A stretch of 64,000 nucleotides of DNA from an uncultured Alphaproteobacteria bacterium (GTDB lineage Bacteria; Pseudomonadota; Alphaproteobacteria; CAAHEQ01; UBA3637), in assembly GCA_944392145.1 (NCBI GenBank), contig CALXVS010000005.1:1-64000 (forward strand), read 5' to 3'. Below the pieces are notes generated by a model that saw nothing but the letters and a program-made list of their open reading frames with translations, ran no database searches and had not been told where the DNA came from. The position numbers and the translations under genes are program-made. Shown piece by piece: positions 1 to 64,000 of this stretch (within the stretch, counting starts at the first letter, position 1; each line of letters opens with the position of its first letter).

Positions 1-663
1 TGCACGGATACGGCGTGTGAACGGGTAGAGGTAACGAGTGACGGTAAAACGTATTGCCAAATTGCCGATTGCCCGACAGACGGAACCCACGTTGATATTG
101 ATGGGAATTGCTATCCGTGTAATGAAGTTTTTAAATCAACCAAAACGCAATGTGCACAATGTACCAATCCGGCGCGACTGTGGGTTGGAACCGATAACGA
201 GGCCGGAACAGCCATAGGAACCTGTATGCCCGTATGCCAAAAAGGGACTCAGATTATATATAGTCAATATTGCAACTCCTGTCCCGACACAACTTACCCG
301 GCGGGGAGCACCGCAATACATCGCGAATACTGTGAAGCGTGCACCAAGGGAAACCATTTGATTGGTACATGGTGTGTTTCAAACACGGCCTGCACCAAAG
401 GAACGCATTTTATTAATGCGGCTCAAAGTTATAGTGTTTGTTCTGCATGCGAAAGAACGGAAAAGGTCGATATCGGCACACTTGATATAGAACGGGACTA
501 TTGTCTGGCCTGCACAACAAAACCGCGGTTTTGGATCGGGGAATATTGCTATCGGTGCGATTCGCCCGAAACACCTGATGTAACCTCAACCGATGAAGAA
601 ATAAGTTGCCGTACCTGTGACGAACGCGAGGTCAAAGACAGGAAGTGTGTCCTGGTGCAGTAA
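1..663 (+). CDS. Cys-rich repeat protein, C-terminal part (5' end outside window)
   Basis: The frame is open from base 1 to a TAA at 661-663, so this is the last 220 codons of a longer gene. The visible part is built of CxxC pairs every 10-20 residues (for example CNSCPD, CEACTK, CSACER, CLACTT, CRTCDE), separated by Thr/Gly-rich linkers such as KGTHF and KGNHLIGTWC. This spacing suggests a disulphide-rich or metal-knuckle surface protein, but I do not recognise a named family. No membrane anchor or sorting signal is visible at the C-terminus, which ends DRKCVLVQ. A hairpin with a T-run follows at 727-754. Function unknown; reading frame well supported. Confidence 0.75.
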   Translation, partial: CTDTACERVEVTSDGKTYCQIADCPTDGTHVDIDGNCYPCNEVFKSTKTQCAQCTNPARLWVGTDNEAGTAIGTCMPVCQKGTQIIYSQYCNSCPDTTYPAGSTAIHREYCEACTKGNHLIGTWCVSNTACTKGTHFINAAQSYSVCSACERTEKVDIGTLDIERDYCLACTTKPRFWIGEYCYRCDSPETPDVTSTDEEISCRTCDEREVKDRKCVLVQ

Positions 664-726
664 GGAAACCTATTCATTTTATTCGTAAAATAATACTTGA
701 TTTAATGGTTTAAATCGCTTATTTTT

Positions 727-754
727 AAAAACATCAAGGTAACCTGATGTTTTT
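727..754 (+). terminator. Hairpin with T-run abutting the next start codon
   Basis: AAAAACATCA pairs with TGATGTTTTT around a short GGT/ACC inner stem, and the T-tract ends one base before the ATG at 755. It is a plausible terminator of the Cys-rich gene. Because it fills the ribosome-binding position of the next gene, it could instead control that gene. Confidence 0.6.
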
Positions 755-1492
755 ATGGTAAAACGATTTATCACATCATTGAATCAAGAGTATTTAAAGC
801 TGTTCGCTTTAATAACAATGACTCTTGACCATATGGCTGTTTTCTTCCCGATTGAACCGTTTGCAACGATTATGCGCCTGGTCGGACGAACAAGCTTTCC
901 AATCTTTTCTTTTTTATTGATGATGCATTTGTCCCAAAAGCAAATTTATAAAAAATATCTGATTCGCTTGGGCTGCTTTGGTATATTATCTTTCGTTCTT
1001 TTACTTCCCTTTCAATTGAAACTTGATGTGCCACTAACATTACCTTTTAACATTCTGATCAGTTTCTTTACGGCAGTTTTAACTTTGGCCTGTTTTCAAT
1101 ACATCCAGCGGGAATCCGCACCACCTGTGATGAAAACAACGGCCTATAGTGTCGTTTTTTTATGTTTAGGCTTTTTTTCGTTTGCCTGCCAATACAGCTT
1201 TGACGGTTTTTGTTATTTGCTGTGTTGGTATTTTTATTTTCAATATAAAAATAAAATCGGGGCACTTTTACTGTTAATATTTTCAATAACGATGAACACA
1301 TCCATAAATACGGGAGAGGGCATATTTTGGCTTCAAGGCTGTGTTTCTTTGACAACAACACTCTTCCTTTTAATGTTACCGCAACCTGATAAACCGCGCC
1401 CGCGCTTTATAAAACGATGGTGGTTATTTTATGCCTATTACCCGGCCCATTTAATCTTGCTATCTCTGATTGCCTGTTTAACGGTAAAATAA
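755..1492 (+). CDS. TraX-family integral membrane protein
   Basis: A 245-residue polytopic protein with about seven hydrophobic segments. The N-terminal part (residues 14-50) holds the TraX-type pattern KLFALITMTLDHMAVFF followed by GRTSFPIFSFLL. TraX proteins are inner-membrane acetyltransferase-like proteins; the F-plasmid member N-acetylates pilin, and chromosomal homologues may acylate surface polymers. No conjugation genes are nearby, so the substrate is unknown. The ATG at 755 lacks a Shine-Dalgarno sequence because a hairpin lies directly upstream; the true start may be a TTG or ATG further in (residue 22 is the next Met), or translation may be leaderless. Confidence 0.8.
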   Translation: MVKRFITSLNQEYLKLFALITMTLDHMAVFFPIEPFATIMRLVGRTSFPIFSFLLMMHLSQKQIYKKYLIRLGCFGILSFVLLLPFQLKLDVPLTLPFNILISFFTAVLTLACFQYIQRESAPPVMKTTAYSVVFLCLGFFSFACQYSFDGFCYLLCWYFYFQYKNKIGALLLLIFSITMNTSINTGEGIFWLQGCVSLTTTLFLLMLPQPDKPRPRFIKRWWLFYAYYPAHLILLSLIACLTVK

Positions 1493-1504
1493 CCATCTTT
1501 TGAC

Positions 1505-1539
1505 GGCCGACACGGGGTTAAAACAACCCCGTGTTGGCC
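1505..1539 (+). terminator. 15-bp inverted repeat after the TraX gene
   Basis: GGCCGACACGGGGTT pairs with AACCCCGTGTTGGCC with one G-T wobble and a 5-nt loop. The stem is strong, but no clean T-run follows (CTTAAATTTT). It lies between convergent genes and probably ends transcription from one or both sides. Confidence 0.6.
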
Positions 1540-1694
1540 CTTAAATTTTAAATGAGATACACATGCGTCCCCTCCTCCTTTCGCTGGACGCAAATGAATC
1601 CCAATCGTTGCAACTTGACATTCAAAACCAATCTGATATAATTATAATCAAAAATACCCGAAAGAGTTCGCTTTTTCTGTCACAAAGAATGCCC

Positions 1695-2519
1695 TTATTT
1701 TTCCTTTTTACGCCATAACCAAGTATTCCCCAGCTCCTCTTTAACCATCTCCTCACTTCCAATCAGACGTGATCCGGCAAAAAAGGCATAATAAGGAAGT
1801 AATTCTACAACCACGTGAACAACCTCGGCCGATACAGCCGTAACATAATCACGCCCGCACATCATGATCCTTTCTGCGGAAAAAGAATCCCCTTCGGCTT
1901 TTTGTGTCTCCACAACACATGTTTCAATTTTATCATGCCATTTTTTCAAATTAAACCGCGATTTAGCGATTTGAACGGCACTGTTCATAAGCGTTACCGG
2001 CAAATCGGGCCTTATGTGCGAAAAATCTATCGGCGGATTCAACAACCAATATGAAATAAGTGCCGACTCAAGAGTCAATTGCTTTTTCATCAAAGACTTC
2101 ATACTGTCATCAATTTTCTGATAAAGATACACAGAGCTGGCATCAAGGCGCTTTAAGTCATAGTTCCCCGTCAGAACATGAATGTCATTTTCTTGAAATG
2201 CGGCAATCGTTTTCTTTTTGACAAGCGGTAAATTCATGTGAACAAAAACAAGGGCCGCCCTTAACTCTACATCCATCACGCGATCGGGATCCGTTTGACG
2301 AATTGCCTCTATGGCACCGGCTTGATCCGGCGATTGCCCGGCCTGATCCAAAAAATTTAAAATCAGTGAATTGTAATTATCATACATCAAAATGCTGTAA
2401 CTGATTTCATCCGAAATATTATATGTTTTTTTATCCCGAAAATTTTCCGCATAACTGACTGTTCCATAAAAAACACTCAATAAAAAAGAAAATAAAAATA
2501 AAAATAAAAGGTTATACAT
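1695..2519 (-). CDS. Secreted protein of unknown function
   Basis: The start is placed at the ATG at 2519, because GAGG lies eight bases upstream; a GTG at 2528 is the in-frame alternative. The product is about 274 residues with a clear signal peptide (MYNLLFLFLFSFLLSVFYG, cleavage near VSYA-EN) and a mostly helical mature part with no further membrane segment. I recognise no family motif. Two Cys late in the protein (TCVVE and MMCGRDY) could form a disulphide. Convergent with the TraX-type gene. Probably periplasmic; function unknown. Confidence 0.7.
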   Translation of the reverse strand: MYNLLFLFLFSFLLSVFYGTVSYAENFRDKKTYNISDEISYSILMYDNYNSLILNFLDQAGQSPDQAGAIEAIRQTDPDRVMDVELRAALVFVHMNLPLVKKKTIAAFQENDIHVLTGNYDLKRLDASSVYLYQKIDDSMKSLMKKQLTLESALISYWLLNPPIDFSHIRPDLPVTLMNSAVQIAKSRFNLKKWHDKIETCVVETQKAEGDSFSAERIMMCGRDYVTAVSAEVVHVVVELLPYYAFFAGSRLIGSEEMVKEELGNTWLWRKKEK

Positions 2520-2651
2520 CTTTAGCACCTCTTTCTTTAAAGCCGGACTTGCCCTGTCCTGATTTTATTCACTTTTTTATTGTATAAAAAACACAAAAAA
2601 AGACAAGCGATTTTACCGGCTTAAATACGACAAAGAGGATTTTATAAATTG

Positions 2652-2987
2652 ATCAGTCCTTTTGAGTGTGTAGAACGGTTTTTGATAATTCGGTTAAAAA
2701 CCCGGCCGCCGTTGCCATAAATGCCTGCCGTTTTTGTTGAACAACCAACTCCCGGGCTATCTTTAAAACATGTTGAACATAGCAGTTCTTCTCATACTCC
2801 CCTATCTCGGAACACTCCTGAATCCGATTGATCTCTTCTTGAACCGCATGGATGATTTGCGCACGACAAATTGGAGCACTTTCCCGCCCCTGTCCCGGCA
2901 TACATTCGTTGACTAAATTGATTAAGCTCATGTGACCTCCTGTCCTATATACAATACTTATAGGTGTAAATCAAAAATCATGCAAGC
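2652..2987 (-). repeat. Inverted duplicate, copy A
   Basis: About 335 bp covering the 92-residue gene and its upstream region, repeated in inverted orientation at 35331-35664. Similarity stops just after the stop codon (GGACTGAT) and about 55 bases upstream of the ATG. The two copies bracket 32 kb including rho, the tRNAs and the islands. Confidence 0.85.
2653..2931 (-). CDS. 92-residue conserved unknown, copy A
   Basis: Small, predicted mostly helical protein with an ideal ribosome-binding site (AGGAGG, four bases before ATG). Three Cys are spread through it (NECMPG, PICRAQ, QECSEIGEYEKNCY). No signal peptide. A near-identical copy lies at 35384-35662 on the opposite strand, differing at only two residues (Glu to Asp and Lys to Arg), and the upstream ~55 bases are also conserved. 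The selection for protein sequence and the strong RBS argue that it is a real gene. Function not recognised. Confidence 0.75.
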   Translation of the reverse strand: MSLINLVNECMPGQGRESAPICRAQIIHAVQEEINRIQECSEIGEYEKNCYVQHVLKIARELVVQQKRQAFMATAAGFLTELSKTVLHTQKD

Positions 2988-3165
2988 AAAATTTGAATTC
3001 TTTTTCGGATTAAGGGGAAAAAGATGATTTTTTTGTTTGCGTGCATTTCATTTGAATAACTGACACATTTCATTCGTTGCTTCATATCTCCTCATCCAGG
3101 CAATAAAAAAACCTTTAAGGAGTGTTCCTTTTACGCGGTATTTTGAATGAACGAATGTTTTTTTA

Positions 3166-3194
3166 TTGACAAATGGTGCCTTTATTGCTATAAC
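3166..3194 (+). promoter_or_regulatory. Sigma70-type promoter of rho
   Basis: TTGACA at 3166-3171 and TATAAC at 3189-3194, 17-bp spacer, leaving a ~65-nt leader before the rho ATG. The rest of the 2932-3263 gap has AT-rich sequence and the conserved upstream region of the 92-residue gene; I see no other gene in it. Confidence 0.75.
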
Positions 3195-3263
3195 ACATCA
3201 TACCCGTTCGGGTTTTACATAAATTCCCCTTGATTTTTAAGCATAAATTTATAAAAGGTTTTC

Positions 3264-4529
3264 ATGCAATTAAAAGATTTGAAAAAGAAGACGCCGGCCG
3301 AACTGCTTGTCTATGCGGAAGAGCTGAACGTTGAAAATGCGGCTTCATTACGGACACAGGACTTAATGTATGCGGTTTTAAAAAAATTGGCCGAAGCGGA
3401 AACAACGCTTTACGGTGAAGGCGTTTTAGAAGTCATGCAAGACGGATTTGGATTTTTACGCTCCCCGGAAGCAAATTATTTGGCCGGTCCCGATGATATT
3501 TATTTAGCCCCGGTTCACATTAAGCGGTGGGGGTTAAGAACCGGTGATACCGTTGAAGGGGAAATCAGTGCACCGAAAAACGGGGAAAAATATTTTTCCA
3601 TGACGCGTATCAATCATGTGAACTTTGTGGATCCCGAAGAACTTCGGTATCGGATTAACTTTGATGATTTAACGCCGTTATATCCGCAAGAACCCATTAA
3701 AATGGAACATGATCCCTCAGAATGTGAAGATGCAAAAGATCTGACCGCACGGATTATTGATTTAATTTGTCCGCAAGGAAAAGGGCAGCGTAGCTTAATT
3801 GTGGCACCTCCCCGAACGGGTAAAACAGTTATGTTAAAAAACATTGCCCATTCCATTACAGCCAATTATCCGGATGCGCATTTAATCATGTTATTGATTG
3901 ACGAACGTCCCGAAGAAGTGACCGATATGATTCGGTCGGTTAAAGGGGAAGTGATCAGCTCTACCTTTGATGAACCGGCCGCGCGGCATGTGCAGGTAGC
4001 CGAAATGGTAATTGAAAAAGCCAAACGGTTGGTTGAACATAAAAAAGATGTTATTATCCTGCTGGATTCTATTACGCGGTTGGCACGGGCGTATAATACG
4101 GTTATCCCCAGTTCGGGCAAAGTGTTGACCGGTGGTGTAGATGCCAATGCATTGCAAAAACCCAAACGGTTTTTTGGTGCCGCCCGTAATATTGAAGAAG
4201 GTGGGTCCCTGACGATTTTCGGAACGGCTTTAATTGATACGGGTTCACGGATGGATGAAGTGATTTTTGAAGAATTTAAAGGAACAGGAAACTCGGAAAT
4301 CATTTTGGATCGTAAGGTATCGGATAAACGCATTTTCCCGTCTATTGATGTTACCAAATCCGGAACGCGTAAGGAAGAATTGCTGGTTGATAAAACAAAA
4401 TTGCCCAAAATGTGGGTGTTGCGGCGCATTCTGATCCCAATGGGAGTGACGGATTCTATGGAATTTTTGATGGAAAAATTGCGCCAAACAAAAACTAATG
4501 ATGAGTTTTTTGAAAGTATGAATCAATAA
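3264..4529 (+). CDS. rho: Transcription termination factor Rho
   Basis: 421 residues, the usual length. Domains in order: N-terminal helical Rho_N (1-45); the RNA-binding cold-shock-like fold with the [13 protein letters not shown] and DDIYLAP motifs (about 52-125); and the RecA-like hexameric ATPase. The Walker A stretch APPRTGKTV lies near residue 180 and the Walker B stretch [14 protein letters not shown] near 265, followed by the [22 protein letters not shown]-loop region. Rho is a hexameric helicase that ends transcription at unstructured C-rich RNA. It has its own promoter and a hairpin terminator, so it appears monocistronic. No oddities seen. Confidence 0.98.
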
Positions 4530-4536
4530 AGTGAAT

Positions 4537-4571
4537 AAAACAGGATACTTTTTAAAAGGTATCCTGTTTTT
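4537..4571 (+). terminator. Bidirectional terminator between rho and the transporter
   Basis: AAAACAGGATAC pairs with GTATCCTGTTTT and is followed by a T-run; the A-run on the other side makes it usable from the reverse strand too. It lies in the 43 bp between two convergent genes. Confidence 0.85.
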
Positions 4572-4572
4572 A

Positions 4573-5455
4573 TTATGACAACACAATCAATCCGCATAAA
4601 CAGGCAACCAGGATGACAATAAGGCCCGGATTGATGTGCCCCTTATAAGGTTGATTTTTCATATGTGCGATTATGAATTTGTTTGTTATGATCCATAAAG
4701 GGAATAATGCAATAATCGCCGATACGTAAGCGGGATTGGGTGTAAAAAACATGGCCAGGTTTTTTAATCCCATGTTCAGTAAAACCAAGATGATTAAAAA
4801 AATACCTTTGAATATATAGGTTCGATTAAAAAGACTTTCTGTGCGGGGGATTTTTAAATAAACAAATAAATTTAATAAACCGCATATAAAGCTGGTAATA
4901 AAACAATAATATAAAACAGCGGATATGATATGTTGCCCGCCGTTTGACATGGCCTCTTTGTTTAAGATATCTGTTATTGAAAATCCGATAAGCGGCAGGG
5001 ATAGTGCAAGCAAAGCGGCCCGCGATGTTTTTGCTTTTTTTAGTTTTAATATTGAAAAAATAATCCCGCTTAAACACCCGATAATTAAGATTGTTGAAAC
5101 CGGATTTTGGGTATATTTAATCAATTGATCCGGAAAAATAAAAATCCATAATAAAAATGTCAACGCAACCGACAGCGGTTTTATGGCGGCGGTGGTATCA
5201 TCCCCCCCATGTTTTTGAAGCATTAAAAATCCGGTTGTCGGTATAGGCGACCAAACAGCCTTGCAAAATACAAAAAAGATAGAACATCGGATTTGTAACA
5301 GGCAGAACGAATAATAATAAAGGTGCCAAACACAGAGCCGACCCCAGCCCCCGATATACCATTAAAAGGTTCGCCGGCAGCCGGAAGATATGGTTAAATG
5401 AAATAAATGCCGCCGTGGTTAGGGAACATAAAAATGCAAATACAACCCAAATCAT
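4573..5455 (-). pseudogene. EamA/DMT-type transporter, frame broken at a G7 tract
   Basis: Two reverse-strand frames together make one ~290-residue, ten-helix drug/metabolite transporter of the EamA type. The upstream frame (5455 to about 5198) gives the first helices starting MIWVVFAFLCSLTTAAF and stops after SKTWGG. The downstream frame continues from GGDDTTAAIKPLS to 4573. The junction is a run of seven G (seven C on the + strand, 5202-5208); losing one G or gaining two would restore a single frame. It may be a phase-variable gene, a decayed gene, or an assembly error in a homopolymer. Substrate cannot be told. Confidence 0.75.
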
Positions 5456-5562
5456 AAAGCTTTAATCCTTTATCACGTGATGAACACCGTATCAAATGAT
5501 ATTTTGTTTGTCAAGGAAACACAGGCTTTTTGAAAAAAAAGAACTCTCCTTTTAAAAAAAGC

Positions 5563-5592
5563 TTGCTTTTTTCTTTGATTTATGCATAATAG
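5563..5592 (+). promoter_or_regulatory. Probable promoter of the tRNA pair
   Basis: TTGCTT at 5563-5568 and TAATAG at 5587-5592 with an 18-bp spacer, ending 16 bases before the mature 5' end of tRNA-Arg. Confidence 0.5.
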
Positions 5593-5608
5593 ATAAAAAG
5601 TGTCTGAT

Positions 5609-5685
5609 GCGCTTGTAGCTCAGCTGGATAGAGTATTGCCCTCCGAAGGCAAGGGTCGTGAGTTCGAATCTCGCCAAGCGCGCCA
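5609..5685 (+). tRNA. tRNA-Arg (anticodon CCG)
   Basis: 77-nt cloverleaf with acceptor stem GCGCTTG/CAAGCGC, D arm with AGCTCAGCTGGATAGAG, anticodon stem TTGCC/GGCAA around the loop CTCCGAA (anticodon CCG), T arm with GTTCGAATC, discriminator G and encoded CCA. Followed 40 nt later by tRNA-Gln, so the two are probably co-transcribed. Confidence 0.95.
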
Positions 5686-5725
5686 GTAAATTGTCTTTTT
5701 GGGATCTTGTCCTGAAAACGATTAT

Positions 5726-5800
5726 TGGGCTGTCGCCAAGTGGTAAGGCAACGGTTTTTGATACCGTCATTCGTTGGTTCGAATCCAGCCAGCCCAGCCA
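5726..5800 (+). tRNA. tRNA-Gln (anticodon TTG), integration target
   Basis: 75-nt cloverleaf with acceptor TGGGCTG/CAGCCCA, anticodon loop TTTTGAT (anticodon TTG) between ACGGT and ACCGT, T arm with GGTTCGAATCC, and encoded CCA. Its last 19 bases are repeated exactly three more times in the next 24 kb, marking it as the attachment site used by the elements downstream. The tRNA itself is intact. Confidence 0.95.
5782..5800 (+). repeat. att core copy 1 (within tRNA-Gln)
   Basis: AATCCAGCCAGCCCAGCCA, the 3' end of tRNA-Gln. Exact copies at 5958-5976, 17502-17520 and 29610-29628; a decayed copy lies near 34684-34699. Confidence 0.85.
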
Positions 5801-5976
5801 ATAAAAAGAACACACCTCAGGGTGTGTTTTTTTTATTGACCGGATGTGGGGATGAGAGACAACGAATGAAATGAGTTGGTTCGTTCACGAAGCGTAAGCG
5901 GAGTAGACGCCGTTAGGCGGTCCCGAAGTTATGAGGGATAAATTGCTTGCAATTTACAATCCAGCCAGCCCAGCCA
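5801..5976 (+). repeat. att-associated ~175-bp repeat, copy A
   Basis: Starts with the tRNA terminator and ends with a second exact att core (5958-5976). Inside are short hairpins (TTCG-TTCA-CGAA, CGCC-GTTA-GGCG) and the palindrome AAATTGCTTGCAATTT. Near-identical copies lie at 17350-17520 and 29454-29628, a decayed half at 34631-34699, and a short piece at 17560-17598. No convincing ORF; the fixed structure suggests a cis-acting module rather than coding DNA. Confidence 0.85.
5809..5834 (+). terminator. tRNA operon terminator
   Basis: AACACACC-TCAG-GGTGTGTT followed by eight T. The same hairpin is carried along in the repeat copies at 17.36 kb and 29.46 kb; in the latter, AACACGCC/GGTGTGTT keeps the pairing through a G-U pair. 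Confidence 0.9.
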
Positions 5977-5984
5977 AAACAGAC

Positions 5985-6380
5985 AAGTCGCTATTTTTAG
6001 CGGCTTTTTCTTTATTTTACAAGCACTTATATTGGTCCGTGTACAGCGTTTTTCAAAAAGCTCTTTTTTCAGCCTTACACGGACTCAAAATTCAAAAAAG
6101 CCTTTGTTTTCAATGCTTCTGTCTTGGGATGTCAATTTTTCATCCCAGAGAGAGGAAGATGTATTCAGACTGAGCTTAGATGAGAAAAAGGTGGTCCTAT
6201 AACACGCTTATTGCTACTGCCATCTCGGGGTACCTACCTGCCACCTAGAGGACCTCGGGAACCCTACCGGCACATCCCAGCTATAAAATAAGTGCAACAT
6301 CGTTAAAGGCGTGTTTTTTTGCAAGAGCCTTTACATGCGAGAGCCAATGAGAGGCAATGCTTATTCAGTATGATTGCTCA
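5985..6380 (+). ncRNA. Putative large structured RNA, copy 1
   Basis: No coding frame is conserved here, yet about 390 nt align almost without gaps to 29640-30035, with roughly 70% identity by eye. Shared parts: a terminator-like hairpin AAGTCGCTA/TAGCGGCTT; a long-range 9-bp helix GTCCGTGTA/TACACGGAC; a TGGGATG/CATCCCA hairpin; an invariant stretch GGTTTTC-free core around TATTGCTA-TGCCATCT; and a 3' block AAGAGCCTTT...CAATGAGAGGC. In copy 2 the helices are kept by G-U or compensating changes, e.g. GTCCGTGTG with TACACGGAC. Located directly after the att core in both elements. Family not identified; GOLLD- and ROOL-type RNAs also occur near tRNAs in mobile DNA, but I cannot match them. Strand is inferred. 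Confidence 0.6.
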
Positions 6381-6416
6381 TTTCAACCTTTGCCTATACG
6401 TATACAAAGGTTGAAA
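6381..6416. repeat. 12-bp inverted repeat, type AACCTTTG, copy 1
   Basis: TTTCAACCTTTG and CAAAGGTTGAAA flank CCTATACGTATA, itself palindromic in TATACGTATA. Similar elements with the same 14-base centre pattern lie at 10741-10768 and 13202-13235. Could be an operator or a transcript-end hairpin; 135 bases upstream of the NUDIX gene. Confidence 0.7.
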
Positions 6417-6551
6417 CAAATGCCAACATCTTAAATATCCATACAAAATCTTAACTTTTTGGTTTCAAAATGGTTTTACTTTTATAAAAATTATACTATA
6501 TTTGCTTTATTCATTGCAGAAAATATATAAAAATACTGGGGGAAGTAAGCA

Positions 6552-7199
6552 ATGATCAGTAGATATGACAAGAATATGGTATATATTGGACCTGTTGATA
6601 AAAAAGAAGCTCATATAAAAGGCTATTGGCATAAAGTCGCTACTGGGATTGTGTATAATCCTATGGAAAAAACGATTTTCTTTCAAACAATCTATCCAAA
6701 AGAAAGCTACGGTTTTGACAGACCAGATTATATAGATTTTGCTGTCGGGGGTCACATTGAAGATAAAGAAACGCCATTAGATGGTTTATATCGGGAAGCA
6801 AAAGAAGAATTGGGGTTAGATAAAGAAATTATGGATAACGCCTATTTTATTGGCGTGCGTCGAATAAATAAGGACTTAACTGCAAACTATAAATTAAGAG
6901 AATTTCAACACATCTATGGCATTCCAGTCAACTTTGACTTACAGGATTTTAATATGTTGGCTTCAGATAAAGAAGTAAAATCCATTGTAAAAGTGAATGT
7001 GGATGACTTAATCTGTCTATTAGACAACAATACGCCTGAAATCAAAGCAGAGCATCGTATTTTAGATAAAGAGACAAGAGAGACTATTGAATATAAAACC
7101 CTGCCATTAACAAAAAATGATATTATAGATGATTATTTTGTAGGGGATTTTCTTTTAAATTTATTATATACAATTAAAGCCAATTCTTTTTTTAGTTAG
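6552..7199 (+). CDS. NUDIX-domain hydrolase
   Basis: 215 residues with the complete Nudix box Gx5Ex7REUxEExGU at residues 67-89: GHIEDKE, then seven residues, then REAKEELGL. Enzymes of this superfamily hydrolyse nucleoside diphosphates linked to another group, using Mg2+ held by the box glutamates. Substrate cannot be predicted; the C-terminal ~100 residues do not resemble a subfamily I can name. Start chosen at the ATG with GGGGGAAG nine bases upstream. First coding gene after the structured RNA, and the start of a rightward run of three genes. NUDIX enzymes in mobile DNA sometimes remove nucleotide signals, which is only a suggestion here. Confidence 0.85.
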   Translation: MISRYDKNMVYIGPVDKKEAHIKGYWHKVATGIVYNPMEKTIFFQTIYPKESYGFDRPDYIDFAVGGHIEDKETPLDGLYREAKEELGLDKEIMDNAYFIGVRRINKDLTANYKLREFQHIYGIPVNFDLQDFNMLASDKEVKSIVKVNVDDLICLLDNNTPEIKAEHRILDKETRETIEYKTLPLTKNDIIDDYFVGDFLLNLLYTIKANSFFS

Positions 7200-7262
7200 T
7201 CTTAATTTTCGGTTTTACTTTTATAAAGTAATAGGTTATTATGAAAGAAAGGAAGTCGTAAA

Positions 7263-8399
7263 ATGAAGAAAAAAAATTATAAATATAAAAGTTCTATCAA
7301 AACAGACTTTATTTATTGGTTAGTGCAACAAAAAAAAGATGATAACCTAAAGAAATATCGACGAGGAACTGCTATCGCTTATGCAGAGAGACTTTCACGT
7401 TTTTGTAATAAATTTTTTCCAGCTAAAAAAGAAAAACCATTATTTCAAAAAGAAAAATCTTTGCTACAATTTGTAGATAATATTGGACCTTCTATGATGT
7501 GTTGCTGTTTGTGTACATCTTTAAAAGAACCAAATGAAATGTTGAAAACTGAAGAAATGCGAGTATTAGCAAATGCTTTTTTTTGTTACAGGGTTTCCAA
7601 AGATCAAAGGACTGCACATCATCAAATGTTTAAAGATGATTTATTTGAAAAGATGGTAATTTATCTATGTCGAAAAAAATCAGGTAATGAATACCAAAAA
7701 GTCATAGAGCTGTTTTATGATTTTTTGAAAGATACAAAATTTGATGGTTTTTCAACCTTGTATGAAGAGATCGAAAAAAGGTTAGAAGAACTGCGTAAAG
7801 ACGATAGCGTTTTTTGGAAATATGGTTATATTGAAGCGACAAAAAGAACGCCAGCAATGATTATTGCTAGGGCTGGACAAGTTGGAATTCCTGTTACCGC
7901 TCTGACAAAAATATTTAAGTGCGACTACCGAACAATTAAGAAAATGTTAAAAGACAATAAAATTGCTAGTTGTCATCATCGAAGGGGATCAGTTAGCATA
8001 GCTGATTTGAATGCTTATTTTTTAAAAAAACATACTGGATTGCATCAAAAAGATGAAAATGGAGTGATTTTTACATCAAAACAGGAAGATTTTATTGAAA
8101 ATGCATATGCGGCATTATTAAATTGTACAGAAAAGTTAAAAAGAATTAATCCGACTTTATCTGATGACAAAAAACAAGAACGCAAAAAAGAAATATTAAA
8201 ATATATAAATGAGTTATTGTCCAATTATCAAAATTATGGGCGTAATAAAATATCGCATTGGACTACTTGCAAAGAAATTTCAAAAGTCACGGGCAAAACG
8301 AATCGCACTATTCAGCGCGCAGCAAGAGCAAAAAAAATTCCAACAACACGGTATTTTAAGAAAAAAGTAGGATACTTTAACGAAAAAATTGAGCTCTAA
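7263..8399 (+). CDS. DNA-binding protein with two HTH segments, function unknown
   Basis: 378 residues, basic and Lys-rich, with no signal or membrane segment. Two stretches look like helix-turn-helix of the excisionase/MerR type: residues about 210-260 (ALTKIFKCDYRTIKKMLKD) and about 340-375 (CKEISKVTGKTNRTIQRA), each followed by a basic wing-like strand. A Cys cluster MMCCCLC lies near residue 80. RBS GAAAGGAAG before ATG; 64 bp after the NUDIX gene, probably same transcript. It could be a regulator, a replication initiator or a directionality factor of the element. No family recognised. Confidence 0.65.
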   Translation: MKKKNYKYKSSIKTDFIYWLVQQKKDDNLKKYRRGTAIAYAERLSRFCNKFFPAKKEKPLFQKEKSLLQFVDNIGPSMMCCCLCTSLKEPNEMLKTEEMRVLANAFFCYRVSKDQRTAHHQMFKDDLFEKMVIYLCRKKSGNEYQKVIELFYDFLKDTKFDGFSTLYEEIEKRLEELRKDDSVFWKYGYIEATKRTPAMIIARAGQVGIPVTALTKIFKCDYRTIKKMLKDNKIASCHHRRGSVSIADLNAYFLKKHTGLHQKDENGVIFTSKQEDFIENAYAALLNCTEKLKRINPTLSDDKKQERKKEILKYINELLSNYQNYGRNKISHWTTCKEISKVTGKTNRTIQRAARAKKIPTTRYFKKKVGYFNEKIEL

Positions 8400-8504
8400 A
8401 GCCAGAAGAATAAAACATATATACTTTATCAATACCCATTAGTAACACTTATTTATCAATATGTTATTGTGACTATTGTATGTCGCAAAATGTCGTCAAT
8501 AAAT

Positions 8505-8532
8505 TTGACTAATTTTAATCCCGTGCTATATT
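8505..8532 (+). promoter_or_regulatory. Promoter of the methyltransferase gene
   Basis: TTGACT at 8505-8510 and TATATT at 8527-8532 with a 16-bp spacer, leaving a ~70-nt leader that contains an ACTTTC/GAAAGT hairpin and two RBS-like GGA sites. Confidence 0.6.
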
Positions 8533-8607
8533 CACTCCACTTTCTCAAGTTGGGAAAGTTGTGTTTCGAAAGGAACGCATGTTTTAATTTAAATAAAGGA
8601 TTTTATT

Positions 8608-10674
8608 ATGACTAATATAAAAAAAGTCGCGAATGGTGAAACCGTTCAAACTGAAACACATCAAGAAATTATTGAAGCCGAGTATACTGAAATTAACGTT
8701 ATGAAGGCTTCGGAAATTGATGTACAGGAGCATGCGAATGACAATATCCCAGACAATCCTAACAAACCAAATGAATGTGCAGTAGTTCCAATTCCATCAC
8801 AAGAAGAATTGTTTATCGATATTGACGCTATTGTTGATCAATTTGATTTACCTAAAGACCAGCTTGAAATGATTTGTGAAAACAATCCAAAAGCTGTATA
8901 TATTCCAACTGATTCGATTAAATTACAACAATTTATTCGTTGTCAACAAGGAATCTCAAAAACTGCTGAGAGCTTCTCAAAAATGAAAAAACTGCCACCA
9001 ACTGCACAGAAATTCTTTTTGCAAAAAGCTCAATTATATGCATATCTCTGGCTTAAAGCAGAAGCGAGATTAGGTAAAGAACTCCAAAAAATTGCGACAC
9101 AAGAAGGTTTTAGAAGCGATTTAAAAGAAAAAGAAAAGGGTAAAGAGGCTGACAAAAGTAAAGATAAGGACAAAAATGAAGATAAAAAAAAGGTAAAGCG
9201 TCCTTTTAAAGAAGTCTTTGAAGAAATTCGCACTAAAAGACAAATTTTAGATGAAGATTACGGGCTTACTTATAACCAAGCACGCGACTTAGTACGTTTA
9301 AGTGATGAAGTGATTGAACTTGAAATGAAATATGCAATTGCAAACAACGAAGTTCCTTCCAGACGACACGCATTATCATTTTTAAACAAAGAAAGTTCTA
9401 AAGTTGAAAAAGAATGTAAAGATGCATTTGAACTGGACACTTCTTTTTCTGCAGTTTCTCATGATGACTTATTGGGTAGAATTACGGAAGAAGATATACC
9501 TTATTGTTCAATTTTTTCTTGCATTGGATCTGGTGAATATTATTTAAAATCACGCGGTTTTAAATGTGTCTTAGCCAATGAAGCTGATGAAAAACGGGCA
9601 GAATACTTCTCTTTAAAAATGAAAGAATTGGGCGAGGAGGACTGCAAAATGTTTCAAGGCAAATTTCAAGATCACTTTGATGAACTGGTTGATGAATTTA
9701 AAAAAAGAAACAGTCAACTGCTTTTGGCCTGTCCACCTTGTCAAATTTTCTGCGCACAAAAAGGCAAAGGCTTTTTGAAGGATCCCAGATTGGATTTGAT
9801 TGTTTGGCTGATTAAGTTTATTAAGGAGGTCAAACCCAAATATATTGTTATTGAAAATGCCAAACAGTTCTTAAACTTCTCAATGCCAAAAGATACAGAA
9901 AATGATGGAGAACCAGCCAAAAATTTACGTACTGCATTAAAAGGTAAAACCATTGGACAATATATTAAAGATGAATTAACTTCTGAAAATTATGATGTTA
10001 ATTTTGCAAATGAAGACGCTTGTTTTTATGGCTGCCCTCAATCGCGCGTTAGATCCATTGTGTTAGCATCCCAAACCGGGGTATGGCCATTTCCTAAAAA
10101 AGATGATCATGCTGTATTACCTTGGCAAGTGATTGGTCATTTACCGTCACTTGAACCTGGTGAGGGAACTGGTTATGATAAAGCGCCTCTTTTATCAAAT
10201 AAAAATCCTGAATTAGCGGCCGAAATCTATAATGCTTTGATTCATACAGCCCCGGGTTGTTGTGTTGCTGATAATCCACCAGAATATCAAATTCCCGGCT
10301 ATGGTTTTTTCGGTGCGAAATGTTCTAGAAATTCTTGGAATAAGCCTTGGAGCACAATTGAAGGTGGGTCAAATCAAGCATTAGGTTTACGCACCATCCA
10401 TCCTGGAAGACCTAAACCAGATGGAACCTATTCGGATCCTCGTTGTTGTACTTTACGAGAGACGTTTTTATTAAATACTCTTCCCGAAGATTACACAATT
10501 CCTAAAAAGTTTGAAGATAAGAAATATGAAAACTTTATTTGGACAGTGATGGGGGAGATTTTCTTACCTCGCATGTTGGAAAGAATCATGGAAACAATTC
10601 CTTTGCCTCATCGAAAAAATCTGATTAAAATTGAACCAAAGGAAGAAAAAAACGAGAATGAAGAGGTGGCATAA
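8608..10674 (+). CDS. DNA (cytosine-5) methyltransferase with long N-terminal extension
   Basis: 688 residues. The C-terminal ~395 residues carry the ordered C5-methylase motifs: I (FSCIGSGEYYL, about 300), IV with catalytic Cys (LACPPCQIFCAQKG, about 374), VI (IVIENAKQF, about 416), VIII (GCPQSRVRSIV, about 477) and a C-terminal motif IX/X region (LRETFLLNTLP, GEIFLPRMLERIM). The first ~290 residues are extra: a helical part (about 75-165), a Lys/Glu/Asp-rich linker (about 172-200) and a second helical part. This length is far above a plain Dcm-type enzyme. No restriction enzyme lies beside it, so it looks like an orphan methylase that may mark or protect the element. Own promoter and terminator. 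Confidence 0.88.
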   Translation: MTNIKKVANGETVQTETHQEIIEAEYTEINVMKASEIDVQEHANDNIPDNPNKPNECAVVPIPSQEELFIDIDAIVDQFDLPKDQLEMICENNPKAVYIPTDSIKLQQFIRCQQGISKTAESFSKMKKLPPTAQKFFLQKAQLYAYLWLKAEARLGKELQKIATQEGFRSDLKEKEKGKEADKSKDKDKNEDKKKVKRPFKEVFEEIRTKRQILDEDYGLTYNQARDLVRLSDEVIELEMKYAIANNEVPSRRHALSFLNKESSKVEKECKDAFELDTSFSAVSHDDLLGRITEEDIPYCSIFSCIGSGEYYLKSRGFKCVLANEADEKRAEYFSLKMKELGEEDCKMFQGKFQDHFDELVDEFKKRNSQLLLACPPCQIFCAQKGKGFLKDPRLDLIVWLIKFIKEVKPKYIVIENAKQFLNFSMPKDTENDGEPAKNLRTALKGKTIGQYIKDELTSENYDVNFANEDACFYGCPQSRVRSIVLASQTGVWPFPKKDDHAVLPWQVIGHLPSLEPGEGTGYDKAPLLSNKNPELAAEIYNALIHTAPGCCVADNPPEYQIPGYGFFGAKCSRNSWNKPWSTIEGGSNQALGLRTIHPGRPKPDGTYSDPRCCTLRETFLLNTLPEDYTIPKKFEDKKYENFIWTVMGEIFLPRMLERIMETIPLPHRKNLIKIEPKEEKNENEEVA

Positions 10675-10689
10675 GCCGCCTCTTTTTTT
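10663..10689 (+). terminator. Terminator overlapping the methyltransferase stop codon
   Basis: GAGGTGGC-ATAA-GCCGCCTC followed by seven T; the TAA stop lies in the loop, so the stem's left arm encodes the last residues. Confidence 0.9.
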
Positions 10690-10740
10690 ATTTAACTTCT
10701 GACTTAATACATACAAAGGTTATGTAATATAAAAATGATT

Positions 10741-10768
10741 AACCTTTACCTACGTATGTACAAAGGTT
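10741..10768. repeat. Inverted repeat, type AACCTTTG, copy 2
   Basis: AACCTTT and AAAGGTT around ACCTACGTATGTAC. Related to 6381-6416 and 13202-13235. A lone half-site (ACAAAGGTTAT) lies at about 10714-10724. Confidence 0.65.
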
Positions 10769-10795
10769 GGAAAATGAAAAAAAACATCTCAAGCA

Positions 10796-10925
10796 CAAAC
10801 AAACGGTTTTACATTTCTGATAATTCACGACATGTTAAAACGGTTTTCAAGGCATTATTCTAAAAAGTAAGTTCCTATCGCTTTAAATTTCAAAAACAAA
10901 ATGTTCTATAAAAAGTATGAATGAT
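10796..10925. other. Noncoding block shared with element 3, copy 1
   Basis: About 130 bp with no ORF that aligns to 33296-33425. Best-kept parts are GGTTTTACATT, CGGTTTTCAAGGCATT and CAAAATGTTCTAT. It lies 140 bp ahead of the HUH-like gene here and 180 bp ahead of the nuclease gene in element 3. It may be an origin, a recombination site or another RNA. The rest of the 10690-11067 gap shows nothing else I can name. Confidence 0.6.
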
Positions 10926-11067
10926 ACCGAATTTTGAAGAATTGCTTAAAAATAGTTGAAGGTTTCTTCCTGTTTAGATTCTGAAAAAGGCGTACAGGTA
11001 AAGCGAGACTTCTCCTTTATCTATTCATAAGTATACCCTCTCTTCACTTAAAAAAGGAGACAATGCA

Positions 11068-11655
11068 ATGCGCAATATCGTTGAAATATCAAGTCCAGAA
11101 CAAGAAAAGATAATCAAACGGTTATATGAAAATGGCTTTATACCTAATACGTTCATTATCTTTAATCCTGGACAAACAAATATCTCTGAACAGAATCTTG
11201 CATATCGTTTTAAAGAAGGACTGGGAAAATATTATTCCAAAACTCTTGGTAAAAGATACAACAAACATCCTGAAAAACAATATAAGATGATAGTATTCTT
11301 GGAGCATGGTAAGAACAGAGATATAGATGAAAGCACACCACATTTACATATTCTAATAGACCTACCTAAAGACAAGGTTCAAGACTTTTATGAGTTTATG
11401 CTCAATCATTTAACGCTATATTACTATTACATATCCGATGTAAGAGATAAAACTTTAATAGATATAACCGGACAGCCATTAGATATGAAGCAAATCTGGT
11501 GTTATGGTGATAAAGAGTTTGTGAAATCAGAAAAAGACAGACGTTTCAGACCCAGCAGAATATTTACGACCAAAGATTTTCAGAAACCTATCCGTCATTT
11601 TAACCAGTATAATAAACATGAATGCATACGTGAATGGTTTTTATCTGCACCATAA
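11068..11655 (+). CDS. HUH-endonuclease-like protein (Rep/relaxase type), tentative
   Basis: 195 residues; RBS AAGGAG before the ATG. Near residue 90 it has TPHLHILIDLP, matching the metal-binding HUH motif of rolling-circle Rep proteins, relaxases and Y1 transposases, where two His flank a bulky hydrophobic residue. A strand-like NTFIIFNP lies upstream at about 27-35 where motif 1 is expected, and a Tyr-rich stretch (LYYYYISDVRDK, about 110-125) could supply the nucleophile. Such enzymes nick one DNA strand through a phosphotyrosine to start replication or transfer. The assignment rests on one short motif. It follows the shared noncoding block, which might hold its nick site. Confidence 0.45.
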   Translation: MRNIVEISSPEQEKIIKRLYENGFIPNTFIIFNPGQTNISEQNLAYRFKEGLGKYYSKTLGKRYNKHPEKQYKMIVFLEHGKNRDIDESTPHLHILIDLPKDKVQDFYEFMLNHLTLYYYYISDVRDKTLIDITGQPLDMKQIWCYGDKEFVKSEKDRRFRPSRIFTTKDFQKPIRHFNQYNKHECIREWFLSAP

Positions 11656-11897
11656 ATTTTTATTTACTATATGAGAGAAATAGTAATCAGTCCATTTTTT
11701 GAAGAAAACTGACGAAAAAGCATTTTATCTATAAATGATGAGCGAAAAATTTTAACACTTCTTCATAAAATGAGCAGAAACGCATTCCAAACACTCACCA
11801 GACACAACAGATTAAAAAGATGTGTCAACCTATACCAAAATAAAACTGCTCACCACGGATGATTTAAACTGATTTGGGAATTTATAGCTAAAAAATA

Positions 11898-11921
11898 ACC
11901 GCTATCTAAGAAAATAGCGGT
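11898..11921 (-). terminator. Terminator of the DUF3768 operon
   Basis: ACCGCTAT/ATAGCGGT around an 8-nt loop, followed on the reverse strand by TATTTTTTAG. The remaining part of 11656-11961 between the convergent genes has no other visible feature. Confidence 0.7.
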
Positions 11922-11961
11922 ACATTTTATTTTTATCATATTTTTTGATTTTTCAATTAGA

Positions 11962-12303
11962 TCACCAATCTGAATCAAGCATAATAGTGAGGGTTCTGGC
12001 ACACTTTGACGGATCTGAAGGATCCTCTGAACCATATTTCATATCAGGTGAGTAATAATCTACTTTCCACACTATCTTTTCACCTTTATAATCAAAATTG
12101 CCAAAATCTCTTTCTGAATAGGGATCATTTCCTCTATGAAAATCACTAAACGTTCTTATCTTTTCAAATATTTCGGCAATTTCTTCTTTTGATTTAGATC
12201 TAATGGATCGTGTTAAATGTATTTGACCGCCGATTCCATAACGTCTAAGCAAATCATTCAATTTTCTGATCTTGGCTACTTTATCTATCCCTTTATTCGA
12301 CAT
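11962..12303 (-). CDS. DUF3768-family protein
   Basis: 113 residues with the family pattern: LNDLLRRYGIGGQIHLT at the N-terminus, FHRGNDPYSERDFGNF in the middle, WKVDYYSPDMKYGSEDPSDP, and ARTLTIML near the C-terminus. This family is widespread on plasmids and islands of Alphaproteobacteria; its function is not known. RBS GGAG seven bases upstream; start overlaps the end of the upstream gene by 11 bases, so translation is coupled. Last gene of a leftward set of small element genes. Confidence 0.85.
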   Translation of the reverse strand: MSNKGIDKVAKIRKLNDLLRRYGIGGQIHLTRSIRSKSKEEIAEIFEKIRTFSDFHRGNDPYSERDFGNFDYKGEKIVWKVDYYSPDMKYGSEDPSDPSKCARTLTIMLDSDW

Positions 12304-12490
12304 TAAAATACTCCGTACAAGTAGCTAGAAGATGGTTATAATCAGCACTCATTGCTTCTTTTGTAAATTCGTTTATTTCAGTTTCAGATAGTCCTGCATG
12401 TTTCATAGCACGTCTGCATATTCCAAGAATGTTAAATGCATTTGAATCTTGACCAATCAATTCAACTGTTATATCTGGATATTTAGGCAT
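12293..12490 (-). CDS. Small conserved element protein
   Basis: 65 residues from the ATG at 12490, chosen because GGAGG lies five bases upstream; a TTG at 12502 is the longer alternative. The pattern YPDITVELIGQDSNAFNILG followed by RRAMKHAGLSETEI and NHLLATC is of a type I associate with small plasmid/phage proteins of no known function. Overlaps the upstream gene by 8 bases and the DUF3768 gene by 11, so the three are one operon. Confidence 0.7.
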   Translation of the reverse strand: MPKYPDITVELIGQDSNAFNILGICRRAMKHAGLSETEINEFTKEAMSADYNHLLATCTEYFNVE

Positions 12491-12797
12491 TGACGCCTCC
12501 AAAACGTTGAACTAATACAAACTTTCTAAACTGTTTAAGAGAGTTTATGTAGGACTCATGGCTTCTACGACCAATTGTCCATTTATCACCACGATGACCA
12601 TATTGTTCTAAAATAGTGTTGATGTTGTCAGCTAATTGCTTTGCTGTATAATTTTCTTTTTCGCATACTTTGGCCACTCTCCATGCATAGTCTATGGCTG
12701 TTGACGGATTACCGGAAATTGAAAATTCTTTATATCCTTTTTGAACCAAATAAGCTTGAAATTGATTTAACATGAACATTTCTCCTTTTGCTTGCAT
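12483..12797 (-). CDS. Small helical protein, SAM-like/core-binding fold possible
   Basis: 104 residues. FQAYLVQKGYKE followed by regularly spaced helices and SYINSLKQFRKFV resembles the N-terminal core-binding domain of tyrosine recombinases, but no catalytic domain is attached, so this is only a suggestion. Two starts are possible: ATG at 12797 with AAGGA nine bases upstream, or the Met at 12773 with AAGGAG eight bases upstream. First gene of the overlapping three-gene set. Confidence 0.6.
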   Translation of the reverse strand: MQAKGEMFMLNQFQAYLVQKGYKEFSISGNPSTAIDYAWRVAKVCEKENYTAKQLADNINTILEQYGHRGDKWTIGRRSHESYINSLKQFRKFVLVQRFGGVNA

Positions 12798-12913
12798 ACT
12801 TTTTTATCCTTTCTGTTTATTTTGTTAATACGCTGATTAAAATTTAAATTATCTAAATTCTTCGCTAATAACGCTCATCATTAAGGTAATTTAAAAATTT
12901 TAGTTCTGTTTAT

Positions 12914-13048
12914 TTATTGTTCAACTGATATGATATCTGTCATAACTGCACAACCACGTTCGGCTTCACGTTGACAAGCTTCTATTGCTTCTCTTAAAGA
13001 CCAATAAATTGTTGGCATTAAAATTCCATTTACTTTTATTTGATACAT
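12914..13048 (-). CDS. 44-residue small protein
   Basis: The ATG at 13048 is preceded by AAAGGA at a normal distance, whereas the longer frame to 13126 has no RBS. Sequence MYQIKVNGILMPTIYWSLRE with EACQREAERGCAVMTDIISVEQ looks like a small folded alpha/beta protein. Function unknown. It lies 116 bp upstream of the overlapping operon, on the same strand. Confidence 0.5.
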   Translation of the reverse strand: MYQIKVNGILMPTIYWSLREAIEACQREAERGCAVMTDIISVEQ

Positions 13049-13201
13049 AATAAAATCCTTTCTTTTTCGTTGGTTATAGAAATATAATATCGCGTTTTTA
13101 TTCATTCGCGAGCCCCTTAAACGCAAAAAAATTAGAAAAATTCTACTTTTTTGAGCCTTTTTCTACAAAAAATTAGAGTTTTATTAGTAAAAAGCAGAAA
13201 A

Positions 13202-13235
13202 TTTAACCTCTACCTACGCATATACAGAGGTTAAA
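13202..13235. repeat. Inverted repeat, type AACCTTTG, copy 3
   Basis: TTTAACCTCT and AGAGGTTAAA around ACCTACGCATATAC. Compared with copies 1 and 2 the arms changed together (CCTTT/AAAGG to CCTCT/AGAGG) while the centre stayed alike. A second hairpin CCTCTGC/GCAGAGG follows at about 13245-13265. Confidence 0.65.
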
Positions 13236-13279
13236 CACAGCAAACCTCTGCCAAAAAAGCAGAGGTCGGTACTTCAATT

Positions 13280-13299
13280 AAGTGACATTGATGTCTGTT
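13280..13299. promoter_or_regulatory. Palindromic site AAGTGACAT-N2-ATGTC, imperfect copy
   Basis: Matches the perfect palindrome at 33256-33275 in element 3 except at the right end (ATGTCTGTT). Possibly a shared operator. Confidence 0.45.
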
Positions 13300-13303
13300 A
13301 ATG

Positions 13304-13338
13304 AAAAAAACAACCTCGATTTAATCAAAACCGAGGTT
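13304..13338 (-). terminator. Terminator of the Slam operon
   Basis: On the reverse strand AACCTCGG/CGAGGTT forms the stem and GTTTTTTT follows, 10 bases beyond the Slam stop codon. Confidence 0.85.
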
Positions 13339-13347
13339 AGTTCATTA

Positions 13348-14709
13348 TTAAAACCGTTTTTGGATGGATAATTCAATAAGTGATTTTTGATATTCTCGTT
13401 GCCAAATATTTGATTTTTTATCCGTATATGAATAAGTTAAAACGGGCATTAAACCCCATAAAGAAATTTTACGGTTTGATAAAGAGACAGAATAACGTTG
13501 CGTGATATCCCATTCTTTGATTTCTTTAAATTCATAATCTTTCACCGTCCAGCGCTTTCCTTTATAATTTGTAAATAAGACTGAAGGTTCAACATATACA
13601 TGAAAACCCCAAGGCACATCGGCCCCAAATCCTAAAGCTAAATTTACCCGATCATTTGTATATGTTTTATCTTTCGTTTTTTCATATTCATAGCCGGTTT
13701 TGAATATCAAATACTTTGATGAATCCAATGCATAAAACATGCGTAAACGAGCCGTTTTAACATCTCCGTTTAAAATATCTCCATAATCATCATAATGCGT
13801 CGGCGTATAAGCCAAATATAACCGTGCATTTAATTGTTTTGTTAAATCATATCCTGTATCAACCATAAAACCGGTTGTGTAATTATACGCTTTATGACCT
13901 AAAAATCTTTTAGAAAAGGTAGGTCCAAAGAATACATCACCTTTGTTATAAACGTATTTAAGTCCTAAAACATAAGATAAATAAATATCATCATATTTTT
14001 TATCCTGATATTTCAAAGAATAAATTAATGCTTCATTTCTTATACGCCAATTATCAGATAACTTAAATTCATAATTGCCACCAACCGTAATGTTGAGACC
14101 AACATCTTTTTCTGGGTCATCTAATGTATTACACATCGGACCAAACATAGTCATAACACACTGTTCACCGGATGTTGTATTATTGACATTATTATCCGGT
14201 GCAATACCGAAATTAAACCAAAAATTGTAATTTTTATTTTGTCTGATATAATACAGCGCCTGTTTAATTCGAATTTGAATGGGAATAGGTAGTTTTTCGT
14301 CTGCCAACGCTAAACGATAGTGATAATCCGCACGGATCCAATCTTTGCGAATGAGGTATAATTCAGCTAATCGAAAACGGATATTTGAAATATTGGGTTG
14401 GTGTTCCAAAATAAAATAGTAAATATCAATGGCTTCATCTATTTTGTTTTCTTTTGTTGCTATTTGAGCCAATAAATACAACCGTTCAATTTCTAATTCT
14501 TTTTGTTGAAACGGTTTTAAAAGAAGAACTTTCTTTGCATCTTCCAGTTTGTTTTTTTCAATCAACTCTTGAGCAAAAGTCAAAGTCTGCTCATGTGTCA
14601 TTGTGACAACGGTTGTTTCGTTATCATTTGATTTTAATGTTGAAGCTTGGGCAGTTATTCCACCCAAGCCGATCAACATCATAAATGTCAAACAAACACG
14701 TAAGAACAT
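13348..14709 (-). CDS. Surface lipoprotein assembly modifier (Slam, DUF560)
   Basis: 453 residues with a signal peptide (MFLRVCLTFMMLIGLGGITAQAS). Residues about 40-155 are TPR-like helices (LAQIATKENKIDEAIDIYY, FRLAELYLIRKDWIRADYHY). From about 165 on, a porin-like beta-barrel starts with NFWFNFGIAPDNNVN, a typical Slam/DUF560 signature, and ends in SIQKRF with terminal Phe as outer-membrane barrels do. Slam proteins move dedicated lipoproteins across the outer membrane to the cell surface; the TPR part binds the substrate. The lipoprotein gene lies 3 bp upstream in the same operon, a textbook substrate-translocon pair. Inside a mobile element, it is probably horizontally acquired. Confidence 0.88.
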   Translation of the reverse strand: MFLRVCLTFMMLIGLGGITAQASTLKSNDNETTVVTMTHEQTLTFAQELIEKNKLEDAKKVLLLKPFQQKELEIERLYLLAQIATKENKIDEAIDIYYFILEHQPNISNIRFRLAELYLIRKDWIRADYHYRLALADEKLPIPIQIRIKQALYYIRQNKNYNFWFNFGIAPDNNVNNTTSGEQCVMTMFGPMCNTLDDPEKDVGLNITVGGNYEFKLSDNWRIRNEALIYSLKYQDKKYDDIYLSYVLGLKYVYNKGDVFFGPTFSKRFLGHKAYNYTTGFMVDTGYDLTKQLNARLYLAYTPTHYDDYGDILNGDVKTARLRMFYALDSSKYLIFKTGYEYEKTKDKTYTNDRVNLALGFGADVPWGFHVYVEPSVLFTNYKGKRWTVKDYEFKEIKEWDITQRYSVSLSNRKISLWGLMPVLTYSYTDKKSNIWQREYQKSLIELSIQKRF

Positions 14710-14712
14710 TTA

Positions 14713-16170
14713 TTATTTCCGTGTTCCACCAAATACCATTTCGGCATCAACCCGATGTGTATCATTATTTCCCCAAAAAGTGGCAGAACCGACTACTTCA
14801 TCTGGATTTTTTGGATTTTCTCCATAATATTTGATATCTGCTCCAGCTAGCCCCGGATTTTCTAAAGTATAAGCAGCATCTTTTGCGGTTCCTGAAACGC
14901 TGATATCATATCCTCTATAAGCTGACGTATTCGTTTCCAAAGTAACTTTATGCCAATCGGTAAAATCAGCAACTAATGTTTCTTTACCATCTTTAAAGGT
15001 TAAATTAGCAGTTCCATCATATAGTTTTGATGTTTCAATCTCAGTATCTTTATGTTCAGCCCAAACATTGGCTAATGCTTTACCTTCAAAATTCATTTCT
15101 GTATCAATTTGTGGTAAATCTTTGGCTTGAGCTGACAATGCTTCATAACCACCATAGAATAAAGCGATATCTTTACCAGACTCATTACCGGCTTTAATAT
15201 CATATGTGATTGTTCCGAAATCGGCATATTTTAAACCGACATCTTGTCCTTTATTATCAAGTTTAACAGTGGCAGTGTCTACATCATTATCCTTATAAGC
15301 ACAATTGCCTTGTTTCTCACAAACATTTTCGTCAATCAGTCCGTTTGTTAAATCTAACGTATCAATAAAGGCCAATATGGCATTGAGAGTGTCTTCGGGT
15401 TCATTGCCCCAATGCGCTTTAACAGCTGTTTTTAAAGACGTTTTGACATCTTCAACAGATGTTGATTTTGCAAAAGTTACTTCTTCTTCATACTTTCTGC
15501 CATATTCTCCATTGTAAACAAAACCATAACTGACCAAACCTTCGTTGTTTTTATATACACCATTACCGGTACGGTTGAATTTCAGAACGCTGGCGCCGCC
15601 GTCATCTGTTTCCTGTAATCCGGTTAAGTTACCATTTTTATCAATAATAAACTTATAGATAGCTTGATCTGCTTTATCATACTCAGGCTCATAGAATGTA
15701 ATATCTTTCAAAGACAAATTACGTTCTGTTCCTAATTTGGCATAGATATCTTCTGCTTTTGACTTAATGGCTAAATCTTGAGCGGCTGTTTTTATATCGT
15801 CTAATGATTTATCTTTTAAACCTTCAATATCCTCACCGGCCATTGCCAAAGACAATAAAATATCTTCTTTTGTTGCATTTGAAAAATCTTGGTCAACAAG
15901 GATTTTTTTCATGTTGTTATAGGCGTTATTGATTTCTTCAGCAGATGCTTCCGTTGTTATTCCCGCAGATGTTGCTGCATTTTCATAATTTGCGGTTCTG
16001 CGTTGTGAATTGTTAACCGTTTGAATGCTTGTCCCAGATTCTGGAACCGTTGAACCATCAGGTAAACTGGTTGTCGGGATCAAAGAACTTCCGCCTCCAC
16101 TACCACCACTACTGCAAGCGGTTAACATTGTTGAAAGAGCCAAAACGGCCATAAATGATAATTTTTTCAT
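14713..16170 (-). CDS. Surface lipoprotein, likely Slam substrate
   Basis: The ATG at 16170 is chosen over 16194 because AAAGGAG lies five bases upstream. 485 residues with a lipobox signal (LALSTMLTAC, then SSGGSGGGSS, a flexible tether typical of surface lipoproteins). Mature N-terminal half is helical and Asp/Lys-rich; the C-terminal half is beta-rich and ends with PDEVVGSATFWGNNDTHRV, resembling the C-terminal barrel of TbpB/Slam-dependent lipoproteins. One Cys pair (NVCEKQGNCAY). Probably displayed on the cell surface by the Slam protein encoded next. Ligand unknown; no TonB receptor is next to it, so metal-protein uptake is not implied. Confidence 0.82.
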   Translation of the reverse strand: MKKLSFMAVLALSTMLTACSSGGSGGGSSLIPTTSLPDGSTVPESGTSIQTVNNSQRRTANYENAATSAGITTEASAEEINNAYNNMKKILVDQDFSNATKEDILLSLAMAGEDIEGLKDKSLDDIKTAAQDLAIKSKAEDIYAKLGTERNLSLKDITFYEPEYDKADQAIYKFIIDKNGNLTGLQETDDGGASVLKFNRTGNGVYKNNEGLVSYGFVYNGEYGRKYEEEVTFAKSTSVEDVKTSLKTAVKAHWGNEPEDTLNAILAFIDTLDLTNGLIDENVCEKQGNCAYKDNDVDTATVKLDNKGQDVGLKYADFGTITYDIKAGNESGKDIALFYGGYEALSAQAKDLPQIDTEMNFEGKALANVWAEHKDTEIETSKLYDGTANLTFKDGKETLVADFTDWHKVTLETNTSAYRGYDISVSGTAKDAAYTLENPGLAGADIKYYGENPKNPDEVVGSATFWGNNDTHRVDAEMVFGGTRK

Positions 16171-16433
16171 TTTTACTCCTTTTTTGTTGATCAATAAAAA
16201 ATATGAAGATTTTTCTTCTTACCTATTAGACCACAAACCAACGTTTTTGGTCACCTTGCTTTTATTCAAGATAATAAAATGTCTATACAGTTCTTAAAAT
16301 CCTTTTTTTTATTTAATTTTTAAATAGTTTTTCCAAAATATACAAAAAAATACAAAAGTATGAAAAAGTGGTTGATTTTATCGTTCTATTAAATGAGCCA
16401 CTTTTTTTAACTTTATTTATCAGGAGGTATAAC

Positions 16434-17036
16434 ATGGCTGTTATTGGCTACATCAGAGTTTCAACAGATAAACAAACCTGTGAACATCAAAAATATGAAA
16501 TTAAACAATTCGCAAAAGCTCAAAAAGTCAAAATTACGTATTGGGTAGAAGAAACTATTTCATCCAGAAAATCTTTAGATAAAAGAAAATTAGGAAAATT
16601 ACTCCAAAGTATGAAAGCCGGAGATATCCTGATTTCTTGTGAAATATCTCGTCTGGGGCGTTCAATGTTAGAGGTTATGCGCATATTAGAAACTTGTTTA
16701 AACAAAGAATGTCAGGTCTGGACGATAAAAGAAAATTTTAAACTAGGCGCAGATATTCAATCAAAAGTAATGGCGTTTGCTTTTGGTATATCAGCCGAAA
16801 TTGAACGCAGTTTAATATCACAACGGACAAAATCATCTTTGGCAAACATAAAAGCCAGCGGAAAAAAACTGGGCCGTCCATTCGCTGCAACAAGTAAGAA
16901 ATTAAAACTGTCAAAGAATTCAAAACGAGTCAAAGATTTATTGGATAAGGGTGTTTCAAAAGCTCAAATTGCTAAAGTTATGGGTGTTGGACGCACAACG
17001 CTTCGGCGTTTTATCTCTCGTCAAGGATGGGCTTAA
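16434..17036 (+). CDS. Small serine recombinase (resolvase/invertase)
   Basis: 201 residues from the ATG at 16434, which has a perfect AGGAGG upstream; the longer frame to 16368 has none. Catalytic domain begins VIGYIRVSTDKQ with the nucleophile Ser near residue 10, and continues with the CEISRLGRSMLEVMRIL helix-E region and EIERSLISQRT. The C-terminal ~45 residues (KRVKDLLDKGVSKAQIAKVMGVGRTTLRRF) are the HTH that binds the crossover half-sites. Such proteins resolve, invert or, less often, integrate DNA. Its position 300 bp from the right end suggests that it acts on the ends of element 1. No invertible segment is obvious beside it. Confidence 0.92.
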   Translation: MAVIGYIRVSTDKQTCEHQKYEIKQFAKAQKVKITYWVEETISSRKSLDKRKLGKLLQSMKAGDILISCEISRLGRSMLEVMRILETCLNKECQVWTIKENFKLGADIQSKVMAFAFGISAEIERSLISQRTKSSLANIKASGKKLGRPFAATSKKLKLSKNSKRVKDLLDKGVSKAQIAKVMGVGRTTLRRFISRQGWA

Positions 17037-17143
17037 GATGTATCCACTCTCTTTTAACTTCTTGCCCTAGGGGCAGGAGGTTGTGTTTAGCAGATGCCAA
17101 AAGAGAAATTGGAGCGTTAAAATTAAATTGTTATAAAATCGGG

Positions 17144-17290
17144 ATGGATCCAAATATTATTTCTTCTGCTAGTATGCTAGTACATCATGAATTATTTGCA
17201 GAATTTGTTGATAAAAATGGAAATGTAAATTGTACAGATGAGGAAGAATTGCATGTATGGAAAAGTGTAATGGAGCGATTATTGTTTTAA
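17144..17290 (+). CDS. Short ORF, doubtful
   Basis: 48 codons from the ATG at 17144 (MDPNIISSASMLVHHELFAEF, ending SVMERLLF); the frame can be extended to 17027, overlapping the recombinase. Composition is protein-like, but there is no good RBS. It may be the tail of a lost gene at the element end. Low support. Confidence 0.25.
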   Translation: MDPNIISSASMLVHHELFAEFVDKNGNVNCTDEEELHVWKSVMERLLF

Positions 17291-17349
17291 TGGTCTGCTG
17301 TGTTATTTCTGGTAAAACAAGTCCGTGTATTACCAGACCTCTCCAGCCA

Positions 17350-17520
17350 ATAAAAAGAACACACCTCAGGGTGTGTTTTTTTTATTGACCGGATGTGGGG
17401 ATACGAGTCAACGAATGGGTTGGTTCGTTCACGAAGCGTAAGCGGAGTAGACACCGTTAGGCGGTCCCGAATTTATGAGGGATAAATTGCTTGCAATTTA
17501 CAATCCAGCCAGCCCAGCCA
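17350..17520 (+). repeat. att-associated repeat, copy B
   Basis: Starts ATAAAAAGAACACACC (the tRNA-Gln downstream sequence) and ends with the exact 19-base att core at 17502-17520. Preceded by the element right end TCCGTGTATTACCAGACC, shared with copy C. Internal hairpins as in copy A; a few substitutions (ACACCGTTAGGCGG for ACGCCGTTAGGCGG). Confidence 0.85.
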
Positions 17521-17523
17521 AAA

Positions 17524-17557
17524 AGGAAAGCGTCTGCGAAAAGCGGGCGCTTTTTTT
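17524..17557 (+). terminator. Hairpin terminator after att copy B
   Basis: AAAGCGTCTGC-GAAAA-GCGGGCGCTTT, pairing through two G-U pairs, followed by a T-run. Confidence 0.65.
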
Positions 17558-17589
17558 GTGATATGGGCTGAGGGGATACGAGTCAACGA

Positions 17590-17745
17590 ATGGGTTGGGA
17601 TAGATTTGTTGGAGAATCGGGCGCTGTATTGGGCATTGATCATTTCGGCGCTTCGGCCCCCGGTGATACATTATTCCAACAGTATGGATTTACCGTTGAA
17701 AATGTGGAAAGAATTGTATATGAATTATTAGAAGCGAATGCATAA
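17590..17745 (+). pseudogene. tkt: Transketolase C-terminal fragment
   Basis: 51 codons reading GWDRFVGESGAVLGIDHFGA and ending VYELLEANA-stop, which is the transketolase C-terminus (the IDHFGASAP motif is diagnostic). Its 5' side is not transketolase but a piece of the att-associated repeat (GGGGATACGAGTCAACGAAT); the join falls in GGTTGG, present in both partners. Its own terminator follows at 17769-17800. This is a scar: the body of tkt was removed or lies elsewhere. Not expected to make an enzyme. Confidence 0.85.
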
Positions 17746-17768
17746 ATAACACCATTCGGGAAAAGGAA

Positions 17769-17800
17769 AACGGGTGAAATAATTTGTCATCCGTTTTTTT
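17769..17800 (+). terminator. Terminator after the tkt fragment
   Basis: AACGGGTGA pairs with TCATCCGTT (one G-T) around nine bases and is followed by seven T. Together with the att repeat, two terminators and the tkt scrap, this accounts for most of the 17291-17825 gap. Confidence 0.75.
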
Positions 17801-17825
17801 ATATTTTTAATACATTAAGTGCAAC

Positions 17826-18869
17826 TTATTCTTTTTCTTTTTCTTGAATGAAGCGACTTAAATGATATGCTTTATGCAACCAAAACGGTTCAGCTTGTTG
17901 TTGCTCAATAAAGTGGAGCAGTTGATTTAAATTATCCAGATATTTTTTATTATGTGGCCATTTAAAAAACACGCCGTTAAAATGAAAAGCAAACAAATCT
18001 CGTGCTTTTTCTTCCGCAATACCAATTTCTTTTAATTTTAAATAAATCATCATCGGTAATCGGACGGTTGAATCGTAGTATTTGTCACGATTGTTGACAA
18101 TTGATGCTTGATGATTGCGTTTATAGTATATTTTTTGCGGTAGAGCCAAGCCGTGGGCGCCACTGAGCAGAACAGACATACAAAAACATTCATCTTCAAA
18201 ATAAAGCCCGTCGGGGAAAGTAATTTTTTTATCCTTCAAAAAAGAACGTCGATAAACTTGTTTGCCGGATGTGGCGGGAAAATTGAATAAGACTTCACTC
18301 GCTAATTCGGAACCGATATACGGGTAAATTGTATGAGGTATAATCTCTTTGGGTAACCCATTATAATATGTAGCGGATATTTTTTCACCGTCTTGATTAA
18401 CGGGTTGAATGTAAAAGGATACAATATCGGGATTAATATCTGATATTTTTTTTGATTTTTGAATAGATTGATATAATTTTTTTAAAGCATCTTCATCAAT
18501 CCAATCATCTGCGTCAATAAACCAAATATACTTCCCTTTCGCTTGTTTCATCGCATTATTGCGAGCGGTTGAAAGACCTTGATTTTCTTGATTGATCACT
18601 TTGATACGGTTGTCTTTCTCGGCAAAATACATAATGGTTTCCAAGGAAGAATCCGTGGAACCGTCATTGACGATAATAAATTCAAAATCGGGAAATGAAG
18701 AACTTAATACGGATTGAATGGTTTGAGAAATATATTTTTCATAATTATAGTTGGATAAAATAATTGTAAAAAACGGCTTTTTAAATAAATAAGTTAAACC
18801 GCTATATGTGATACCGAAAGATAAAACAAATATCAAAATAAATCGTAATGAACTTAAAAACCGTTTCAT
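17826..18869 (-). CDS. Glycosyltransferase family 2, membrane-anchored
   Basis: 347 residues. One N-terminal membrane helix (FILIFVLSFGITYSGLTYLF, about 11-30) is followed by the GT-A fold: FFTIILSNYNYEKYI, FIIVNDGSTDSS with the nucleotide-binding Asp, LSTARNNAMKQAKGKYIWF, and IDADDWID with the DxD metal site (about residue 118). The C-terminal ~120 residues fit the acceptor side of family 2 enzymes that build O-antigen, capsule or lipooligosaccharide. RBS AAAGGAT before ATG. Transcribed alone, divergently from the exporter operon. Sugar and acceptor unknown. An N-terminal anchor on a family 2 enzyme is less common and would hold it at the inner membrane. Confidence 0.85.
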   Translation of the reverse strand: MKRFLSSLRFILIFVLSFGITYSGLTYLFKKPFFTIILSNYNYEKYISQTIQSVLSSSFPDFEFIIVNDGSTDSSLETIMYFAEKDNRIKVINQENQGLSTARNNAMKQAKGKYIWFIDADDWIDEDALKKLYQSIQKSKKISDINPDIVSFYIQPVNQDGEKISATYYNGLPKEIIPHTIYPYIGSELASEVLFNFPATSGKQVYRRSFLKDKKITFPDGLYFEDECFCMSVLLSGAHGLALPQKIYYKRNHQASIVNNRDKYYDSTVRLPMMIYLKLKEIGIAEEKARDLFAFHFNGVFFKWPHNKKYLDNLNQLLHFIEQQQAEPFWLHKAYHLSRFIQEKEKE

Positions 18870-19115
18870 ATCAGATAATCCTTTTGTGAAGATACGCTAT
18901 TATAGCAACAAATAAAATAACGGGTCAAAGCATTTTTAGCGCATTCACATAAAAAAGTTTTGATATAAATCGGTAAAAGCAACAGAAGCAGAATATATTA
19001 TCTAACAGTTTTTTTATGCGGTTGATAAATTTGTATGGAATAATAAATAATTCTTTTTTTTACTGAAAAAATACGTTATATTGACAGCTATCAAGTTTTA
19101 TTCGGGAGTATATCA

Positions 19116-20030
19116 ATGCAAGATGAAGTGATTTTGGTGGATGGGCTTTCCAAATCATTTTATTATTCAAAGGGATTGTTTTGTAAAAGTAAAGTGCGAA
19201 CGGATGCAGTAAAAAATCTTTCGTTTTCCGTTCATGCCGGCGAATGTGTGGCTTTTATCGGCCCGAACGGAGCCGGGAAATCAACAACCGTTAAATTATT
19301 AACTTCCGTTTTGTACCCAACCTCCGGAACTGCTCTTGTCGGCGGACTTAATCCGTGGGAGAATCGGCGTGATTTAGCGCGCCGTATCGGGGTAGTATTC
19401 GGGCAACGCTCTCAATTATGGTATCATTTACCTGTGCGAGATTCTGTTTTTTTACTGGCAACGGCGTATGATATACCGGATTGTATTGCACAAAAAAAAT
19501 GGCATGAATTGTCCGAAGTATTAGATATTGGTAAATTATGGTTGGTTCCCGTTAAACAATTATCTCTCGGGCAAAGAATGCGTTGCGAAATAGCGGCCTC
19601 TCTTTTGCACGAACCATCTATTTTATTTCTTGATGAACCGACAATCGGTTTAGATGTGGAAGCGAAAAGAATATTGCGTGATTTTTCAAAAAAAGAAGCC
19701 ACTGAAAACAAAACAACGATTTTACTCACCAGTCATGATACGGAAGATATTGAAAAAGTTTGTCAGCGCGTTATTCTTATCAATCAAGGAACGAAAATGT
19801 TAGATACTTCCGTTCAACAATTAAAAACGGATTTTCTTTCAAAAAAATATGTTCGTTTGTTTAAGAATAATGGTGATTGTGAATGTTTTGCTATTGAAAC
19901 GAAAAATAAATCCGTTCAATCTTTTTTAAAACAAACAAATTTAAACGAAATAACGGATATAACGATTGAAAATCCGCCGTTGGAGGAAATCATTCGAACA
20001 TTGTATATCAGCGGAGAGGGGCATGCATAA
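19116..20030 (+). CDS. ABC-2 exporter ATP-binding protein
   Basis: 304 residues with Walker A GPNGAGKST (about 50), Q-loop FGQRSQLWYHL, signature LSLGQRMRCEIA (about 150), Walker B ILFLDEPTIGLD and switch His in TSHDTEDIEK. The FGQRSQLWYHLP Q-loop is characteristic of the group that works with two different permeases (COG4586 type), and two such permeases follow. The last 70 residues form a regulatory tail. Start has GGGAG upstream. Overlaps the next gene by 8 bases. Substrate unknown; some relatives export small cationic compounds, others polysaccharides. Confidence 0.9.
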   Translation: MQDEVILVDGLSKSFYYSKGLFCKSKVRTDAVKNLSFSVHAGECVAFIGPNGAGKSTTVKLLTSVLYPTSGTALVGGLNPWENRRDLARRIGVVFGQRSQLWYHLPVRDSVFLLATAYDIPDCIAQKKWHELSEVLDIGKLWLVPVKQLSLGQRMRCEIAASLLHEPSILFLDEPTIGLDVEAKRILRDFSKKEATENKTTILLTSHDTEDIEKVCQRVILINQGTKMLDTSVQQLKTDFLSKKYVRLFKNNGDCECFAIETKNKSVQSFLKQTNLNEITDITIENPPLEEIIRTLYISGEGHA

Positions 20031-20811
20031 GTATCTTTCGTTGATAAAAATTTCTTTTACGGCACAAAAAAATTTTATACCTGTTTTGTGTGTCAGAGTT
20101 TTTTTTCTGTTATTATTAGTTTGTATCTTTAATCAATTTTGGCATATTGTTAAGCAAGAGAATGCGGTATCCGCTTTGATTAATCCGGTTGATTTTATCT
20201 GGTATTTATTAATCGGTTGCGTTTTACAATATGGGCGAGCGGAAGGGTTTCATTACCGAATTGAACAAGAAGTAAAAAGCGGAAACATTGCTTACGGATT
20301 GCTTCGTCCGGTATCCGTTATCGGCGCATATTTCTGCGAGGCGATGGGCACATTTTTATTTCGGTTGCCGTTTTTGTTTTGTGTGGGAGCTGTTTTTTTA
20401 TTGATATTAACAAATGGTGAGTTGCCGACCGATTTTTCTGCTTTGCCCGTTATTTTTTCTTTAATGGTGTTAAGTGCGATTTTTATCAGTTTATGCACGG
20501 TATTTATCGGATTATCAACGCTATGGATGCAAGATGCGTTGCCGATGTTTTGGCTTATTCAAAAAGCGGAATATATTTTAGGAGGGTTATTTTTTCCGTT
20601 ATCGTTTTATCCCGAATGGTTGCAACAAATTGCTTTCGCTACGCCTTTCGGATGGATAAATTATGGTGTTGCGCGATTGATTTATAACTATTCTTCGGTT
20701 AATGCCGTTGAGACGTTTATTCATATTTTATTTTGGATTATCATTATGATTTGTGTGAATATGTTGTTTTATCGATTACTGATAAGGAGAATAACAATTC
20801 ATGGCGGATAG
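20023..20811 (+). CDS. ABC-2 family permease subunit 1
   Basis: 262 residues from the ATG at 20023, which overlaps the ATPase stop; GAGAGGGG gives the RBS. Six hydrophobic segments, with the pattern of COG4587-type permeases: cytoplasmic loop EGFHYRIEQEVKSGNIAYGL LRP after helix 2 and FFPLSFYPEWLQ before the last helix. Forms a heterodimer with the next gene product. Inner membrane. Confidence 0.85.
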   Translation: MHKYLSLIKISFTAQKNFIPVLCVRVFFLLLLVCIFNQFWHIVKQENAVSALINPVDFIWYLLIGCVLQYGRAEGFHYRIEQEVKSGNIAYGLLRPVSVIGAYFCEAMGTFLFRLPFLFCVGAVFLLILTNGELPTDFSALPVIFSLMVLSAIFISLCTVFIGLSTLWMQDALPMFWLIQKAEYILGGLFFPLSFYPEWLQQIAFATPFGWINYGVARLIYNYSSVNAVETFIHILFWIIIMICVNMLFYRLLIRRITIHGG

Positions 20812-21592
20812 AAAACAACATTTCTTCGCTCGGTTAATTCAGATGAGTATGAAACAATCATACGCACTTAAAGCATCATTTTGGATGCGATTGGTTTTTA
20901 TGATTGTATCTGATTTAATTATGATGATTGGTTGGTATGTGATGTTTGAATCATTTCAAACAATTAACGGATGGAATTTTAATGATTTTATGTTCATGAG
21001 CGGATTAAATATATCGGCTTTTTCTATTTGGACGCTCTTTTTCCGAGGTGCCGGAATACGGATGTCGCAGTGGATTCAAAACGGTGAATTTGATTACTTT
21101 TTGCTTTCTCCGCAGAATGTGTTATTTCATGCCTCCTGTTGCGTTTCGGAACCCTCCGGTTGGGGCGATTTTCTAGCAGGTATCGGTTTAATGATTGCGT
21201 CCGGTCTGATTACGGTTTCTACATTCGGAATTGTGGTAATCCTTTTTATTTGCGCTGTTTTATGTTTTTTAAGTGTGAATTTTTTTCTAACGGCAATCAA
21301 TTTTTATTTTAAAAATACGGTAGATTTAACCGAAAGGTTGTTTTATGTGTTTTTTAGTATCTGTGGCTATCCGGGGAGTATTTATACCGATTGGGCAAAA
21401 ATTTTACTGATAACGATTTTTCCGGCAGGGCTGATTTCAATTTTGCCGATAGAGGTATTAAAAAATACACAGGGATTTACCTTACTCTATTTGTTGGGTG
21501 CTGCCATCACATTGTTTTTCGGTAGTATTTTATTTTTTTACAGAGGGTTAAAAAAATACGAAAGCGGTAATAGAACGATATTGAGAGGGTAA
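20801..21592 (+). CDS. ABC-2 family permease subunit 2
   Basis: 263 residues, six hydrophobic segments, COG3694-type: WIQNGEFDYFLLSPQNVLF is the subunit's counterpart of the coupling loop and is followed by four helices. AAGGAG precedes the ATG, which lies inside the end of permease 1, so the three genes are translated together. The operon order ATPase-permease-permease is the standard one for this exporter class. Confidence 0.85.
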   Translation: MADRKQHFFARLIQMSMKQSYALKASFWMRLVFMIVSDLIMMIGWYVMFESFQTINGWNFNDFMFMSGLNISAFSIWTLFFRGAGIRMSQWIQNGEFDYFLLSPQNVLFHASCCVSEPSGWGDFLAGIGLMIASGLITVSTFGIVVILFICAVLCFLSVNFFLTAINFYFKNTVDLTERLFYVFFSICGYPGSIYTDWAKILLITIFPAGLISILPIEVLKNTQGFTLLYLLGAAITLFFGSILFFYRGLKKYESGNRTILRG

Positions 21593-21597
21593 AAGGA

Positions 21598-22647
21598 ATG
21601 CAAAAATTTTTATGGATAATCATAATCGGATGTTTGATGATTTTTCAAAACAGCGTTTCTTACGGGATAGATGTATCGGAAACAAAACCAATGAAAAAAG
21701 CAGCGTTGGTTGTTTGGAATAGTGGCACGAAAAACCGTATTTTTAAAAATTTTCCGGCTTATAGGTATTTACGAACGAAACTCTATCAACGGGGATATTT
21801 GTTGAATACATATCCCGAACAACCGATTGAAGGAAGTGATTTAGTTTTAGTGGTCTGGAAAGTATTTCCAAATATTCCGCCACAATTGAAAGAAAAAAGT
21901 TTTTTATGGCTTATAGAAACGCCGGTTTCTATTGCTCATTTATATCAAGATAAGTATAAGAATCAGTTTAAAAAGGTGTTTACATATCAAAAACAATACG
22001 TCGATAATCAACATATTTTTGAATTAAAAATACCGTATTATTTTCATTCAAATTTATTTGATATAGATGAAGCGGTTGCACACAAAAATGTATTAATAGC
22101 CCAAATAGCCGGTAATTATTATGATAGGAGGTTATTATATCATAAACGAAGAGAAGATGCTATCTGGTTGATTGAAAATACGCATAATCAATTTAAATTA
22201 TACGGTAACGGTTGGAATGATATAACAAATACACTTTCTGCAAAAGGAAAGATGGAATTTAAAAGTGTATACGGCGGGTATATTCCAAAAAAACAAGATG
22301 CCGTTAAACCGGCAAAATTCGTGTTGGCGTATGAGAATTCAATTGCGGATGATTATGTGAGTGAAAAAATTTTTGATGTGATGGTCGGGGGAGCCGTTCC
22401 GATTTATTTAGGGGCTCCGAATATTACCGAATATGTACCGGCTGATTGTTTTATAGATAGAACACAATTCAAATCAATGGCTGATTTATATGCTTATTTA
22501 AATACAATGCCCGATAATGTGTATAAAGGTTATTTAGAGCGTATCAGATTATTTTTGCAAAAAAAAGATTCGCATCCGAAAAATACATTACGGTTAATGG
22601 ATGAATGGCTTCATCAGATTTTTGCAGATACTCCGAATGCTGATTAA
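21598..22647 (+). CDS. Glycosyltransferase family 10 (fucosyltransferase-like)
   Basis: 349 residues, starting 6 bp after the permease gene with AAAAGGA as RBS, so in the same operon. The C-terminal half carries the family 10 donor-binding pattern FVLAYENSIADDYVSEKIFD, then GGAVPIYLGAPNITEYVPADCFID (about 252-302), as in alpha-1,3-fucosyltransferases using GDP-fucose. The N-terminus has a hydrophobic stretch (FLWIIIIGCLMIFQNSVSYG) that reads as a signal or anchor, unusual for a cytoplasmic GT10. Co-transcription with the exporter suggests that it decorates what the exporter carries, or its lipid-linked precursor. Acceptor unknown. Confidence 0.82.
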   Translation: MQKFLWIIIIGCLMIFQNSVSYGIDVSETKPMKKAALVVWNSGTKNRIFKNFPAYRYLRTKLYQRGYLLNTYPEQPIEGSDLVLVVWKVFPNIPPQLKEKSFLWLIETPVSIAHLYQDKYKNQFKKVFTYQKQYVDNQHIFELKIPYYFHSNLFDIDEAVAHKNVLIAQIAGNYYDRRLLYHKRREDAIWLIENTHNQFKLYGNGWNDITNTLSAKGKMEFKSVYGGYIPKKQDAVKPAKFVLAYENSIADDYVSEKIFDVMVGGAVPIYLGAPNITEYVPADCFIDRTQFKSMADLYAYLNTMPDNVYKGYLERIRLFLQKKDSHPKNTLRLMDEWLHQIFADTPNAD

Positions 22648-22650
22648 ATT

Positions 22651-24216
22651 TTATTTTGGCCGAATATCAACGGTTGAAAATTTTTGAAACGAAATAGGTT
22701 TAGCGTGGAAAAAATAATCTTTCCAGTAAATATCGCTTTCATACTGTTTTTGACCTGTTTTAATGTTATAGCGATAAAATTTATCTACGGAAGAGTTTGT
22801 GTTTTTATCATCTGTTTTAGCTGCAAATATAAAAGTTTCATTTTCGTCTAACGAAACGACACTTGATGCAACCGGAGCATAAACGGGTAAAGAGATTTTT
22901 TTTACCAATTGAACCGTTTTTTCCTTTTCATCTACCTTAAAGAAAAGGGCTTCACTTTTATCAAAAGATTTAAGCTTTTTATTGTTTAAAGGACCGTTAT
23001 TGCTGAAAATACTAATTATTCCGGAGGGGGTTTGATTCACGCTGTGATTCATTGTTGGCCAGTGGAAATCATCTGCTGTTTGAAAGCCTTGTTGCACATC
23101 AATCGGGTAGGGTTTTCCTTGTGCATTCACGGCAGTTAATGCTTTATCGGCAATAGAGGGGCGTTTGCCGTAGGCTCCGGATTTACCTAATTCTAAATGT
23201 GGTGTTATCATCCATTTTAATGCACCGGTTTCATAATCTACTTTAAAAATTCCTAAAAATTTTCCGGAAATCAGTAAAGAATTATCTTTCGGCAGATATT
23301 GAACGGAATTAAGATGTAACCAATCAGCTTTATCGCCTACACAAAACGGATTTTCAAAAATAGATCGATCCGGATTTAAAATGGTTGCCATATCAAATAA
23401 TTTAATTACTTTACCGGTTAAGTTGGTTACTAAAATTTTGTCATACACAAGAGATGTTTCTTTATTGAGAACAGAGCCTTTGGAGGATTTATCTGTTCCG
23501 ATAATTAGAAGGGTGCGATTTGGTCCTTCACCGATATCATGTTGGAAACTTTCAAAATTACTTGGTAAACGAAACGCTTTTAATTTCTCCCCTAACAACG
23601 AAAAAACTTCAATTATTCCGCCACCGTAATCGGTAATAAGAAGATTATGAAGAATATGTGTTTGCTTATAACGGCTATCATAATGCGGATTAAAGAAAAA
23701 ACGAATGTTTCCGTATTCATCAAACACAATTCCTTTAGGGCCGTTTCCGCCACCGCTTGCAAAATAGAATAAATTATCTTGCGGTGCTTGTTTGGGAATA
23801 TACCATAATTGCGAAGCGGGAACGGCATCTGTTTTGATTTTATGTGAATAAATTGTTTCTTTTTTGCCTTTTTCCCGAACAATTAAATCAACCTGATTTT
23901 GGTGTTTCGGATACAAACCGTATACAGGAATTGTCCATTCTTTTTTGTGTTCCGAAAAATGAGTAATTAAATCTTTTTCACCGTTTTTTCCTTTAATTAC
24001 AAGCGAAACGGAAGCCGGATTTTCCAAGGAAAAACCCATGATAGCAACCAGTGGATTGCGTCCGAACGGATTGACTTGAATGTAAGGATTATCAGGCGTA
24101 TATTCAAATTGTTGGTATTGCTTTTCCAACTCGTTCCATGAAAAGGTATAACCGTGAAGCGGTATCAATAGACTGATACAAACAATAAAAAAAGAAAATA
24201 GAGAAGATATTTTCAT
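22651..24216 (-). CDS. Aryl-sulfate sulfotransferase, paralogue 1
   Basis: 521 residues from the ATG at 24216, chosen for AAAGGAG upstream and because it starts a signal peptide (MKISSLFSFFIVCISLLIPLHG). The N-terminal beta domain (NPFGRNPLVAIMGFSL) and six-bladed propeller are those of periplasmic PAPS-independent AssT enzymes, which move sulfate between phenols through a sulfo-histidine. Candidate active-site His are seen in FQHDIG, WLHLNS and MNHSVN. At the place where paralogue 2 has the expected Arg (MTARF), this copy has Lys (ISGKF), so activity may differ. Convergent with the GT10 gene by 3 bp. Confidence 0.85.
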   Translation of the reverse strand: MKISSLFSFFIVCISLLIPLHGYTFSWNELEKQYQQFEYTPDNPYIQVNPFGRNPLVAIMGFSLENPASVSLVIKGKNGEKDLITHFSEHKKEWTIPVYGLYPKHQNQVDLIVREKGKKETIYSHKIKTDAVPASQLWYIPKQAPQDNLFYFASGGGNGPKGIVFDEYGNIRFFFNPHYDSRYKQTHILHNLLITDYGGGIIEVFSLLGEKLKAFRLPSNFESFQHDIGEGPNRTLLIIGTDKSSKGSVLNKETSLVYDKILVTNLTGKVIKLFDMATILNPDRSIFENPFCVGDKADWLHLNSVQYLPKDNSLLISGKFLGIFKVDYETGALKWMITPHLELGKSGAYGKRPSIADKALTAVNAQGKPYPIDVQQGFQTADDFHWPTMNHSVNQTPSGIISIFSNNGPLNNKKLKSFDKSEALFFKVDEKEKTVQLVKKISLPVYAPVASSVVSLDENETFIFAAKTDDKNTNSSVDKFYRYNIKTGQKQYESDIYWKDYFFHAKPISFQKFSTVDIRPK

Positions 24217-24363
24217 TAGAATAAACTCCTTTTGTAATATAGGGGAAAGTCTACACAATTTAAGAAAAAGAATCAAGAAAAATGAATCAAGAATTTATGC
24301 AAGTCGTTGACTTTAAAATGAATCTATGTTAAAAGCGGAAATTAAGTATAAAAAGGAAGCAAA

Positions 24364-24837
24364 ATGAAACAACTATTTCTTTACGTTGCAAGTATGATGT
24401 TATTGCCGATGCCTGTTTTGGCAACGATAATCAATGGATGGGATATAAACGCACAATCAGCTGAAATACGCCCTTTATTTTCATTGTCGCAGGAGGTTGA
24501 AACATATACGGGCGATATCATGCTACATGAAATAACACGTGAGCCGAAAGAAGGTTTTGTATATGTTGCGATTCCGACGACTGTATCACGCAAAGAAACC
24601 GATTCAAAATTTTTATCGGAAAGTGTTTTGTTGAATGTGAACGGAGAAAGTTTCAGTCGTGTTAAAGATGATTCTTTTTTAATTGACTACGGCATGAAAC
24701 CGTTTCCTCACATGAATATTAAATTAGGAACGCATAAAGGGGTTTATCTTTTTGAAGTTCCAAAAGAATCTGTTTTAAACGAGATGGTTTTGATTTATCA
24801 AAATCAAAAAATAAAATTGTCTGTTGAGCAAAAATAA
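24364..24837 (+). CDS. Small periplasmic protein in the sulfotransferase locus
   Basis: 157 residues, RBS AAAAAGGAAG, signal peptide MKQLFLYVASMMLLPMPVLA. The mature part is beta-rich (FVYVAIPTTVSRKETDS, FSRVKDDSFLIDYGMKPF) and could be an immunoglobulin-like or DUF-type domain; no Cys. It lies 13 bp before AssT paralogue 2 and is surely co-transcribed with it, so an accessory or substrate-binding role is possible. Family not recognised. Confidence 0.65.
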   Translation: MKQLFLYVASMMLLPMPVLATIINGWDINAQSAEIRPLFSLSQEVETYTGDIMLHEITREPKEGFVYVAIPTTVSRKETDSKFLSESVLLNVNGESFSRVKDDSFLIDYGMKPFPHMNIKLGTHKGVYLFEVPKESVLNEMVLIYQNQKIKLSVEQK

Positions 24838-24850
24838 AAAAGGGGGCTTA

Positions 24851-26473
24851 ATGAAGATATTTCAATGGCTTTGTGTGTGGAGTTGTATATTATGCTCCAT
24901 ACCGGTTTATGCAGATTATATTCAAGAGCAAAAGCAAATGGATGCTGATATTGCGTCGGAATTGTCACAAAAAGAATATTCAATTGAAAATCCGTTGGTG
25001 TTGGTGAATCCTTACGGTATTTCTCCGTTAACGGCGCTGATTTCATTTCGCACAAAACGCCCTTCCGTTATTGGGATTACCGTTCAGGGAAAAGATGAGG
25101 CAACAACGCTCCATCATCAATTCCAAACAAAAACAACCACGCATTTAATCCCTATTTACGGTTTGTATGAGGGAAACAATACGGTTATTTTAACGGAACG
25201 CAATGAACAAGGTGAAAAAAGTTATCCTTTACAAATTACAACCGAAAAAATCCCGTTGGAAACGAAAGTTAATGTAAAAACAGCCGATACAACCTTGATG
25301 AAAGAGGGGTTGACGTTTGCCACACCGGGCGTTATCGTTAATCCCGGCAGTTTTGCGTTTGCATTTGATAAAAACGGGGATATTCGATGGGTGTTGACGG
25401 ATCCGATTATGGGCAAAATGTCGCCATTGCATGTGTTGGACAACGGCACATTAATTTTGGGTTCGGAAGAGCATGACCCTAAATATACGGTTGCCTATCA
25501 CTCGTTATACGAAATTGATTTATTGGGCAAAATTTATCATAAAATTCAAGCGGAAGATGATATTCAGCATGATATTGTTAAGTTATCAAACGGCAATTAT
25601 TTAGCATTGGTGAATATCACGGGTAAAGAAACGATTGCAGATGCCGTTGTTGAATTAACACCGAATAATGAAGTGATTGATCGGTTTGATATTGATGATA
25701 TTTTAGGGTTAAAAAATGAGCGTATTCCGCGCACGTTTGAGCATTATTTGTATAAAGATAATTATAAGCGTGAGAAAATGGATGCCATGCATCTTAATTC
25801 GCTGAACTACGATGCGGAAGACGATAGTATCATTATGACGGCTCGTTTTTATAATTTCTTGCTGAAAGTAGATCGTAAGACAAAAGAAATTAAATGGATT
25901 TTAGCAGATCCGAAAAATGCCTGGCTCAACGATAAAACGCGGGCCAAACTTTTAAAGCCGAAAACAGCGGATTTTGATTATATCTACGGAGCGCATGCGG
26001 CCAAAGCCCATGGCAACGGGCATTTTACCGTGCTGGACAACGGCACATATCGGGATATTTACGATAAAGGTGCCAACGCTCCGATTGATTCATATAATCC
26101 GCAAAACAGTTGGTCGCGCGGGGTGGAGTTTTTTATTGATGAGCAGAATATGACGGTTGAAACCGTTTGGCAATATAAACGCGGTCCGGAATTATATAAT
26201 CATTATTTAGGTGATGTGGATAAGTATGGGGAAGGGCATTACTTGATGAATTTCGGCGATGTTGTGGCTGATGAAGATGAAACACCTGCCAGTGTGGAAC
26301 TTTCGCTTAATCCGGCAAAGCAACCGGCACCGTCTCGAGCCTATATTATTGAAGTTAATCAAGGAAAGGTTGTTTTTGAAGCTATTACCGACGGTATGAT
26401 GAATAATGCCATGTATCGGGTTGAGCGCTTTAATCCGTATGTGTTGGATACAGAATATCGGTTAGAAAAATGA
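24851..26473 (+). CDS. assT: Aryl-sulfate sulfotransferase, paralogue 2
   Basis: 540 residues from the ATG at 24851 (AGGGGG upstream), signal peptide MKIFQWLCVWSCILCSIPVYA. Same fold as paralogue 1: N-terminal beta domain (NPYGISPLTALISF) then propeller. The conserved positions are complete here: IQHDIV, MHLNSLNYD, MTARFYN with Arg, and YGAHAAKAHG with the likely sulfo-accepting His. No Cys in the mature protein, so it would not need the DsbL/DsbI helpers of the E. coli enzyme. Stop codon overlaps the start of the porin-like gene (ATGA), giving translational coupling. Confidence 0.9.
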   Translation: MKIFQWLCVWSCILCSIPVYADYIQEQKQMDADIASELSQKEYSIENPLVLVNPYGISPLTALISFRTKRPSVIGITVQGKDEATTLHHQFQTKTTTHLIPIYGLYEGNNTVILTERNEQGEKSYPLQITTEKIPLETKVNVKTADTTLMKEGLTFATPGVIVNPGSFAFAFDKNGDIRWVLTDPIMGKMSPLHVLDNGTLILGSEEHDPKYTVAYHSLYEIDLLGKIYHKIQAEDDIQHDIVKLSNGNYLALVNITGKETIADAVVELTPNNEVIDRFDIDDILGLKNERIPRTFEHYLYKDNYKREKMDAMHLNSLNYDAEDDSIIMTARFYNFLLKVDRKTKEIKWILADPKNAWLNDKTRAKLLKPKTADFDYIYGAHAAKAHGNGHFTVLDNGTYRDIYDKGANAPIDSYNPQNSWSRGVEFFIDEQNMTVETVWQYKRGPELYNHYLGDVDKYGEGHYLMNFGDVVADEDETPASVELSLNPAKQPAPSRAYIIEVNQGKVVFEAITDGMMNNAMYRVERFNPYVLDTEYRLEK

Positions 26474-27645
26474 AGGTATTGCGCGCTTTTTTAATAAGCG
26501 TTGTATTTATTGGTTGTTTCAGCGGAAGAGCCGTTGCGACCGAAGATGCGAGCAGTGGCACGGCTTACACGCAATGGAAGCAACATTTGCATGAAGCGTA
26601 TGGGCTGGATTATCGTGTGCGAGCAGGATTTATGGCTCAACGCGGTGCACCGAACGGCAAAGAAACACTACTGCGCGATAAATATGAAATAGAAGCAAAT
26701 TGGGATATGTTTGCAAGCGAAACATGGGGCGCGGGGTCTATTCAATTTTTATATGAGGATATTAATTATCCGAAACTGGAAGGATCTCAAATGAGTGCGC
26801 GTATCGGTGTTGTGGAACCGATTAATGATGATGCATTTCAACGGGAATATTTTAAGCGTTTTACATATACGCATCAATTTACGGGTAAGATGAAGCATAT
26901 TTCGCTATCCGTCGGACAGTTTTTAATTGGTAATTTCGGTAAAGCCTCTTATAAATCTAAACCGTTAAGCTATTTTAATAATTTTTCGCTCGCGAAGAAT
27001 ATGACGAAAGGATACCCGACAGGCGGTGTCGGTGCTTATTTAACGTATACGGGTTTTGAAAACTTAACCCTCATTGCGGGCGGACAAGATACCACGAATT
27101 ATTATCCGCAGAATATATCGGTGGAACATTTAGATGAACATAAATGGACGAGTTTTGTTTATGCTTCATGGACTCCGAAATTAACCTCACTCGGCAAAAC
27201 GATTTTTACGGGATTTATTTATCATAGCCCGGCCATTCAAAAATATGATGGTCAATTTAATCGGGCATTTACGAAAGAGGCAAACGGCTGGTCATTTACG
27301 GCAAGGCAGGATATCGGGAAATGGACGGTGTTAGGAAAAATCAACGGATCCACAGGTAATCGGATGTGTGTGGAGCAAAGTTATGTGGCAGAAGTGATGT
27401 ATCATAATCCGTTTGAGCGCAATGAATTGGATCAAATCGGTATAGGATTCGGTGCTAATAAAATCAGCACGTTTAATGCCAATGCGGTTCGCCCGTGGGA
27501 GAATGTGGCAGAAGCATATATCACATTCGGCATTTCGGATTTTATCACGATTACGCCGGATATTCAACTATACATCAATCCGGCTTTAACCCGAGAGCAT
27601 CATACAGCGGTTGTTTCTTCCGTTCAGATGAAATTTTTATTTTAA
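26470..27645 (+). CDS. Outer-membrane porin-like protein
   Basis: 391 residues with signal peptide (MKVLRAFLISVVFIGCFSGRAVA). The mature protein is made of alternating strands rich in aromatic residues and Gly (LIAGGQDTTNYYP, WSFTARQDIGKWTVLGKING) and ends VSSVQMKFLF with terminal Phe, as outer-membrane barrels do. The overall pattern resembles phosphate/carbohydrate-type porins, but the exact family is uncertain. Coupled to assT by a 4-base overlap, so it may let sulfated or acceptor phenols through the outer membrane. Confidence 0.75.
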   Translation: MKVLRAFLISVVFIGCFSGRAVATEDASSGTAYTQWKQHLHEAYGLDYRVRAGFMAQRGAPNGKETLLRDKYEIEANWDMFASETWGAGSIQFLYEDINYPKLEGSQMSARIGVVEPINDDAFQREYFKRFTYTHQFTGKMKHISLSVGQFLIGNFGKASYKSKPLSYFNNFSLAKNMTKGYPTGGVGAYLTYTGFENLTLIAGGQDTTNYYPQNISVEHLDEHKWTSFVYASWTPKLTSLGKTIFTGFIYHSPAIQKYDGQFNRAFTKEANGWSFTARQDIGKWTVLGKINGSTGNRMCVEQSYVAEVMYHNPFERNELDQIGIGFGANKISTFNANAVRPWENVAEAYITFGISDFITITPDIQLYINPALTREHHTAVVSSVQMKFLF

Positions 27646-27662
27646 TACAGTTGTGTTTAACA

Positions 27663-28607
27663 TTATAGTTGAACAGAATTTACCTCATTATAGCGGTCTG
27701 CTTGTTCCAGCGTATGAACCAGATTCACGATTAGCTCGTTATATGGCACCGAAAGGTGATGTTTTTGCGCCAGCCGAACAACGGCACCGTTGATGAAATC
27801 AATTTCCGTTAAATGTCCTTTTTTTCTATCTTGCGACATGGAAGAATATCCCATCGGGTGTGTATCGGCAATTTCGCGCACAAAAGAAATGATTTCATCT
27901 GTATTAAAGCTAAATCCTTCCGCTTGGGCCACTTGCACGGCTTCACGCAGAACGGCCGATGTGATAATACCGGCTTCGGTGTTGTGTGTGATGAATCCCA
28001 TCGGTGTTTGTGTGATATATGTAAACGCATTAATGGCAATGTTCACAAAGAGTTTTTTCCACAAAAGAAAGTCGATATTATCCACAATAGCACAGCCTAA
28101 ACCCGATTTTAAGAAAACATCGCGAATCTCTTCCAATTTTGAATACGGAACGAACTGACTGCCGATAGACGTAATACCGATACCGCTGTGAAACACTTTG
28201 CCGGTATCTAATAAAACGGAGTTATGATTGGTTGTGCCTAAAAGCAACGGCGATTCGGGAATATATTGCGTGATAATATCTTTATTGCCCATGCCGTTTT
28301 GCAATGTCAGAACAAGCGTATGCGGTCCGATAACGGGTAAATTTTGTTGCACGGCGCCGGCTGTTTGTGTTGCTTTCACCAAAATTACAACTAAATCGAC
28401 TTGTTACTGATAAGTACCCGATGCATAAGCACACAGATGATGGAACGAATCGATATGGTGGTCTGTTTCCGTAACGGATAAGCCGTTTTGATTGATTATA
28501 TCTGTTTTTTCTTGTGTATGGGTCAGTAAGATAACTTCATTTGTTTTACTGAGTTCGGCGCTGAATAAACAACCTAAGGCGCCGTCTCCGATAATGGCAA
28601 TTTTCAT
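27663..28607 (-). pseudogene. panE: 2-dehydropantoate 2-reductase broken by one in-frame stop
   Basis: A 315-codon frame with a single TAA at 28404-28406 (codon 68). Upstream part begins MKIAIIGDGALGCLFSAEL, the NADP-binding Rossmann glycine motif. After the stop the same frame goes on QVDLVVILVKATQT, then LQNGMGNKD, LWKKLFVNIAINAFTYITQTP with the catalytic Lys region, and GHLTEIDFINGAVV, all typical of ketopantoate reductase, which makes pantoate for coenzyme A. A C-to-T change in CAA (Gln) would create the stop. Either a recent pseudogene or a base error; internal reinitiation at a TTG would lack the NADP site. Confidence 0.85.
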
Positions 28608-28821
28608 AATTCCTCTTTATTCCTTATCCGGTGATATCTATATCAATATAAATGATAACTTTGATTGATATTAACAGAATAATTTGAAATCGCAACACTT
28701 TTTATGCATATTATGAACGGAAGGTATTTCTTTTTGCATGCGGTAGCAGAAATCCGATAAATGCGAATCCGATTTTTTTTAATTAAAAGAACGGCTTTTT
28801 ATTCACAAAAATTCAAATAGT

Positions 28822-29379
28822 ATGGAATTAAACTTTTGGAATATGCATGTCTTAATGGCAAATGCTCAAGTTAACAATATGATTGATAAGGTTAAAGGGA
28901 GTCAAAGATTAAACCGGTCGCAAGGAAAATGGCAAGGATCAGCACCCCTTGGATATTTAAACAGAAGAGATGAGGATAACAAAGCGACTTTGATTTTAGA
29001 CCCTGTTCGAGCCCCAATTATCCAACATTTATTTGAAGCGTTTTCAAAAGGAGGCCATACAACGAAAACAATTTGGTTATTAGCTAAACAGTTGGGTTTA
29101 TGTTCTAAAATGAAGAAACGCAAAGGCATTCCTGTAAGTAAAAACACTGTTTATGACATCTTAACAAATCCATTTTATTATGGATTAATGTATTATGATG
29201 GCAACTGGATTAAACATCAATATGAACCACTTATCAATAAAGAATTGTTTGAAAGGGTGCAAAGCATATTAACTCAAAACGGGACGCACAACCGCAATAA
29301 TGTAGATGAAAATGCAGGCAAACAATGGCCTGAAATTACTATCAATCATTTGGATGAGTTTGATAAAATGGTGGCATAA
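28822..29379 (+). pseudogene. Large serine recombinase, fragment without catalytic domain
   Basis: 185 residues matching the middle of large serine integrases: the Recombinase-domain pattern GKWQGSAPLGYLNRR, then PIIQHLFEAFSKGGHT, KNTVYDILTNPFYYGLMYY and a following acceptor strand YEPLINKELFERVQ. The N-terminal resolvase domain with the nucleophile Ser, and the zinc-ribbon/coiled-coil end, are missing. It lies 70 bp before the right end at 29453, where an integrase gene is expected. Likely the decayed integrase of segment 2. Confidence 0.8.
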
Positions 29380-29453
29380 AGGAATTTTATTTGTATTTTA
29401 ATAAAGTTAATTTTTTTCAAATTATTCCGTGTATTACCAGACCTCTCCAGCCA

Positions 29454-29628
29454 ATAAAAAGAACACGCCGTAAGGTGTGTTTTTTTATTGACCGGATGAG
29501 GGAATGAGAGGCAACAAATGAAATGAGTTGGTTCGTTCACGAAGCGTAAGCGGAGTAGACGCCGTTAGGCGGTCCCGAATTTATGAGGGATAAATTGCTT
29601 GCAATTTACAATCCAGCCAGCCCAGCCA
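29454..29628 (+). repeat. att-associated repeat, copy C
   Basis: Begins ATAAAAAGAACACGCC and ends with the exact att core at 29610-29628. Same internal hairpins as A and B, a handful of substitutions and a slightly shorter T-run. Preceded by the same element right end as copy B. Confidence 0.85.
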
Positions 29629-29639
29629 AAACAGATAAG

Positions 29640-30066
29640 TCGCTAGAAATAGCGACTTTTTTATTATTTTACAAGCACTTAATCTGGTCCGTGTGCAAAC
29701 CTTTTTAAAACACCTGTTTTTCAGCCTTACACGGACTCACGTTTCAAAAAATCATTTGTTTTCAATACTTCTGCCTTGGGATGTCAAAATTTTATCCCAG
29801 CGGTAGCAGGACGTGTTCAAACTAAATTTTGATATAAAAAATATTCTTCCATATACCATTATTGCTATTGCCATCTTGGGAAACCCACTAGACATCTAGA
29901 AAATATCGGGAAGCCACACGGCATATCCTAGCCATAAAAATAACTGTGACGTCGTTAATCGACTCATTTTTCAACAAGAGCCTTTGCGTGCGTGAGGCAA
30001 TGAGAGGCTATGCTTGTTCAGTAATTCTCAATCTCTGTTTATGAGAAATCGAGGTTATTTTTTTTA
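29640..30066 (+). ncRNA. Putative large structured RNA, copy 2
   Basis: Diverged partner of 5985-6380. Starts with hairpin AAGTCGCTA-GAAA-TAGCGACTT, then the GTCCGTGTG/TACACGGAC helix, TGGGAT/ATCCCA hairpin, the ATTGCTATTGCCATCT stretch, an element-specific hairpin CTAGA/TCTAG, and the 3' block AAGAGCCTTT...CAATGAGAGGC...TTCAGTA. At the end, AATCTC/GAGGTT with eight T at 30059-30066 looks like a terminator and favours + strand transcription. No ORF is shared with copy 1. Fills most of the 29380-30204 gap. Confidence 0.6.
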
Positions 30067-30132
30067 TTCCAGTATGTGACGTCCATATAATTTATTTGTT
30101 GAATATTTAATATGTTATGTTTTATTTAATAT

Positions 30133-30162
30133 TTGACATTTTAAAAAAACTTATAATATAAT
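30133..30162 (+). promoter_or_regulatory. Promoter of the helicase-nuclease gene
   Basis: TTGACA at 30133-30138, TATAAT at 30157-30162, spacer 18 bp; the ATG follows 42 bases later. Confidence 0.65.
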
Positions 30163-30204
30163 AACTGCGTATAAGTTTTAGGCTTTTCAGAAGGGTTTTT
30201 AACA

Positions 30205-33200
30205 ATGATATCAAAAAAACAAATCCAAGATATTCCAACATCCATAAAGGATGATTTCTTAAATTTAAAAAATGCAGAGAAAATTATTGATACATTGCTG
30301 AGAATTAAATCTACTTGTACATGTTGGGAAGAGCATAAATCTTATTATTTATTTGAGTTGATACCCGAATTACAAAAAAAATCTTTTCAAAAAACACACT
30401 TAGATGAGCAAGATATTATAGATATAAATTATATTAAAGATAATATGCCATCTGAGATGTATAATGTCTATTTAACACCTATTTTTCAACACATTGAACA
30501 TATTGATAACGAATATAAATCCATTAAAAAGAGAAAAGAGCTAGAACAAAGGAAAAAAGAATTAGAGCATCTTGAAAAAGAAAGAGAGTTAAAAAAAAGA
30601 TATTCCGAATTGGTGAAAATACAACATGAAATTGAAAAAGAGGTAGAAACACCAACAGAAAAAATTTCATCTTTTGTACAACAAACTGAAGATTTTTTTC
30701 AACTATATACGCTTCTTTCAAATCAAGGAATTCAATTTGATATAGAAGAATTTTTTTTGAAATTTAAATATAATATAGAGGACTACTGCCGAAAAAAGAA
30801 GAACCTCTTTAAAAAAATTATAGATTTTAAGAAAAAAATATCTTCCGAATCATATATAAATAAAAGAAATGCCCTATCTTTAACAAATGAATACTGTTCA
30901 CTCATTAAAGAAATACAAAATGAAAAAGAATTTAATGAATGTTTTTCTGATTTTATAAATATTAATTTAAAAGATAACATTTTGCAACATAATGAAAAGT
31001 GGTTTCAAATTACAGCAAAAAAATACGCGGAACCATTCTATAATGCTACAGGAAAGCACTTTAATATCCAACAGATGAAAGCTATATTAAATGATGAAGA
31101 AGAAGTATTGGTTGTTGCCGGTGCTGGAACGGGGAAAACAACAACAATCTTAGGGAAAATAGCTTACTTACTAATTGAAAAAAAAGTTTTGCCTCATGAA
31201 ATATTAGTTCTCGTATTTAATAAAAAAAATCAAATAGAACTACAAGAAAAGATAAAAAAACTTCCCTTTACCGATGTTGAGAAAATTCAGGTTCATACTT
31301 TTCATTCTTTGGGATATAACATTTTGGGAAAGAAAACAAATACGAATATAAGCATAAAAAATATATTTTTCGATTATATAAAAAACAAATTTGACAATAC
31401 AAAATCCGAAATGTTTTTGCTAAAACTTTTTGATTTTATAACTCATTATTCAAATAGTATGAAGTTATTTAAAGAGTTTGAACGAAGTAAAATAGCAAAA
31501 TTATATCAAAGTTATATAGATGATTTAGCTTTTGAAACATTAAACAGCCAAATCTCAAGGCTTGCAAAAAGAAATGAATCAATTTCAGGTGAGATTGTAA
31601 AAAGTTTACCAGAAGTAATAATCGCTAATTTTCTTTTTGAAAATCATATAAGGTATGAATATGAAAAATCTTATCCATTGAATGGAAGTGAAATTTGCAA
31701 ACCTGATTTCTACTTGCCTGATTATGATATTTGGATTGAACATTGGGGAGTTGAAAAAAATGAAAAAAATCAAGAATGTGTTCCTTGGTTAGATGACACA
31801 CAAGAAAAAGATTATTTAAGGCATAAACAATCAAAATTAAACAGATATAAGGAAGACAATATTAACTTAATAGAATTGTTTTTATTTCAATTTCATAATG
31901 GCACACTTGTAAATAATTTAAAAGCAGCTTTGATCAACTATGGTGTTAAAATGATACCAATGTCTGATAAAGAAAAAATAGAATGTTTAAGAAAATTATA
32001 TAAGGCTAAAAAATTAGAAAATTTAGCCGAATTAATGGAGGCTTTTATTAAATTATTTAAAGCAAATGCTGGTAAATCATTGGCTGATTTAGAAAATGTG
32101 AAAAAAGAATTATTGAAATATAGCTCATTAAAATATTTTACTGAAAGGACGAAAGCTTTTATGAGTATTCTTTCTCCGATATATGAGGAATATACCAGAC
32201 AATTAGGCGAAAGTTATATTGATTTTAATGACATGTTAAATGATTCATATGCAAAATTAAAAAATGAACCTCATAAAGTGAAAGCAAAATTTATTATTGT
32301 TGATGAGTTTCAAGATATAGCAACAGATGCTTTTAATTTAATTGATATTATTAAAAAGAATAATTTATCAATGATGTATTGTGTCGGGGATGATTGGCAA
32401 TCAATATATAGATTTAGAGGAAGCAACCTTGAATTTTTTCAAAATTTTATTTCCCATTCTAAATATGCATGTGAGTATAAAATTGAAGAAACATTTAGAA
32501 ATGGTCAAAACTTATTAAATATTGCCGGAAATTTTGTAATGAAAAATCCTATGCAAAAAATTAAAAAACTTTATTCCTTACAGAAGGAAACATTTATTCA
32601 AGCTCGCATTTATGAAGATAAGAATAGCAAAGATTTTCTTTTGGTTTTTGAAAACTTGATAGATGATATTGTTGAAAGATATTCTACAACTTCAAACATT
32701 GACATTTTACTTATTGCCAGATACCATAAAGATTTTTATGATAATTTCAATATAAATTCAAAACGTTGGAAATATATATCACCTCCTCCGAATTCTGAAA
32801 ACAAAAACCATGCTCTCATGGATTTAAAACATAAAGATATGGTACACTTTAATCTACAAACAGCTCATAAGGCAAAAGGATTGGAGTCAGACATAGTTAT
32901 TATCTTAAACACAAAAGATGATATAAAAGGATTTCCAAGCAAATTAGAGAGTGATTATTTGTTGGAATACTTTTTAAAAAGTAAAGATATTTATCCTTAC
33001 GAAGAAGAGCGACGACTTTTTTATGTGAGTTTAACGAGAGCTAAAAAAGAACTATATCTACTCGTTCCACATACAAATCAATCTTCATTTATTAGAGAAA
33101 TTATAGATGATATAAATAAGAAAGAATCTGAAAAAGTAAAAAGCACGATGTATTGTCCAAAATGTCACGCTGAAATGATAATTAGAACACGAAAAGATGG

Positions 33201-33261
33201 AATAGCGTTTTATGGGTGCTCCAATTATCCACAATGTAAATGGACACGTTCCATAAAGTGA
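30205..33261 (+). CDS. UvrD/HelD-like helicase with inserted nuclease domain and zinc ribbon
   Basis: 1018 residues. 1-290: helical, with a Lys/Glu coiled coil (about 105-150). From about 300: superfamily 1 helicase, Walker A AGAGTGKTTT, FNKKNQIELQEKIKK and VHTFHSLGY. About 455-590: an insertion with LPEVIIANFLFENHIRYEYE, KPDFYLPDYDIWIEHWG, a PD-(D/E)XK-type nuclease core. Then Walker B IIVDEFQDIA (about 696), CVGDDWQSIYRFRGSN, EETFRNGQ, TAHKAKGLESDIVII and motif VI RRLFYVSLTRAKKEL (about 933). 982-1018: topoisomerase-type zinc ribbon CPKCHAEM...CSNYPQCKW. Probably a DNA-processing or anti-phage enzyme; the helicase-plus-nuclease build and location favour defence, unproven. Upstream lies the structured RNA. 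Confidence 0.88.
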   Translation: MISKKQIQDIPTSIKDDFLNLKNAEKIIDTLLRIKSTCTCWEEHKSYYLFELIPELQKKSFQKTHLDEQDIIDINYIKDNMPSEMYNVYLTPIFQHIEHIDNEYKSIKKRKELEQRKKELEHLEKERELKKRYSELVKIQHEIEKEVETPTEKISSFVQQTEDFFQLYTLLSNQGIQFDIEEFFLKFKYNIEDYCRKKKNLFKKIIDFKKKISSESYINKRNALSLTNEYCSLIKEIQNEKEFNECFSDFININLKDNILQHNEKWFQITAKKYAEPFYNATGKHFNIQQMKAILNDEEEVLVVAGAGTGKTTTILGKIAYLLIEKKVLPHEILVLVFNKKNQIELQEKIKKLPFTDVEKIQVHTFHSLGYNILGKKTNTNISIKNIFFDYIKNKFDNTKSEMFLLKLFDFITHYSNSMKLFKEFERSKIAKLYQSYIDDLAFETLNSQISRLAKRNESISGEIVKSLPEVIIANFLFENHIRYEYEKSYPLNGSEICKPDFYLPDYDIWIEHWGVEKNEKNQECVPWLDDTQEKDYLRHKQSKLNRYKEDNINLIELFLFQFHNGTLVNNLKAALINYGVKMIPMSDKEKIECLRKLYKAKKLENLAELMEAFIKLFKANAGKSLADLENVKKELLKYSSLKYFTERTKAFMSILSPIYEEYTRQLGESYIDFNDMLNDSYAKLKNEPHKVKAKFIIVDEFQDIATDAFNLIDIIKKNNLSMMYCVGDDWQSIYRFRGSNLEFFQNFISHSKYACEYKIEETFRNGQNLLNIAGNFVMKNPMQKIKKLYSLQKETFIQARIYEDKNSKDFLLVFENLIDDIVERYSTTSNIDILLIARYHKDFYDNFNINSKRWKYISPPPNSENKNHALMDLKHKDMVHFNLQTAHKAKGLESDIVIILNTKDDIKGFPSKLESDYLLEYFLKSKDIYPYEEERRLFYVSLTRAKKELYLLVPHTNQSSFIREIIDDINKKESEKVKSTMYCPKCHAEMIIRTRKDGIAFYGCSNYPQCKWTRSIK

Positions 33262-33275
33262 CATCAATGTCACTT
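33256..33275. promoter_or_regulatory. Perfect palindrome AAGTGACAT-CA-ATGTCACTT
   Basis: Twenty bases overlapping the helicase stop codon. An imperfect copy lies at 13280-13299 in element 1. Candidate protein-binding site. Confidence 0.5.
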
Positions 33276-33295
33276 ATTCGAAAAAGCCCCCCAAA

Positions 33296-33425
33296 CACAA
33301 AAGGGTTTTACATTTTTTATGTTTCACAACATATAAAAGCGGTTTTCAAGGCATTTTTTTGAAAAATAAAATTCTACCTCGTTCATTTTCAAAAAACAAA
33401 ATGTTCTATGAAAATGGAATGACAA
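33296..33425. other. Noncoding block shared with element 1, copy 2
   Basis: Aligns to 10796-10925 with the kept strings GGTTTTACATT, CGGTTTTCAAGGCATT and CAAAATGTTCTAT. Contains a small hairpin TTATGTT/AACATAA. Together with the AT-rich promoter region to 33608 it fills the gap before the nuclease gene. Confidence 0.6.
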
Positions 33426-33608
33426 AAATAAAGGTCTGCTTATCGCTTTATTTTGATGTTATTTTGAACAGATTTGCTTGACGATATTGGGACGGATTAA
33501 AACGTCGTCCTATAGTTAAAGATCTACCCATAGTTATAACTTAAAATAAGGTAAAATAAGATAAGTAAAAAGAGTATAAACTAAAACTGAACAATAGGAG
33601 TTCAATAC

Positions 33609-34580
33609 ATGCTAATTAACAGTCGACTTAATCAGCAAGATACAGCAGACAGGAGTAGAGACGTCCGATATCGTCAAGATAATAAGTCCACGTCAAGGAT
33701 GATGGTCAAAACACGTTTTGGAGAGTACAAGGTAAAAAGTGACATATTCAAGGCTCAGAGTTATAACGACTTTTTATCCAAAATGATACAGGTCATTACA
33801 ACTAATATTGGAAGATTATCTTCTCATTCTACTAAATCTTTTCCCATGATTCAAATTAATCACGCCTCATTAGTGGCGGTTATTGATCATTACATACGAA
33901 CACAACTTTTTAATCAAGTGTTTAATCCAATGGAAGGAAACAATTGGCGTGTTTTAATGATTGCAAAAGTAGGGATTGTCCAGTATATCATTAAACAGAT
34001 TAGTAAGGCTATTTACGAGTTACAACATAGTGTGGATATTAAGGATGCCGTTATTGTTCAAAAAGCATTTTCCGAAGTTTCATCGTTAAAAATGAGAGAG
34101 AATTTTTCATTGGATATTGTTAAATCCATTTATGAAAAGACAGCTTACCCCTCTAATAAAGGCGAATTTGAAAAAGATTTTCTATTGTTTGCAGATAATG
34201 ATACTAAAGTTGAACGCTTATTAAAAATCAATGAAAATTACCACTTGTTTGCAGCTTTGAAATACATTAGAAACGATGGGATACTTTCTTCATATTATCC
34301 AGATTTTATGGTTAAAATTGGAGACGAAATTTATATGGTAGAAACAAAAGCACAAAAAGATATCTACCAAGAAAATGTTATTCAAAAAAGAAAAGGGGCT
34401 CTGGATTGGTTAAAACGGATAAATGAACTGCCCTCGAAAAACAGAATGAATGCAACCTGGCATTATGCGATTTTAGATGATAATACCTTTTATTCTGCAA
34501 AAAATCGAGGGAATTCTGTAAAAGATATGCTTAGATATTGCAAGTTAACCAATTCCAAGATTTCCGGTCAATTATTATAA
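33609..34580 (+). CDS. PD-(D/E)XK nuclease, like the type III restriction enzyme C-terminus
   Basis: 323 residues, RBS AGGAG before ATG. The C-terminal third reads EFEKDFLLFADNDTKVERLL, then SSYYPDFMVKIGDEIYMVETKAQ: a PD...ExK nuclease site (Asp near 230, Glu-Thr-Lys near 243-245) in exactly the context found at the end of type III restriction (Res) subunits. The helicase part of Res is missing, but the gene has its own promoter-like upstream region and RBS, so it is either a stand-alone nuclease or a well-packaged remnant. The N-terminal 60 residues are Arg/Asp/Lys-rich. No Mod methylase is nearby. Partner may be the upstream helicase-nuclease. Confidence 0.75.
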   Translation: MLINSRLNQQDTADRSRDVRYRQDNKSTSRMMVKTRFGEYKVKSDIFKAQSYNDFLSKMIQVITTNIGRLSSHSTKSFPMIQINHASLVAVIDHYIRTQLFNQVFNPMEGNNWRVLMIAKVGIVQYIIKQISKAIYELQHSVDIKDAVIVQKAFSEVSSLKMRENFSLDIVKSIYEKTAYPSNKGEFEKDFLLFADNDTKVERLLKINENYHLFAALKYIRNDGILSSYYPDFMVKIGDEIYMVETKAQKDIYQENVIQKRKGALDWLKRINELPSKNRMNATWHYAILDDNTFYSAKNRGNSVKDMLRYCKLTNSKISGQLL

Positions 34581-34630
34581 GTTAATTTTTTTACTATAAA
34601 TTTAGGCTGAAATCAGATAAAAATCGAAGT

Positions 34631-34699
34631 AGAAGCCGTCAGATGGTCCCGAATTTACGAGAGGAAAATTGCCTGCAATTTACAATTTAGCCAGCCCAA
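34631..34699 (+). repeat. Decayed att-associated repeat, copy D
   Basis: GAAGCCGTCAGATGGTCCCG, then ...GCAATTTACAATTTAGCC and AGCCCAAT: the second half of the repeat with many changes. It probably marks the old right boundary of the island. The rest of 34581-34997 is AT-rich with no gene visible. Confidence 0.65.
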
Positions 34700-35006
34700 T
34701 CACACTTAGCAAGCCGCTTTAAAATTTGATTTTTCCATATAAATCATAAACTTAACTGAACTTAAAAATTTATGTTGTTACTGCCCTAAATATGAGTCAT
34801 CTTAGGATTTTTTTAAATTTTAATTATTTTTCAATAAGTTATTAATTTTATCATAGTTGACTATTTAGAATATTTTAATTTGATATTTTTTTTCAAGTTT
34901 TCCCCGTAGCTTGATTTTTGAAAAAAGATATTATACAATCAATGCGGAAGAACTAATGGGAAGCATTAGTTTAATTAACCTTTTTTAAGAAAGTGAGGTG
35001 GTAAAA

Positions 35007-35189
35007 TTGTTAAACTTGATTACACCTTTATCATGGGCTTTAAGAATAAAAACAGGCTATGATTATCTTCATGCCAAAAGTTTTGATGACGCTTGCATGA
35101 TTACGGCAAATTGTATTGTAAATGAATGCCTAATTTATCTGGTCAAACAACCCATTCGCAATCAATACCGATATCCATATTATTGGTAA
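35007..35189 (+). CDS. Short ORF of unknown function
   Basis: About 60 residues (LLNLITPLSWALRIKTGYDY, ending PIRNQYRYPYYW). A TTG at 35007 has GAGG eight bases upstream; a GTG at 34998 is the alternative. A good terminator follows, which supports a transcript here, but the composition gives no family hint. Confidence 0.35.
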   Translation: MLNLITPLSWALRIKTGYDYLHAKSFDDACMITANCIVNECLIYLVKQPIRNQYRYPYYW

Positions 35190-35225
35190 TTGCTTGAAAG
35201 GTAAATGTTATGTTAATTCATAACT

Positions 35226-35258
35226 AAAAAGAGCGACATATTAAATGCCGCTCTTTTT
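35226..35258 (+). terminator. Hairpin terminator
   Basis: AAAAAGAGCG pairs with CGCTCTTTTT, with inner CAT/ATG pairing; the sequence is symmetrical enough to work in both directions. Confidence 0.8.
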
Positions 35259-35330
35259 GTGAAGTATAAAAGACTATCTTTCAATTCAAATACCGGAATA
35301 ACTTTTTTTGAAAGAATTTAAAATTTTGCT

Positions 35331-35664
35331 TGCATAGTTTGTGATTTACACCTATAAGTATTATATATAGGACAGGAGGTCACATGAGCTTAATCAATTT
35401 GGTCAACGAATGTATGCCGGGACAGGGGCGGGAAAGTGCTCCAATTTGTCGTGCGCAAATCATCCATGCGGTTCAAGAAGAGATCAATCGGATTCAGGAC
35501 TGTTCCGAGATAGGAGAGTATGAAAAAAACTGTTATGTTCAACATGTTTTAAGGATAGCCAGGGAATTAGTTGTTCAACAAAAACGGCAGGCATTTATGG
35601 CAACGGCCGCCGGATTTTTAACCGAATTATCAAAAACCGTTCTACACACTCAAAAGGACTGATA
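35331..35664 (+). repeat. Inverted duplicate, copy B
   Basis: Inverted copy of 2652-2987, covering the 92-residue gene and its upstream ~55 bases including GATTTACACCTATAAGTATT and the RBS GGACAGGAGGTCAC. Confidence 0.85.
35384..35662 (+). CDS. 92-residue conserved unknown, copy B
   Basis: Near-identical to the product at 2653-2931 (IQDCSEIG for IQECSEIG, VLRIAREL for VLKIAREL) with mostly silent or conservative base changes, so both copies seem to be under selection or recently duplicated. AGGAGG RBS. No signal peptide; three Cys. Lies just outside the last att remnant, next to the sucCD-like pair. Function not recognised. Confidence 0.75.
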   Translation: MSLINLVNECMPGQGRESAPICRAQIIHAVQEEINRIQDCSEIGEYEKNCYVQHVLRIARELVVQQKRQAFMATAAGFLTELSKTVLHTQKD

Positions 35665-35900
35665 TAAAAGATTTTGTGTGATTTAACCAATAAAGAATAC
35701 TCTTTAACCTTAAGCCGACTTAATCATGAATCCGTGTGGATGAACAACTTCTTTACAACCAAGATTTTTTCACAATATTCAAGAAATTGACTATAACCTA
35801 TGACTAATTTTTGTTCTTTTTTAATAAGACTGGACAACACTTGAAAATTATGTCACAATAGAGTGTATTTGATTGAATCGTTTGCAATAAGAGAAGCCCG

Positions 35901-37061
35901 ATGGAAATTCACGAATATCAAATCAAAGCCCTTTTAAAGAAAAACGGTCTTCCTGTTTTGGAAGGCGGTATTGCTTATACACCGCAGGAAGCGGAAAAAA
36001 CCGCCCAAAAAATGAGTTGCTCCGACTTTATTATCAAAGCCCAAATTTTCAGCAATCATCGCACACAAGGATATTTTCAAGATGCCCCAACCTCGTCCGA
36101 AAATGGCTTGAAACGGGCAAAAAATGCACAAGAAGTTGGTGAAGTCACCGCAAACATGCTGGGACGTTCTTTAATTATGCCTGATTCCCCCCATGTTGCC
36201 CATAGGATACAAAAGGTTTATATTGAGGAGTTCTCTCCTTTTGAGCATTCTTTTTCTCTGTCATTTTTCATTGATCGGCAAATACAAGGGATCGTTTGTG
36301 CGGCCAAAACAGCCCAAGGGAAATTACTGCGTTTTGAATTGAATAATCGAAAAATAACGGCCACAACCATACACCGCATTATCTCTGCCGTTCAGTTTCC
36401 CAAAGATCAGACACCCCGTTTAAACGACTTGATTCGTCAATTACATCGTTTTTTTATAACATACGACGCTTTAGCATTTGAAATTGATCCGATTATCCTG
36501 ACACACCGGAACGATTTAAAAATTTTGGATGCACGCATCATATTTGATTCGGATTCTTTATTCCGTTATCCCGATATCGCGGCTTTGGTGGAAGTAAAAC
36601 CCGGCCTGGAACGTGAAGCACAGGCTCATATGAATAACTTTCGCTATATCCGTTTAAAAGGGAATATCGCCTGCCTGGTTAACGGAGCCGGATTAGGCCT
36701 GGCAACCATTGATGCTGTCCATGACGGCGGTGGCGCCGTTTCCTGTTTGCTGGATGTCGGGACGGAACCTTCCAAAGAAGCTGTTTCAAAAGCCTTTAAA
36801 CTGGCGTTATCGGAACCCGACATTGACGGTATTTTGGTAAATATTTTTGGCGGCATTACACGTTGCGATATTATTGCACAGGGATTGATTTCAGCGTCAA
36901 AAGAAATTTCTGTCGGCATGCCGATTGTTGTGCGAATGGACGGAACAAACGCCCTGATCGGTATGCGCATGCTGTTTGAATCACACTTACCGTTCATTGT
37001 TGTTCGGGATATGAATGAAGCCGTCACAACCGTTATTACCAAAACACGGGAGATTTCCTAG
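35901..37061 (+). CDS. sucC: Succinyl-CoA synthetase beta-subunit-like, divergent
   Basis: 386 residues, family length, starting MEIHEYQIKALLKKNGLPV. The C-terminal CoA-ligase domain is well kept (LVNGAGLGLATIDAVHDGGG, LVNIFGGITRCDIIAQGL). In the ATP-grasp half, key parts are changed: the glycine-rich VKxQxxAGGRGKAGG loop is replaced by IKAQIFSNHRTQGYFQD, and the metal-site EINP is EIDP. Normally this subunit binds nucleotide and succinate in the TCA cycle enzyme. Here nucleotide binding is doubtful. Two bases separate it from the alpha-like gene. It could be a second, specialised copy of a canonical sucCD elsewhere. Confidence 0.75.
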   Translation: MEIHEYQIKALLKKNGLPVLEGGIAYTPQEAEKTAQKMSCSDFIIKAQIFSNHRTQGYFQDAPTSSENGLKRAKNAQEVGEVTANMLGRSLIMPDSPHVAHRIQKVYIEEFSPFEHSFSLSFFIDRQIQGIVCAAKTAQGKLLRFELNNRKITATTIHRIISAVQFPKDQTPRLNDLIRQLHRFFITYDALAFEIDPIILTHRNDLKILDARIIFDSDSLFRYPDIAALVEVKPGLEREAQAHMNNFRYIRLKGNIACLVNGAGLGLATIDAVHDGGGAVSCLLDVGTEPSKEAVSKAFKLALSEPDIDGILVNIFGGITRCDIIAQGLISASKEISVGMPIVVRMDGTNALIGMRMLFESHLPFIVVRDMNEAVTTVITKTREIS

Positions 37062-37062
37062 C

Positions 37063-37935
37063 ATGATTGTTTTACCAACACGCAAAACACCTGTTTTATG
37101 CCAAGGTTTGACCTCGGTTGCCGGGGCAACACATACAGAGTTAGCCATTGCTTACGGCAGCCGAATCGTGGCCGGAACCGGCCGAGATGACAACATTGAC
37201 CGCTTTTTAAATATTCCCGTTTTCTCATCTGTTAAAGAGGCTGTTCGGAAAACAAAACCGCTGATCAGTGTCATTTTTTCCACACCGACAAGAGCCTTGG
37301 ATGATGTTTCGGAAGCAATCAAGGCCCGTATTCCGACGATTATCTGCACGACAGAACATGTTCCGGCGCAAGATATTTTAAAAATGAAAGAATTGGCATT
37401 GAAATACGGTGTTCATTTGATCGGTCCGTCATCATTGGGGATTGTGCGAACAGGAGATTGTTTGATCGGCAACATTCCCGCCCATTTGTTTCCGAAAGGC
37501 AATATCGGTCTTATCGGCCGGTCCAGTTCATTGATTTATGAAGCCATCCAACAATTGGCAAAAAAACAGCGCGGCGTATCGGTTTGCGTCTCTTTAGGCG
37601 CCGGCGAGTTAATGACAACCTCGTTTATTCCGGTCATTCAAGCCATGATGAAAGACAACAGCACAAAAGCCATTCTAGCTATCGGACAACTTTATGGCCA
37701 AGCAGAATTTGAATTAGCCGATTATTACAAAAAGTGTCGTAAGAAAAAGCCTTTGGCTCTTTATATTCCGGGGAAAACATTATTTTCAAATGAAAAAAAA
37801 CCTATCCTGGGCACAAATCCCATTCGTCCGGCAGATGTCATCACCCAAAAACAGACAGCCTTAAACAAAGCCGGCATCCGTGTTATTTATTCATGTGAGG
37901 ACTTGGGAACATTTTTTGAACAAGCAACACCTTAA
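37063..37935 (+). CDS. sucD: Succinyl-CoA synthetase alpha-subunit-like, catalytic His missing
   Basis: 290 residues from the ATG at 37063. Fold landmarks are present: VLCQGLTSVAGATHTELAIA (CoA-binding N-terminus), IICTTEHVPAQDILKM, IGPSSLGIV, and IGLIGRSSSLIYEAI. But the phosphohistidine motif MGHAGAI reads ILGTNPI, so the His is lost, and the Glu of the IGEIGG motif is Gln (IGQLYG). Without the His the normal phospho-enzyme step cannot occur. Paired with the equally altered beta-like gene, this suggests a repurposed or dying complex. The 3' end overlaps the convergent gene by 4 bases. Confidence 0.75.
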   Translation: MIVLPTRKTPVLCQGLTSVAGATHTELAIAYGSRIVAGTGRDDNIDRFLNIPVFSSVKEAVRKTKPLISVIFSTPTRALDDVSEAIKARIPTIICTTEHVPAQDILKMKELALKYGVHLIGPSSLGIVRTGDCLIGNIPAHLFPKGNIGLIGRSSSLIYEAIQQLAKKQRGVSVCVSLGAGELMTTSFIPVIQAMMKDNSTKAILAIGQLYGQAEFELADYYKKCRKKKPLALYIPGKTLFSNEKKPILGTNPIRPADVITQKQTALNKAGIRVIYSCEDLGTFFEQATP

Positions 37936-38708
37936 CGGCAAAGACCGACGATCCGGCTTGCATGTGACGCAATAAAAGCCACCTGCCCCGAACGCCAATC
38001 ATACGCACATAGCTCGCAACGCCCCATTCGGTCTGATGCCACAAAAACCTCGTCACCTGCTACAGAAAAACTGATTGCTGTCGGTCGGCTTACGGAAAAT
38101 GTTCCCAATGTTTGCCCCGCAGTATCAAAAATAATCAGGTTTTCTTCTTTCAAGATTGCGATAAGCCCCCTTTCCTCGTGCAGGGTAAATGCCGAAACAC
38201 CTTCGGCCAAACACACTTGTTCAAACGTTTCCTTGTTTAAACAATATAATCGCTGATCGGCACCGATAAAAAACAAATCACCCGTTTTTTGATGAAAAAC
38301 GGGCGGTGCAATGCGTGCACTTGTTTGAAACACCCGTTTAAACCGTGTTCGGGGACGTTCTGAAACGACCAAGTTGCCACAGCCTTTCCGACTCAGTAAA
38401 TCCGCCTCCAAAAAAGCCAATCTTAATTTCTTTTGAATTAAAAGTGCCGGATAATACACATATCCTTGCACATGAAGCAACGGGTATGGTTCTCTTTGAG
38501 AAAAACGCAAATCCAACGCCAAAACAGCCGTTTCATTTTGACGAAAGGAAACGCCCAAAATACCCTTGCGATCCGATGAAAAAGCACAAAAAGCAAAACC
38601 ATTTTTGACAAAACAGACACGACCATCTTTAAATACGGCCCAAATTTTTTCATTTTCGTCAATAAAAAATAAACGATACAGCGATAAAAATGTATTTGTC
38701 ATTTGCAA
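37932..38708 (-). CDS. Beta-propeller-like protein of unknown function
   Basis: 258 residues without signal peptide. Repeating strand patterns of about 40 residues (DENEKIWAVFKDGRVCFV, TGDLFFIGADQRLYCLNKET, DEVFVASDRMGRCELCAYDW) suggest a WD40- or PQQ-like propeller. No catalytic motif seen. Transcribed toward sucD and divergent from the MoxR operon, whose promoter must lie in the short gap at 38709-38781. Cytosolic; function unknown. Confidence 0.65.
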   Translation of the reverse strand: MQMTNTFLSLYRLFFIDENEKIWAVFKDGRVCFVKNGFAFCAFSSDRKGILGVSFRQNETAVLALDLRFSQREPYPLLHVQGYVYYPALLIQKKLRLAFLEADLLSRKGCGNLVVSERPRTRFKRVFQTSARIAPPVFHQKTGDLFFIGADQRLYCLNKETFEQVCLAEGVSAFTLHEERGLIAILKEENLIIFDTAGQTLGTFSVSRPTAISFSVAGDEVFVASDRMGRCELCAYDWRSGQVAFIASHASRIVGLCR

Positions 38709-38781
38709 TTCGTCCTAAAAAAATATATATTAATCTTGATTGAATTGCAACAAACTTATTGAAAGGATATCAAAGGGTTCC

Positions 38782-39744
38782 ATGACGACACCGATTGAAG
38801 CGTTTCAACGGCTTAAAAAATACATGAATTCACGCATTATCGGCCAAACAGGATTGGTTGACAAATTGTTAATTAGTTTACTGTGTTCGGGACATTTGCT
38901 GGTTGAAGGAGCACCAGGGCTTGCCAAAACAAAAGCGATTAAAACGCTTTCCAGCGTTATTGAAGCCACGTCACACCGTATTCAATTTACACCTGACTTG
39001 CTCCCTTCAGATATCACGGGCAGCGATGTCTATCGCCCACAAACGAACTCTTTTTTCTTTCAAAAAGGGCCTGTTTTCAGAAATTTGATTTTGGCAGATG
39101 AAATCAACCGTGCTCCGGCAAAGGTTCAATCTGCCCTGTTAGAGGCTATGGGAGAAGGCCAGGTAACTGTCGGTAATATAACCTATCAACTACCTGATTT
39201 ATTTATGGTTATGGCAACTCAAAACCCGATTGAACAAGAAGGAACCTATCCACTGCCCGAAGCGCAATTGGATCGTTTTTTAATGTATGTAAAAATCGGG
39301 TATCCGGATATTGATTCAGAACGCCAAATTTTGAAATTAATTCAAGGAGAGGAAAAAAAGCAAATTATTTCCACACCTGATCCCATTACACAAAAGACGA
39401 TTTTTGATGCCCGATCCGAGGTTTTAAATGTTTATACCTCACCTGAACTGGAAGAATACATAATTCAATTGATTATGGCAACCCGGAATCCGGCTCCTTA
39501 TGATAAAAAGCTGATTCCATTGATCCGTTTCGGGGCCTCACCACGCGGTACAATTGCTTTAGATATCTGCACAAAGGCAAATGCCTGGCTTAACGGACGA
39601 GATTTTGTAACGCCGTCAGATATTCAAGCCGTCGCAAATGATGTGCTGCAACACCGTATCATCACATCGTTTGAAGCCAAAACAGAGCACATCAGCAGCG
39701 AGGATATCATCGGCATGTTGCTTGAAAGGGTACCGCTGCCCTGA
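38782..39744 (+). CDS. MoxR-family AAA+ ATPase
   Basis: 320 residues from the ATG at 38782 (AAAGGG upstream; a TTG at 38740 is the longer choice). Walker A EGAPGLAKTKAIK, Walker B NLILADEINRAPAKVQSALLEAM, sensor 1 MVMATQNPIEQEGTYPLPEAQLDRF, and the GASPRG sensor 2 region, all diagnostic for MoxR. These ATPases act as chaperones that activate partner proteins, usually with DUF58 and von Willebrand A proteins. First gene of a tightly packed four-gene operon (TGATG overlap with the next). Confidence 0.93.
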   Translation: MTTPIEAFQRLKKYMNSRIIGQTGLVDKLLISLLCSGHLLVEGAPGLAKTKAIKTLSSVIEATSHRIQFTPDLLPSDITGSDVYRPQTNSFFFQKGPVFRNLILADEINRAPAKVQSALLEAMGEGQVTVGNITYQLPDLFMVMATQNPIEQEGTYPLPEAQLDRFLMYVKIGYPDIDSERQILKLIQGEEKKQIISTPDPITQKTIFDARSEVLNVYTSPELEEYIIQLIMATRNPAPYDKKLIPLIRFGASPRGTIALDICTKANAWLNGRDFVTPSDIQAVANDVLQHRIITSFEAKTEHISSEDIIGMLLERVPLP

Positions 39745-40667
39745 TGCGTCAACGTTCTTTGAAAAATCCCGTCTTTGCACACGTGTCAGAACTGGTGGCT
39801 TTAAAAAAAACAGCCGAAACAGTGTTATCACCTATGCAAAAAAAACAGGCGTTCAAAGACATAGGGGATGTCAATTCCCCGTTTAAGAGTAAAGGATTAG
39901 ATTTTCAAGAAGTTCGGCAGTATCAACCCGGAGACGATCCTCGGCAAATTGATTGGCGAGTCACCGCCAAATATGGGGAACCATTTACTAAATTATACAC
40001 AGATGAAAAAGCCCGATCTGTTTTCATTGTAGCAGATTTAAGAACACATATGAAATTTGCTTCACATGGTGATTTTAAATCAGTGGTTTGTGCTAAATCT
40101 TGCGCTTTATTGACTTTTGCCGCATTGCATCATCAGGACAAAACAACGATACAACTGCTTTTACCCACCAAAATACAGCTTTTCAGTAACCTAAAAAAAA
40201 GCGACGAAGTCGGTGGTTTACTAAACACACTGTCTGATGCAACGTATCCGTATCACTTCCCCCACGACAATGTTTCGTTCACACAAAACTTACAACTGGC
40301 AAGTAAACAAGCCGCAAAAGGGTCAATCATTTTTATCTTAAGTGATTTTCATGATTTAACCGATGATGTGGAACCTTTTTTTGCCGCTTTAACGCACAAA
40401 AATACCGTGACCTGCATTCATATCTATGATTTTTTAGAAAGACAATTGCCCGCCGGATATCTGCCCGTTACAGATGGAGAAGATTTGTTGATTGCAGATA
40501 TGACGACCAAACGTGCGCGTGAAGCATTTTCAGAAAAATTTGACCGGCGTCATGATCTGATTGAACAGTGGTGCACTCGTTATGAAATGAACTTTCTAAC
40601 ATTACGCAATGATACTGATTACATCCGTAATTTGCGCTTTTTTTATGAAAAGGAATCCAGCCGATGA
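39744..40667 (+). CDS. DUF58 protein (MoxR partner)
   Basis: 307 residues with the DUF58 signature GLDFQEVRQYQPGDDPRQID followed by WRVTAKYGEPFTKLYTDEK (about 50-95) and a VWA-like fold after it (SVFIVADLRTHM, SIIFILSDFHDL) with an incomplete metal-site pattern. The usual N-terminal membrane helices of DUF58 proteins are absent, so it seems soluble. It starts inside the MoxR stop codon and ends 4 bases into the next gene. Confidence 0.9.
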   Translation: MRQRSLKNPVFAHVSELVALKKTAETVLSPMQKKQAFKDIGDVNSPFKSKGLDFQEVRQYQPGDDPRQIDWRVTAKYGEPFTKLYTDEKARSVFIVADLRTHMKFASHGDFKSVVCAKSCALLTFAALHHQDKTTIQLLLPTKIQLFSNLKKSDEVGGLLNTLSDATYPYHFPHDNVSFTQNLQLASKQAAKGSIIFILSDFHDLTDDVEPFFAALTHKNTVTCIHIYDFLERQLPAGYLPVTDGEDLLIADMTTKRAREAFSEKFDRRHDLIEQWCTRYEMNFLTLRNDTDYIRNLRFFYEKESSR

Positions 40668-41155
40668 TGCAACCGGATTTAACGGGATTGAAAGGTTTGC
40701 ACATTCCCTCCGAGCCACCATTTTTCCCTCCTGCATGGGGATGGTGGGTGGTAAGTATTGCTGTTCTGATCATTTTAACGGGACTCTTTTTTTTATTACA
40801 TCGGTCTTTTTTTTCGGCGAAAAACTATGCATTACGGGAGTTAAAGCATCTTGCCCAAGCACAACAAAATCCCGTCTTATTGGGGCGCGAAATTTCAAAG
40901 CTATTGAAACGGATTGTTTTATTTCTTTTTCCCCGTAACCGCTTCAGCACTTTATCCGCGGATGAATGGAGTTCTTTTTTAGTGAACAAAGCACCTGGTA
41001 TTTTTTCCAAAGAACAAGCAAATTTTATTGCTTTTTCGGTCTTTTTGCCCGATAATAAAGTGCAAACACTTAATACAAAAATCCTGATGCGTCAAACACG
41101 TTTGTGGATTCAACATATATTTAAAGGAACAACCGATGGAAATCAGAACAAGTGA
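40664..41155 (+). CDS. DUF4381-family membrane protein
   Basis: 163 residues. N-terminus LKGLHIPSEPPFFPPAWGWW leads directly into one membrane helix (VVSIAVLIILTGLFFLL), the hallmark of DUF4381 proteins that sit between DUF58 and VWA genes in Bat-type operons. The rest is cytoplasmic helices (LLKRIVLFLFPRNR, LSADEWSSFL). Overlaps both neighbours. Confidence 0.85.
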   Translation: MMQPDLTGLKGLHIPSEPPFFPPAWGWWVVSIAVLIILTGLFFLLHRSFFSAKNYALRELKHLAQAQQNPVLLGREISKLLKRIVLFLFPRNRFSTLSADEWSSFLVNKAPGIFSKEQANFIAFSVFLPDNKVQTLNTKILMRQTRLWIQHIFKGTTDGNQNK

Positions 41156-41918
41156 TGTGCAAGATGCTGTCCGTATTTTAAAAACACCAATAACCGTTTT
41201 AACACAACCAACAGCGCCGGCACCGAAATCAATCGCGGAAACACTGCATAAAGCTACAGAAAGGAACACTGGAGCATCACTTCTTGTTTCAATGCGCTAT
41301 ACATCTATCAGCGGAAACGAAAAAGAACGCGATATTTTAATTCGCCGTGTCATTCATAATAAAAACAATTGGTATATTGACGGTGTTGCTATGGACATTC
41401 GGGCCCCTCGTTTGATAAAGGTGGCACAAATCAAACAAATCATGGATGTTGGATCGGGACGAATCTATGACAATCCCTATGTGTTTTTACAAAACAAAAT
41501 GGGGGTTGAAATCAACAATGATATTTTGCCTGAAGAACCTTCTGATTTTTCAAAAGCTATTGCGCGAACACATCATGAAATCACAGTCTTGATGTATTTA
41601 GTTGCAATTGACGGTATCCGCAATAAAAATGAGCGGGGGGCTGTTTTAGATTATGTGAAATCACGAACAACTGATTTGTCCTACTCGGACGAAGAATTAA
41701 ACGAATACCTGATTTCTATTGCCCCCGATGAAGAAAGTTTTATCAATGCCCTACACAAAGTTTTAAACAAAGATAAGTCAACGATTGAGGCCTTCATTCG
41801 TGGGATGCTTCAGGTGATTACCGCCGATGGAACCATCCATGAAAAAGAGCGCGCCTTTTTGGTGCGTATTATTAACTTGTTAGAACATGACGGATTTGAA
41901 ATTTCTTTGCCGGCTTAA
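41136..41918 (+). CDS. WYL-like plus TerB-like protein
   Basis: 260 residues. Residues about 50-110 (RYTSISGNEKERDILIRR, NNWYIDGVAMDIRAPRLI) resemble a WYL ligand-sensing domain; there is no HTH in front. Residues about 150-255 (LMYLVAIDGIRNKNERGAVLDYV, MLQVITADGTIHEKERAFL) resemble the TerB metal-binding helical domain with two acidic D-G-x-I-x-x-x-E loops. In typical Bat operons VWA proteins BatA/BatB would stand here. It may sense a ligand or nucleic acid and report to the MoxR ATPase. Start overlaps the DUF4381 gene by 20 bases. Confidence 0.7.
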   Translation: MEIRTSDVQDAVRILKTPITVLTQPTAPAPKSIAETLHKATERNTGASLLVSMRYTSISGNEKERDILIRRVIHNKNNWYIDGVAMDIRAPRLIKVAQIKQIMDVGSGRIYDNPYVFLQNKMGVEINNDILPEEPSDFSKAIARTHHEITVLMYLVAIDGIRNKNERGAVLDYVKSRTTDLSYSDEELNEYLISIAPDEESFINALHKVLNKDKSTIEAFIRGMLQVITADGTIHEKERAFLVRIINLLEHDGFEISLPA

Positions 41919-41931
41919 GGCAATTTTTTTC

Positions 41932-41960
41932 TTGACTTCTGTTTAAAAGTTTCTTACAAT
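41932..41960 (+). promoter_or_regulatory. Sigma70-type promoter of rpmG
   Basis: TTGACT at 41932-41937, TACAAT at 41955-41960, spacer 17 bp; AAGGA RBS follows before the ATG at 42004. Confidence 0.75.
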
Positions 41961-42003
41961 GCAAGTTCTAAACGGTTTTTAATTATTTTTTTAAGGATAT
42001 ATC

Positions 42004-42171
42004 ATGGCAAAGCCGACAACAGTTGAAATTAAATTAGAAAGCACAGCCGGAACGGGTGTTTTCTATGTAACGAAAAAAAATCCAAAAACAAAAACGGAAA
42101 AAATGAAAATTCGCAAATACGACAGAAAAGCGAAAAAGCACGTTGAATTTGTTGAAAAGAAAGTAAAATAA
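42004..42171 (+). CDS. rpmG: Ribosomal protein L33
   Basis: 55 residues, [20 protein letters not shown], then [20 protein letters not shown]: the L33 fold of the 50S subunit E-site region. This is the version without the Cys pairs, i.e. the zinc-independent type, common in Proteobacteria. Monocistronic, with its own promoter and terminator. Confidence 0.95.
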
Positions 42172-42173
42172 AA

Positions 42174-42201
42174 AAAGTGCCTCTTAAAGGGGCGTTTTTT
42201 T
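42174..42201 (+). terminator. rpmG terminator
   Basis: GCCTC-TTAAA-GGGGC stem followed by seven T. Confidence 0.75.
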
Positions 42202-42218
42202 GTTTATTTTTCATATTA

Positions 42219-42244
42219 AAAAACGGCGCTTATGCGCCGTTTTT
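42219..42244 (-). terminator. Terminator of the coiled-coil gene
   Basis: AAAAACGGCGC-TTAT-GCGCCGTTTTT, symmetrical and thus usable from both strands; lies 17 bases beyond the reverse-strand stop codon. Confidence 0.85.
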
Positions 42245-42260
42245 ACTTGATAAATACCGA

Positions 42261-43991
42261 TCAACGCCCCTCGGAACGAGAAACACGGTTATAACGGCTG
42301 ACAAAATAAGTTGTTTTTGTCCCATTTTCCAGGCGATCCATTGCCTGTTTCAAAACACCTTTATTGCTTTCCGAAAAATACTTATATGTGCCGTCCGATT
42401 GCTCTTGAACCCGAACTGCTGTAATGGGTTTAGAGCCATTCCCCAAACGAATAACTTTTTCATAATATTCATCCGGATTATATTCTCCCCGTTCCCACTT
42501 TTGAAATTGACCATCAGCATTCACACCCCGTACCGTTGAAGTCCCACTGGCACGGGTTACATGAACATTGTCACGGAAATGCGCGTGAGCTTTTGCATCA
42601 CCGGAAGAAGCATATGAAATCTCACACCCGGAATATCCACCTTGTCCGATCGTGCAGCTCTCAACACCTTTGATAATCTCGGTTCCATCTTCCAATATTT
42701 GAGTATAAATGACCACACCCATTTTTTCACCGCTATTAACATAATTAAAGGGATTAAAGGGAACCTCTTTCGTTGCCAGTTGGTTTTCTGATTTGATTTT
42801 GGCTAACTGTTGTTTCAAACCCTTATTTTCCTGCTTCACCTGTTCGGCTTCAACAGTGCGCCGTTGATGGGCTTGCGAAACAATATCCAGCTGTTCTTGT
42901 AATTCTTTAATTGTCTGATTTAAAGAAATTTGCTCTTTCATAGAACCAACCAATTTTTTATTTGTATTAATCAATTCCAATTTCAATGCATTGATTTCTT
43001 TCGCTTGCTCAATACTGAAATCTGCACGTTTCAACGCTTCTTGCTCGGCTTTTTTCAATTGAAGTGCCAATTGGTCGGCTTTTTGTGTTAAAAGCTGTTT
43101 TTCTTCCAAAGAACGGGCCAAAGCCTGTTTATTTTTTTCTAAATCATCTGTCAATGATTTGATTTCTCTACCCTTTTTCAAATTTTCACCCGCCTGATGT
43201 TTCAAGGCGGCATTGGTTACGACTAATTCTTCATTCAAACGTTTGATTTCTTCCTCTTGTTTTTTAACAGCCTTTTCTTTCATCAATACTTGACGTGCTT
43301 GATTCAGTAAAGAGGCATTGGTCACAGCCAACTCTTCTTTCAATTGCTTAATCACAGCCTGTTTTTTCAAATTTTCGCCGGCTTGATTTTGTAAAGAAGC
43401 TTCCGTTATCGCTAAAGTATCTGCCTGCGCTTTTACTTTCTTACCATTCTTTAAATTTTCGCCTGCCTGGTGTTGCAAAGAAGCTTCTGTTACACGAAGT
43501 GCTTCTTCTAATTCAAGACATTTATTCAACAATTTTTCCCGCTCGGCATTCATCTGAGCCAATTCTTCCTTTTGTTGGAACAACTCTTGTTGCGCTTCAT
43601 ATAAAACTTTTCCTTGTTCTTTTAAAGACTGGTTCAGTGTTGCATTTTCACTTTCCAAGGCCTGAGCTTTACCTAATTGACGCCGATGTGCATCCGAAGT
43701 GATCTCTTTTTCTTCTTCTAAAGCCCGCGCTTTTTTTTCCCAAGCATCCCGCTCGGCTAAAGCACGATTTAAAGCTTGATCCAATCGGGCACCATGTGCG
43801 GTTTCTTTAAAATCGCCCTCAAAATAAGATTCTCCGTTAGCCGTTCCCGCCACTGTTTGCGTCACGGCACCATTTTCGGACATCGGTACATTTTCACTTT
43901 CATTGTTGTTTGTCCCCCCAAACAAACTTGCCGCTGCCATTGTCAACGTCGCTGTCATACCCGCTTTCTTTTTAACTTCGTTTTTTGCCAT
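42261..43991 (-). CDS. Large heptad-repeat coiled-coil protein
   Basis: 576 residues. N-terminus is Lys-rich with a short weakly hydrophobic stretch (MTATLTMAAASLFGG, about 12-26). Residues about 70-410 are one long coiled coil. Inside it, a motif close to VTEASLQNQAGENLKK recurs at about 166, 194, 222 and 257, with spacings of 28, 28 and 35 residues, i.e. exact multiples of seven. The C-terminal ~160 residues are globular, with Gly-rich strands (CTIGQGGYSGCEISY) and a Tyr/Arg-rich tail. It could be a cytoskeletal, filament or surface-organising protein. No family recognised. Confidence 0.75.
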   Translation of the reverse strand: MAKNEVKKKAGMTATLTMAAASLFGGTNNNESENVPMSENGAVTQTVAGTANGESYFEGDFKETAHGARLDQALNRALAERDAWEKKARALEEEKEITSDAHRRQLGKAQALESENATLNQSLKEQGKVLYEAQQELFQQKEELAQMNAEREKLLNKCLELEEALRVTEASLQHQAGENLKNGKKVKAQADTLAITEASLQNQAGENLKKQAVIKQLKEELAVTNASLLNQARQVLMKEKAVKKQEEEIKRLNEELVVTNAALKHQAGENLKKGREIKSLTDDLEKNKQALARSLEEKQLLTQKADQLALQLKKAEQEALKRADFSIEQAKEINALKLELINTNKKLVGSMKEQISLNQTIKELQEQLDIVSQAHQRRTVEAEQVKQENKGLKQQLAKIKSENQLATKEVPFNPFNYVNSGEKMGVVIYTQILEDGTEIIKGVESCTIGQGGYSGCEISYASSGDAKAHAHFRDNVHVTRASGTSTVRGVNADGQFQKWERGEYNPDEYYEKVIRLGNGSKPITAVRVQEQSDGTYKYFSESNKGVLKQAMDRLENGTKTTYFVSRYNRVSRSEGR

Positions 43992-44142
43992 GATGTTTAC
44001 CCTTTCCCTTTCATGCTTAAAATGATTGCGATAAACTTATTATATACCCTTTTCCTTTTTTTGTAAAACATTTTTTATAAAACTTCTGCGAAAAACAAAA
44101 AATACACTGAATTAAAAGAAAAATCTTATCTGTCTATTAATG

Positions 44143-44172
44143 AAAAAGCCCGCTTTTTAAAACGGGCTTTTT
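44143..44172 (-). terminator. gyrB terminator
   Basis: AAAAAGCCCG pairs with CGGGCTTTTT around ten bases, directly beyond the gyrB stop. Confidence 0.85.
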
Positions 44173-44173
44173 A

Positions 44174-46588
<2,415 letters not shown>

Positions 46589-47755
46589 TTAAGCAACTTT
46601 TTGAAGGGTCAACATTGAATCTTCAACATTAAAAAACTGTGCCTGATTTTTCAAATACGCAAAAACAGCGGCATCTGTACCGGTCATCCAAACCTGTGTC
46701 GGTAAATTTTTTAAGATATCAAATAATGCATCTCGCCGAAAAGCATCTAAATGCGCCCCGACTTCATCTAAAAGCAGCAAAGGACATTGTCCTTGCTCTT
46801 GCGTTTGGGCACGCATCTGCGCCAACAAAATAGATAAAAGTAAGGCTTTTTGCTCACCCGTTGAGCACAAAGAAGCCTCTGTTGCTTTAGCGGCATGAAT
46901 GACCTTAAAATCTGCCGTATGCGGCCCGGTTAATCCGGCTCCGTCAGCATAAGCACGGCGAGAACGACACAGATAGGCCGCAAATTCATCTTCTACGACA
47001 ACGGCAGCTTTTTGAAGCAATGCCTGTTCAACCATGCCTGTTAAAATAATTTCCGGCCGCGGGAAAAGAGCCTCCTCCCCTGTATTTAAATAAGCCGAAA
47101 TCCGTTCCACCACATCTAATCGCGAAGCAGCAATAGCAACACCCGTTGCAACCATTTGTTCTTCCAATCCCATCAACCAAGCCTTCTCCGAACACCCCTC
47201 ACGCAACAAACAACTCCATTGTTTAAAAGCCGTGTTATACGCACTTAACCGATTGGTATGATTAGCATCAAAAGCTTGAACCAAACGATCCAAAAAACGA
47301 CGCCGCGAAACAGGATCTCCGCAAAACAACCGATCTTGTGCCGGTGTCAACCATAAACACCGCATAATTTCACCTAATTCGCTTTGCTTTACAGCCGTCC
47401 GACCGTCTATACGAATTTGCCGACGTTCTGATCCATCAACGGTTCCTGTTCCGATTTTTGAAAAGCCATGTCGCGTTCGTACACCGGCAGAAACACTCCA
47501 CCGTGCCGGTAATTGAATAATAGCGGGTTCTGCCGAAACAACATGTCCTGTCCGGCGCGCCACATCGCTTAATCGTGCTCCACGCAACCCGCGGCCGGCC
47601 GTCAAAAAAGAAATAGATTCCAAAATATTTGTTTTTCCCGCACCGTTGCGCCCAGTCAGGACAATCGGCACAAACGATTCATCCAATGCCATATCTAAAA
47701 AAGCATAGGAACGAAAATTTGCCAACCGTAACTGGATAACGCCGGTTTTTTCCAT
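46589..47755 (-). CDS. recF: DNA repair and replication protein RecF
   Basis: 388 residues. Walker A TGRNGAGKTNILESISF (about 33-50), ABC-type signature STGEQKALLLSILLAQ (about 285) and Walker B LLLLDEVGAHLD, in the order expected for SMC-like RecF. It loads RecA at gaps together with RecO and RecR. Lies 21 bp after dnaN and 15 bp before gyrB, the ancient bacterial gene order, though dnaA is not next to dnaN here. Confidence 0.95.
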   Translation of the reverse strand: MEKTGVIQLRLANFRSYAFLDMALDESFVPIVLTGRNGAGKTNILESISFLTAGRGLRGARLSDVARRTGHVVSAEPAIIQLPARWSVSAGVRTRHGFSKIGTGTVDGSERRQIRIDGRTAVKQSELGEIMRCLWLTPAQDRLFCGDPVSRRRFLDRLVQAFDANHTNRLSAYNTAFKQWSCLLREGCSEKAWLMGLEEQMVATGVAIAASRLDVVERISAYLNTGEEALFPRPEIILTGMVEQALLQKAAVVVEDEFAAYLCRSRRAYADGAGLTGPHTADFKVIHAAKATEASLCSTGEQKALLLSILLAQMRAQTQEQGQCPLLLLDEVGAHLDAFRRDALFDILKNLPTQVWMTGTDAAVFAYLKNQAQFFNVEDSMLTLQKVA

Positions 47756-47776
47756 GACAAAGACCTTTTTTATGAT

Positions 47777-48892
47777 TTATACCCGCATGGGCATCAAAAC
47801 ATACAAAGCACTTTCATCCGCCGTATCTTGAATCACAACAGGTGAAATACCATCTTGTAATTTCATCTTGACAGTCCCACTTTTCATTTGCGCCAAAATA
47901 TCAAGCAAGTATCTAAAATTAAAGCCGATTTCAACGGGCTCCGCTTCATAAACAGCATCCATTTCATCTTCGGCCGATCCTTCATCGGCGGAAGCAGCAA
48001 AAACCTGCAGCAAGGCCGGTTGAATCGCCAATTTAATCCCCCGCGATTTTTCAGAGACAACAGACACTCGTTCAATAACCGCTGACAAAACAGCGGCATC
48101 GGCTTCCAATATTTTATCATTAGCCGACGGAATAACTTTTTCATATTCGGGGTATGTGCCGTCAATCAAACGGGAAGATAAAACAACCCCTGCAATTTTA
48201 AAACGAATTTGATTGGCCGAAAGTGAAATGCTGATATCACTTTCATTTTCGGCAGCCAATTTAGAAATTTCCCCAATCGTTTTACGCGGGATGATAATGC
48301 CCGGCATACCGGTGGCTCCCTGCGGCAATGCCATCTGTGCACAAGCCAAACGATGTCCATCTGTTGCAACGGCTGACAATAATGGCGTATCACCTTTTTT
48401 TTCATGCAAGTAAATACCATTCAGGTTATAGCGTGTTTCTTCTACGGATACGGCAAAACTTGTTTTGTTAATCAGACCTAACAGCTCGGTACTTGGCATT
48501 GAAAATACAAACGGTGTTTGCTCAACCGTCATAGACGGGAATCCATCAGCCGGTAAGGTTGACAATGCAAATTTTGAACGTCCCGAAACAATGGACAGTT
48601 GATTTGTTTCACCCGAAAAAGACAAACTTAACTGTGCCCCGTCTGGCAACCGTTTCACAATATCATACAATTTATGCGCCGGCACCGTGACCGCCCCCGG
48701 CGTTTCTACCTGAGCCGGAATATCTTCACAAATTTCAATTTCATTGTCGGTTGCTTTTAACGTCAATCCGTCACCGGTTGTTACAATCAAAACATTGGAC
48801 AAGATGGGAATCGTTTGGCGGCGTTCAACAATGCTTTGAACGTGTGACAAACCTTTTAACAACGAACTTTTTTCAATGACTAATTTCATCAT
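47777..48892 (-). CDS. dnaN: DNA polymerase III sliding clamp (beta)
   Basis: 371 residues, three repeated clamp domains. Starts MMKLVIEKSSLLKGLSHVQSIVERR; AAGGA lies nine bases before the first ATG, and the second Met is an equally plausible start. The C-terminus VLMPMRV is the conserved end that lines the protein-binding pocket. The ring dimer tethers polymerase to DNA. The 237 bp up to alaS hold its promoter region and no other gene; dnaA is not in this window. Confidence 0.97.
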   Translation of the reverse strand: MMKLVIEKSSLLKGLSHVQSIVERRQTIPILSNVLIVTTGDGLTLKATDNEIEICEDIPAQVETPGAVTVPAHKLYDIVKRLPDGAQLSLSFSGETNQLSIVSGRSKFALSTLPADGFPSMTVEQTPFVFSMPSTELLGLINKTSFAVSVEETRYNLNGIYLHEKKGDTPLLSAVATDGHRLACAQMALPQGATGMPGIIIPRKTIGEISKLAAENESDISISLSANQIRFKIAGVVLSSRLIDGTYPEYEKVIPSANDKILEADAAVLSAVIERVSVVSEKSRGIKLAIQPALLQVFAASADEGSAEDEMDAVYEAEPVEIGFNFRYLLDILAQMKSGTVKMKLQDGISPVVIQDTADESALYVLMPMRV

Positions 48893-49129
48893 GTTTTCAT
48901 TTCCTTAAAAGTTAAAAAGTGGATAAAAAAACGGCTTGTTTCAGTATAACGGATTTTTCAAAAAAAAGATAGAAAAAAAACACAAAAAAAACGTTATTTT
49001 GACATTTTCATCTTTTCTGATAATCGATGTGTTTTATTGGCTCATCTCAAGCGATAACAACCTAAAAAAAACAACCGATTTTTATAAAGACGCGGAGCGA
49101 AAAACATCCGCCCCGCATCTATCTTTATC

Positions 49130-51778
49130 TTATGCACTTAACCGACGCCGAACGGCATCCAAAGCGGCATTCAACCCTTCCATATCCGAACCGCCGCCTT
49201 GGGCCATATCAGCCCGACCGCCACCGCCCTGTCCTCCGATCAACGGCGTTACATCGCGCACTAACGAAACAGCATCAAAGCGATTCGTCAAATCCGGTGT
49301 TACACCGATAACTAAAGAAACTTTCCCTTCAAACGAGGCAGCTAAAGCAACAACACCACTGCCGACTTTCTTTTTAAAAGCATCGGCCAACGGCTTTAAA
49401 TCACGTGCCGGTGTGTTATCTAATACTTTTCCGATAAAAGAAACACCGCCAACTGTTTCAATATCGGTCGAAACAGACATACCACCGCCCAAAGCAGCTT
49501 TACGGCGCAAATCTGCCGTTTCTTTTTCCAAATGTTTTTTCTCTTCCAACAAGGCAGAAACTTTTGTCACGATTTCATCAGGCGAGGTGGTTTTCAACGC
49601 CTGCATAAGCCCGGCGACCAAGTCGGAACGGTTTTGTTCTTTTAAAAGCGCAGGCAACCCAACAATCGCCTCAATCCGACGCACACCGGCAGAGATGCCG
49701 CTTTCACTTAAAATACGGAATAATCCGATATCACCGGTTGCACGCGCATGTGTTCCGCCACACAGTTCGCAAGAAAGCCGATTTTCGCCCTGCCCCATGG
49801 ACACGACACGCACCGTTTCGCCATATTTTTCATCAAATAACGCCATAGCGCCCTGACGGACAGCTTCTTCCGGCGTCATCAAATCCGTTATAACCGGTTG
49901 ATTGGTTAAAATCATCTGATTCACCAAAATCTCAATTCGTTTTAATTCCTCTTTTGATACCGGCTTATTCCAGGTAAAATCAAACCGAAAATAATCCGGT
50001 GTGACCAGTGATCCTTTTTGGTGTACCGTCGGCCCTAAAACCTTTTGCAAAGCTGCCTGTAATAAATGGGTTGCGGAATGATGCGCCCGAATGCAAAAGC
50101 GCCGATCGGCATCAATTTCAAAGACACCGCTGGTGTCGCTTTCAACATACCCTTCAACGACACGGCCGATATGAACCGTTAAAGCATCACCGGCTTTGTG
50201 AACCGTATCTAAAACGCGCACAACGCCTGTTTGTGTCACAATGGAACCGGTATCACCAACTTGTCCACCCATTTCACCGTAAAATGGTGTTTGATTGGCA
50301 AGCACACAGATGTTATCTCCCGTTTCAGCACGGCGAACAACTGTTTCTTCCCGCACCAAAGCTAAAATTTGCGCTTCGGCTTTATCTGTCTCATATCCCA
50401 AAAATTCGGTTGAATCGTGCTTATCGGCTAACTGGAACCAGACTTTTTCATCGGCGTCATCACCCGACCCGGCCCACGACTTACGTGCTTCAGCCTTTTG
50501 ATGCGCCATCGCTTTTTCAAATCCGGCCACATCTACTCCGATATGCCGCGACCGCAGGGCATCTTGTGTTAAATCCAACGGGAATCCGTATGTATCGTAT
50601 AATTTAAACGCAACTTCCCCGGATAACATGTCTCCGGATGAAAAATCTTTTGTTTCATCATCCAATAACTTTAATCCTTTATCCAAGGTTTGTTTAAAGC
50701 GTTCTTCTTCTAATTTCAACGAATCAACAATGACTTTTTGATGCTGAATCAATTCGGGATAAGCCTCTCCCATGGTTTCAATCAATACCGGCACCAACTG
50801 ATACATCAACGGATCTTTGCATCCGATTAAATGCGCATGCCGCATCGCCCGCCGCATAATCCGCCGTAACACGTATCCGCGCCCTTCATTTGACGGCATA
50901 ACCCCATCTGCCAACAAAAAGGATGTTGACCGCAGGTGATCCGCTATGATACGCAAAGAATTTTTCGCTTCCCCATACGGATCAACACCGGCAATATCTG
51001 CCGATCGTTCAATCAGATTTTTAAAAATATCAATGGCAAAATTATCATTTGTTCCATGTAAAATGGCACTAAGCCGCTCCAGCCCGGAACCCGTATCAAT
51101 ACACTTTTTGGGAATCTCAATTCGCCGCCCGTCAGGTAAATCTTCAAATTGATCAAAAACCAAATTCCATACTTCAATAAACCGATCCCCGTCTTCTTCC
51201 GGCGTACCGGGACGCCCGCCCCAATATTTATCACCATGATCATAAAAAATTTCCGAACACGGTCCGCACGGCCCCGTATCTCCCATTTGCCAAAAATTAT
51301 CTTTCGTCGCGATTCGGATAATATCTTCATCTTTCAAACCGGCGATTTTTTTCCATAATGTATAGGCCTCTTCATCATTATGAAAAATCGTCACCAACAA
51401 TTTTGACTTATCCAATCCGATTTCTTTGGTGAGCAGCTCCCATGCATAATAAATGGCTTTTTCTTTAAAATAATCACCAAACGAAAAATTACCCAACATC
51501 TCAAAAAACGTATGGTGCCGCACGGTATAACCGACGTTATCCAAATCATTGTGTTTACCACCGGCGCGCACTGATTTTTGAACCGTGGCAGCTCGTAGGA
51601 ACAGGGGTGTTTCAGCACCCGTAAAATAATTTTTAAACTGAACCATACCCGAATTCGTAAACATAAGTGTGGGATCGTTTCGCGGCACCAACGAACTGGC
51701 CGGAACAATGGTATGATCCTGTTTTTTGAAATAGTTGATAAACGTGGTTCTGATTTGAGATGTGATATTCTGACTCAT
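49130..51778 (-). CDS. alaS: Alanyl-tRNA synthetase
   Basis: 882 residues from the ATG at 51778 (AGGAAAG upstream); the longer frame to 51805 lacks an RBS. Class II catalytic core with FTNSGMVQFKNYFTG and HTFFEMLGNFSFGDYF; tRNA recognition; editing domain with HHSATHLLQAAL and CELCGGTHARATGDIG (the Zn-binding Cys and His residues); and a C-terminal DHHA1 part with GGQGGGGRADMAQGGG. Charges tRNA-Ala and clears misacylated Ser/Gly. Follows recA on the same strand, an arrangement common in Proteobacteria. Confidence 0.97.
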   Translation of the reverse strand: MSQNITSQIRTTFINYFKKQDHTIVPASSLVPRNDPTLMFTNSGMVQFKNYFTGAETPLFLRAATVQKSVRAGGKHNDLDNVGYTVRHHTFFEMLGNFSFGDYFKEKAIYYAWELLTKEIGLDKSKLLVTIFHNDEEAYTLWKKIAGLKDEDIIRIATKDNFWQMGDTGPCGPCSEIFYDHGDKYWGGRPGTPEEDGDRFIEVWNLVFDQFEDLPDGRRIEIPKKCIDTGSGLERLSAILHGTNDNFAIDIFKNLIERSADIAGVDPYGEAKNSLRIIADHLRSTSFLLADGVMPSNEGRGYVLRRIMRRAMRHAHLIGCKDPLMYQLVPVLIETMGEAYPELIQHQKVIVDSLKLEEERFKQTLDKGLKLLDDETKDFSSGDMLSGEVAFKLYDTYGFPLDLTQDALRSRHIGVDVAGFEKAMAHQKAEARKSWAGSGDDADEKVWFQLADKHDSTEFLGYETDKAEAQILALVREETVVRRAETGDNICVLANQTPFYGEMGGQVGDTGSIVTQTGVVRVLDTVHKAGDALTVHIGRVVEGYVESDTSGVFEIDADRRFCIRAHHSATHLLQAALQKVLGPTVHQKGSLVTPDYFRFDFTWNKPVSKEELKRIEILVNQMILTNQPVITDLMTPEEAVRQGAMALFDEKYGETVRVVSMGQGENRLSCELCGGTHARATGDIGLFRILSESGISAGVRRIEAIVGLPALLKEQNRSDLVAGLMQALKTTSPDEIVTKVSALLEEKKHLEKETADLRRKAALGGGMSVSTDIETVGGVSFIGKVLDNTPARDLKPLADAFKKKVGSGVVALAASFEGKVSLVIGVTPDLTNRFDAVSLVRDVTPLIGGQGGGGRADMAQGGGSDMEGLNAALDAVRRRLSA

Positions 51779-51805
51779 GATCTTTCCTAACTGACTGTTA
51801 AACAA

Positions 51806-51831
51806 CGTGTCCGGCAGATTTGCCGGACACG
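51806..51831 (-). terminator. Hairpin between recA and alaS
   Basis: CGTGTCCGGCA-GATT-TGCCGGACACG, a perfect 11-bp stem 25 bases beyond the recA stop. The following TTGTTT is a weak T-run, so read-through into alaS is possible. Confidence 0.75.
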
Positions 51832-51856
51832 CTCTGCCTCCGACAAAAGGGGGGGA

Positions 51857-52882
51857 TTATTCGGCTTCGGCCTCCTCGGCAACCATCATTTTTTGTGAAA
51901 TATCTTTAGACTGCGCCCGAACGGCTTGCTCAATTTCATTGGCCAAATCGGGGTGTTCTTTTAAATATGCTTTGGCCGATTCACGCCCCTGCCCGATTCG
52001 CTCGCCTTTACACGAAAACCACGAACCGGCTTTTTCAATCAAACCCGCCTTAATTCCCAAATCCAACAATTCACCGGTTTTGGAAATCCCTTCACCATAC
52101 AAAATTTCAAAATCCACCGTTTTAAAGGGGGGAGCAACTTTATTTTTTACAATTTTAACGCGTGTTTGGTTACCAATAGTGTTTTCTTTATCTTTAATCG
52201 CACCGATACGACGGATATCCAACCGAACAGAAGCATAGAACTTCAAAGCATTACCCCCTGTCGTCGTTTCAGGAGACCCGAACATAACCCCTAATTTCAT
52301 CCGAATTTGGTTGATAAAAATCACCAATGTATTTGCCCGTGCAACCGATGCCGTAATTTTACGCAACGCCTGGCTCATCAATCGCGCCTGCAATCCCATG
52401 TGAGAATCGCCCATTTCTCCCTCCAACTCGGCTTTGGGAACCAACGCCGCAACGGAATCAACAACCAAAACGTCAATCGTGCCCGATCGCACCAATGTAT
52501 CGGCAATTTCCAATGCCTGTTCTCCCGTATCGGGCTGAGAAATTAACAAATCATTGATTTTAACGCCCAATTTTCCGGCATAGGACGGATCCATCGCATG
52601 TTCGGCATCAATATAGGCACAAATACCCCCTTTTTTCTGAGCCTCCGCCACCACATGCAGAGCTAACGTTGTTTTACCCGAACTTTCAGGGCCATAAACT
52701 TCAATAATGCGCCCACGCGGTAACCCACCGATACCTAATGCCATATCCAACCCCAAAGATCCCGTTGAAATAGACGGAATCTCTACGGCATTATCCTTTT
52801 GTCCCAAACGCATAATAGACCCCTTACCAAAGGCACGTTCAATTTGCGAAAGGGCCGCTTCTAATGCTTTATCTTTTTCCAT
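51857..52882 (-). CDS. recA: Recombinase RecA
   Basis: 341 residues. Polymerisation motif near the N-terminus ([20 protein letters not shown]), Walker [10 protein letters not shown] (about 66), [11 protein letters not shown], Walker [16 protein letters not shown], the L2 DNA-binding loop around [16 protein letters not shown], and an acidic tail AEEAEAE. Forms filaments on single-stranded DNA for strand exchange and triggers LexA self-cleavage. A GTTC-N7-GTTC box directly in front suggests SOS control. Confidence 0.98.
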
Positions 52883-52885
52883 TTT

Positions 52886-52900
52886 GTTCCTTTTTTGTTC
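52886..52900 (-). promoter_or_regulatory. Candidate LexA (SOS) box of recA
   Basis: GTTC at 52886-52889 and GTTC at 52897-52900 separated by exactly seven bases: the direct-repeat box known for alphaproteobacterial LexA (read on the gene strand as GAAC-N7-GAAC). Unusually it overlaps the recA RBS (AAGGAAC, three bases before ATG). Confidence 0.65.
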
Positions 52901-53143
52901 CTATGTGACACTAAAAAATATTTTACATGTTTTCCTTTCAAAAAACAATCTTTTTTTTCGCAAAACATAAAAAAACAAAAAAAGAAACAAAAAAGACAAA
53001 ATCACATAAAAAAATCAAAAGATCTTTGTAATGCCTTTTATTCCTTAATTTAACAAAAAGAAAACAAAAGTAAAATGTTAAATACTTTTTTGTCTCGCAT
53101 TATTCCCCTTTTACGTATCGCAGAGAGATATAAAAATCTGCCC

Positions 53144-54079
53144 TTATGAAAGTGTTTTAAGCGATTCGTATGAATTAATGTTGCATAACGTTGCGTCGGG
53201 CATCATGCGTTTAATCAAGCCGGTTAAAACTTTTCCGGGGCCGAATTCAACAATGCGATTGATTCCTTGTTCTTTCAGGAAACCGACCGATTCGGTAAAA
53301 CGAACGGATCCCGTGATTTGTTGTGTCAGTAAGTTTTTAATTGTTTCCGCTTCTTGGACAGGGCAAGCCGTCACATTTGCAATAACGGGAATTATCGGAT
53401 TTTGAATGGGGGCGTCCTGAAGTATGGAACGCATTTCATCGGCCGCTGATTGCATTAAAGGAGAGTGAAAAGCACCTGATACGGGCAGTAAGACCGCTCT
53501 TTTGGCACCGTGTGCCGGGGCAAGCGCAACAGCTTTATCAAGGGCGGCTTTTGTACCGCTGATAACAATTTGACCGGGACAATTATCATTGGCAATGACA
53601 CAAACTTCATTCGGTGTTAAAGCATCCTGAATCAACGCCGATACTTCTTCCCTGTCTAACCCCAAAATAGCAGCCATGGCCCCGGGATGTATATCGGCGG
53701 CTTGCTGCATGGCAGTACCGCGTGCTTGTAACAATTGGGCAGTCTGCATGGTATTCAGGGCACTTGCCGCACAAAGAGCACTGTATTCCCCCAACGAATG
53801 CCCGATCACAAAACGGGCGGTATCAACTGCTTTTTGACCTGTTACTTCCTCATAAGCTTTCAGGGCGGCAATGGAAACAGCCATAATGGCCGGTTGCGCA
53901 TTCTGCGTTTGTGTCAATTCGGATATTTCCCCCTCAAACATCAAACGACTGAGTGGTTGATGCAAGGCATCATCCACTTCTTCAAACACATGACGGGCTG
54001 TTTCAAATTGCTCGGCCAAGTCTTTTCCCATACCGATAAACTGCGTCCCTTGTCCCGGAAAAACAAATGCGGTTGTCAT
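53144..54079 (-). CDS. fabD: Malonyl-CoA:ACP transacylase
   Basis: 311 residues. FPGQGTQFIGMG at the N-terminus, the nucleophile motif VIGHSLGEYSAL (Ser near 93), the substrate-arm NDNCPGQIVISG, and the catalytic His in SGAFHSPLMQSA (about 201). Moves malonyl from CoA to acyl carrier protein for fatty-acid synthesis. No other fab gene is in the window. RBS AAGGAGA before ATG. The region 52901-53143 to recA is AT-rich with no gene seen. Confidence 0.96.
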   Translation of the reverse strand: MTTAFVFPGQGTQFIGMGKDLAEQFETARHVFEEVDDALHQPLSRLMFEGEISELTQTQNAQPAIMAVSIAALKAYEEVTGQKAVDTARFVIGHSLGEYSALCAASALNTMQTAQLLQARGTAMQQAADIHPGAMAAILGLDREEVSALIQDALTPNEVCVIANDNCPGQIVISGTKAALDKAVALAPAHGAKRAVLLPVSGAFHSPLMQSAADEMRSILQDAPIQNPIIPVIANVTACPVQEAETIKNLLTQQITGSVRFTESVGFLKEQGINRIVEFGPGKVLTGLIKRMMPDATLCNINSYESLKTLS

Positions 54080-54100
54080 GGTGTCTCCTTTCTTTCACTT

Positions 54101-54481
54101 TTACTTTGTGATTTCTTTTTCAGCGATCAATGCATCAATAACGTCAATTTCAAGGCGTATTTTTTCAGCGCGTTCTTTATTCCCTTTCTTTTCAGTACGC
54201 ACCAACCATTTTTCCAATGATTTTTTTTGACGCTTTAATTCAAACACGCTTTTACGTGTGTATTTTTTACTTAACTGTTTTTTCTTATTGTCCGTATTCT
54301 CTTGATGTTTAGCGGCGATTTTCAGGGCTTTTGCTTGATCCCGCAGCGACAAACTTTTAAATGCTTCATCAGCAATAATGGTTGTTGTATCTTTGTTTTC
54401 ATTTTCAACAACAATTTGCGCTTGGCCTAAAACCGGTGCACTTAAAATCAAGTAAAACAGAATAGTCCAAATAAATTTCAT
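54101..54481 (-). CDS. Small secreted coiled-coil protein
   Basis: 126 residues: signal peptide MKFIWTILFYLILSAPVLGQAQ, then a highly charged helical region (KKKQLSKKYTRKSVFELKRQ, WLVRTEKKGNKERAEKIRLE). No Cys in the mature part. 21 bp upstream of fabD on the same strand, so likely co-transcribed. Function unknown, probably periplasmic. Confidence 0.65.
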   Translation of the reverse strand: MKFIWTILFYLILSAPVLGQAQIVVENENKDTTTIIADEAFKSLSLRDQAKALKIAAKHQENTDNKKKQLSKKYTRKSVFELKRQKKSLEKWLVRTEKKGNKERAEKIRLEIDVIDALIAEKEITK

Positions 54482-54504
54482 GCGGACACCCTTTCATGCA
54501 CAAT

Positions 54505-54532
54505 AAGAAACCCGCTGCAAAGCGGGTTTCTT
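54505..54532 (-). terminator. rpmJ terminator
   Basis: AAGAAACCCGC-TGCAAA-GCGGGTTTCTT with T residues on the reverse-strand side, seven bases beyond the rpmJ stop. Confidence 0.8.
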
Positions 54533-54538
54533 TAAAAA

Positions 54539-54664
54539 CTAACCCTGTCTGGCTTTCAGCTTGGGTTTCAATTTATTGATAACGTAAACACGTCCCTTGC
54601 GGCGAACGATTTTACAATTTTTATCCCGTGTTTTGGCGGTTTTTAACGAACTGCGAACTTTCAT
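54539..54664 (-). CDS. rpmJ: Ribosomal protein L36
   Basis: 41 residues from the ATG at 54664 (AAAGGG upstream): [20 protein letters not shown], then [20 protein letters not shown] and Gly. This is the long, C-minus type of L36 in which the zinc-binding Cys set is incomplete (only one Cys), as usual in Alphaproteobacteria. The longer frame to 54724 has no RBS. Confidence 0.95.
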
Positions 54665-54727
54665 GATATACCCTTTCTGATGAAACTGAATTCGGACTAT
54701 ATAGAAAAAAAGATGCTTTGTCAAGTG

Positions 54728-56221
54728 TTATTTTCGTTTTTTAAGTGAAAACAATATTAAGACAAGACAGATCAACACCACCGGTGTCGGTCCTGTTTGT
54801 GCATAAAATGTTGGCGGCAGGGCAGTCGGCAAGGGACTATCTAAAACGCCCTGAGTGCCCAAGGCCAACTTTTGGGATGCACGCCCATAAGGGTCTATAA
54901 CAGCACTGATTCCGCTGTTTGCAACGCGTACGACGGGCAATCCCTCCTCCACCGCACGCAAACGAGCCATGGCGAAATGTTGATACGGGCCGGCGCTTTG
55001 TCCATACCAGGCATCATTTGTCACATTAATCAACCATGCTGGACGATGCACCCTATCCGTGACGGCACCCGAAAAAATAATCTCATAACACACCAGCATA
55101 CCAGCCGGAGGGGCCTTTTCAACATGAACGGTTCGCACCCCATTGCCTTGAGCAAAGTCAGGACCGATCGGAACAATTTTACGCATCGGCATCCATGTTG
55201 CAAACGGAACATATTCCCCAAAGGGAACCAGATGTGATTTGTCATAATCGGCGGTGATATCGCCCAAATCGTTTAGCACAAAAACACTGTTGGCCACTTG
55301 TAAGGGCTTTGTTTGCTTGATTTTAAGCCCGCCCATAATTAAAACCCCCCCCTGCCGGACAGCAGCCATCGCGCGCACACGTTCACCGTGTGCTGTGTTA
55401 ACCGGAAAGTCAACAGCCGATTCGGGCCAAATAACATGTGTAACCAATTCATTATTTTCTTTTGATAGACGTATCAGCGTGCTGAAATGTTCATCGGCTT
55501 TTTGTGGATCCCATTTCAGGCTTTGTTCAATATTGGGTTGGACAAGTCGCAAATTAACGCCCCACACTTTTGTTTCATCGGCATTCCATAAACGCACGGC
55601 TCCGGCCGTTTCCAAAATCGCTGTTATCGTTAAGACGGCAATCAACGGTTTTATTTGCGGCAACAAAGCAATCGCTCCTGCGATCAAGGCAGCCCATACA
55701 GATAAACCATAAACCCCAACCACGGCGGCACTTTGCAAAAGAGCGTCTTGCTCCATAAATACAGAGCCGGTCAGATTCCAAGGAAAGCCGGTCAGGAACC
55801 AACTGCGCATCCATTCAAAAAAACCCAATGCGCCGGCAAAAGCAATGACTTTTTTTACATTCGTCTGTGCAAGGGCGGCGATACAGGCGGGGAGTGCGAA
55901 AAAGACACCGAACAATATCCCCATACCGATCGGGACCAAAGGGGCAAATACCAAAAATTGGCCCGAATCAATCATCAAGGCATTGATTAACCAGGACATG
56001 GACACTGCCCCTTGCCCAAAACCAAAGGAAAAACCGCCTGCCAACCCTTGACGTGGGGTGATACCTGTCATGAAAAAACGACATAAAAATGCCAAGGCAA
56101 CAATATTGATCAGCCACAGATTCCAAGGGGCAAAACCAACAGCGGATATAGCACCGGCCAGGCACAAAAACAGATAAGTGCGCCCCGGTTTCAAGAAAAA
56201 AGCAGTCAAAGAGAATGTCAT
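54728..56221 (-). CDS. lnt: Apolipoprotein N-acyltransferase
   Basis: 497 residues. About six N-terminal membrane helices (GFAPWNLWLINIVALAFLC), then the periplasmic nitrilase domain with catalytic triad: Glu in IWPESAVDFP, Lys in MGGLKIKQ and Cys in LVCYEIIFSG, then a final helix near the C-terminus. Adds the third acyl chain to lipoproteins. Relevant here because the window encodes a surface lipoprotein. Divergent from the small membrane-anchored gene at 56353. Confidence 0.95.
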   Translation of the reverse strand: MTFSLTAFFLKPGRTYLFLCLAGAISAVGFAPWNLWLINIVALAFLCRFFMTGITPRQGLAGGFSFGFGQGAVSMSWLINALMIDSGQFLVFAPLVPIGMGILFGVFFALPACIAALAQTNVKKVIAFAGALGFFEWMRSWFLTGFPWNLTGSVFMEQDALLQSAAVVGVYGLSVWAALIAGAIALLPQIKPLIAVLTITAILETAGAVRLWNADETKVWGVNLRLVQPNIEQSLKWDPQKADEHFSTLIRLSKENNELVTHVIWPESAVDFPVNTAHGERVRAMAAVRQGGVLIMGGLKIKQTKPLQVANSVFVLNDLGDITADYDKSHLVPFGEYVPFATWMPMRKIVPIGPDFAQGNGVRTVHVEKAPPAGMLVCYEIIFSGAVTDRVHRPAWLINVTNDAWYGQSAGPYQHFAMARLRAVEEGLPVVRVANSGISAVIDPYGRASQKLALGTQGVLDSPLPTALPPTFYAQTGPTPVVLICLVLILFSLKKRK

Positions 56222-56352
56222 CGGATTTGTTCCTTATGTTATATCAAAAAGTGCCTTTACTGTAACATAGGTTCAGGTAAAAAACAATTAATATAAAGGG
56301 CTCTTGTCTTTTTTAAAAGAATTTCGTATAAGAGAAAAACAAGGAATAACAT

Positions 56353-56991
56353 ATGAAACGTCTTTTCTTACTTTTCTTTTTGGCAGTATTGGCCGGTGCG
56401 GGCGGTTTTGTTTTCAGATTTAAAGGGGAGTTACTCCCTGTATCCCTTATCATGTCGGATACGAATGTCGGATTTGGAAAACCGGCAACAACTTCTTGTG
56501 ATGAGTTGGCATACTTAATAGGACAAAGCACCTTATCACGGAATGAGCGATTAGAAGCGCTTGAGGATTCTTTTGTTAAGCAGTGTCCCGAAACAGTGCG
56601 GGTGTTTCCGTTTAAAAAGACTTTTTTCTTGCTGGGGGATAAAGGGGTTGAAGAAGCATGGTTGACCCATGGCCTTTTGGTTCGTGCAAACGGGACGATT
56701 GGTCATTTGATTCGTGCCGAAGCCGATGAATTGGTTGTTCGTTTCTCCAAAAAAGAAGATCTGGTGCTTGAGCAAAAAAACGGTATTTTTATGCCCAAGG
56801 AGCACGTGATATACGTTCAACATCCCAATTGGACAGATTCTGTCTTGATTGAAGGGAAACGATTTATCCGTTTGGCGGGCGATGCGGGTGATATTATATC
56901 GCAAACACCCCGTGAAATTAAGGTTAAATGGGATTATTGGGGATATGAAACATTTGTTTTTAAGAACGGTATTTGGCAGGTAAATCCGTAA
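56353..56991 (+). CDS. Membrane-anchored unknown
   Basis: 212 residues: one N-terminal hydrophobic helix (LFLLFFLAVLAGAGGFVF) that may be a signal anchor, then a soluble domain with strands such as VRVFPFKKTFFLLGDKGVEE and HVIYVQHPNWTDSVLIEGKR and a Cys pair (TSCDEL, KQCPET). Starts upstream of the glucan operon on the same strand, 71 bp before opgG, and may belong to it. Family not recognised. Confidence 0.65.
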   Translation: MKRLFLLFFLAVLAGAGGFVFRFKGELLPVSLIMSDTNVGFGKPATTSCDELAYLIGQSTLSRNERLEALEDSFVKQCPETVRVFPFKKTFFLLGDKGVEEAWLTHGLLVRANGTIGHLIRAEADELVVRFSKKEDLVLEQKNGIFMPKEHVIYVQHPNWTDSVLIEGKRFIRLAGDAGDIISQTPREIKVKWDYWGYETFVFKNGIWQVNP

Positions 56992-57062
56992 AACGTCCCC
57001 CATTTTTTAAGTGCTTTTTTTGAGGGGTTGACAACCGATTTTTTTTGAGGTAAACAAACCAC

Positions 57063-58562
57063 ATGAAATATTTTTTATCTGTATTTTTAAGCATCTTGTT
57101 AGGAATAAGTTTCAAAAGTTCGGCAAATAACCAATTTGATTTTGCCGATGTGGTTGAACAGGCACGTCTTTTGAACGAACAGCCGTATCGTGAAGAAACG
57201 GTTACGTTGCCCGCGGATTTAAATGATATGGACTATGATACATTTCGGACATTGCGTTATGTGCGGGAAAAAGGGCCGTGGTTCGGGAAAAATATCCCTT
57301 TTGAAATTCAATTTTTCCATCCGGGATCGTTGTTTAAACAACAGGTGCAGATAAATGAAATTTTTGATAAAAAAGCAACCGAAATAGCGTATGATCCAGA
57401 AGCATTTACGTTAAAAGATCAAGCTTTACCTTCTTGGCCCGATGTCGGCTATGCCGGGTTTCGTTTGCATTATCCGCTGAACCGTTCGGATTATTATGAC
57501 GAGTTGATTACATTTTTGGGGGCCAGTTATTTTCGTGCATTGGGGCGTGGTCAAAAATATGGATTGTCCGCCCGCGGCATTGCCGTTGATACCGGCTTGG
57601 AAACAGGTGAAGAATTTCCCCGTTTCGTGCGTTTTTGGATTCCACGCCCTGTTCAAAGACAACGTCAAATAATGGTTTATGCCTTATTGGATTCACCCGG
57701 ATTGACAGGGGCATATCAATTTTTGATTCGCCCGGGAAAAACAACAACAATGGAAATAACTACTGTTTTATTTCCGCGGAGAAATATTCAGAAACTGGGC
57801 GTTGCCCCTTTAACAAGTATGTATTTATTTGGGGAAAATACAAAGCACCGCTTTTTTGACTACCGTCCGGAAGTGCATGATTCCGATGGACTATTGGTTC
57901 ATAACGGTGCCGATGAATGGATTTGGCGTCCTTTGGATAACGCACGAACATTGCGGATCAGCTCATTTGAAGATACATCCTTAAAAGGCTTTGGTTTGTT
58001 ACAACGAGATCGCAATCCAGATCATTATCAGGATTTTGAGGCCGATTACCATTTACGTCCCGGTGCCTGGGTAGAACCGTTGGAAGGATTTGGCGCCGGT
58101 GTCGTTGAATTGGTTGAAATTCCGTCGGATAAAGAGATTCACGACAATGTGGTAGCGTTTTTTGTACCCAAAACACCTGTCGCATCGGGGCAGGCATACC
58201 GGTTTAAGTATCGGTTAAGCTGGTTATCCGATGAAGAAAGCATCGGCAATGTTAAAGCGCGTGTTTTAGCCACATATACAGGGATTGGCGGGGTATCAGG
58301 TGATCCGAAAGAAGAACGGGTCAAGTTTGTAATTGATTTTGAAAAACCGACTGCTGACATTCAAAAGATTGTTCCCGTTGTGGAAGCTTCTGCCGGACGG
58401 TTGAAAGAAGTTGTGATGATTCCCAATCCCTTAACGGACGGTGTGCGGGTGTTTTTTGATTTTAAACCCGAAAAGGGGAAAGCGATTGAGTTAAGTGCGC
58501 GATTAGAGCAAGACGGCAAGACGGTCAGTGAAAAATGGAGTTATCAATGGACGGGGAACTGA
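57063..58562 (+). CDS. opgG: Periplasmic glucan biosynthesis protein G
   Basis: 499 residues with signal peptide (MKYFLSVFLSILLGISFKSS). Domain landmarks of the MdoG family: FDFADVVEQARLLNEQPY near the N-terminus, YDTFRTLRYVREKGPWF, GFRLHYPLNRSDYYDEL, FLGASYFRALGRGQKYGLSARG, the long beta-sandwich, and a C-terminal Ig-like part. Acts in the periplasm on osmoregulated periplasmic glucans made by OpgH. RBS GAGGT. Overlaps the next gene by 16 bases. Confidence 0.95.
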   Translation: MKYFLSVFLSILLGISFKSSANNQFDFADVVEQARLLNEQPYREETVTLPADLNDMDYDTFRTLRYVREKGPWFGKNIPFEIQFFHPGSLFKQQVQINEIFDKKATEIAYDPEAFTLKDQALPSWPDVGYAGFRLHYPLNRSDYYDELITFLGASYFRALGRGQKYGLSARGIAVDTGLETGEEFPRFVRFWIPRPVQRQRQIMVYALLDSPGLTGAYQFLIRPGKTTTMEITTVLFPRRNIQKLGVAPLTSMYLFGENTKHRFFDYRPEVHDSDGLLVHNGADEWIWRPLDNARTLRISSFEDTSLKGFGLLQRDRNPDHYQDFEADYHLRPGAWVEPLEGFGAGVVELVEIPSDKEIHDNVVAFFVPKTPVASGQAYRFKYRLSWLSDEESIGNVKARVLATYTGIGGVSGDPKEERVKFVIDFEKPTADIQKIVPVVEASAGRLKEVVMIPNPLTDGVRVFFDFKPEKGKAIELSARLEQDGKTVSEKWSYQWTGN

Positions 58563-59008
58563 ACAGTAAGTATCGGGTTCCCGTCGCATATCTGGCAGCA
58601 TTCGGTGTTTCTGAAAAGAAAGCAGCTGCCGCCGGGGCTCTTTTTTTTAAAGAAACATCCGTTCAAAGTGTTGCTGTCGCACTCAATAAACTGGAGCGGC
58701 ACATGGCCCAGGTGGCCGATCGGGTGGTTCGCGATCAGACATTATCATCGGCTGAAAAAATGGCACGGTTTCAATTGATGTGCCTGACACGTTTAGGGAA
58801 GGAAACCGATCGGCTGCTTGATCCGGATGAACATGATATAGAAGCGTGGCGGCAGTGCTATGATACATGGGATTTTGCCGGCACACCGGACGAAAAACGT
58901 GTAACCATGATGCCACAAGCAATTGTTCCTGTCCATCCATTGAAAGCTATTATAAACAAAATCCGAAAAAATAACATCAATAGACAGGATGAGGAAAAGC
59001 GTGTCTGA
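58547..59008 (+). CDS. Small protein between opgG and opgH
   Basis: 153 residues from the ATG at 58547 (GGAG seven bases upstream, within the opgG end); an ATG at 58535 is in frame too. Helical and soluble, e.g. YLAAFGVSEKKAAAAGALFF, MARFQLMCLTRLGKETDRLL. No motif known to me. It overlaps both neighbours (opgG by 16 bases, opgH by 20 at its first ATG), so its amount is probably tied to theirs. In other bacteria opgG and opgH are normally adjacent, so this may be a lineage-specific regulator or assembly factor. Confidence 0.65.
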   Translation: MDGELNSKYRVPVAYLAAFGVSEKKAAAAGALFFKETSVQSVAVALNKLERHMAQVADRVVRDQTLSSAEKMARFQLMCLTRLGKETDRLLDPDEHDIEAWRQCYDTWDFAGTPDEKRVTMMPQAIVPVHPLKAIINKIRKNNINRQDEEKRV

Positions 59009-61046
59009 AACGGAAATTATATTTAAGCCGATGACACGGCGGCGAATCAGGCTGCGGCGATTGGTATTGTTTTTGTGTGTGACACTTTCAACAATTGTTG
59101 CAACAACAAAATGGATTACTTATTTACCCAGCGATGCGGCAAAAGGTGTTCAAGCGGCGTTAGTTTTATTATTTGCGTTGACATTCGGATGGATTGCGCT
59201 GTTCTTTTTTTCATCGGTCGCCGGTTTTTTCACCCTTTTAAAAAACCGCCGGATGCCCGGGTTGGTGCGGGTGCCTTTCGGAACAAAGCTTCACTCACGA
59301 AATGTTATTTTAATGCCGGTTTATAACGAAGATCCGCATGCCGTTTTTGCCCGTTTAACAGCAATGGCCGAGGATTTGGTACAAACGGGACAAGAAAAGC
59401 ATTTTGATTTTTTTGTCATCAGTGATACGACCAAGCCGGATATCTGGCTGTTAGAGGAAGAACGCTTTTTGGCACTGAAAGATCATTTTCAAAAATTGGG
59501 TATTCGGTTGTTTTATCGGCGACGGCCGCGGAATGTGGCGCGTAAAAGCGGTAATATAGAAGATTTTTGCGTTCGCTTTGGGGCCGGATATGATTTTATG
59601 GTTGTTTTAGATGCCGATAGTTTAATGCGGGGCGATACGTTGGTTAAAATGGCGCAGTTAATGGAGGTCAATCCTACGACCGGTATTATTCAGGCACCAC
59701 CCGCGTTAATAAACGGTCAGTCACGGTTTGCCCGATTACAGCAGTTTGCCGGTCATGTTTACGGTCCCGTTATTACGGCCGGTTTGGCATGGTGGCAGGT
59801 ATGGGACAGCAATTACTGGGGGCATAATGCCATTATCCGGATTAAAGCATTTCAAGACAGCTGTGCCTTGCCTATTTTAAGCGGTAAAGCGCCATTTGGG
59901 GGGATGATTTTAAGTCACGATTTTGTTGAAGCGGCATTGATTCGGCGGGCCGGTTGGTTGGCGTGGATGTTACCTGAATTAGGGGGCAGTTACGAAGAAT
60001 GTCCGCCGTCATTGATTGATTTCGCGGCCCGGGATCGGCGTTGGTGTCAAGGAAACTTGCAGCATATTCGGATTTTATTTTCCAAAAATTTACATCCGGT
60101 CAGTCGGATTCACTTCCTGTGCGGAATTATGTCATATGTTTCGTCACCGTTATGGTTTTTATTTTTGGTTTTGGGGTTGGGGATTGCTTTCTGGCGTGTT
60201 TTTTTCCCGCCCGTTTACTTTGCACCGGTCAAAACATTGTTCCCTACGTGGCCGGTATTTGATTGGATGGGGACTTTAATTTTATTTATCGTCTCAATGG
60301 CTTTTTTGATTACGCCTAAAATTTTGGGGGGTATTTATATTTCAATCAATCGGCGACGTGTAAAGCGCTTTGGCGGACACATAGCATTGTGGTCGGGTTT
60401 TTTAGCCGAAACGGTGGTCAGTATACTGACGGCACCGATTATGATGTTGTTTCAAACACGGTTTGTTTTTGAAATTTTATCGGGGTTTGATTCGGGCTGG
60501 AATACACAAAATCGGGGAGCGGAAGGGACCTCTTGGCGGCAAGCGTTCCGTCATCATGCGGGGCATACGGTTGTGGGACTTTTAACGATTGTTGCCGTTT
60601 GGCTGTATATTCCCCGATTGTTTTGGTGGGTTTTACCCGTTGCTGCCGGGTTGGTGCTATCTGTGCCTATCAGCGTATGGTTATCCCGCACAGCAATGTC
60701 CGGTCAGCATCAAAAACCACGGTTGTTCGGTATTCCGACAGAAACACGCCCCCCTCTTTTGTTGATGCGGGCAAACGCATTATTAAAAAAAGCGCCTCCC
60801 CATTTTGATGATGTTTTTAACCAATTTTTAAAAGATCCTGTGTGGTTGAATGCTCATATTGTTTTGTTACGGGCAAACGGGCCGGCACCGGCGGTTGATG
60901 CCACCGTTCGGGAAAGTTTAGCCCGAAAAAGTGCAGCATTTATACACCATGGTCAGCCGCTTTCCCTAACAGATGCAGAAAAAATCGCCTGTTTATATCG
61001 GCCGGATTTACTCCGACAGTTGGCGCTTGCCTCTTTACCCGTTTAA
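58989..61046 (+). CDS. opgH: Glucan glucosyltransferase H
   Basis: 685 residues. Two N-terminal helices, a cytosolic GT2 domain, then a block of helices. GT2 motifs in order: VILMPVYNEDPHAVFARL, FFVISDTTKPDIW, YDFMVVLDADSLMRGD (DxD, about 210), MILSHDFVEAALIRRAGW and RDRRWCQGNLQH, the QxxRW-like motif. Uses UDP-glucose to make the linear glucan backbone and export it to the periplasm. Start: ATG at 58989, or GTG at 59001 with AGGA just upstream. The last ~100 residues are a soluble tail. Confidence 0.95.
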   Translation: MRKSVSETEIIFKPMTRRRIRLRRLVLFLCVTLSTIVATTKWITYLPSDAAKGVQAALVLLFALTFGWIALFFFSSVAGFFTLLKNRRMPGLVRVPFGTKLHSRNVILMPVYNEDPHAVFARLTAMAEDLVQTGQEKHFDFFVISDTTKPDIWLLEEERFLALKDHFQKLGIRLFYRRRPRNVARKSGNIEDFCVRFGAGYDFMVVLDADSLMRGDTLVKMAQLMEVNPTTGIIQAPPALINGQSRFARLQQFAGHVYGPVITAGLAWWQVWDSNYWGHNAIIRIKAFQDSCALPILSGKAPFGGMILSHDFVEAALIRRAGWLAWMLPELGGSYEECPPSLIDFAARDRRWCQGNLQHIRILFSKNLHPVSRIHFLCGIMSYVSSPLWFLFLVLGLGIAFWRVFFPPVYFAPVKTLFPTWPVFDWMGTLILFIVSMAFLITPKILGGIYISINRRRVKRFGGHIALWSGFLAETVVSILTAPIMMLFQTRFVFEILSGFDSGWNTQNRGAEGTSWRQAFRHHAGHTVVGLLTIVAVWLYIPRLFWWVLPVAAGLVLSVPISVWLSRTAMSGQHQKPRLFGIPTETRPPLLLMRANALLKKAPPHFDDVFNQFLKDPVWLNAHIVLLRANGPAPAVDATVRESLARKSAAFIHHGQPLSLTDAEKIACLYRPDLLRQLALASLPV

Positions 61047-61145
61047 AATTATAAAATCCCTCCTTTCGGTTGGTTTCTCTTGAAAAAAGAAATCATCTTA
61101 TCTTACCTGATATGTCAGGGGATAAGGTCAAACAAAGGGGGTAAA

Positions 61146-62333
61146 ATGCGGGCACGCCGATTTGATTTAAATTTGTTAAGTGTGATTGCTATCGGAATCG
61201 GATCTATTGTCGGGGCCGGTATTTTCGCTTTATTGGGCGAAGTGATTTTAAGTGCCGGCGATTTAACTTATTATGCCTTTTTAATCGCGGGTATTATTGC
61301 CATGTTATGTGGTTACTCATATGCTAAATTGGCGGCTGTTTATCCACAATCAGGCGGGTTAACAGATTATTTTTACCATGCTTTTCCGTCAAAGGTTATT
61401 TCGGGTGGTTTTTCCATTTTATATTGGTTGACGTCTTCTGTGTCTGTGTGCATGTTGGCAAAATCATTCGGCCTTTACATGCTGAATTTATTTCATCCTG
61501 TATATGATCCGACCTTGTTTGCCGATTTTTTTGCTGTTGTTTTAATTGTGACACAGGCTTTTCTAAATATGGCCGGTGCCGATGATGTTGGCAAAGCCGA
61601 ATTATTATTAGTCGGGATTAAAGTAGCCATTTTATTCATATTGATTGTTACGGCATTTGCCGCTTTTGATGGAACAATACAAACACACCCCGTTACGGTG
61701 ACAGGAGGATCATTTTTCAAAAGTATCGGTATTACCTTTTTTGCATATGCCGGTTTTGGGGTGATTACCAATGCCGCCGCCGATGTCGCACGACCGCAAA
61801 AGACAATTACACATGCGATATATCTGACATTATTTATTGTCATGGCACTTTATATGTCATTGGCATTTGTGGTTTTAAATTTTGTCCCGTTAAAAGAATT
61901 AATGGCTGGTGCTGATACGGCGGTTACGGCGGCGGCCGAACGGCTTATGGGCGTGTGGGGATATGCGTTATTGTATTTAGCGGCGGTTATTGCTTTTGTT
62001 TCGGGGGTCAGTGCCACTTTTTTCAGCACGTTTCGCATTTCTCAATCTTTGGCACATCAAGGGATTTTACCCCGTTTTTACGCCGAAAAGTTTTGGCGGC
62101 ACGGATCTTGGGGAAACTTGTTATCTGTTGTTTTGATTGTGGCTGCAACCGTTTCATTTGATTTTAATGCTATTGTGAATTTATCCAGTGGCGCATTTTT
62201 GGTCAGTTATCTGGCAATTTTTATTGCAAATTGGGTTTTACGAGAAAAAACAAAACCTTCTGCTGTTTTGACATGGGGCGGTTTTATCTTACTTTCGGGT
62301 GTTTTTATCGGATTTATTTACGGTTTGTCTTAA
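61146..62333 (+). CDS. APC-family amino acid permease
   Basis: 395 residues from the ATG at 61146 (GGGGG upstream; the frame open to 61080 has no RBS). About eleven helices with the APC signature GIGSIVGAGIFALLGEVI at the first helix, AKLAAVYPQSGGLTDYFY, and FFAYAGFGVITNAAADVARPQKT in helix 6. Imports or exchanges amino acids or related compounds; substrate cannot be told. 100 bp after opgH, likely its own transcript. Confidence 0.88.
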   Translation: MRARRFDLNLLSVIAIGIGSIVGAGIFALLGEVILSAGDLTYYAFLIAGIIAMLCGYSYAKLAAVYPQSGGLTDYFYHAFPSKVISGGFSILYWLTSSVSVCMLAKSFGLYMLNLFHPVYDPTLFADFFAVVLIVTQAFLNMAGADDVGKAELLLVGIKVAILFILIVTAFAAFDGTIQTHPVTVTGGSFFKSIGITFFAYAGFGVITNAAADVARPQKTITHAIYLTLFIVMALYMSLAFVVLNFVPLKELMAGADTAVTAAAERLMGVWGYALLYLAAVIAFVSGVSATFFSTFRISQSLAHQGILPRFYAEKFWRHGSWGNLLSVVLIVAATVSFDFNAIVNLSSGAFLVSYLAIFIANWVLREKTKPSAVLTWGGFILLSGVFIGFIYGLS

Positions 62334-62403
62334 TTTTTTCCATTGCTTTTTACCTTAAAAGGCTTATACTGATAACCTTTAAATTTGCAAGGAATATCGT
62401 TTC

Positions 62404-63765
62404 ATGGTTAAAAACATGACGTCCGGTCGGCCGATCAAGCTGATTTTATTATTTTCGTTGCCTGTTTTTTTCGGGCAATTGTTTCAACAGTTGTATATGA
62501 TTGGTGATTTGGTTATTGTCGGGCGGTATTTGGGTGTTGAATCTTTGGCCGCATTAGGGGGAACAATTCCGATTTTTGTTGTCTTATTGATGATGTCATT
62601 CGGATTTACCAGCGGGTTAAGTGTCATTGTGGCCCAACGGTTTGGAGCACGAGATACGGATGGTATTCGGCATTCTTATGCAACGGGATTAGTATTAAGT
62701 GGTATTTTTGCTGTTTTATCAATGGGAATCTGTATTCCGCTTTTACCCGATATTTTAAAGCAAATGAATGTACCTGCTGCCCTGACAACATTATCGCATG
62801 ATTTTATCGGAACCTTAATTTGGGGAATATCGGGTATGGTGTTTTATAATTACCTGTCCAATGTCTTAAGGGCGTTGGGGGACAGTAAAACACCCCTTTA
62901 TTTTTTAATTTTTTCTTGTGTATTTAATTTATTGTTAAACCTGTGGTTGATTGTTTCCTTGGGGTTCGGGGTTAAGGGATCGGCTTTAGGCAGTGTTTGC
63001 GCACAAATGACATCGGTAATTTTGTGTGCTGTTTATTTGGTAATACGGTATCCCGTTTTACGTCTGAAACGAAGCGATTTTAACATGACAGCGGCTTTCA
63101 TATGGGCGCATGTGCGTCTTGGTTTGCCGACCGCATTGCAGTTTTCCGTTATCGGATTAGGGGCGTTGGTGATTCAAGCTGTCTGCAATCGGTTCGGTAT
63201 GAATGCCATTGCCGCAATGGTGGCCAGTCTGCGGGTTGAGCAATTGTTTACATTGCCGTTGATGTCTTTAGGCCCCAGTATGGTTGTTTATGCCGCCCAA
63301 AATTTCGGGGCTTGTCGCATTCGGCGTATTCGTGAAGGCGTGCGGCAAGGATCGTTGTTTTCGTTCTTGTTAAGTTTTTTGATTGCGGCGGTTGTTTATA
63401 TATGGGGTGAAAAAATCATCCTGTTGTTTTTAAAGGAACCGAATGCCGAAATTGTCAGTTTGTCACATCAATATTTAAAGACAACAACCTTATTTTATTG
63501 TTTCTTGGGGCAAATATTTGTTTTCCGTCAAACATTGCAGGGAATCGGCCAGCCCATGGTGCCGTTAATTTCGGGCTTTATTGAATTTGGCATGCGATCG
63601 TTCAGTGCATTGATTTTGGCGGCAGCATTCGGGTTCCCGGGGTTGTGCTATGCCTCTCCTGCAGCATGGATTGGTGCGGCAGCGGTTGTGGCATTGGGAT
63701 ACCGATATTACATACGCCGCTTGGCCTGCGGGTGTTTTTCGGGACGGAAAAAGAAAGTTGCATAA
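62404..63765 (+). CDS. MATE-family efflux transporter
   Basis: 453 residues, twelve helices in two related halves: PIKLILLFSLPVFFGQLFQQ with DLVIVGRYLGVESLAALG in the first, and LGLPTALQFSVIGLGALVIQ with VASLRVEQLFTLPL in the second. Matches the NorM/DinF-type multidrug and toxin extrusion family driven by Na+ or H+. RBS AAGGA. Followed by a terminator. Substrates unknown. Confidence 0.92.
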   Translation: MVKNMTSGRPIKLILLFSLPVFFGQLFQQLYMIGDLVIVGRYLGVESLAALGGTIPIFVVLLMMSFGFTSGLSVIVAQRFGARDTDGIRHSYATGLVLSGIFAVLSMGICIPLLPDILKQMNVPAALTTLSHDFIGTLIWGISGMVFYNYLSNVLRALGDSKTPLYFLIFSCVFNLLLNLWLIVSLGFGVKGSALGSVCAQMTSVILCAVYLVIRYPVLRLKRSDFNMTAAFIWAHVRLGLPTALQFSVIGLGALVIQAVCNRFGMNAIAAMVASLRVEQLFTLPLMSLGPSMVVYAAQNFGACRIRRIREGVRQGSLFSFLLSFLIAAVVYIWGEKIILLFLKEPNAEIVSLSHQYLKTTTLFYCFLGQIFVFRQTLQGIGQPMVPLISGFIEFGMRSFSALILAAAFGFPGLCYASPAAWIGAAAVVALGYRYYIRRLACGCFSGRKKKVA

Positions 63766-63792
63766 AAAAACGCCGAAAATTCGACGTTTTTT
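63765..63792 (+). terminator. Bidirectional terminator after the MATE gene
   Basis: AAAAAACGCCGAA pairs with TTCGACGTTTTTT with one mismatch; T-runs on both strands; between convergent genes. Confidence 0.8.
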
Positions 63793-63819
63793 TATGGGTT
63801 AAATCCGAATGACATGTGT

Positions 63820-64000
63820 TTAAAAACCGCGTAAATAACGGTTCAATTCAAAAGCACCATAAACAATCAAGTATCCCCCCATTAACAAGGTGATTGTGAC
63901 GGTGCCGATAAACGGGTAAAAGAAAATAAGCAAGGCAAAAATCAGCCCTACGATACCCGACGTGACAATCCAACTCCATGAACGATCCAGAACCTGTTTC
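63820..64000 (-). CDS. HdeD/DUF308-type membrane protein, C-terminal part
   Basis: 60 codons to the stop at 63820; the 5' part lies beyond the window. The translation KQVLDRSWSWIVTSGIVGL, then IFALLIFFYPFIGTVTITLL, then MGGYLIVYGAFELNRYLRGF gives two membrane helices with the WxxxxGxxxxxFxxxxFxxP pattern of HdeD-type six-helix proteins linked to acid resistance. Partial; function by family only. Confidence 0.7.
   Translation of the reverse strand, partial: KQVLDRSWSWIVTSGIVGLIFALLIFFYPFIGTVTITLLMGGYLIVYGAFELNRYLRGF

Follow-up and report, generated by a model that had tools for sequence, protein, structure and literature searches.

What has been conserved between two stretches of DNA that lie in different elements of one array, each behind a copy of a tRNA 3' end and each followed by unrelated genes, is the question raised by this locus of an uncultured alphaproteobacterium. 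Both stretches (copy A, 5977-6372; copy B, 29629-30024) belong to a window, as the whole analysed DNA is called here, of 64,000 nt, and both lie directly 3' of CAATCCAGCCAGCCCAGCCA, which repeats the 3' end of tRNA-Gln, as a sequence-only reading had already observed. They align almost without gaps, with 76% identity over 386 nt (82% over 571 nt once the upstream tRNA-end block is added); the nearly gap-free alignment of about 390 nt described in that reading is thus recovered, while the divergence, given an identity of 76%, is about 24% and not the 30% estimated there. It also holds that no open reading frame spans both copies, that the pairings GTCCGTGTA/TACACGGAC and TGGGATG/CATCCCA are retained, with G-U changes in copy B, and that the stretch belongs to the conserved backbone shared by tRNA-integrated elements of one family, whose cargo is unrelated.

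The proposal that the stretch is one structured RNA of about 400 nt fared differently. When the + strand is folded as a single strand, it folds better than shuffled sequences in both copies (z=-2.38 for copy A, z=-3.89 for copy B) and the - strand of copy A does no better than shuffles (z=-0.12); the signal originates in the first part of the stretch, block 1, the second part, block 2, giving on its own a fold not above shuffles (z=+0.58) and almost no compensatory change (2/41 pairs, covariation term -0.2). A single large RNA is thereby rejected and, judged from its sequence, the stretch is composed of two separable blocks, because each of them occurs alone elsewhere in genomes of the same family. 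At gathering scores, the two tRNAs were all that Rfam 15 returned, and the sub-threshold matches (E<1) were at chance level, so that neither copy has a credible match; GOLLD and ROOL, the known RNAs named in the sequence-only reading, were not matched. Copy A as query found nothing in phage and plasmid collections, and neither did a short block-1 pattern in viral contigs.

The organization of the window, in which the tRNA gene, the cassettes, blocks, arms and recombinase genes given below lie on the + strand, places the two blocks within an array. The anchor is a tRNA-Gln(TTG) gene (5726-5800), whose final bases, CCAGCCA, are restored wherever a cassette ends. It is followed by mini-cassette 1 (5801-5976), a gene-free unit of terminator and hairpin-rich block that closes with a repeated tRNA 3' end, and then by a large cassette of 11.4 kb (5977-17349), which opens with block 1 (5977-6155) and block 2 (6160-6369) and continues with genes for a NUDIX protein, an HTH protein, a C5 DNA methylase and an HUH-like protein, a Slam-type surface protein module and, close to its right end, a small resolvase-family serine recombinase (16368-17033), the last feature being an end arm (GTCCGTGTATT.., 17321-17349) placed exactly 29 nt ahead of the CCA in the restored tRNA end. 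After mini-cassette 2 (17350-17520) there is a large cassette of 11.9 kb without block 1 (17521-29453), with glycosyltransferases, an ABC transporter, arylsulfotransferases, a porin, the remnant of a large serine recombinase (28822-29379; 89% identical to an intact one of 531 aa in L039) and again an end arm 29 nt before CCA (TTCCGTGTATT.., 29425-29453). Mini-cassette 3 (29454-29628) precedes the third large cassette (29629 to about 34700), carrying block 1 (29629-29810), block 2 (29813-30022), a UvrD-like helicase protein and an unknown gene, its right end being decayed. The whole tRNA-Gln array is bracketed by a 353-nt inverted repeat (2652-3004/35311-35663; 94% complementary, about 32 kb apart), and two of the large cassettes share a 101-nt direct repeat (77%; 10801-10901 and 33300-33400). 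The HUH-like protein, of 195 aa and with the motif HLHILIDLP, has no Pfam match; it is encoded at 11068-11655 in the window and also in L039 (14830-15414), L046 (15123-15707) and L053 (4401-4985), with 94-97% identity across the four elements, all of which have both blocks.

Gene-free mini-cassettes such as the three in the window are also found behind tRNA-Gln in L125, L126, L131, L134, L139, L147 and L152; they consist of a terminator and small hairpins, in which 12/19 predicted pairs are altered on both sides between species, their folds are variable (z from +0.19 to -3.44), and in some the first bases complement the 3' end of the tRNA, as if mimicking a tRNA.

Block 2 comprises about 200 nt of conserved sequence and breaks off sharply on the right at TTCAGTA. 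The larger elements carry it as a block of its own, which is exchangeable; its right part directly follows a large serine recombinase gene, past the stop codon, in L122 and L069, and likewise tyrosine recombinase genes in L103 and L104. The latter two enzymes, located at tRNA-Gly and tRNA-Leu, are overall different, yet their C-terminus is identical and is followed by the right part of block 2, a pattern suggesting mosaic exchange. Downstream of block 2 in copy A (6381-6416) lies a palindrome, TTTCAACCTTTG..CAAAGGTTGAAA, which recurs near DNA-methylase-like genes in L039 (9434-9466 and 13353-13389) and is possibly an operator.

Block 1, of about 175 nt, recurs alone, in tandem arrays behind tRNA genes. 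An alignment of 51 diverse copies contains two helices: the stem of an intrinsic terminator (AAGTCGCT..AGCGGCTT followed by a T run, 5985-6006 in copy A) and a pair of inverted arms (GGTCCGTGTA .. TACACGGACTC, 6034-6087). Helix cells are paired in 89.6% of cases, 106 of them being altered on both sides, and the stem covariation score is 0.367, compared with 0.218 (sd 0.010) after shuffling and at most 0.123 with slid partners, values which overstate independence because the aligned sequences are related. Many homologues show the covariation that the sequence-only reading had asked for. The covariance model built on block 1 (R1; core 5977-6102 in copy A and 29629-29754 in copy B) matches in 37/43 genomes of the order, represented by one family only in the genome set compared, and in just 3 of roughly 140 genomes from elsewhere in the class. 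Copies per genome reach 43 in G003, the maximum, 24 in G013 and 20 in G021; a few (L045 7559, L041 5850) have no tRNA-end core upstream. A motif pattern found 9 named contigs, all from uncultured Alphaproteobacteria genomes, one of them from roe deer cecum.

The arrays to which these copies belong are built of cassettes with a constant order, namely an intrinsic terminator, an inverted pair of arms of about 10 bp, usually one gene in either orientation, and a third arm at the far end; they are anchored at tRNA genes for Gln(ttg, ctg), Glu(ctc), Lys, Met, Pro(ggg, cgg), Ser and Tyr. In 52 cassettes, of 515-2323 bp and mostly with a single gene, 34 run along the array and 18 against it. The cargo is unrelated between cassettes (hydrolases, a periplasmic binding protein, NADAR, methyltransferase, glycosyltransferase, HAD, NTPase, Ham1, DUF3137 and MORN proteins, together with many genes without known identity), and no recombinase was found among the single-gene cassette cargo scanned. 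In 29/35 cassette ends the end arm is placed exactly 29 nt ahead of CCA in the restored tRNA end; in the tRNA that anchors the array, the T-loop is 24 nt ahead of CCA in 24/28. The three arms of a cassette change together, by class: the end arm matches the hairpin arms of its own cassette at 8.28 of 10 positions, against 7.23 (sd 0.24) after shuffling (0/2000), and at arm position 3 the agreement is 24/25. Neighbouring cassettes of one array differ in block 1, and the end arm follows its own block 1, not the next one. At 30 tRNA-Gln loci, what comes next downstream is the gene's own terminator, a mini-cassette or one of many types of block 1. An additional inverted repeat around the CCA core (TTGCACGA..TCGTGCAA in L044), conspicuous in individual cassettes, is not claimed, because over 25 cassettes it is only weakly above letter shuffles (3.44 versus 2.98, sd 0.15).

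A direct view of the borders is offered by a cassette with a 160-aa gene present in two genera, at a tRNA-Gln(TTG) array in G018 (genus g9) and at tRNA-Gln(CTG) in G004 (genus g5): homology between the two stops at the predicted borders, CCAGCCA on the right and the common tRNA end on the left. On the evidence of the arrays, the tRNA-end repeats, the fixed spacing, the covarying arms and this cassette at two tRNAs, block 1 is best read, with a probability of roughly three in four, as the left end of the DNA attachment site of small gene cassettes which integrate at the 3' end of tRNA genes. From this arrangement we infer an excised circle, the binding of a recombinase to the arms and the direction of events, as follows. 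In the circle, both cassette ends would be joined into one site, in which the end arm (GTYCG..) would be followed by 29 nt up to CCA, by 8 nt, by the terminator and by the same arms as an inverted pair. Binding to these arms, a site-specific recombinase would carry out the exchange between the circle and the terminal bases of the tRNA gene. The incoming cassette would restore the tRNA end and supply its own terminator, and repeated insertions would give rise to tandem arrays. A wider version of this scheme, tentative and rather doubtful, supposes an integron-like system with tRNA genes as universal landing sites: its arms (GTTCGAAT for the Pro/Met class) would mimic GTTCRAAT, the T-loop motif of tRNAs, so that a single recombinase acting in trans could stack single-gene cassettes behind any tRNA across the order.

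It might be argued that block 1, perhaps together with block 2, is a transcribed structured non-coding RNA whose hairpins act as such; indeed, the hairpin covaries in 51 sequences, and the fold of the + strand exceeds that of shuffles, unlike the - strand of copy A. This reading is, however, unlikely, also in view of the unstructured block 2 and of the lack of an Rfam match. The intrinsic terminator stands at the 5' edge of the stretch (5985-6006), and no promoter-like site is found on the + strand between 6007 and 6346. Moreover, the third arm, at the far end of the cassette and unpaired, covaries with the arms of helix 2 as well. Interior G-U cells are nearly absent from the arm helix (3/408), compared with 36/408 in the terminator stem (Fisher p=2e-8 on cells, which are non-independent), and in the GTT class (Pro/Met/Glu), with arm 1 GTTCG(A/C)ATG and arm 2 read as GTTCGTAAA, the arms are mismatched at identical positions in nearly all 18 sequences. 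The scarcity of G-U pairs and the mismatches fixed in one class favour sequence recognition by a protein, which appears to fit better than RNA pairing. Together with the unpaired end arm, whose changes go with those of the hairpin arms in the same cassette, they favour recognition of the sequence as DNA; the covarying stem apparently behaves like paired DNA recognition sites.

Quite improbable is also a single-stranded site of the integron type, where the hairpin would be recombined as single-stranded DNA in the manner of attC, with tRNA genes replacing attI. The tandem single-gene cassettes, each with one hairpin of conserved stem and unpaired loop, agree with it; the cassette borders, on the contrary, are at the tRNA CCA, about 57 nt outside the hairpin, genes lie in both directions, no integrase gene adjoins the arrays, and the mismatches in the stem are fixed. 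Least probable of all is that the arrays are passive leftovers of nested integrase-bearing islands that lost their genes, block 1 being merely conserved sequence downstream of tRNAs: some large elements do carry recombinase genes or remnants, and each recombinase family tested is missing from several array-bearing genomes, but block 1 varies between array neighbours with the end arm following its own block 1, and the same single-gene cassette stands at different tRNAs in different genera.

If block 1 is an attachment module, a recombinase should act on it, and the distribution of no tested family follows that of the arrays. G003 and G013, with 43 and 24 copies of block 1, yielded no large serine recombinase (PF07508), and these enzymes were rejected as the mover because they were not found in the genomes richest in copies. 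Small serine recombinases related to that of the window are widespread yet not tied to the arrays, and were not found in G014, G016 and G023; in G031 and G010, no tyrosine recombinase was found apart from two Xer-like ones. At the array heads there is no tyrosine recombinase and no adjoining integrase gene. Tyrosine recombinases of about 590 aa were discarded as the integrase, since they sit at other tRNAs, without block 1 serving them; for XerC/XerD, a dif-like site (TTGTCGCATAATTTATATTATGTATAGT) was found, and it is unlike the arms. The mover may be either a helper acting in trans and often now absent, or a recombinase outside the families tested, or Xer used in an unusual way.

GOLLD and ROOL are large RNAs near tRNAs in phage-like DNA; proximity to tRNAs in mobile DNA is shared with them, whereas the present stretch is short and split, its second half is unstructured, and it has no match to them. 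The attP of lambda-type integrases comprises arm-type and core-type sites, and the cassettes resemble it in having a core in the tRNA 3' end and arm copies on both sides at fixed positions; they differ in that no integrase gene lies beside the site and in that identity with the tRNA may be as short as 6-8 nt. In mobile integrons, tandem, mostly single-gene cassettes share a common repeat with an inverted repeat, and the same organization, each cassette with its recombination repeat, is found here; unlike mobile integrons, the arrays are anchored at tRNA genes and contain genes in both directions, they show at their heads no IntI-type tyrosine recombinase, and their borders are at CCA, about 57 nt from the hairpin, rather than inside it as for attC.

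Tycheposons, named from Prochlorococcus, are described in the cited source as elements of 4-200 kb with a tyrosine recombinase (PMC10872708). As there, islands of cargo lie behind tRNA genes; most cassettes here, however, span 0.5-2.3 kb, with no recombinase found inside, and the elements of the window carry serine recombinase genes or remnants only. The closest likeness is to the tRNA-targeted cassettes of additive flexible genomic islands, described in Alteromonas (PMC4119200), 'Ca. Actinomarinales' (PMC7771536) and 'Ca. Methylopumilus' (PMC10872708): small cassettes with varied cargo are inserted at tRNA genes, the tRNA 3' end is directly repeated with each cassette, and exchange between genera occurs. 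For those islands, known from streamlined marine bacteria, the descriptions consulted mention only a repeat of the tRNA end, whereas here a conserved module opens every cassette of the family, with covarying arms and fixed spacing, at about ten tRNA genes across the order. Within the limits of the literature searched, no description of the block-1 module was found; tRNA cassette islands are known as a kind, and the module and its extent appear to be undescribed. With the conserved module, the fixed spacing, the arm classes and the borders now defined, the anatomy of such cassettes is explicit, which makes their mechanism testable in small gut Alphaproteobacteria with up to 43 copies per genome, and the sequence model can be used to find cassettes of this kind elsewhere.
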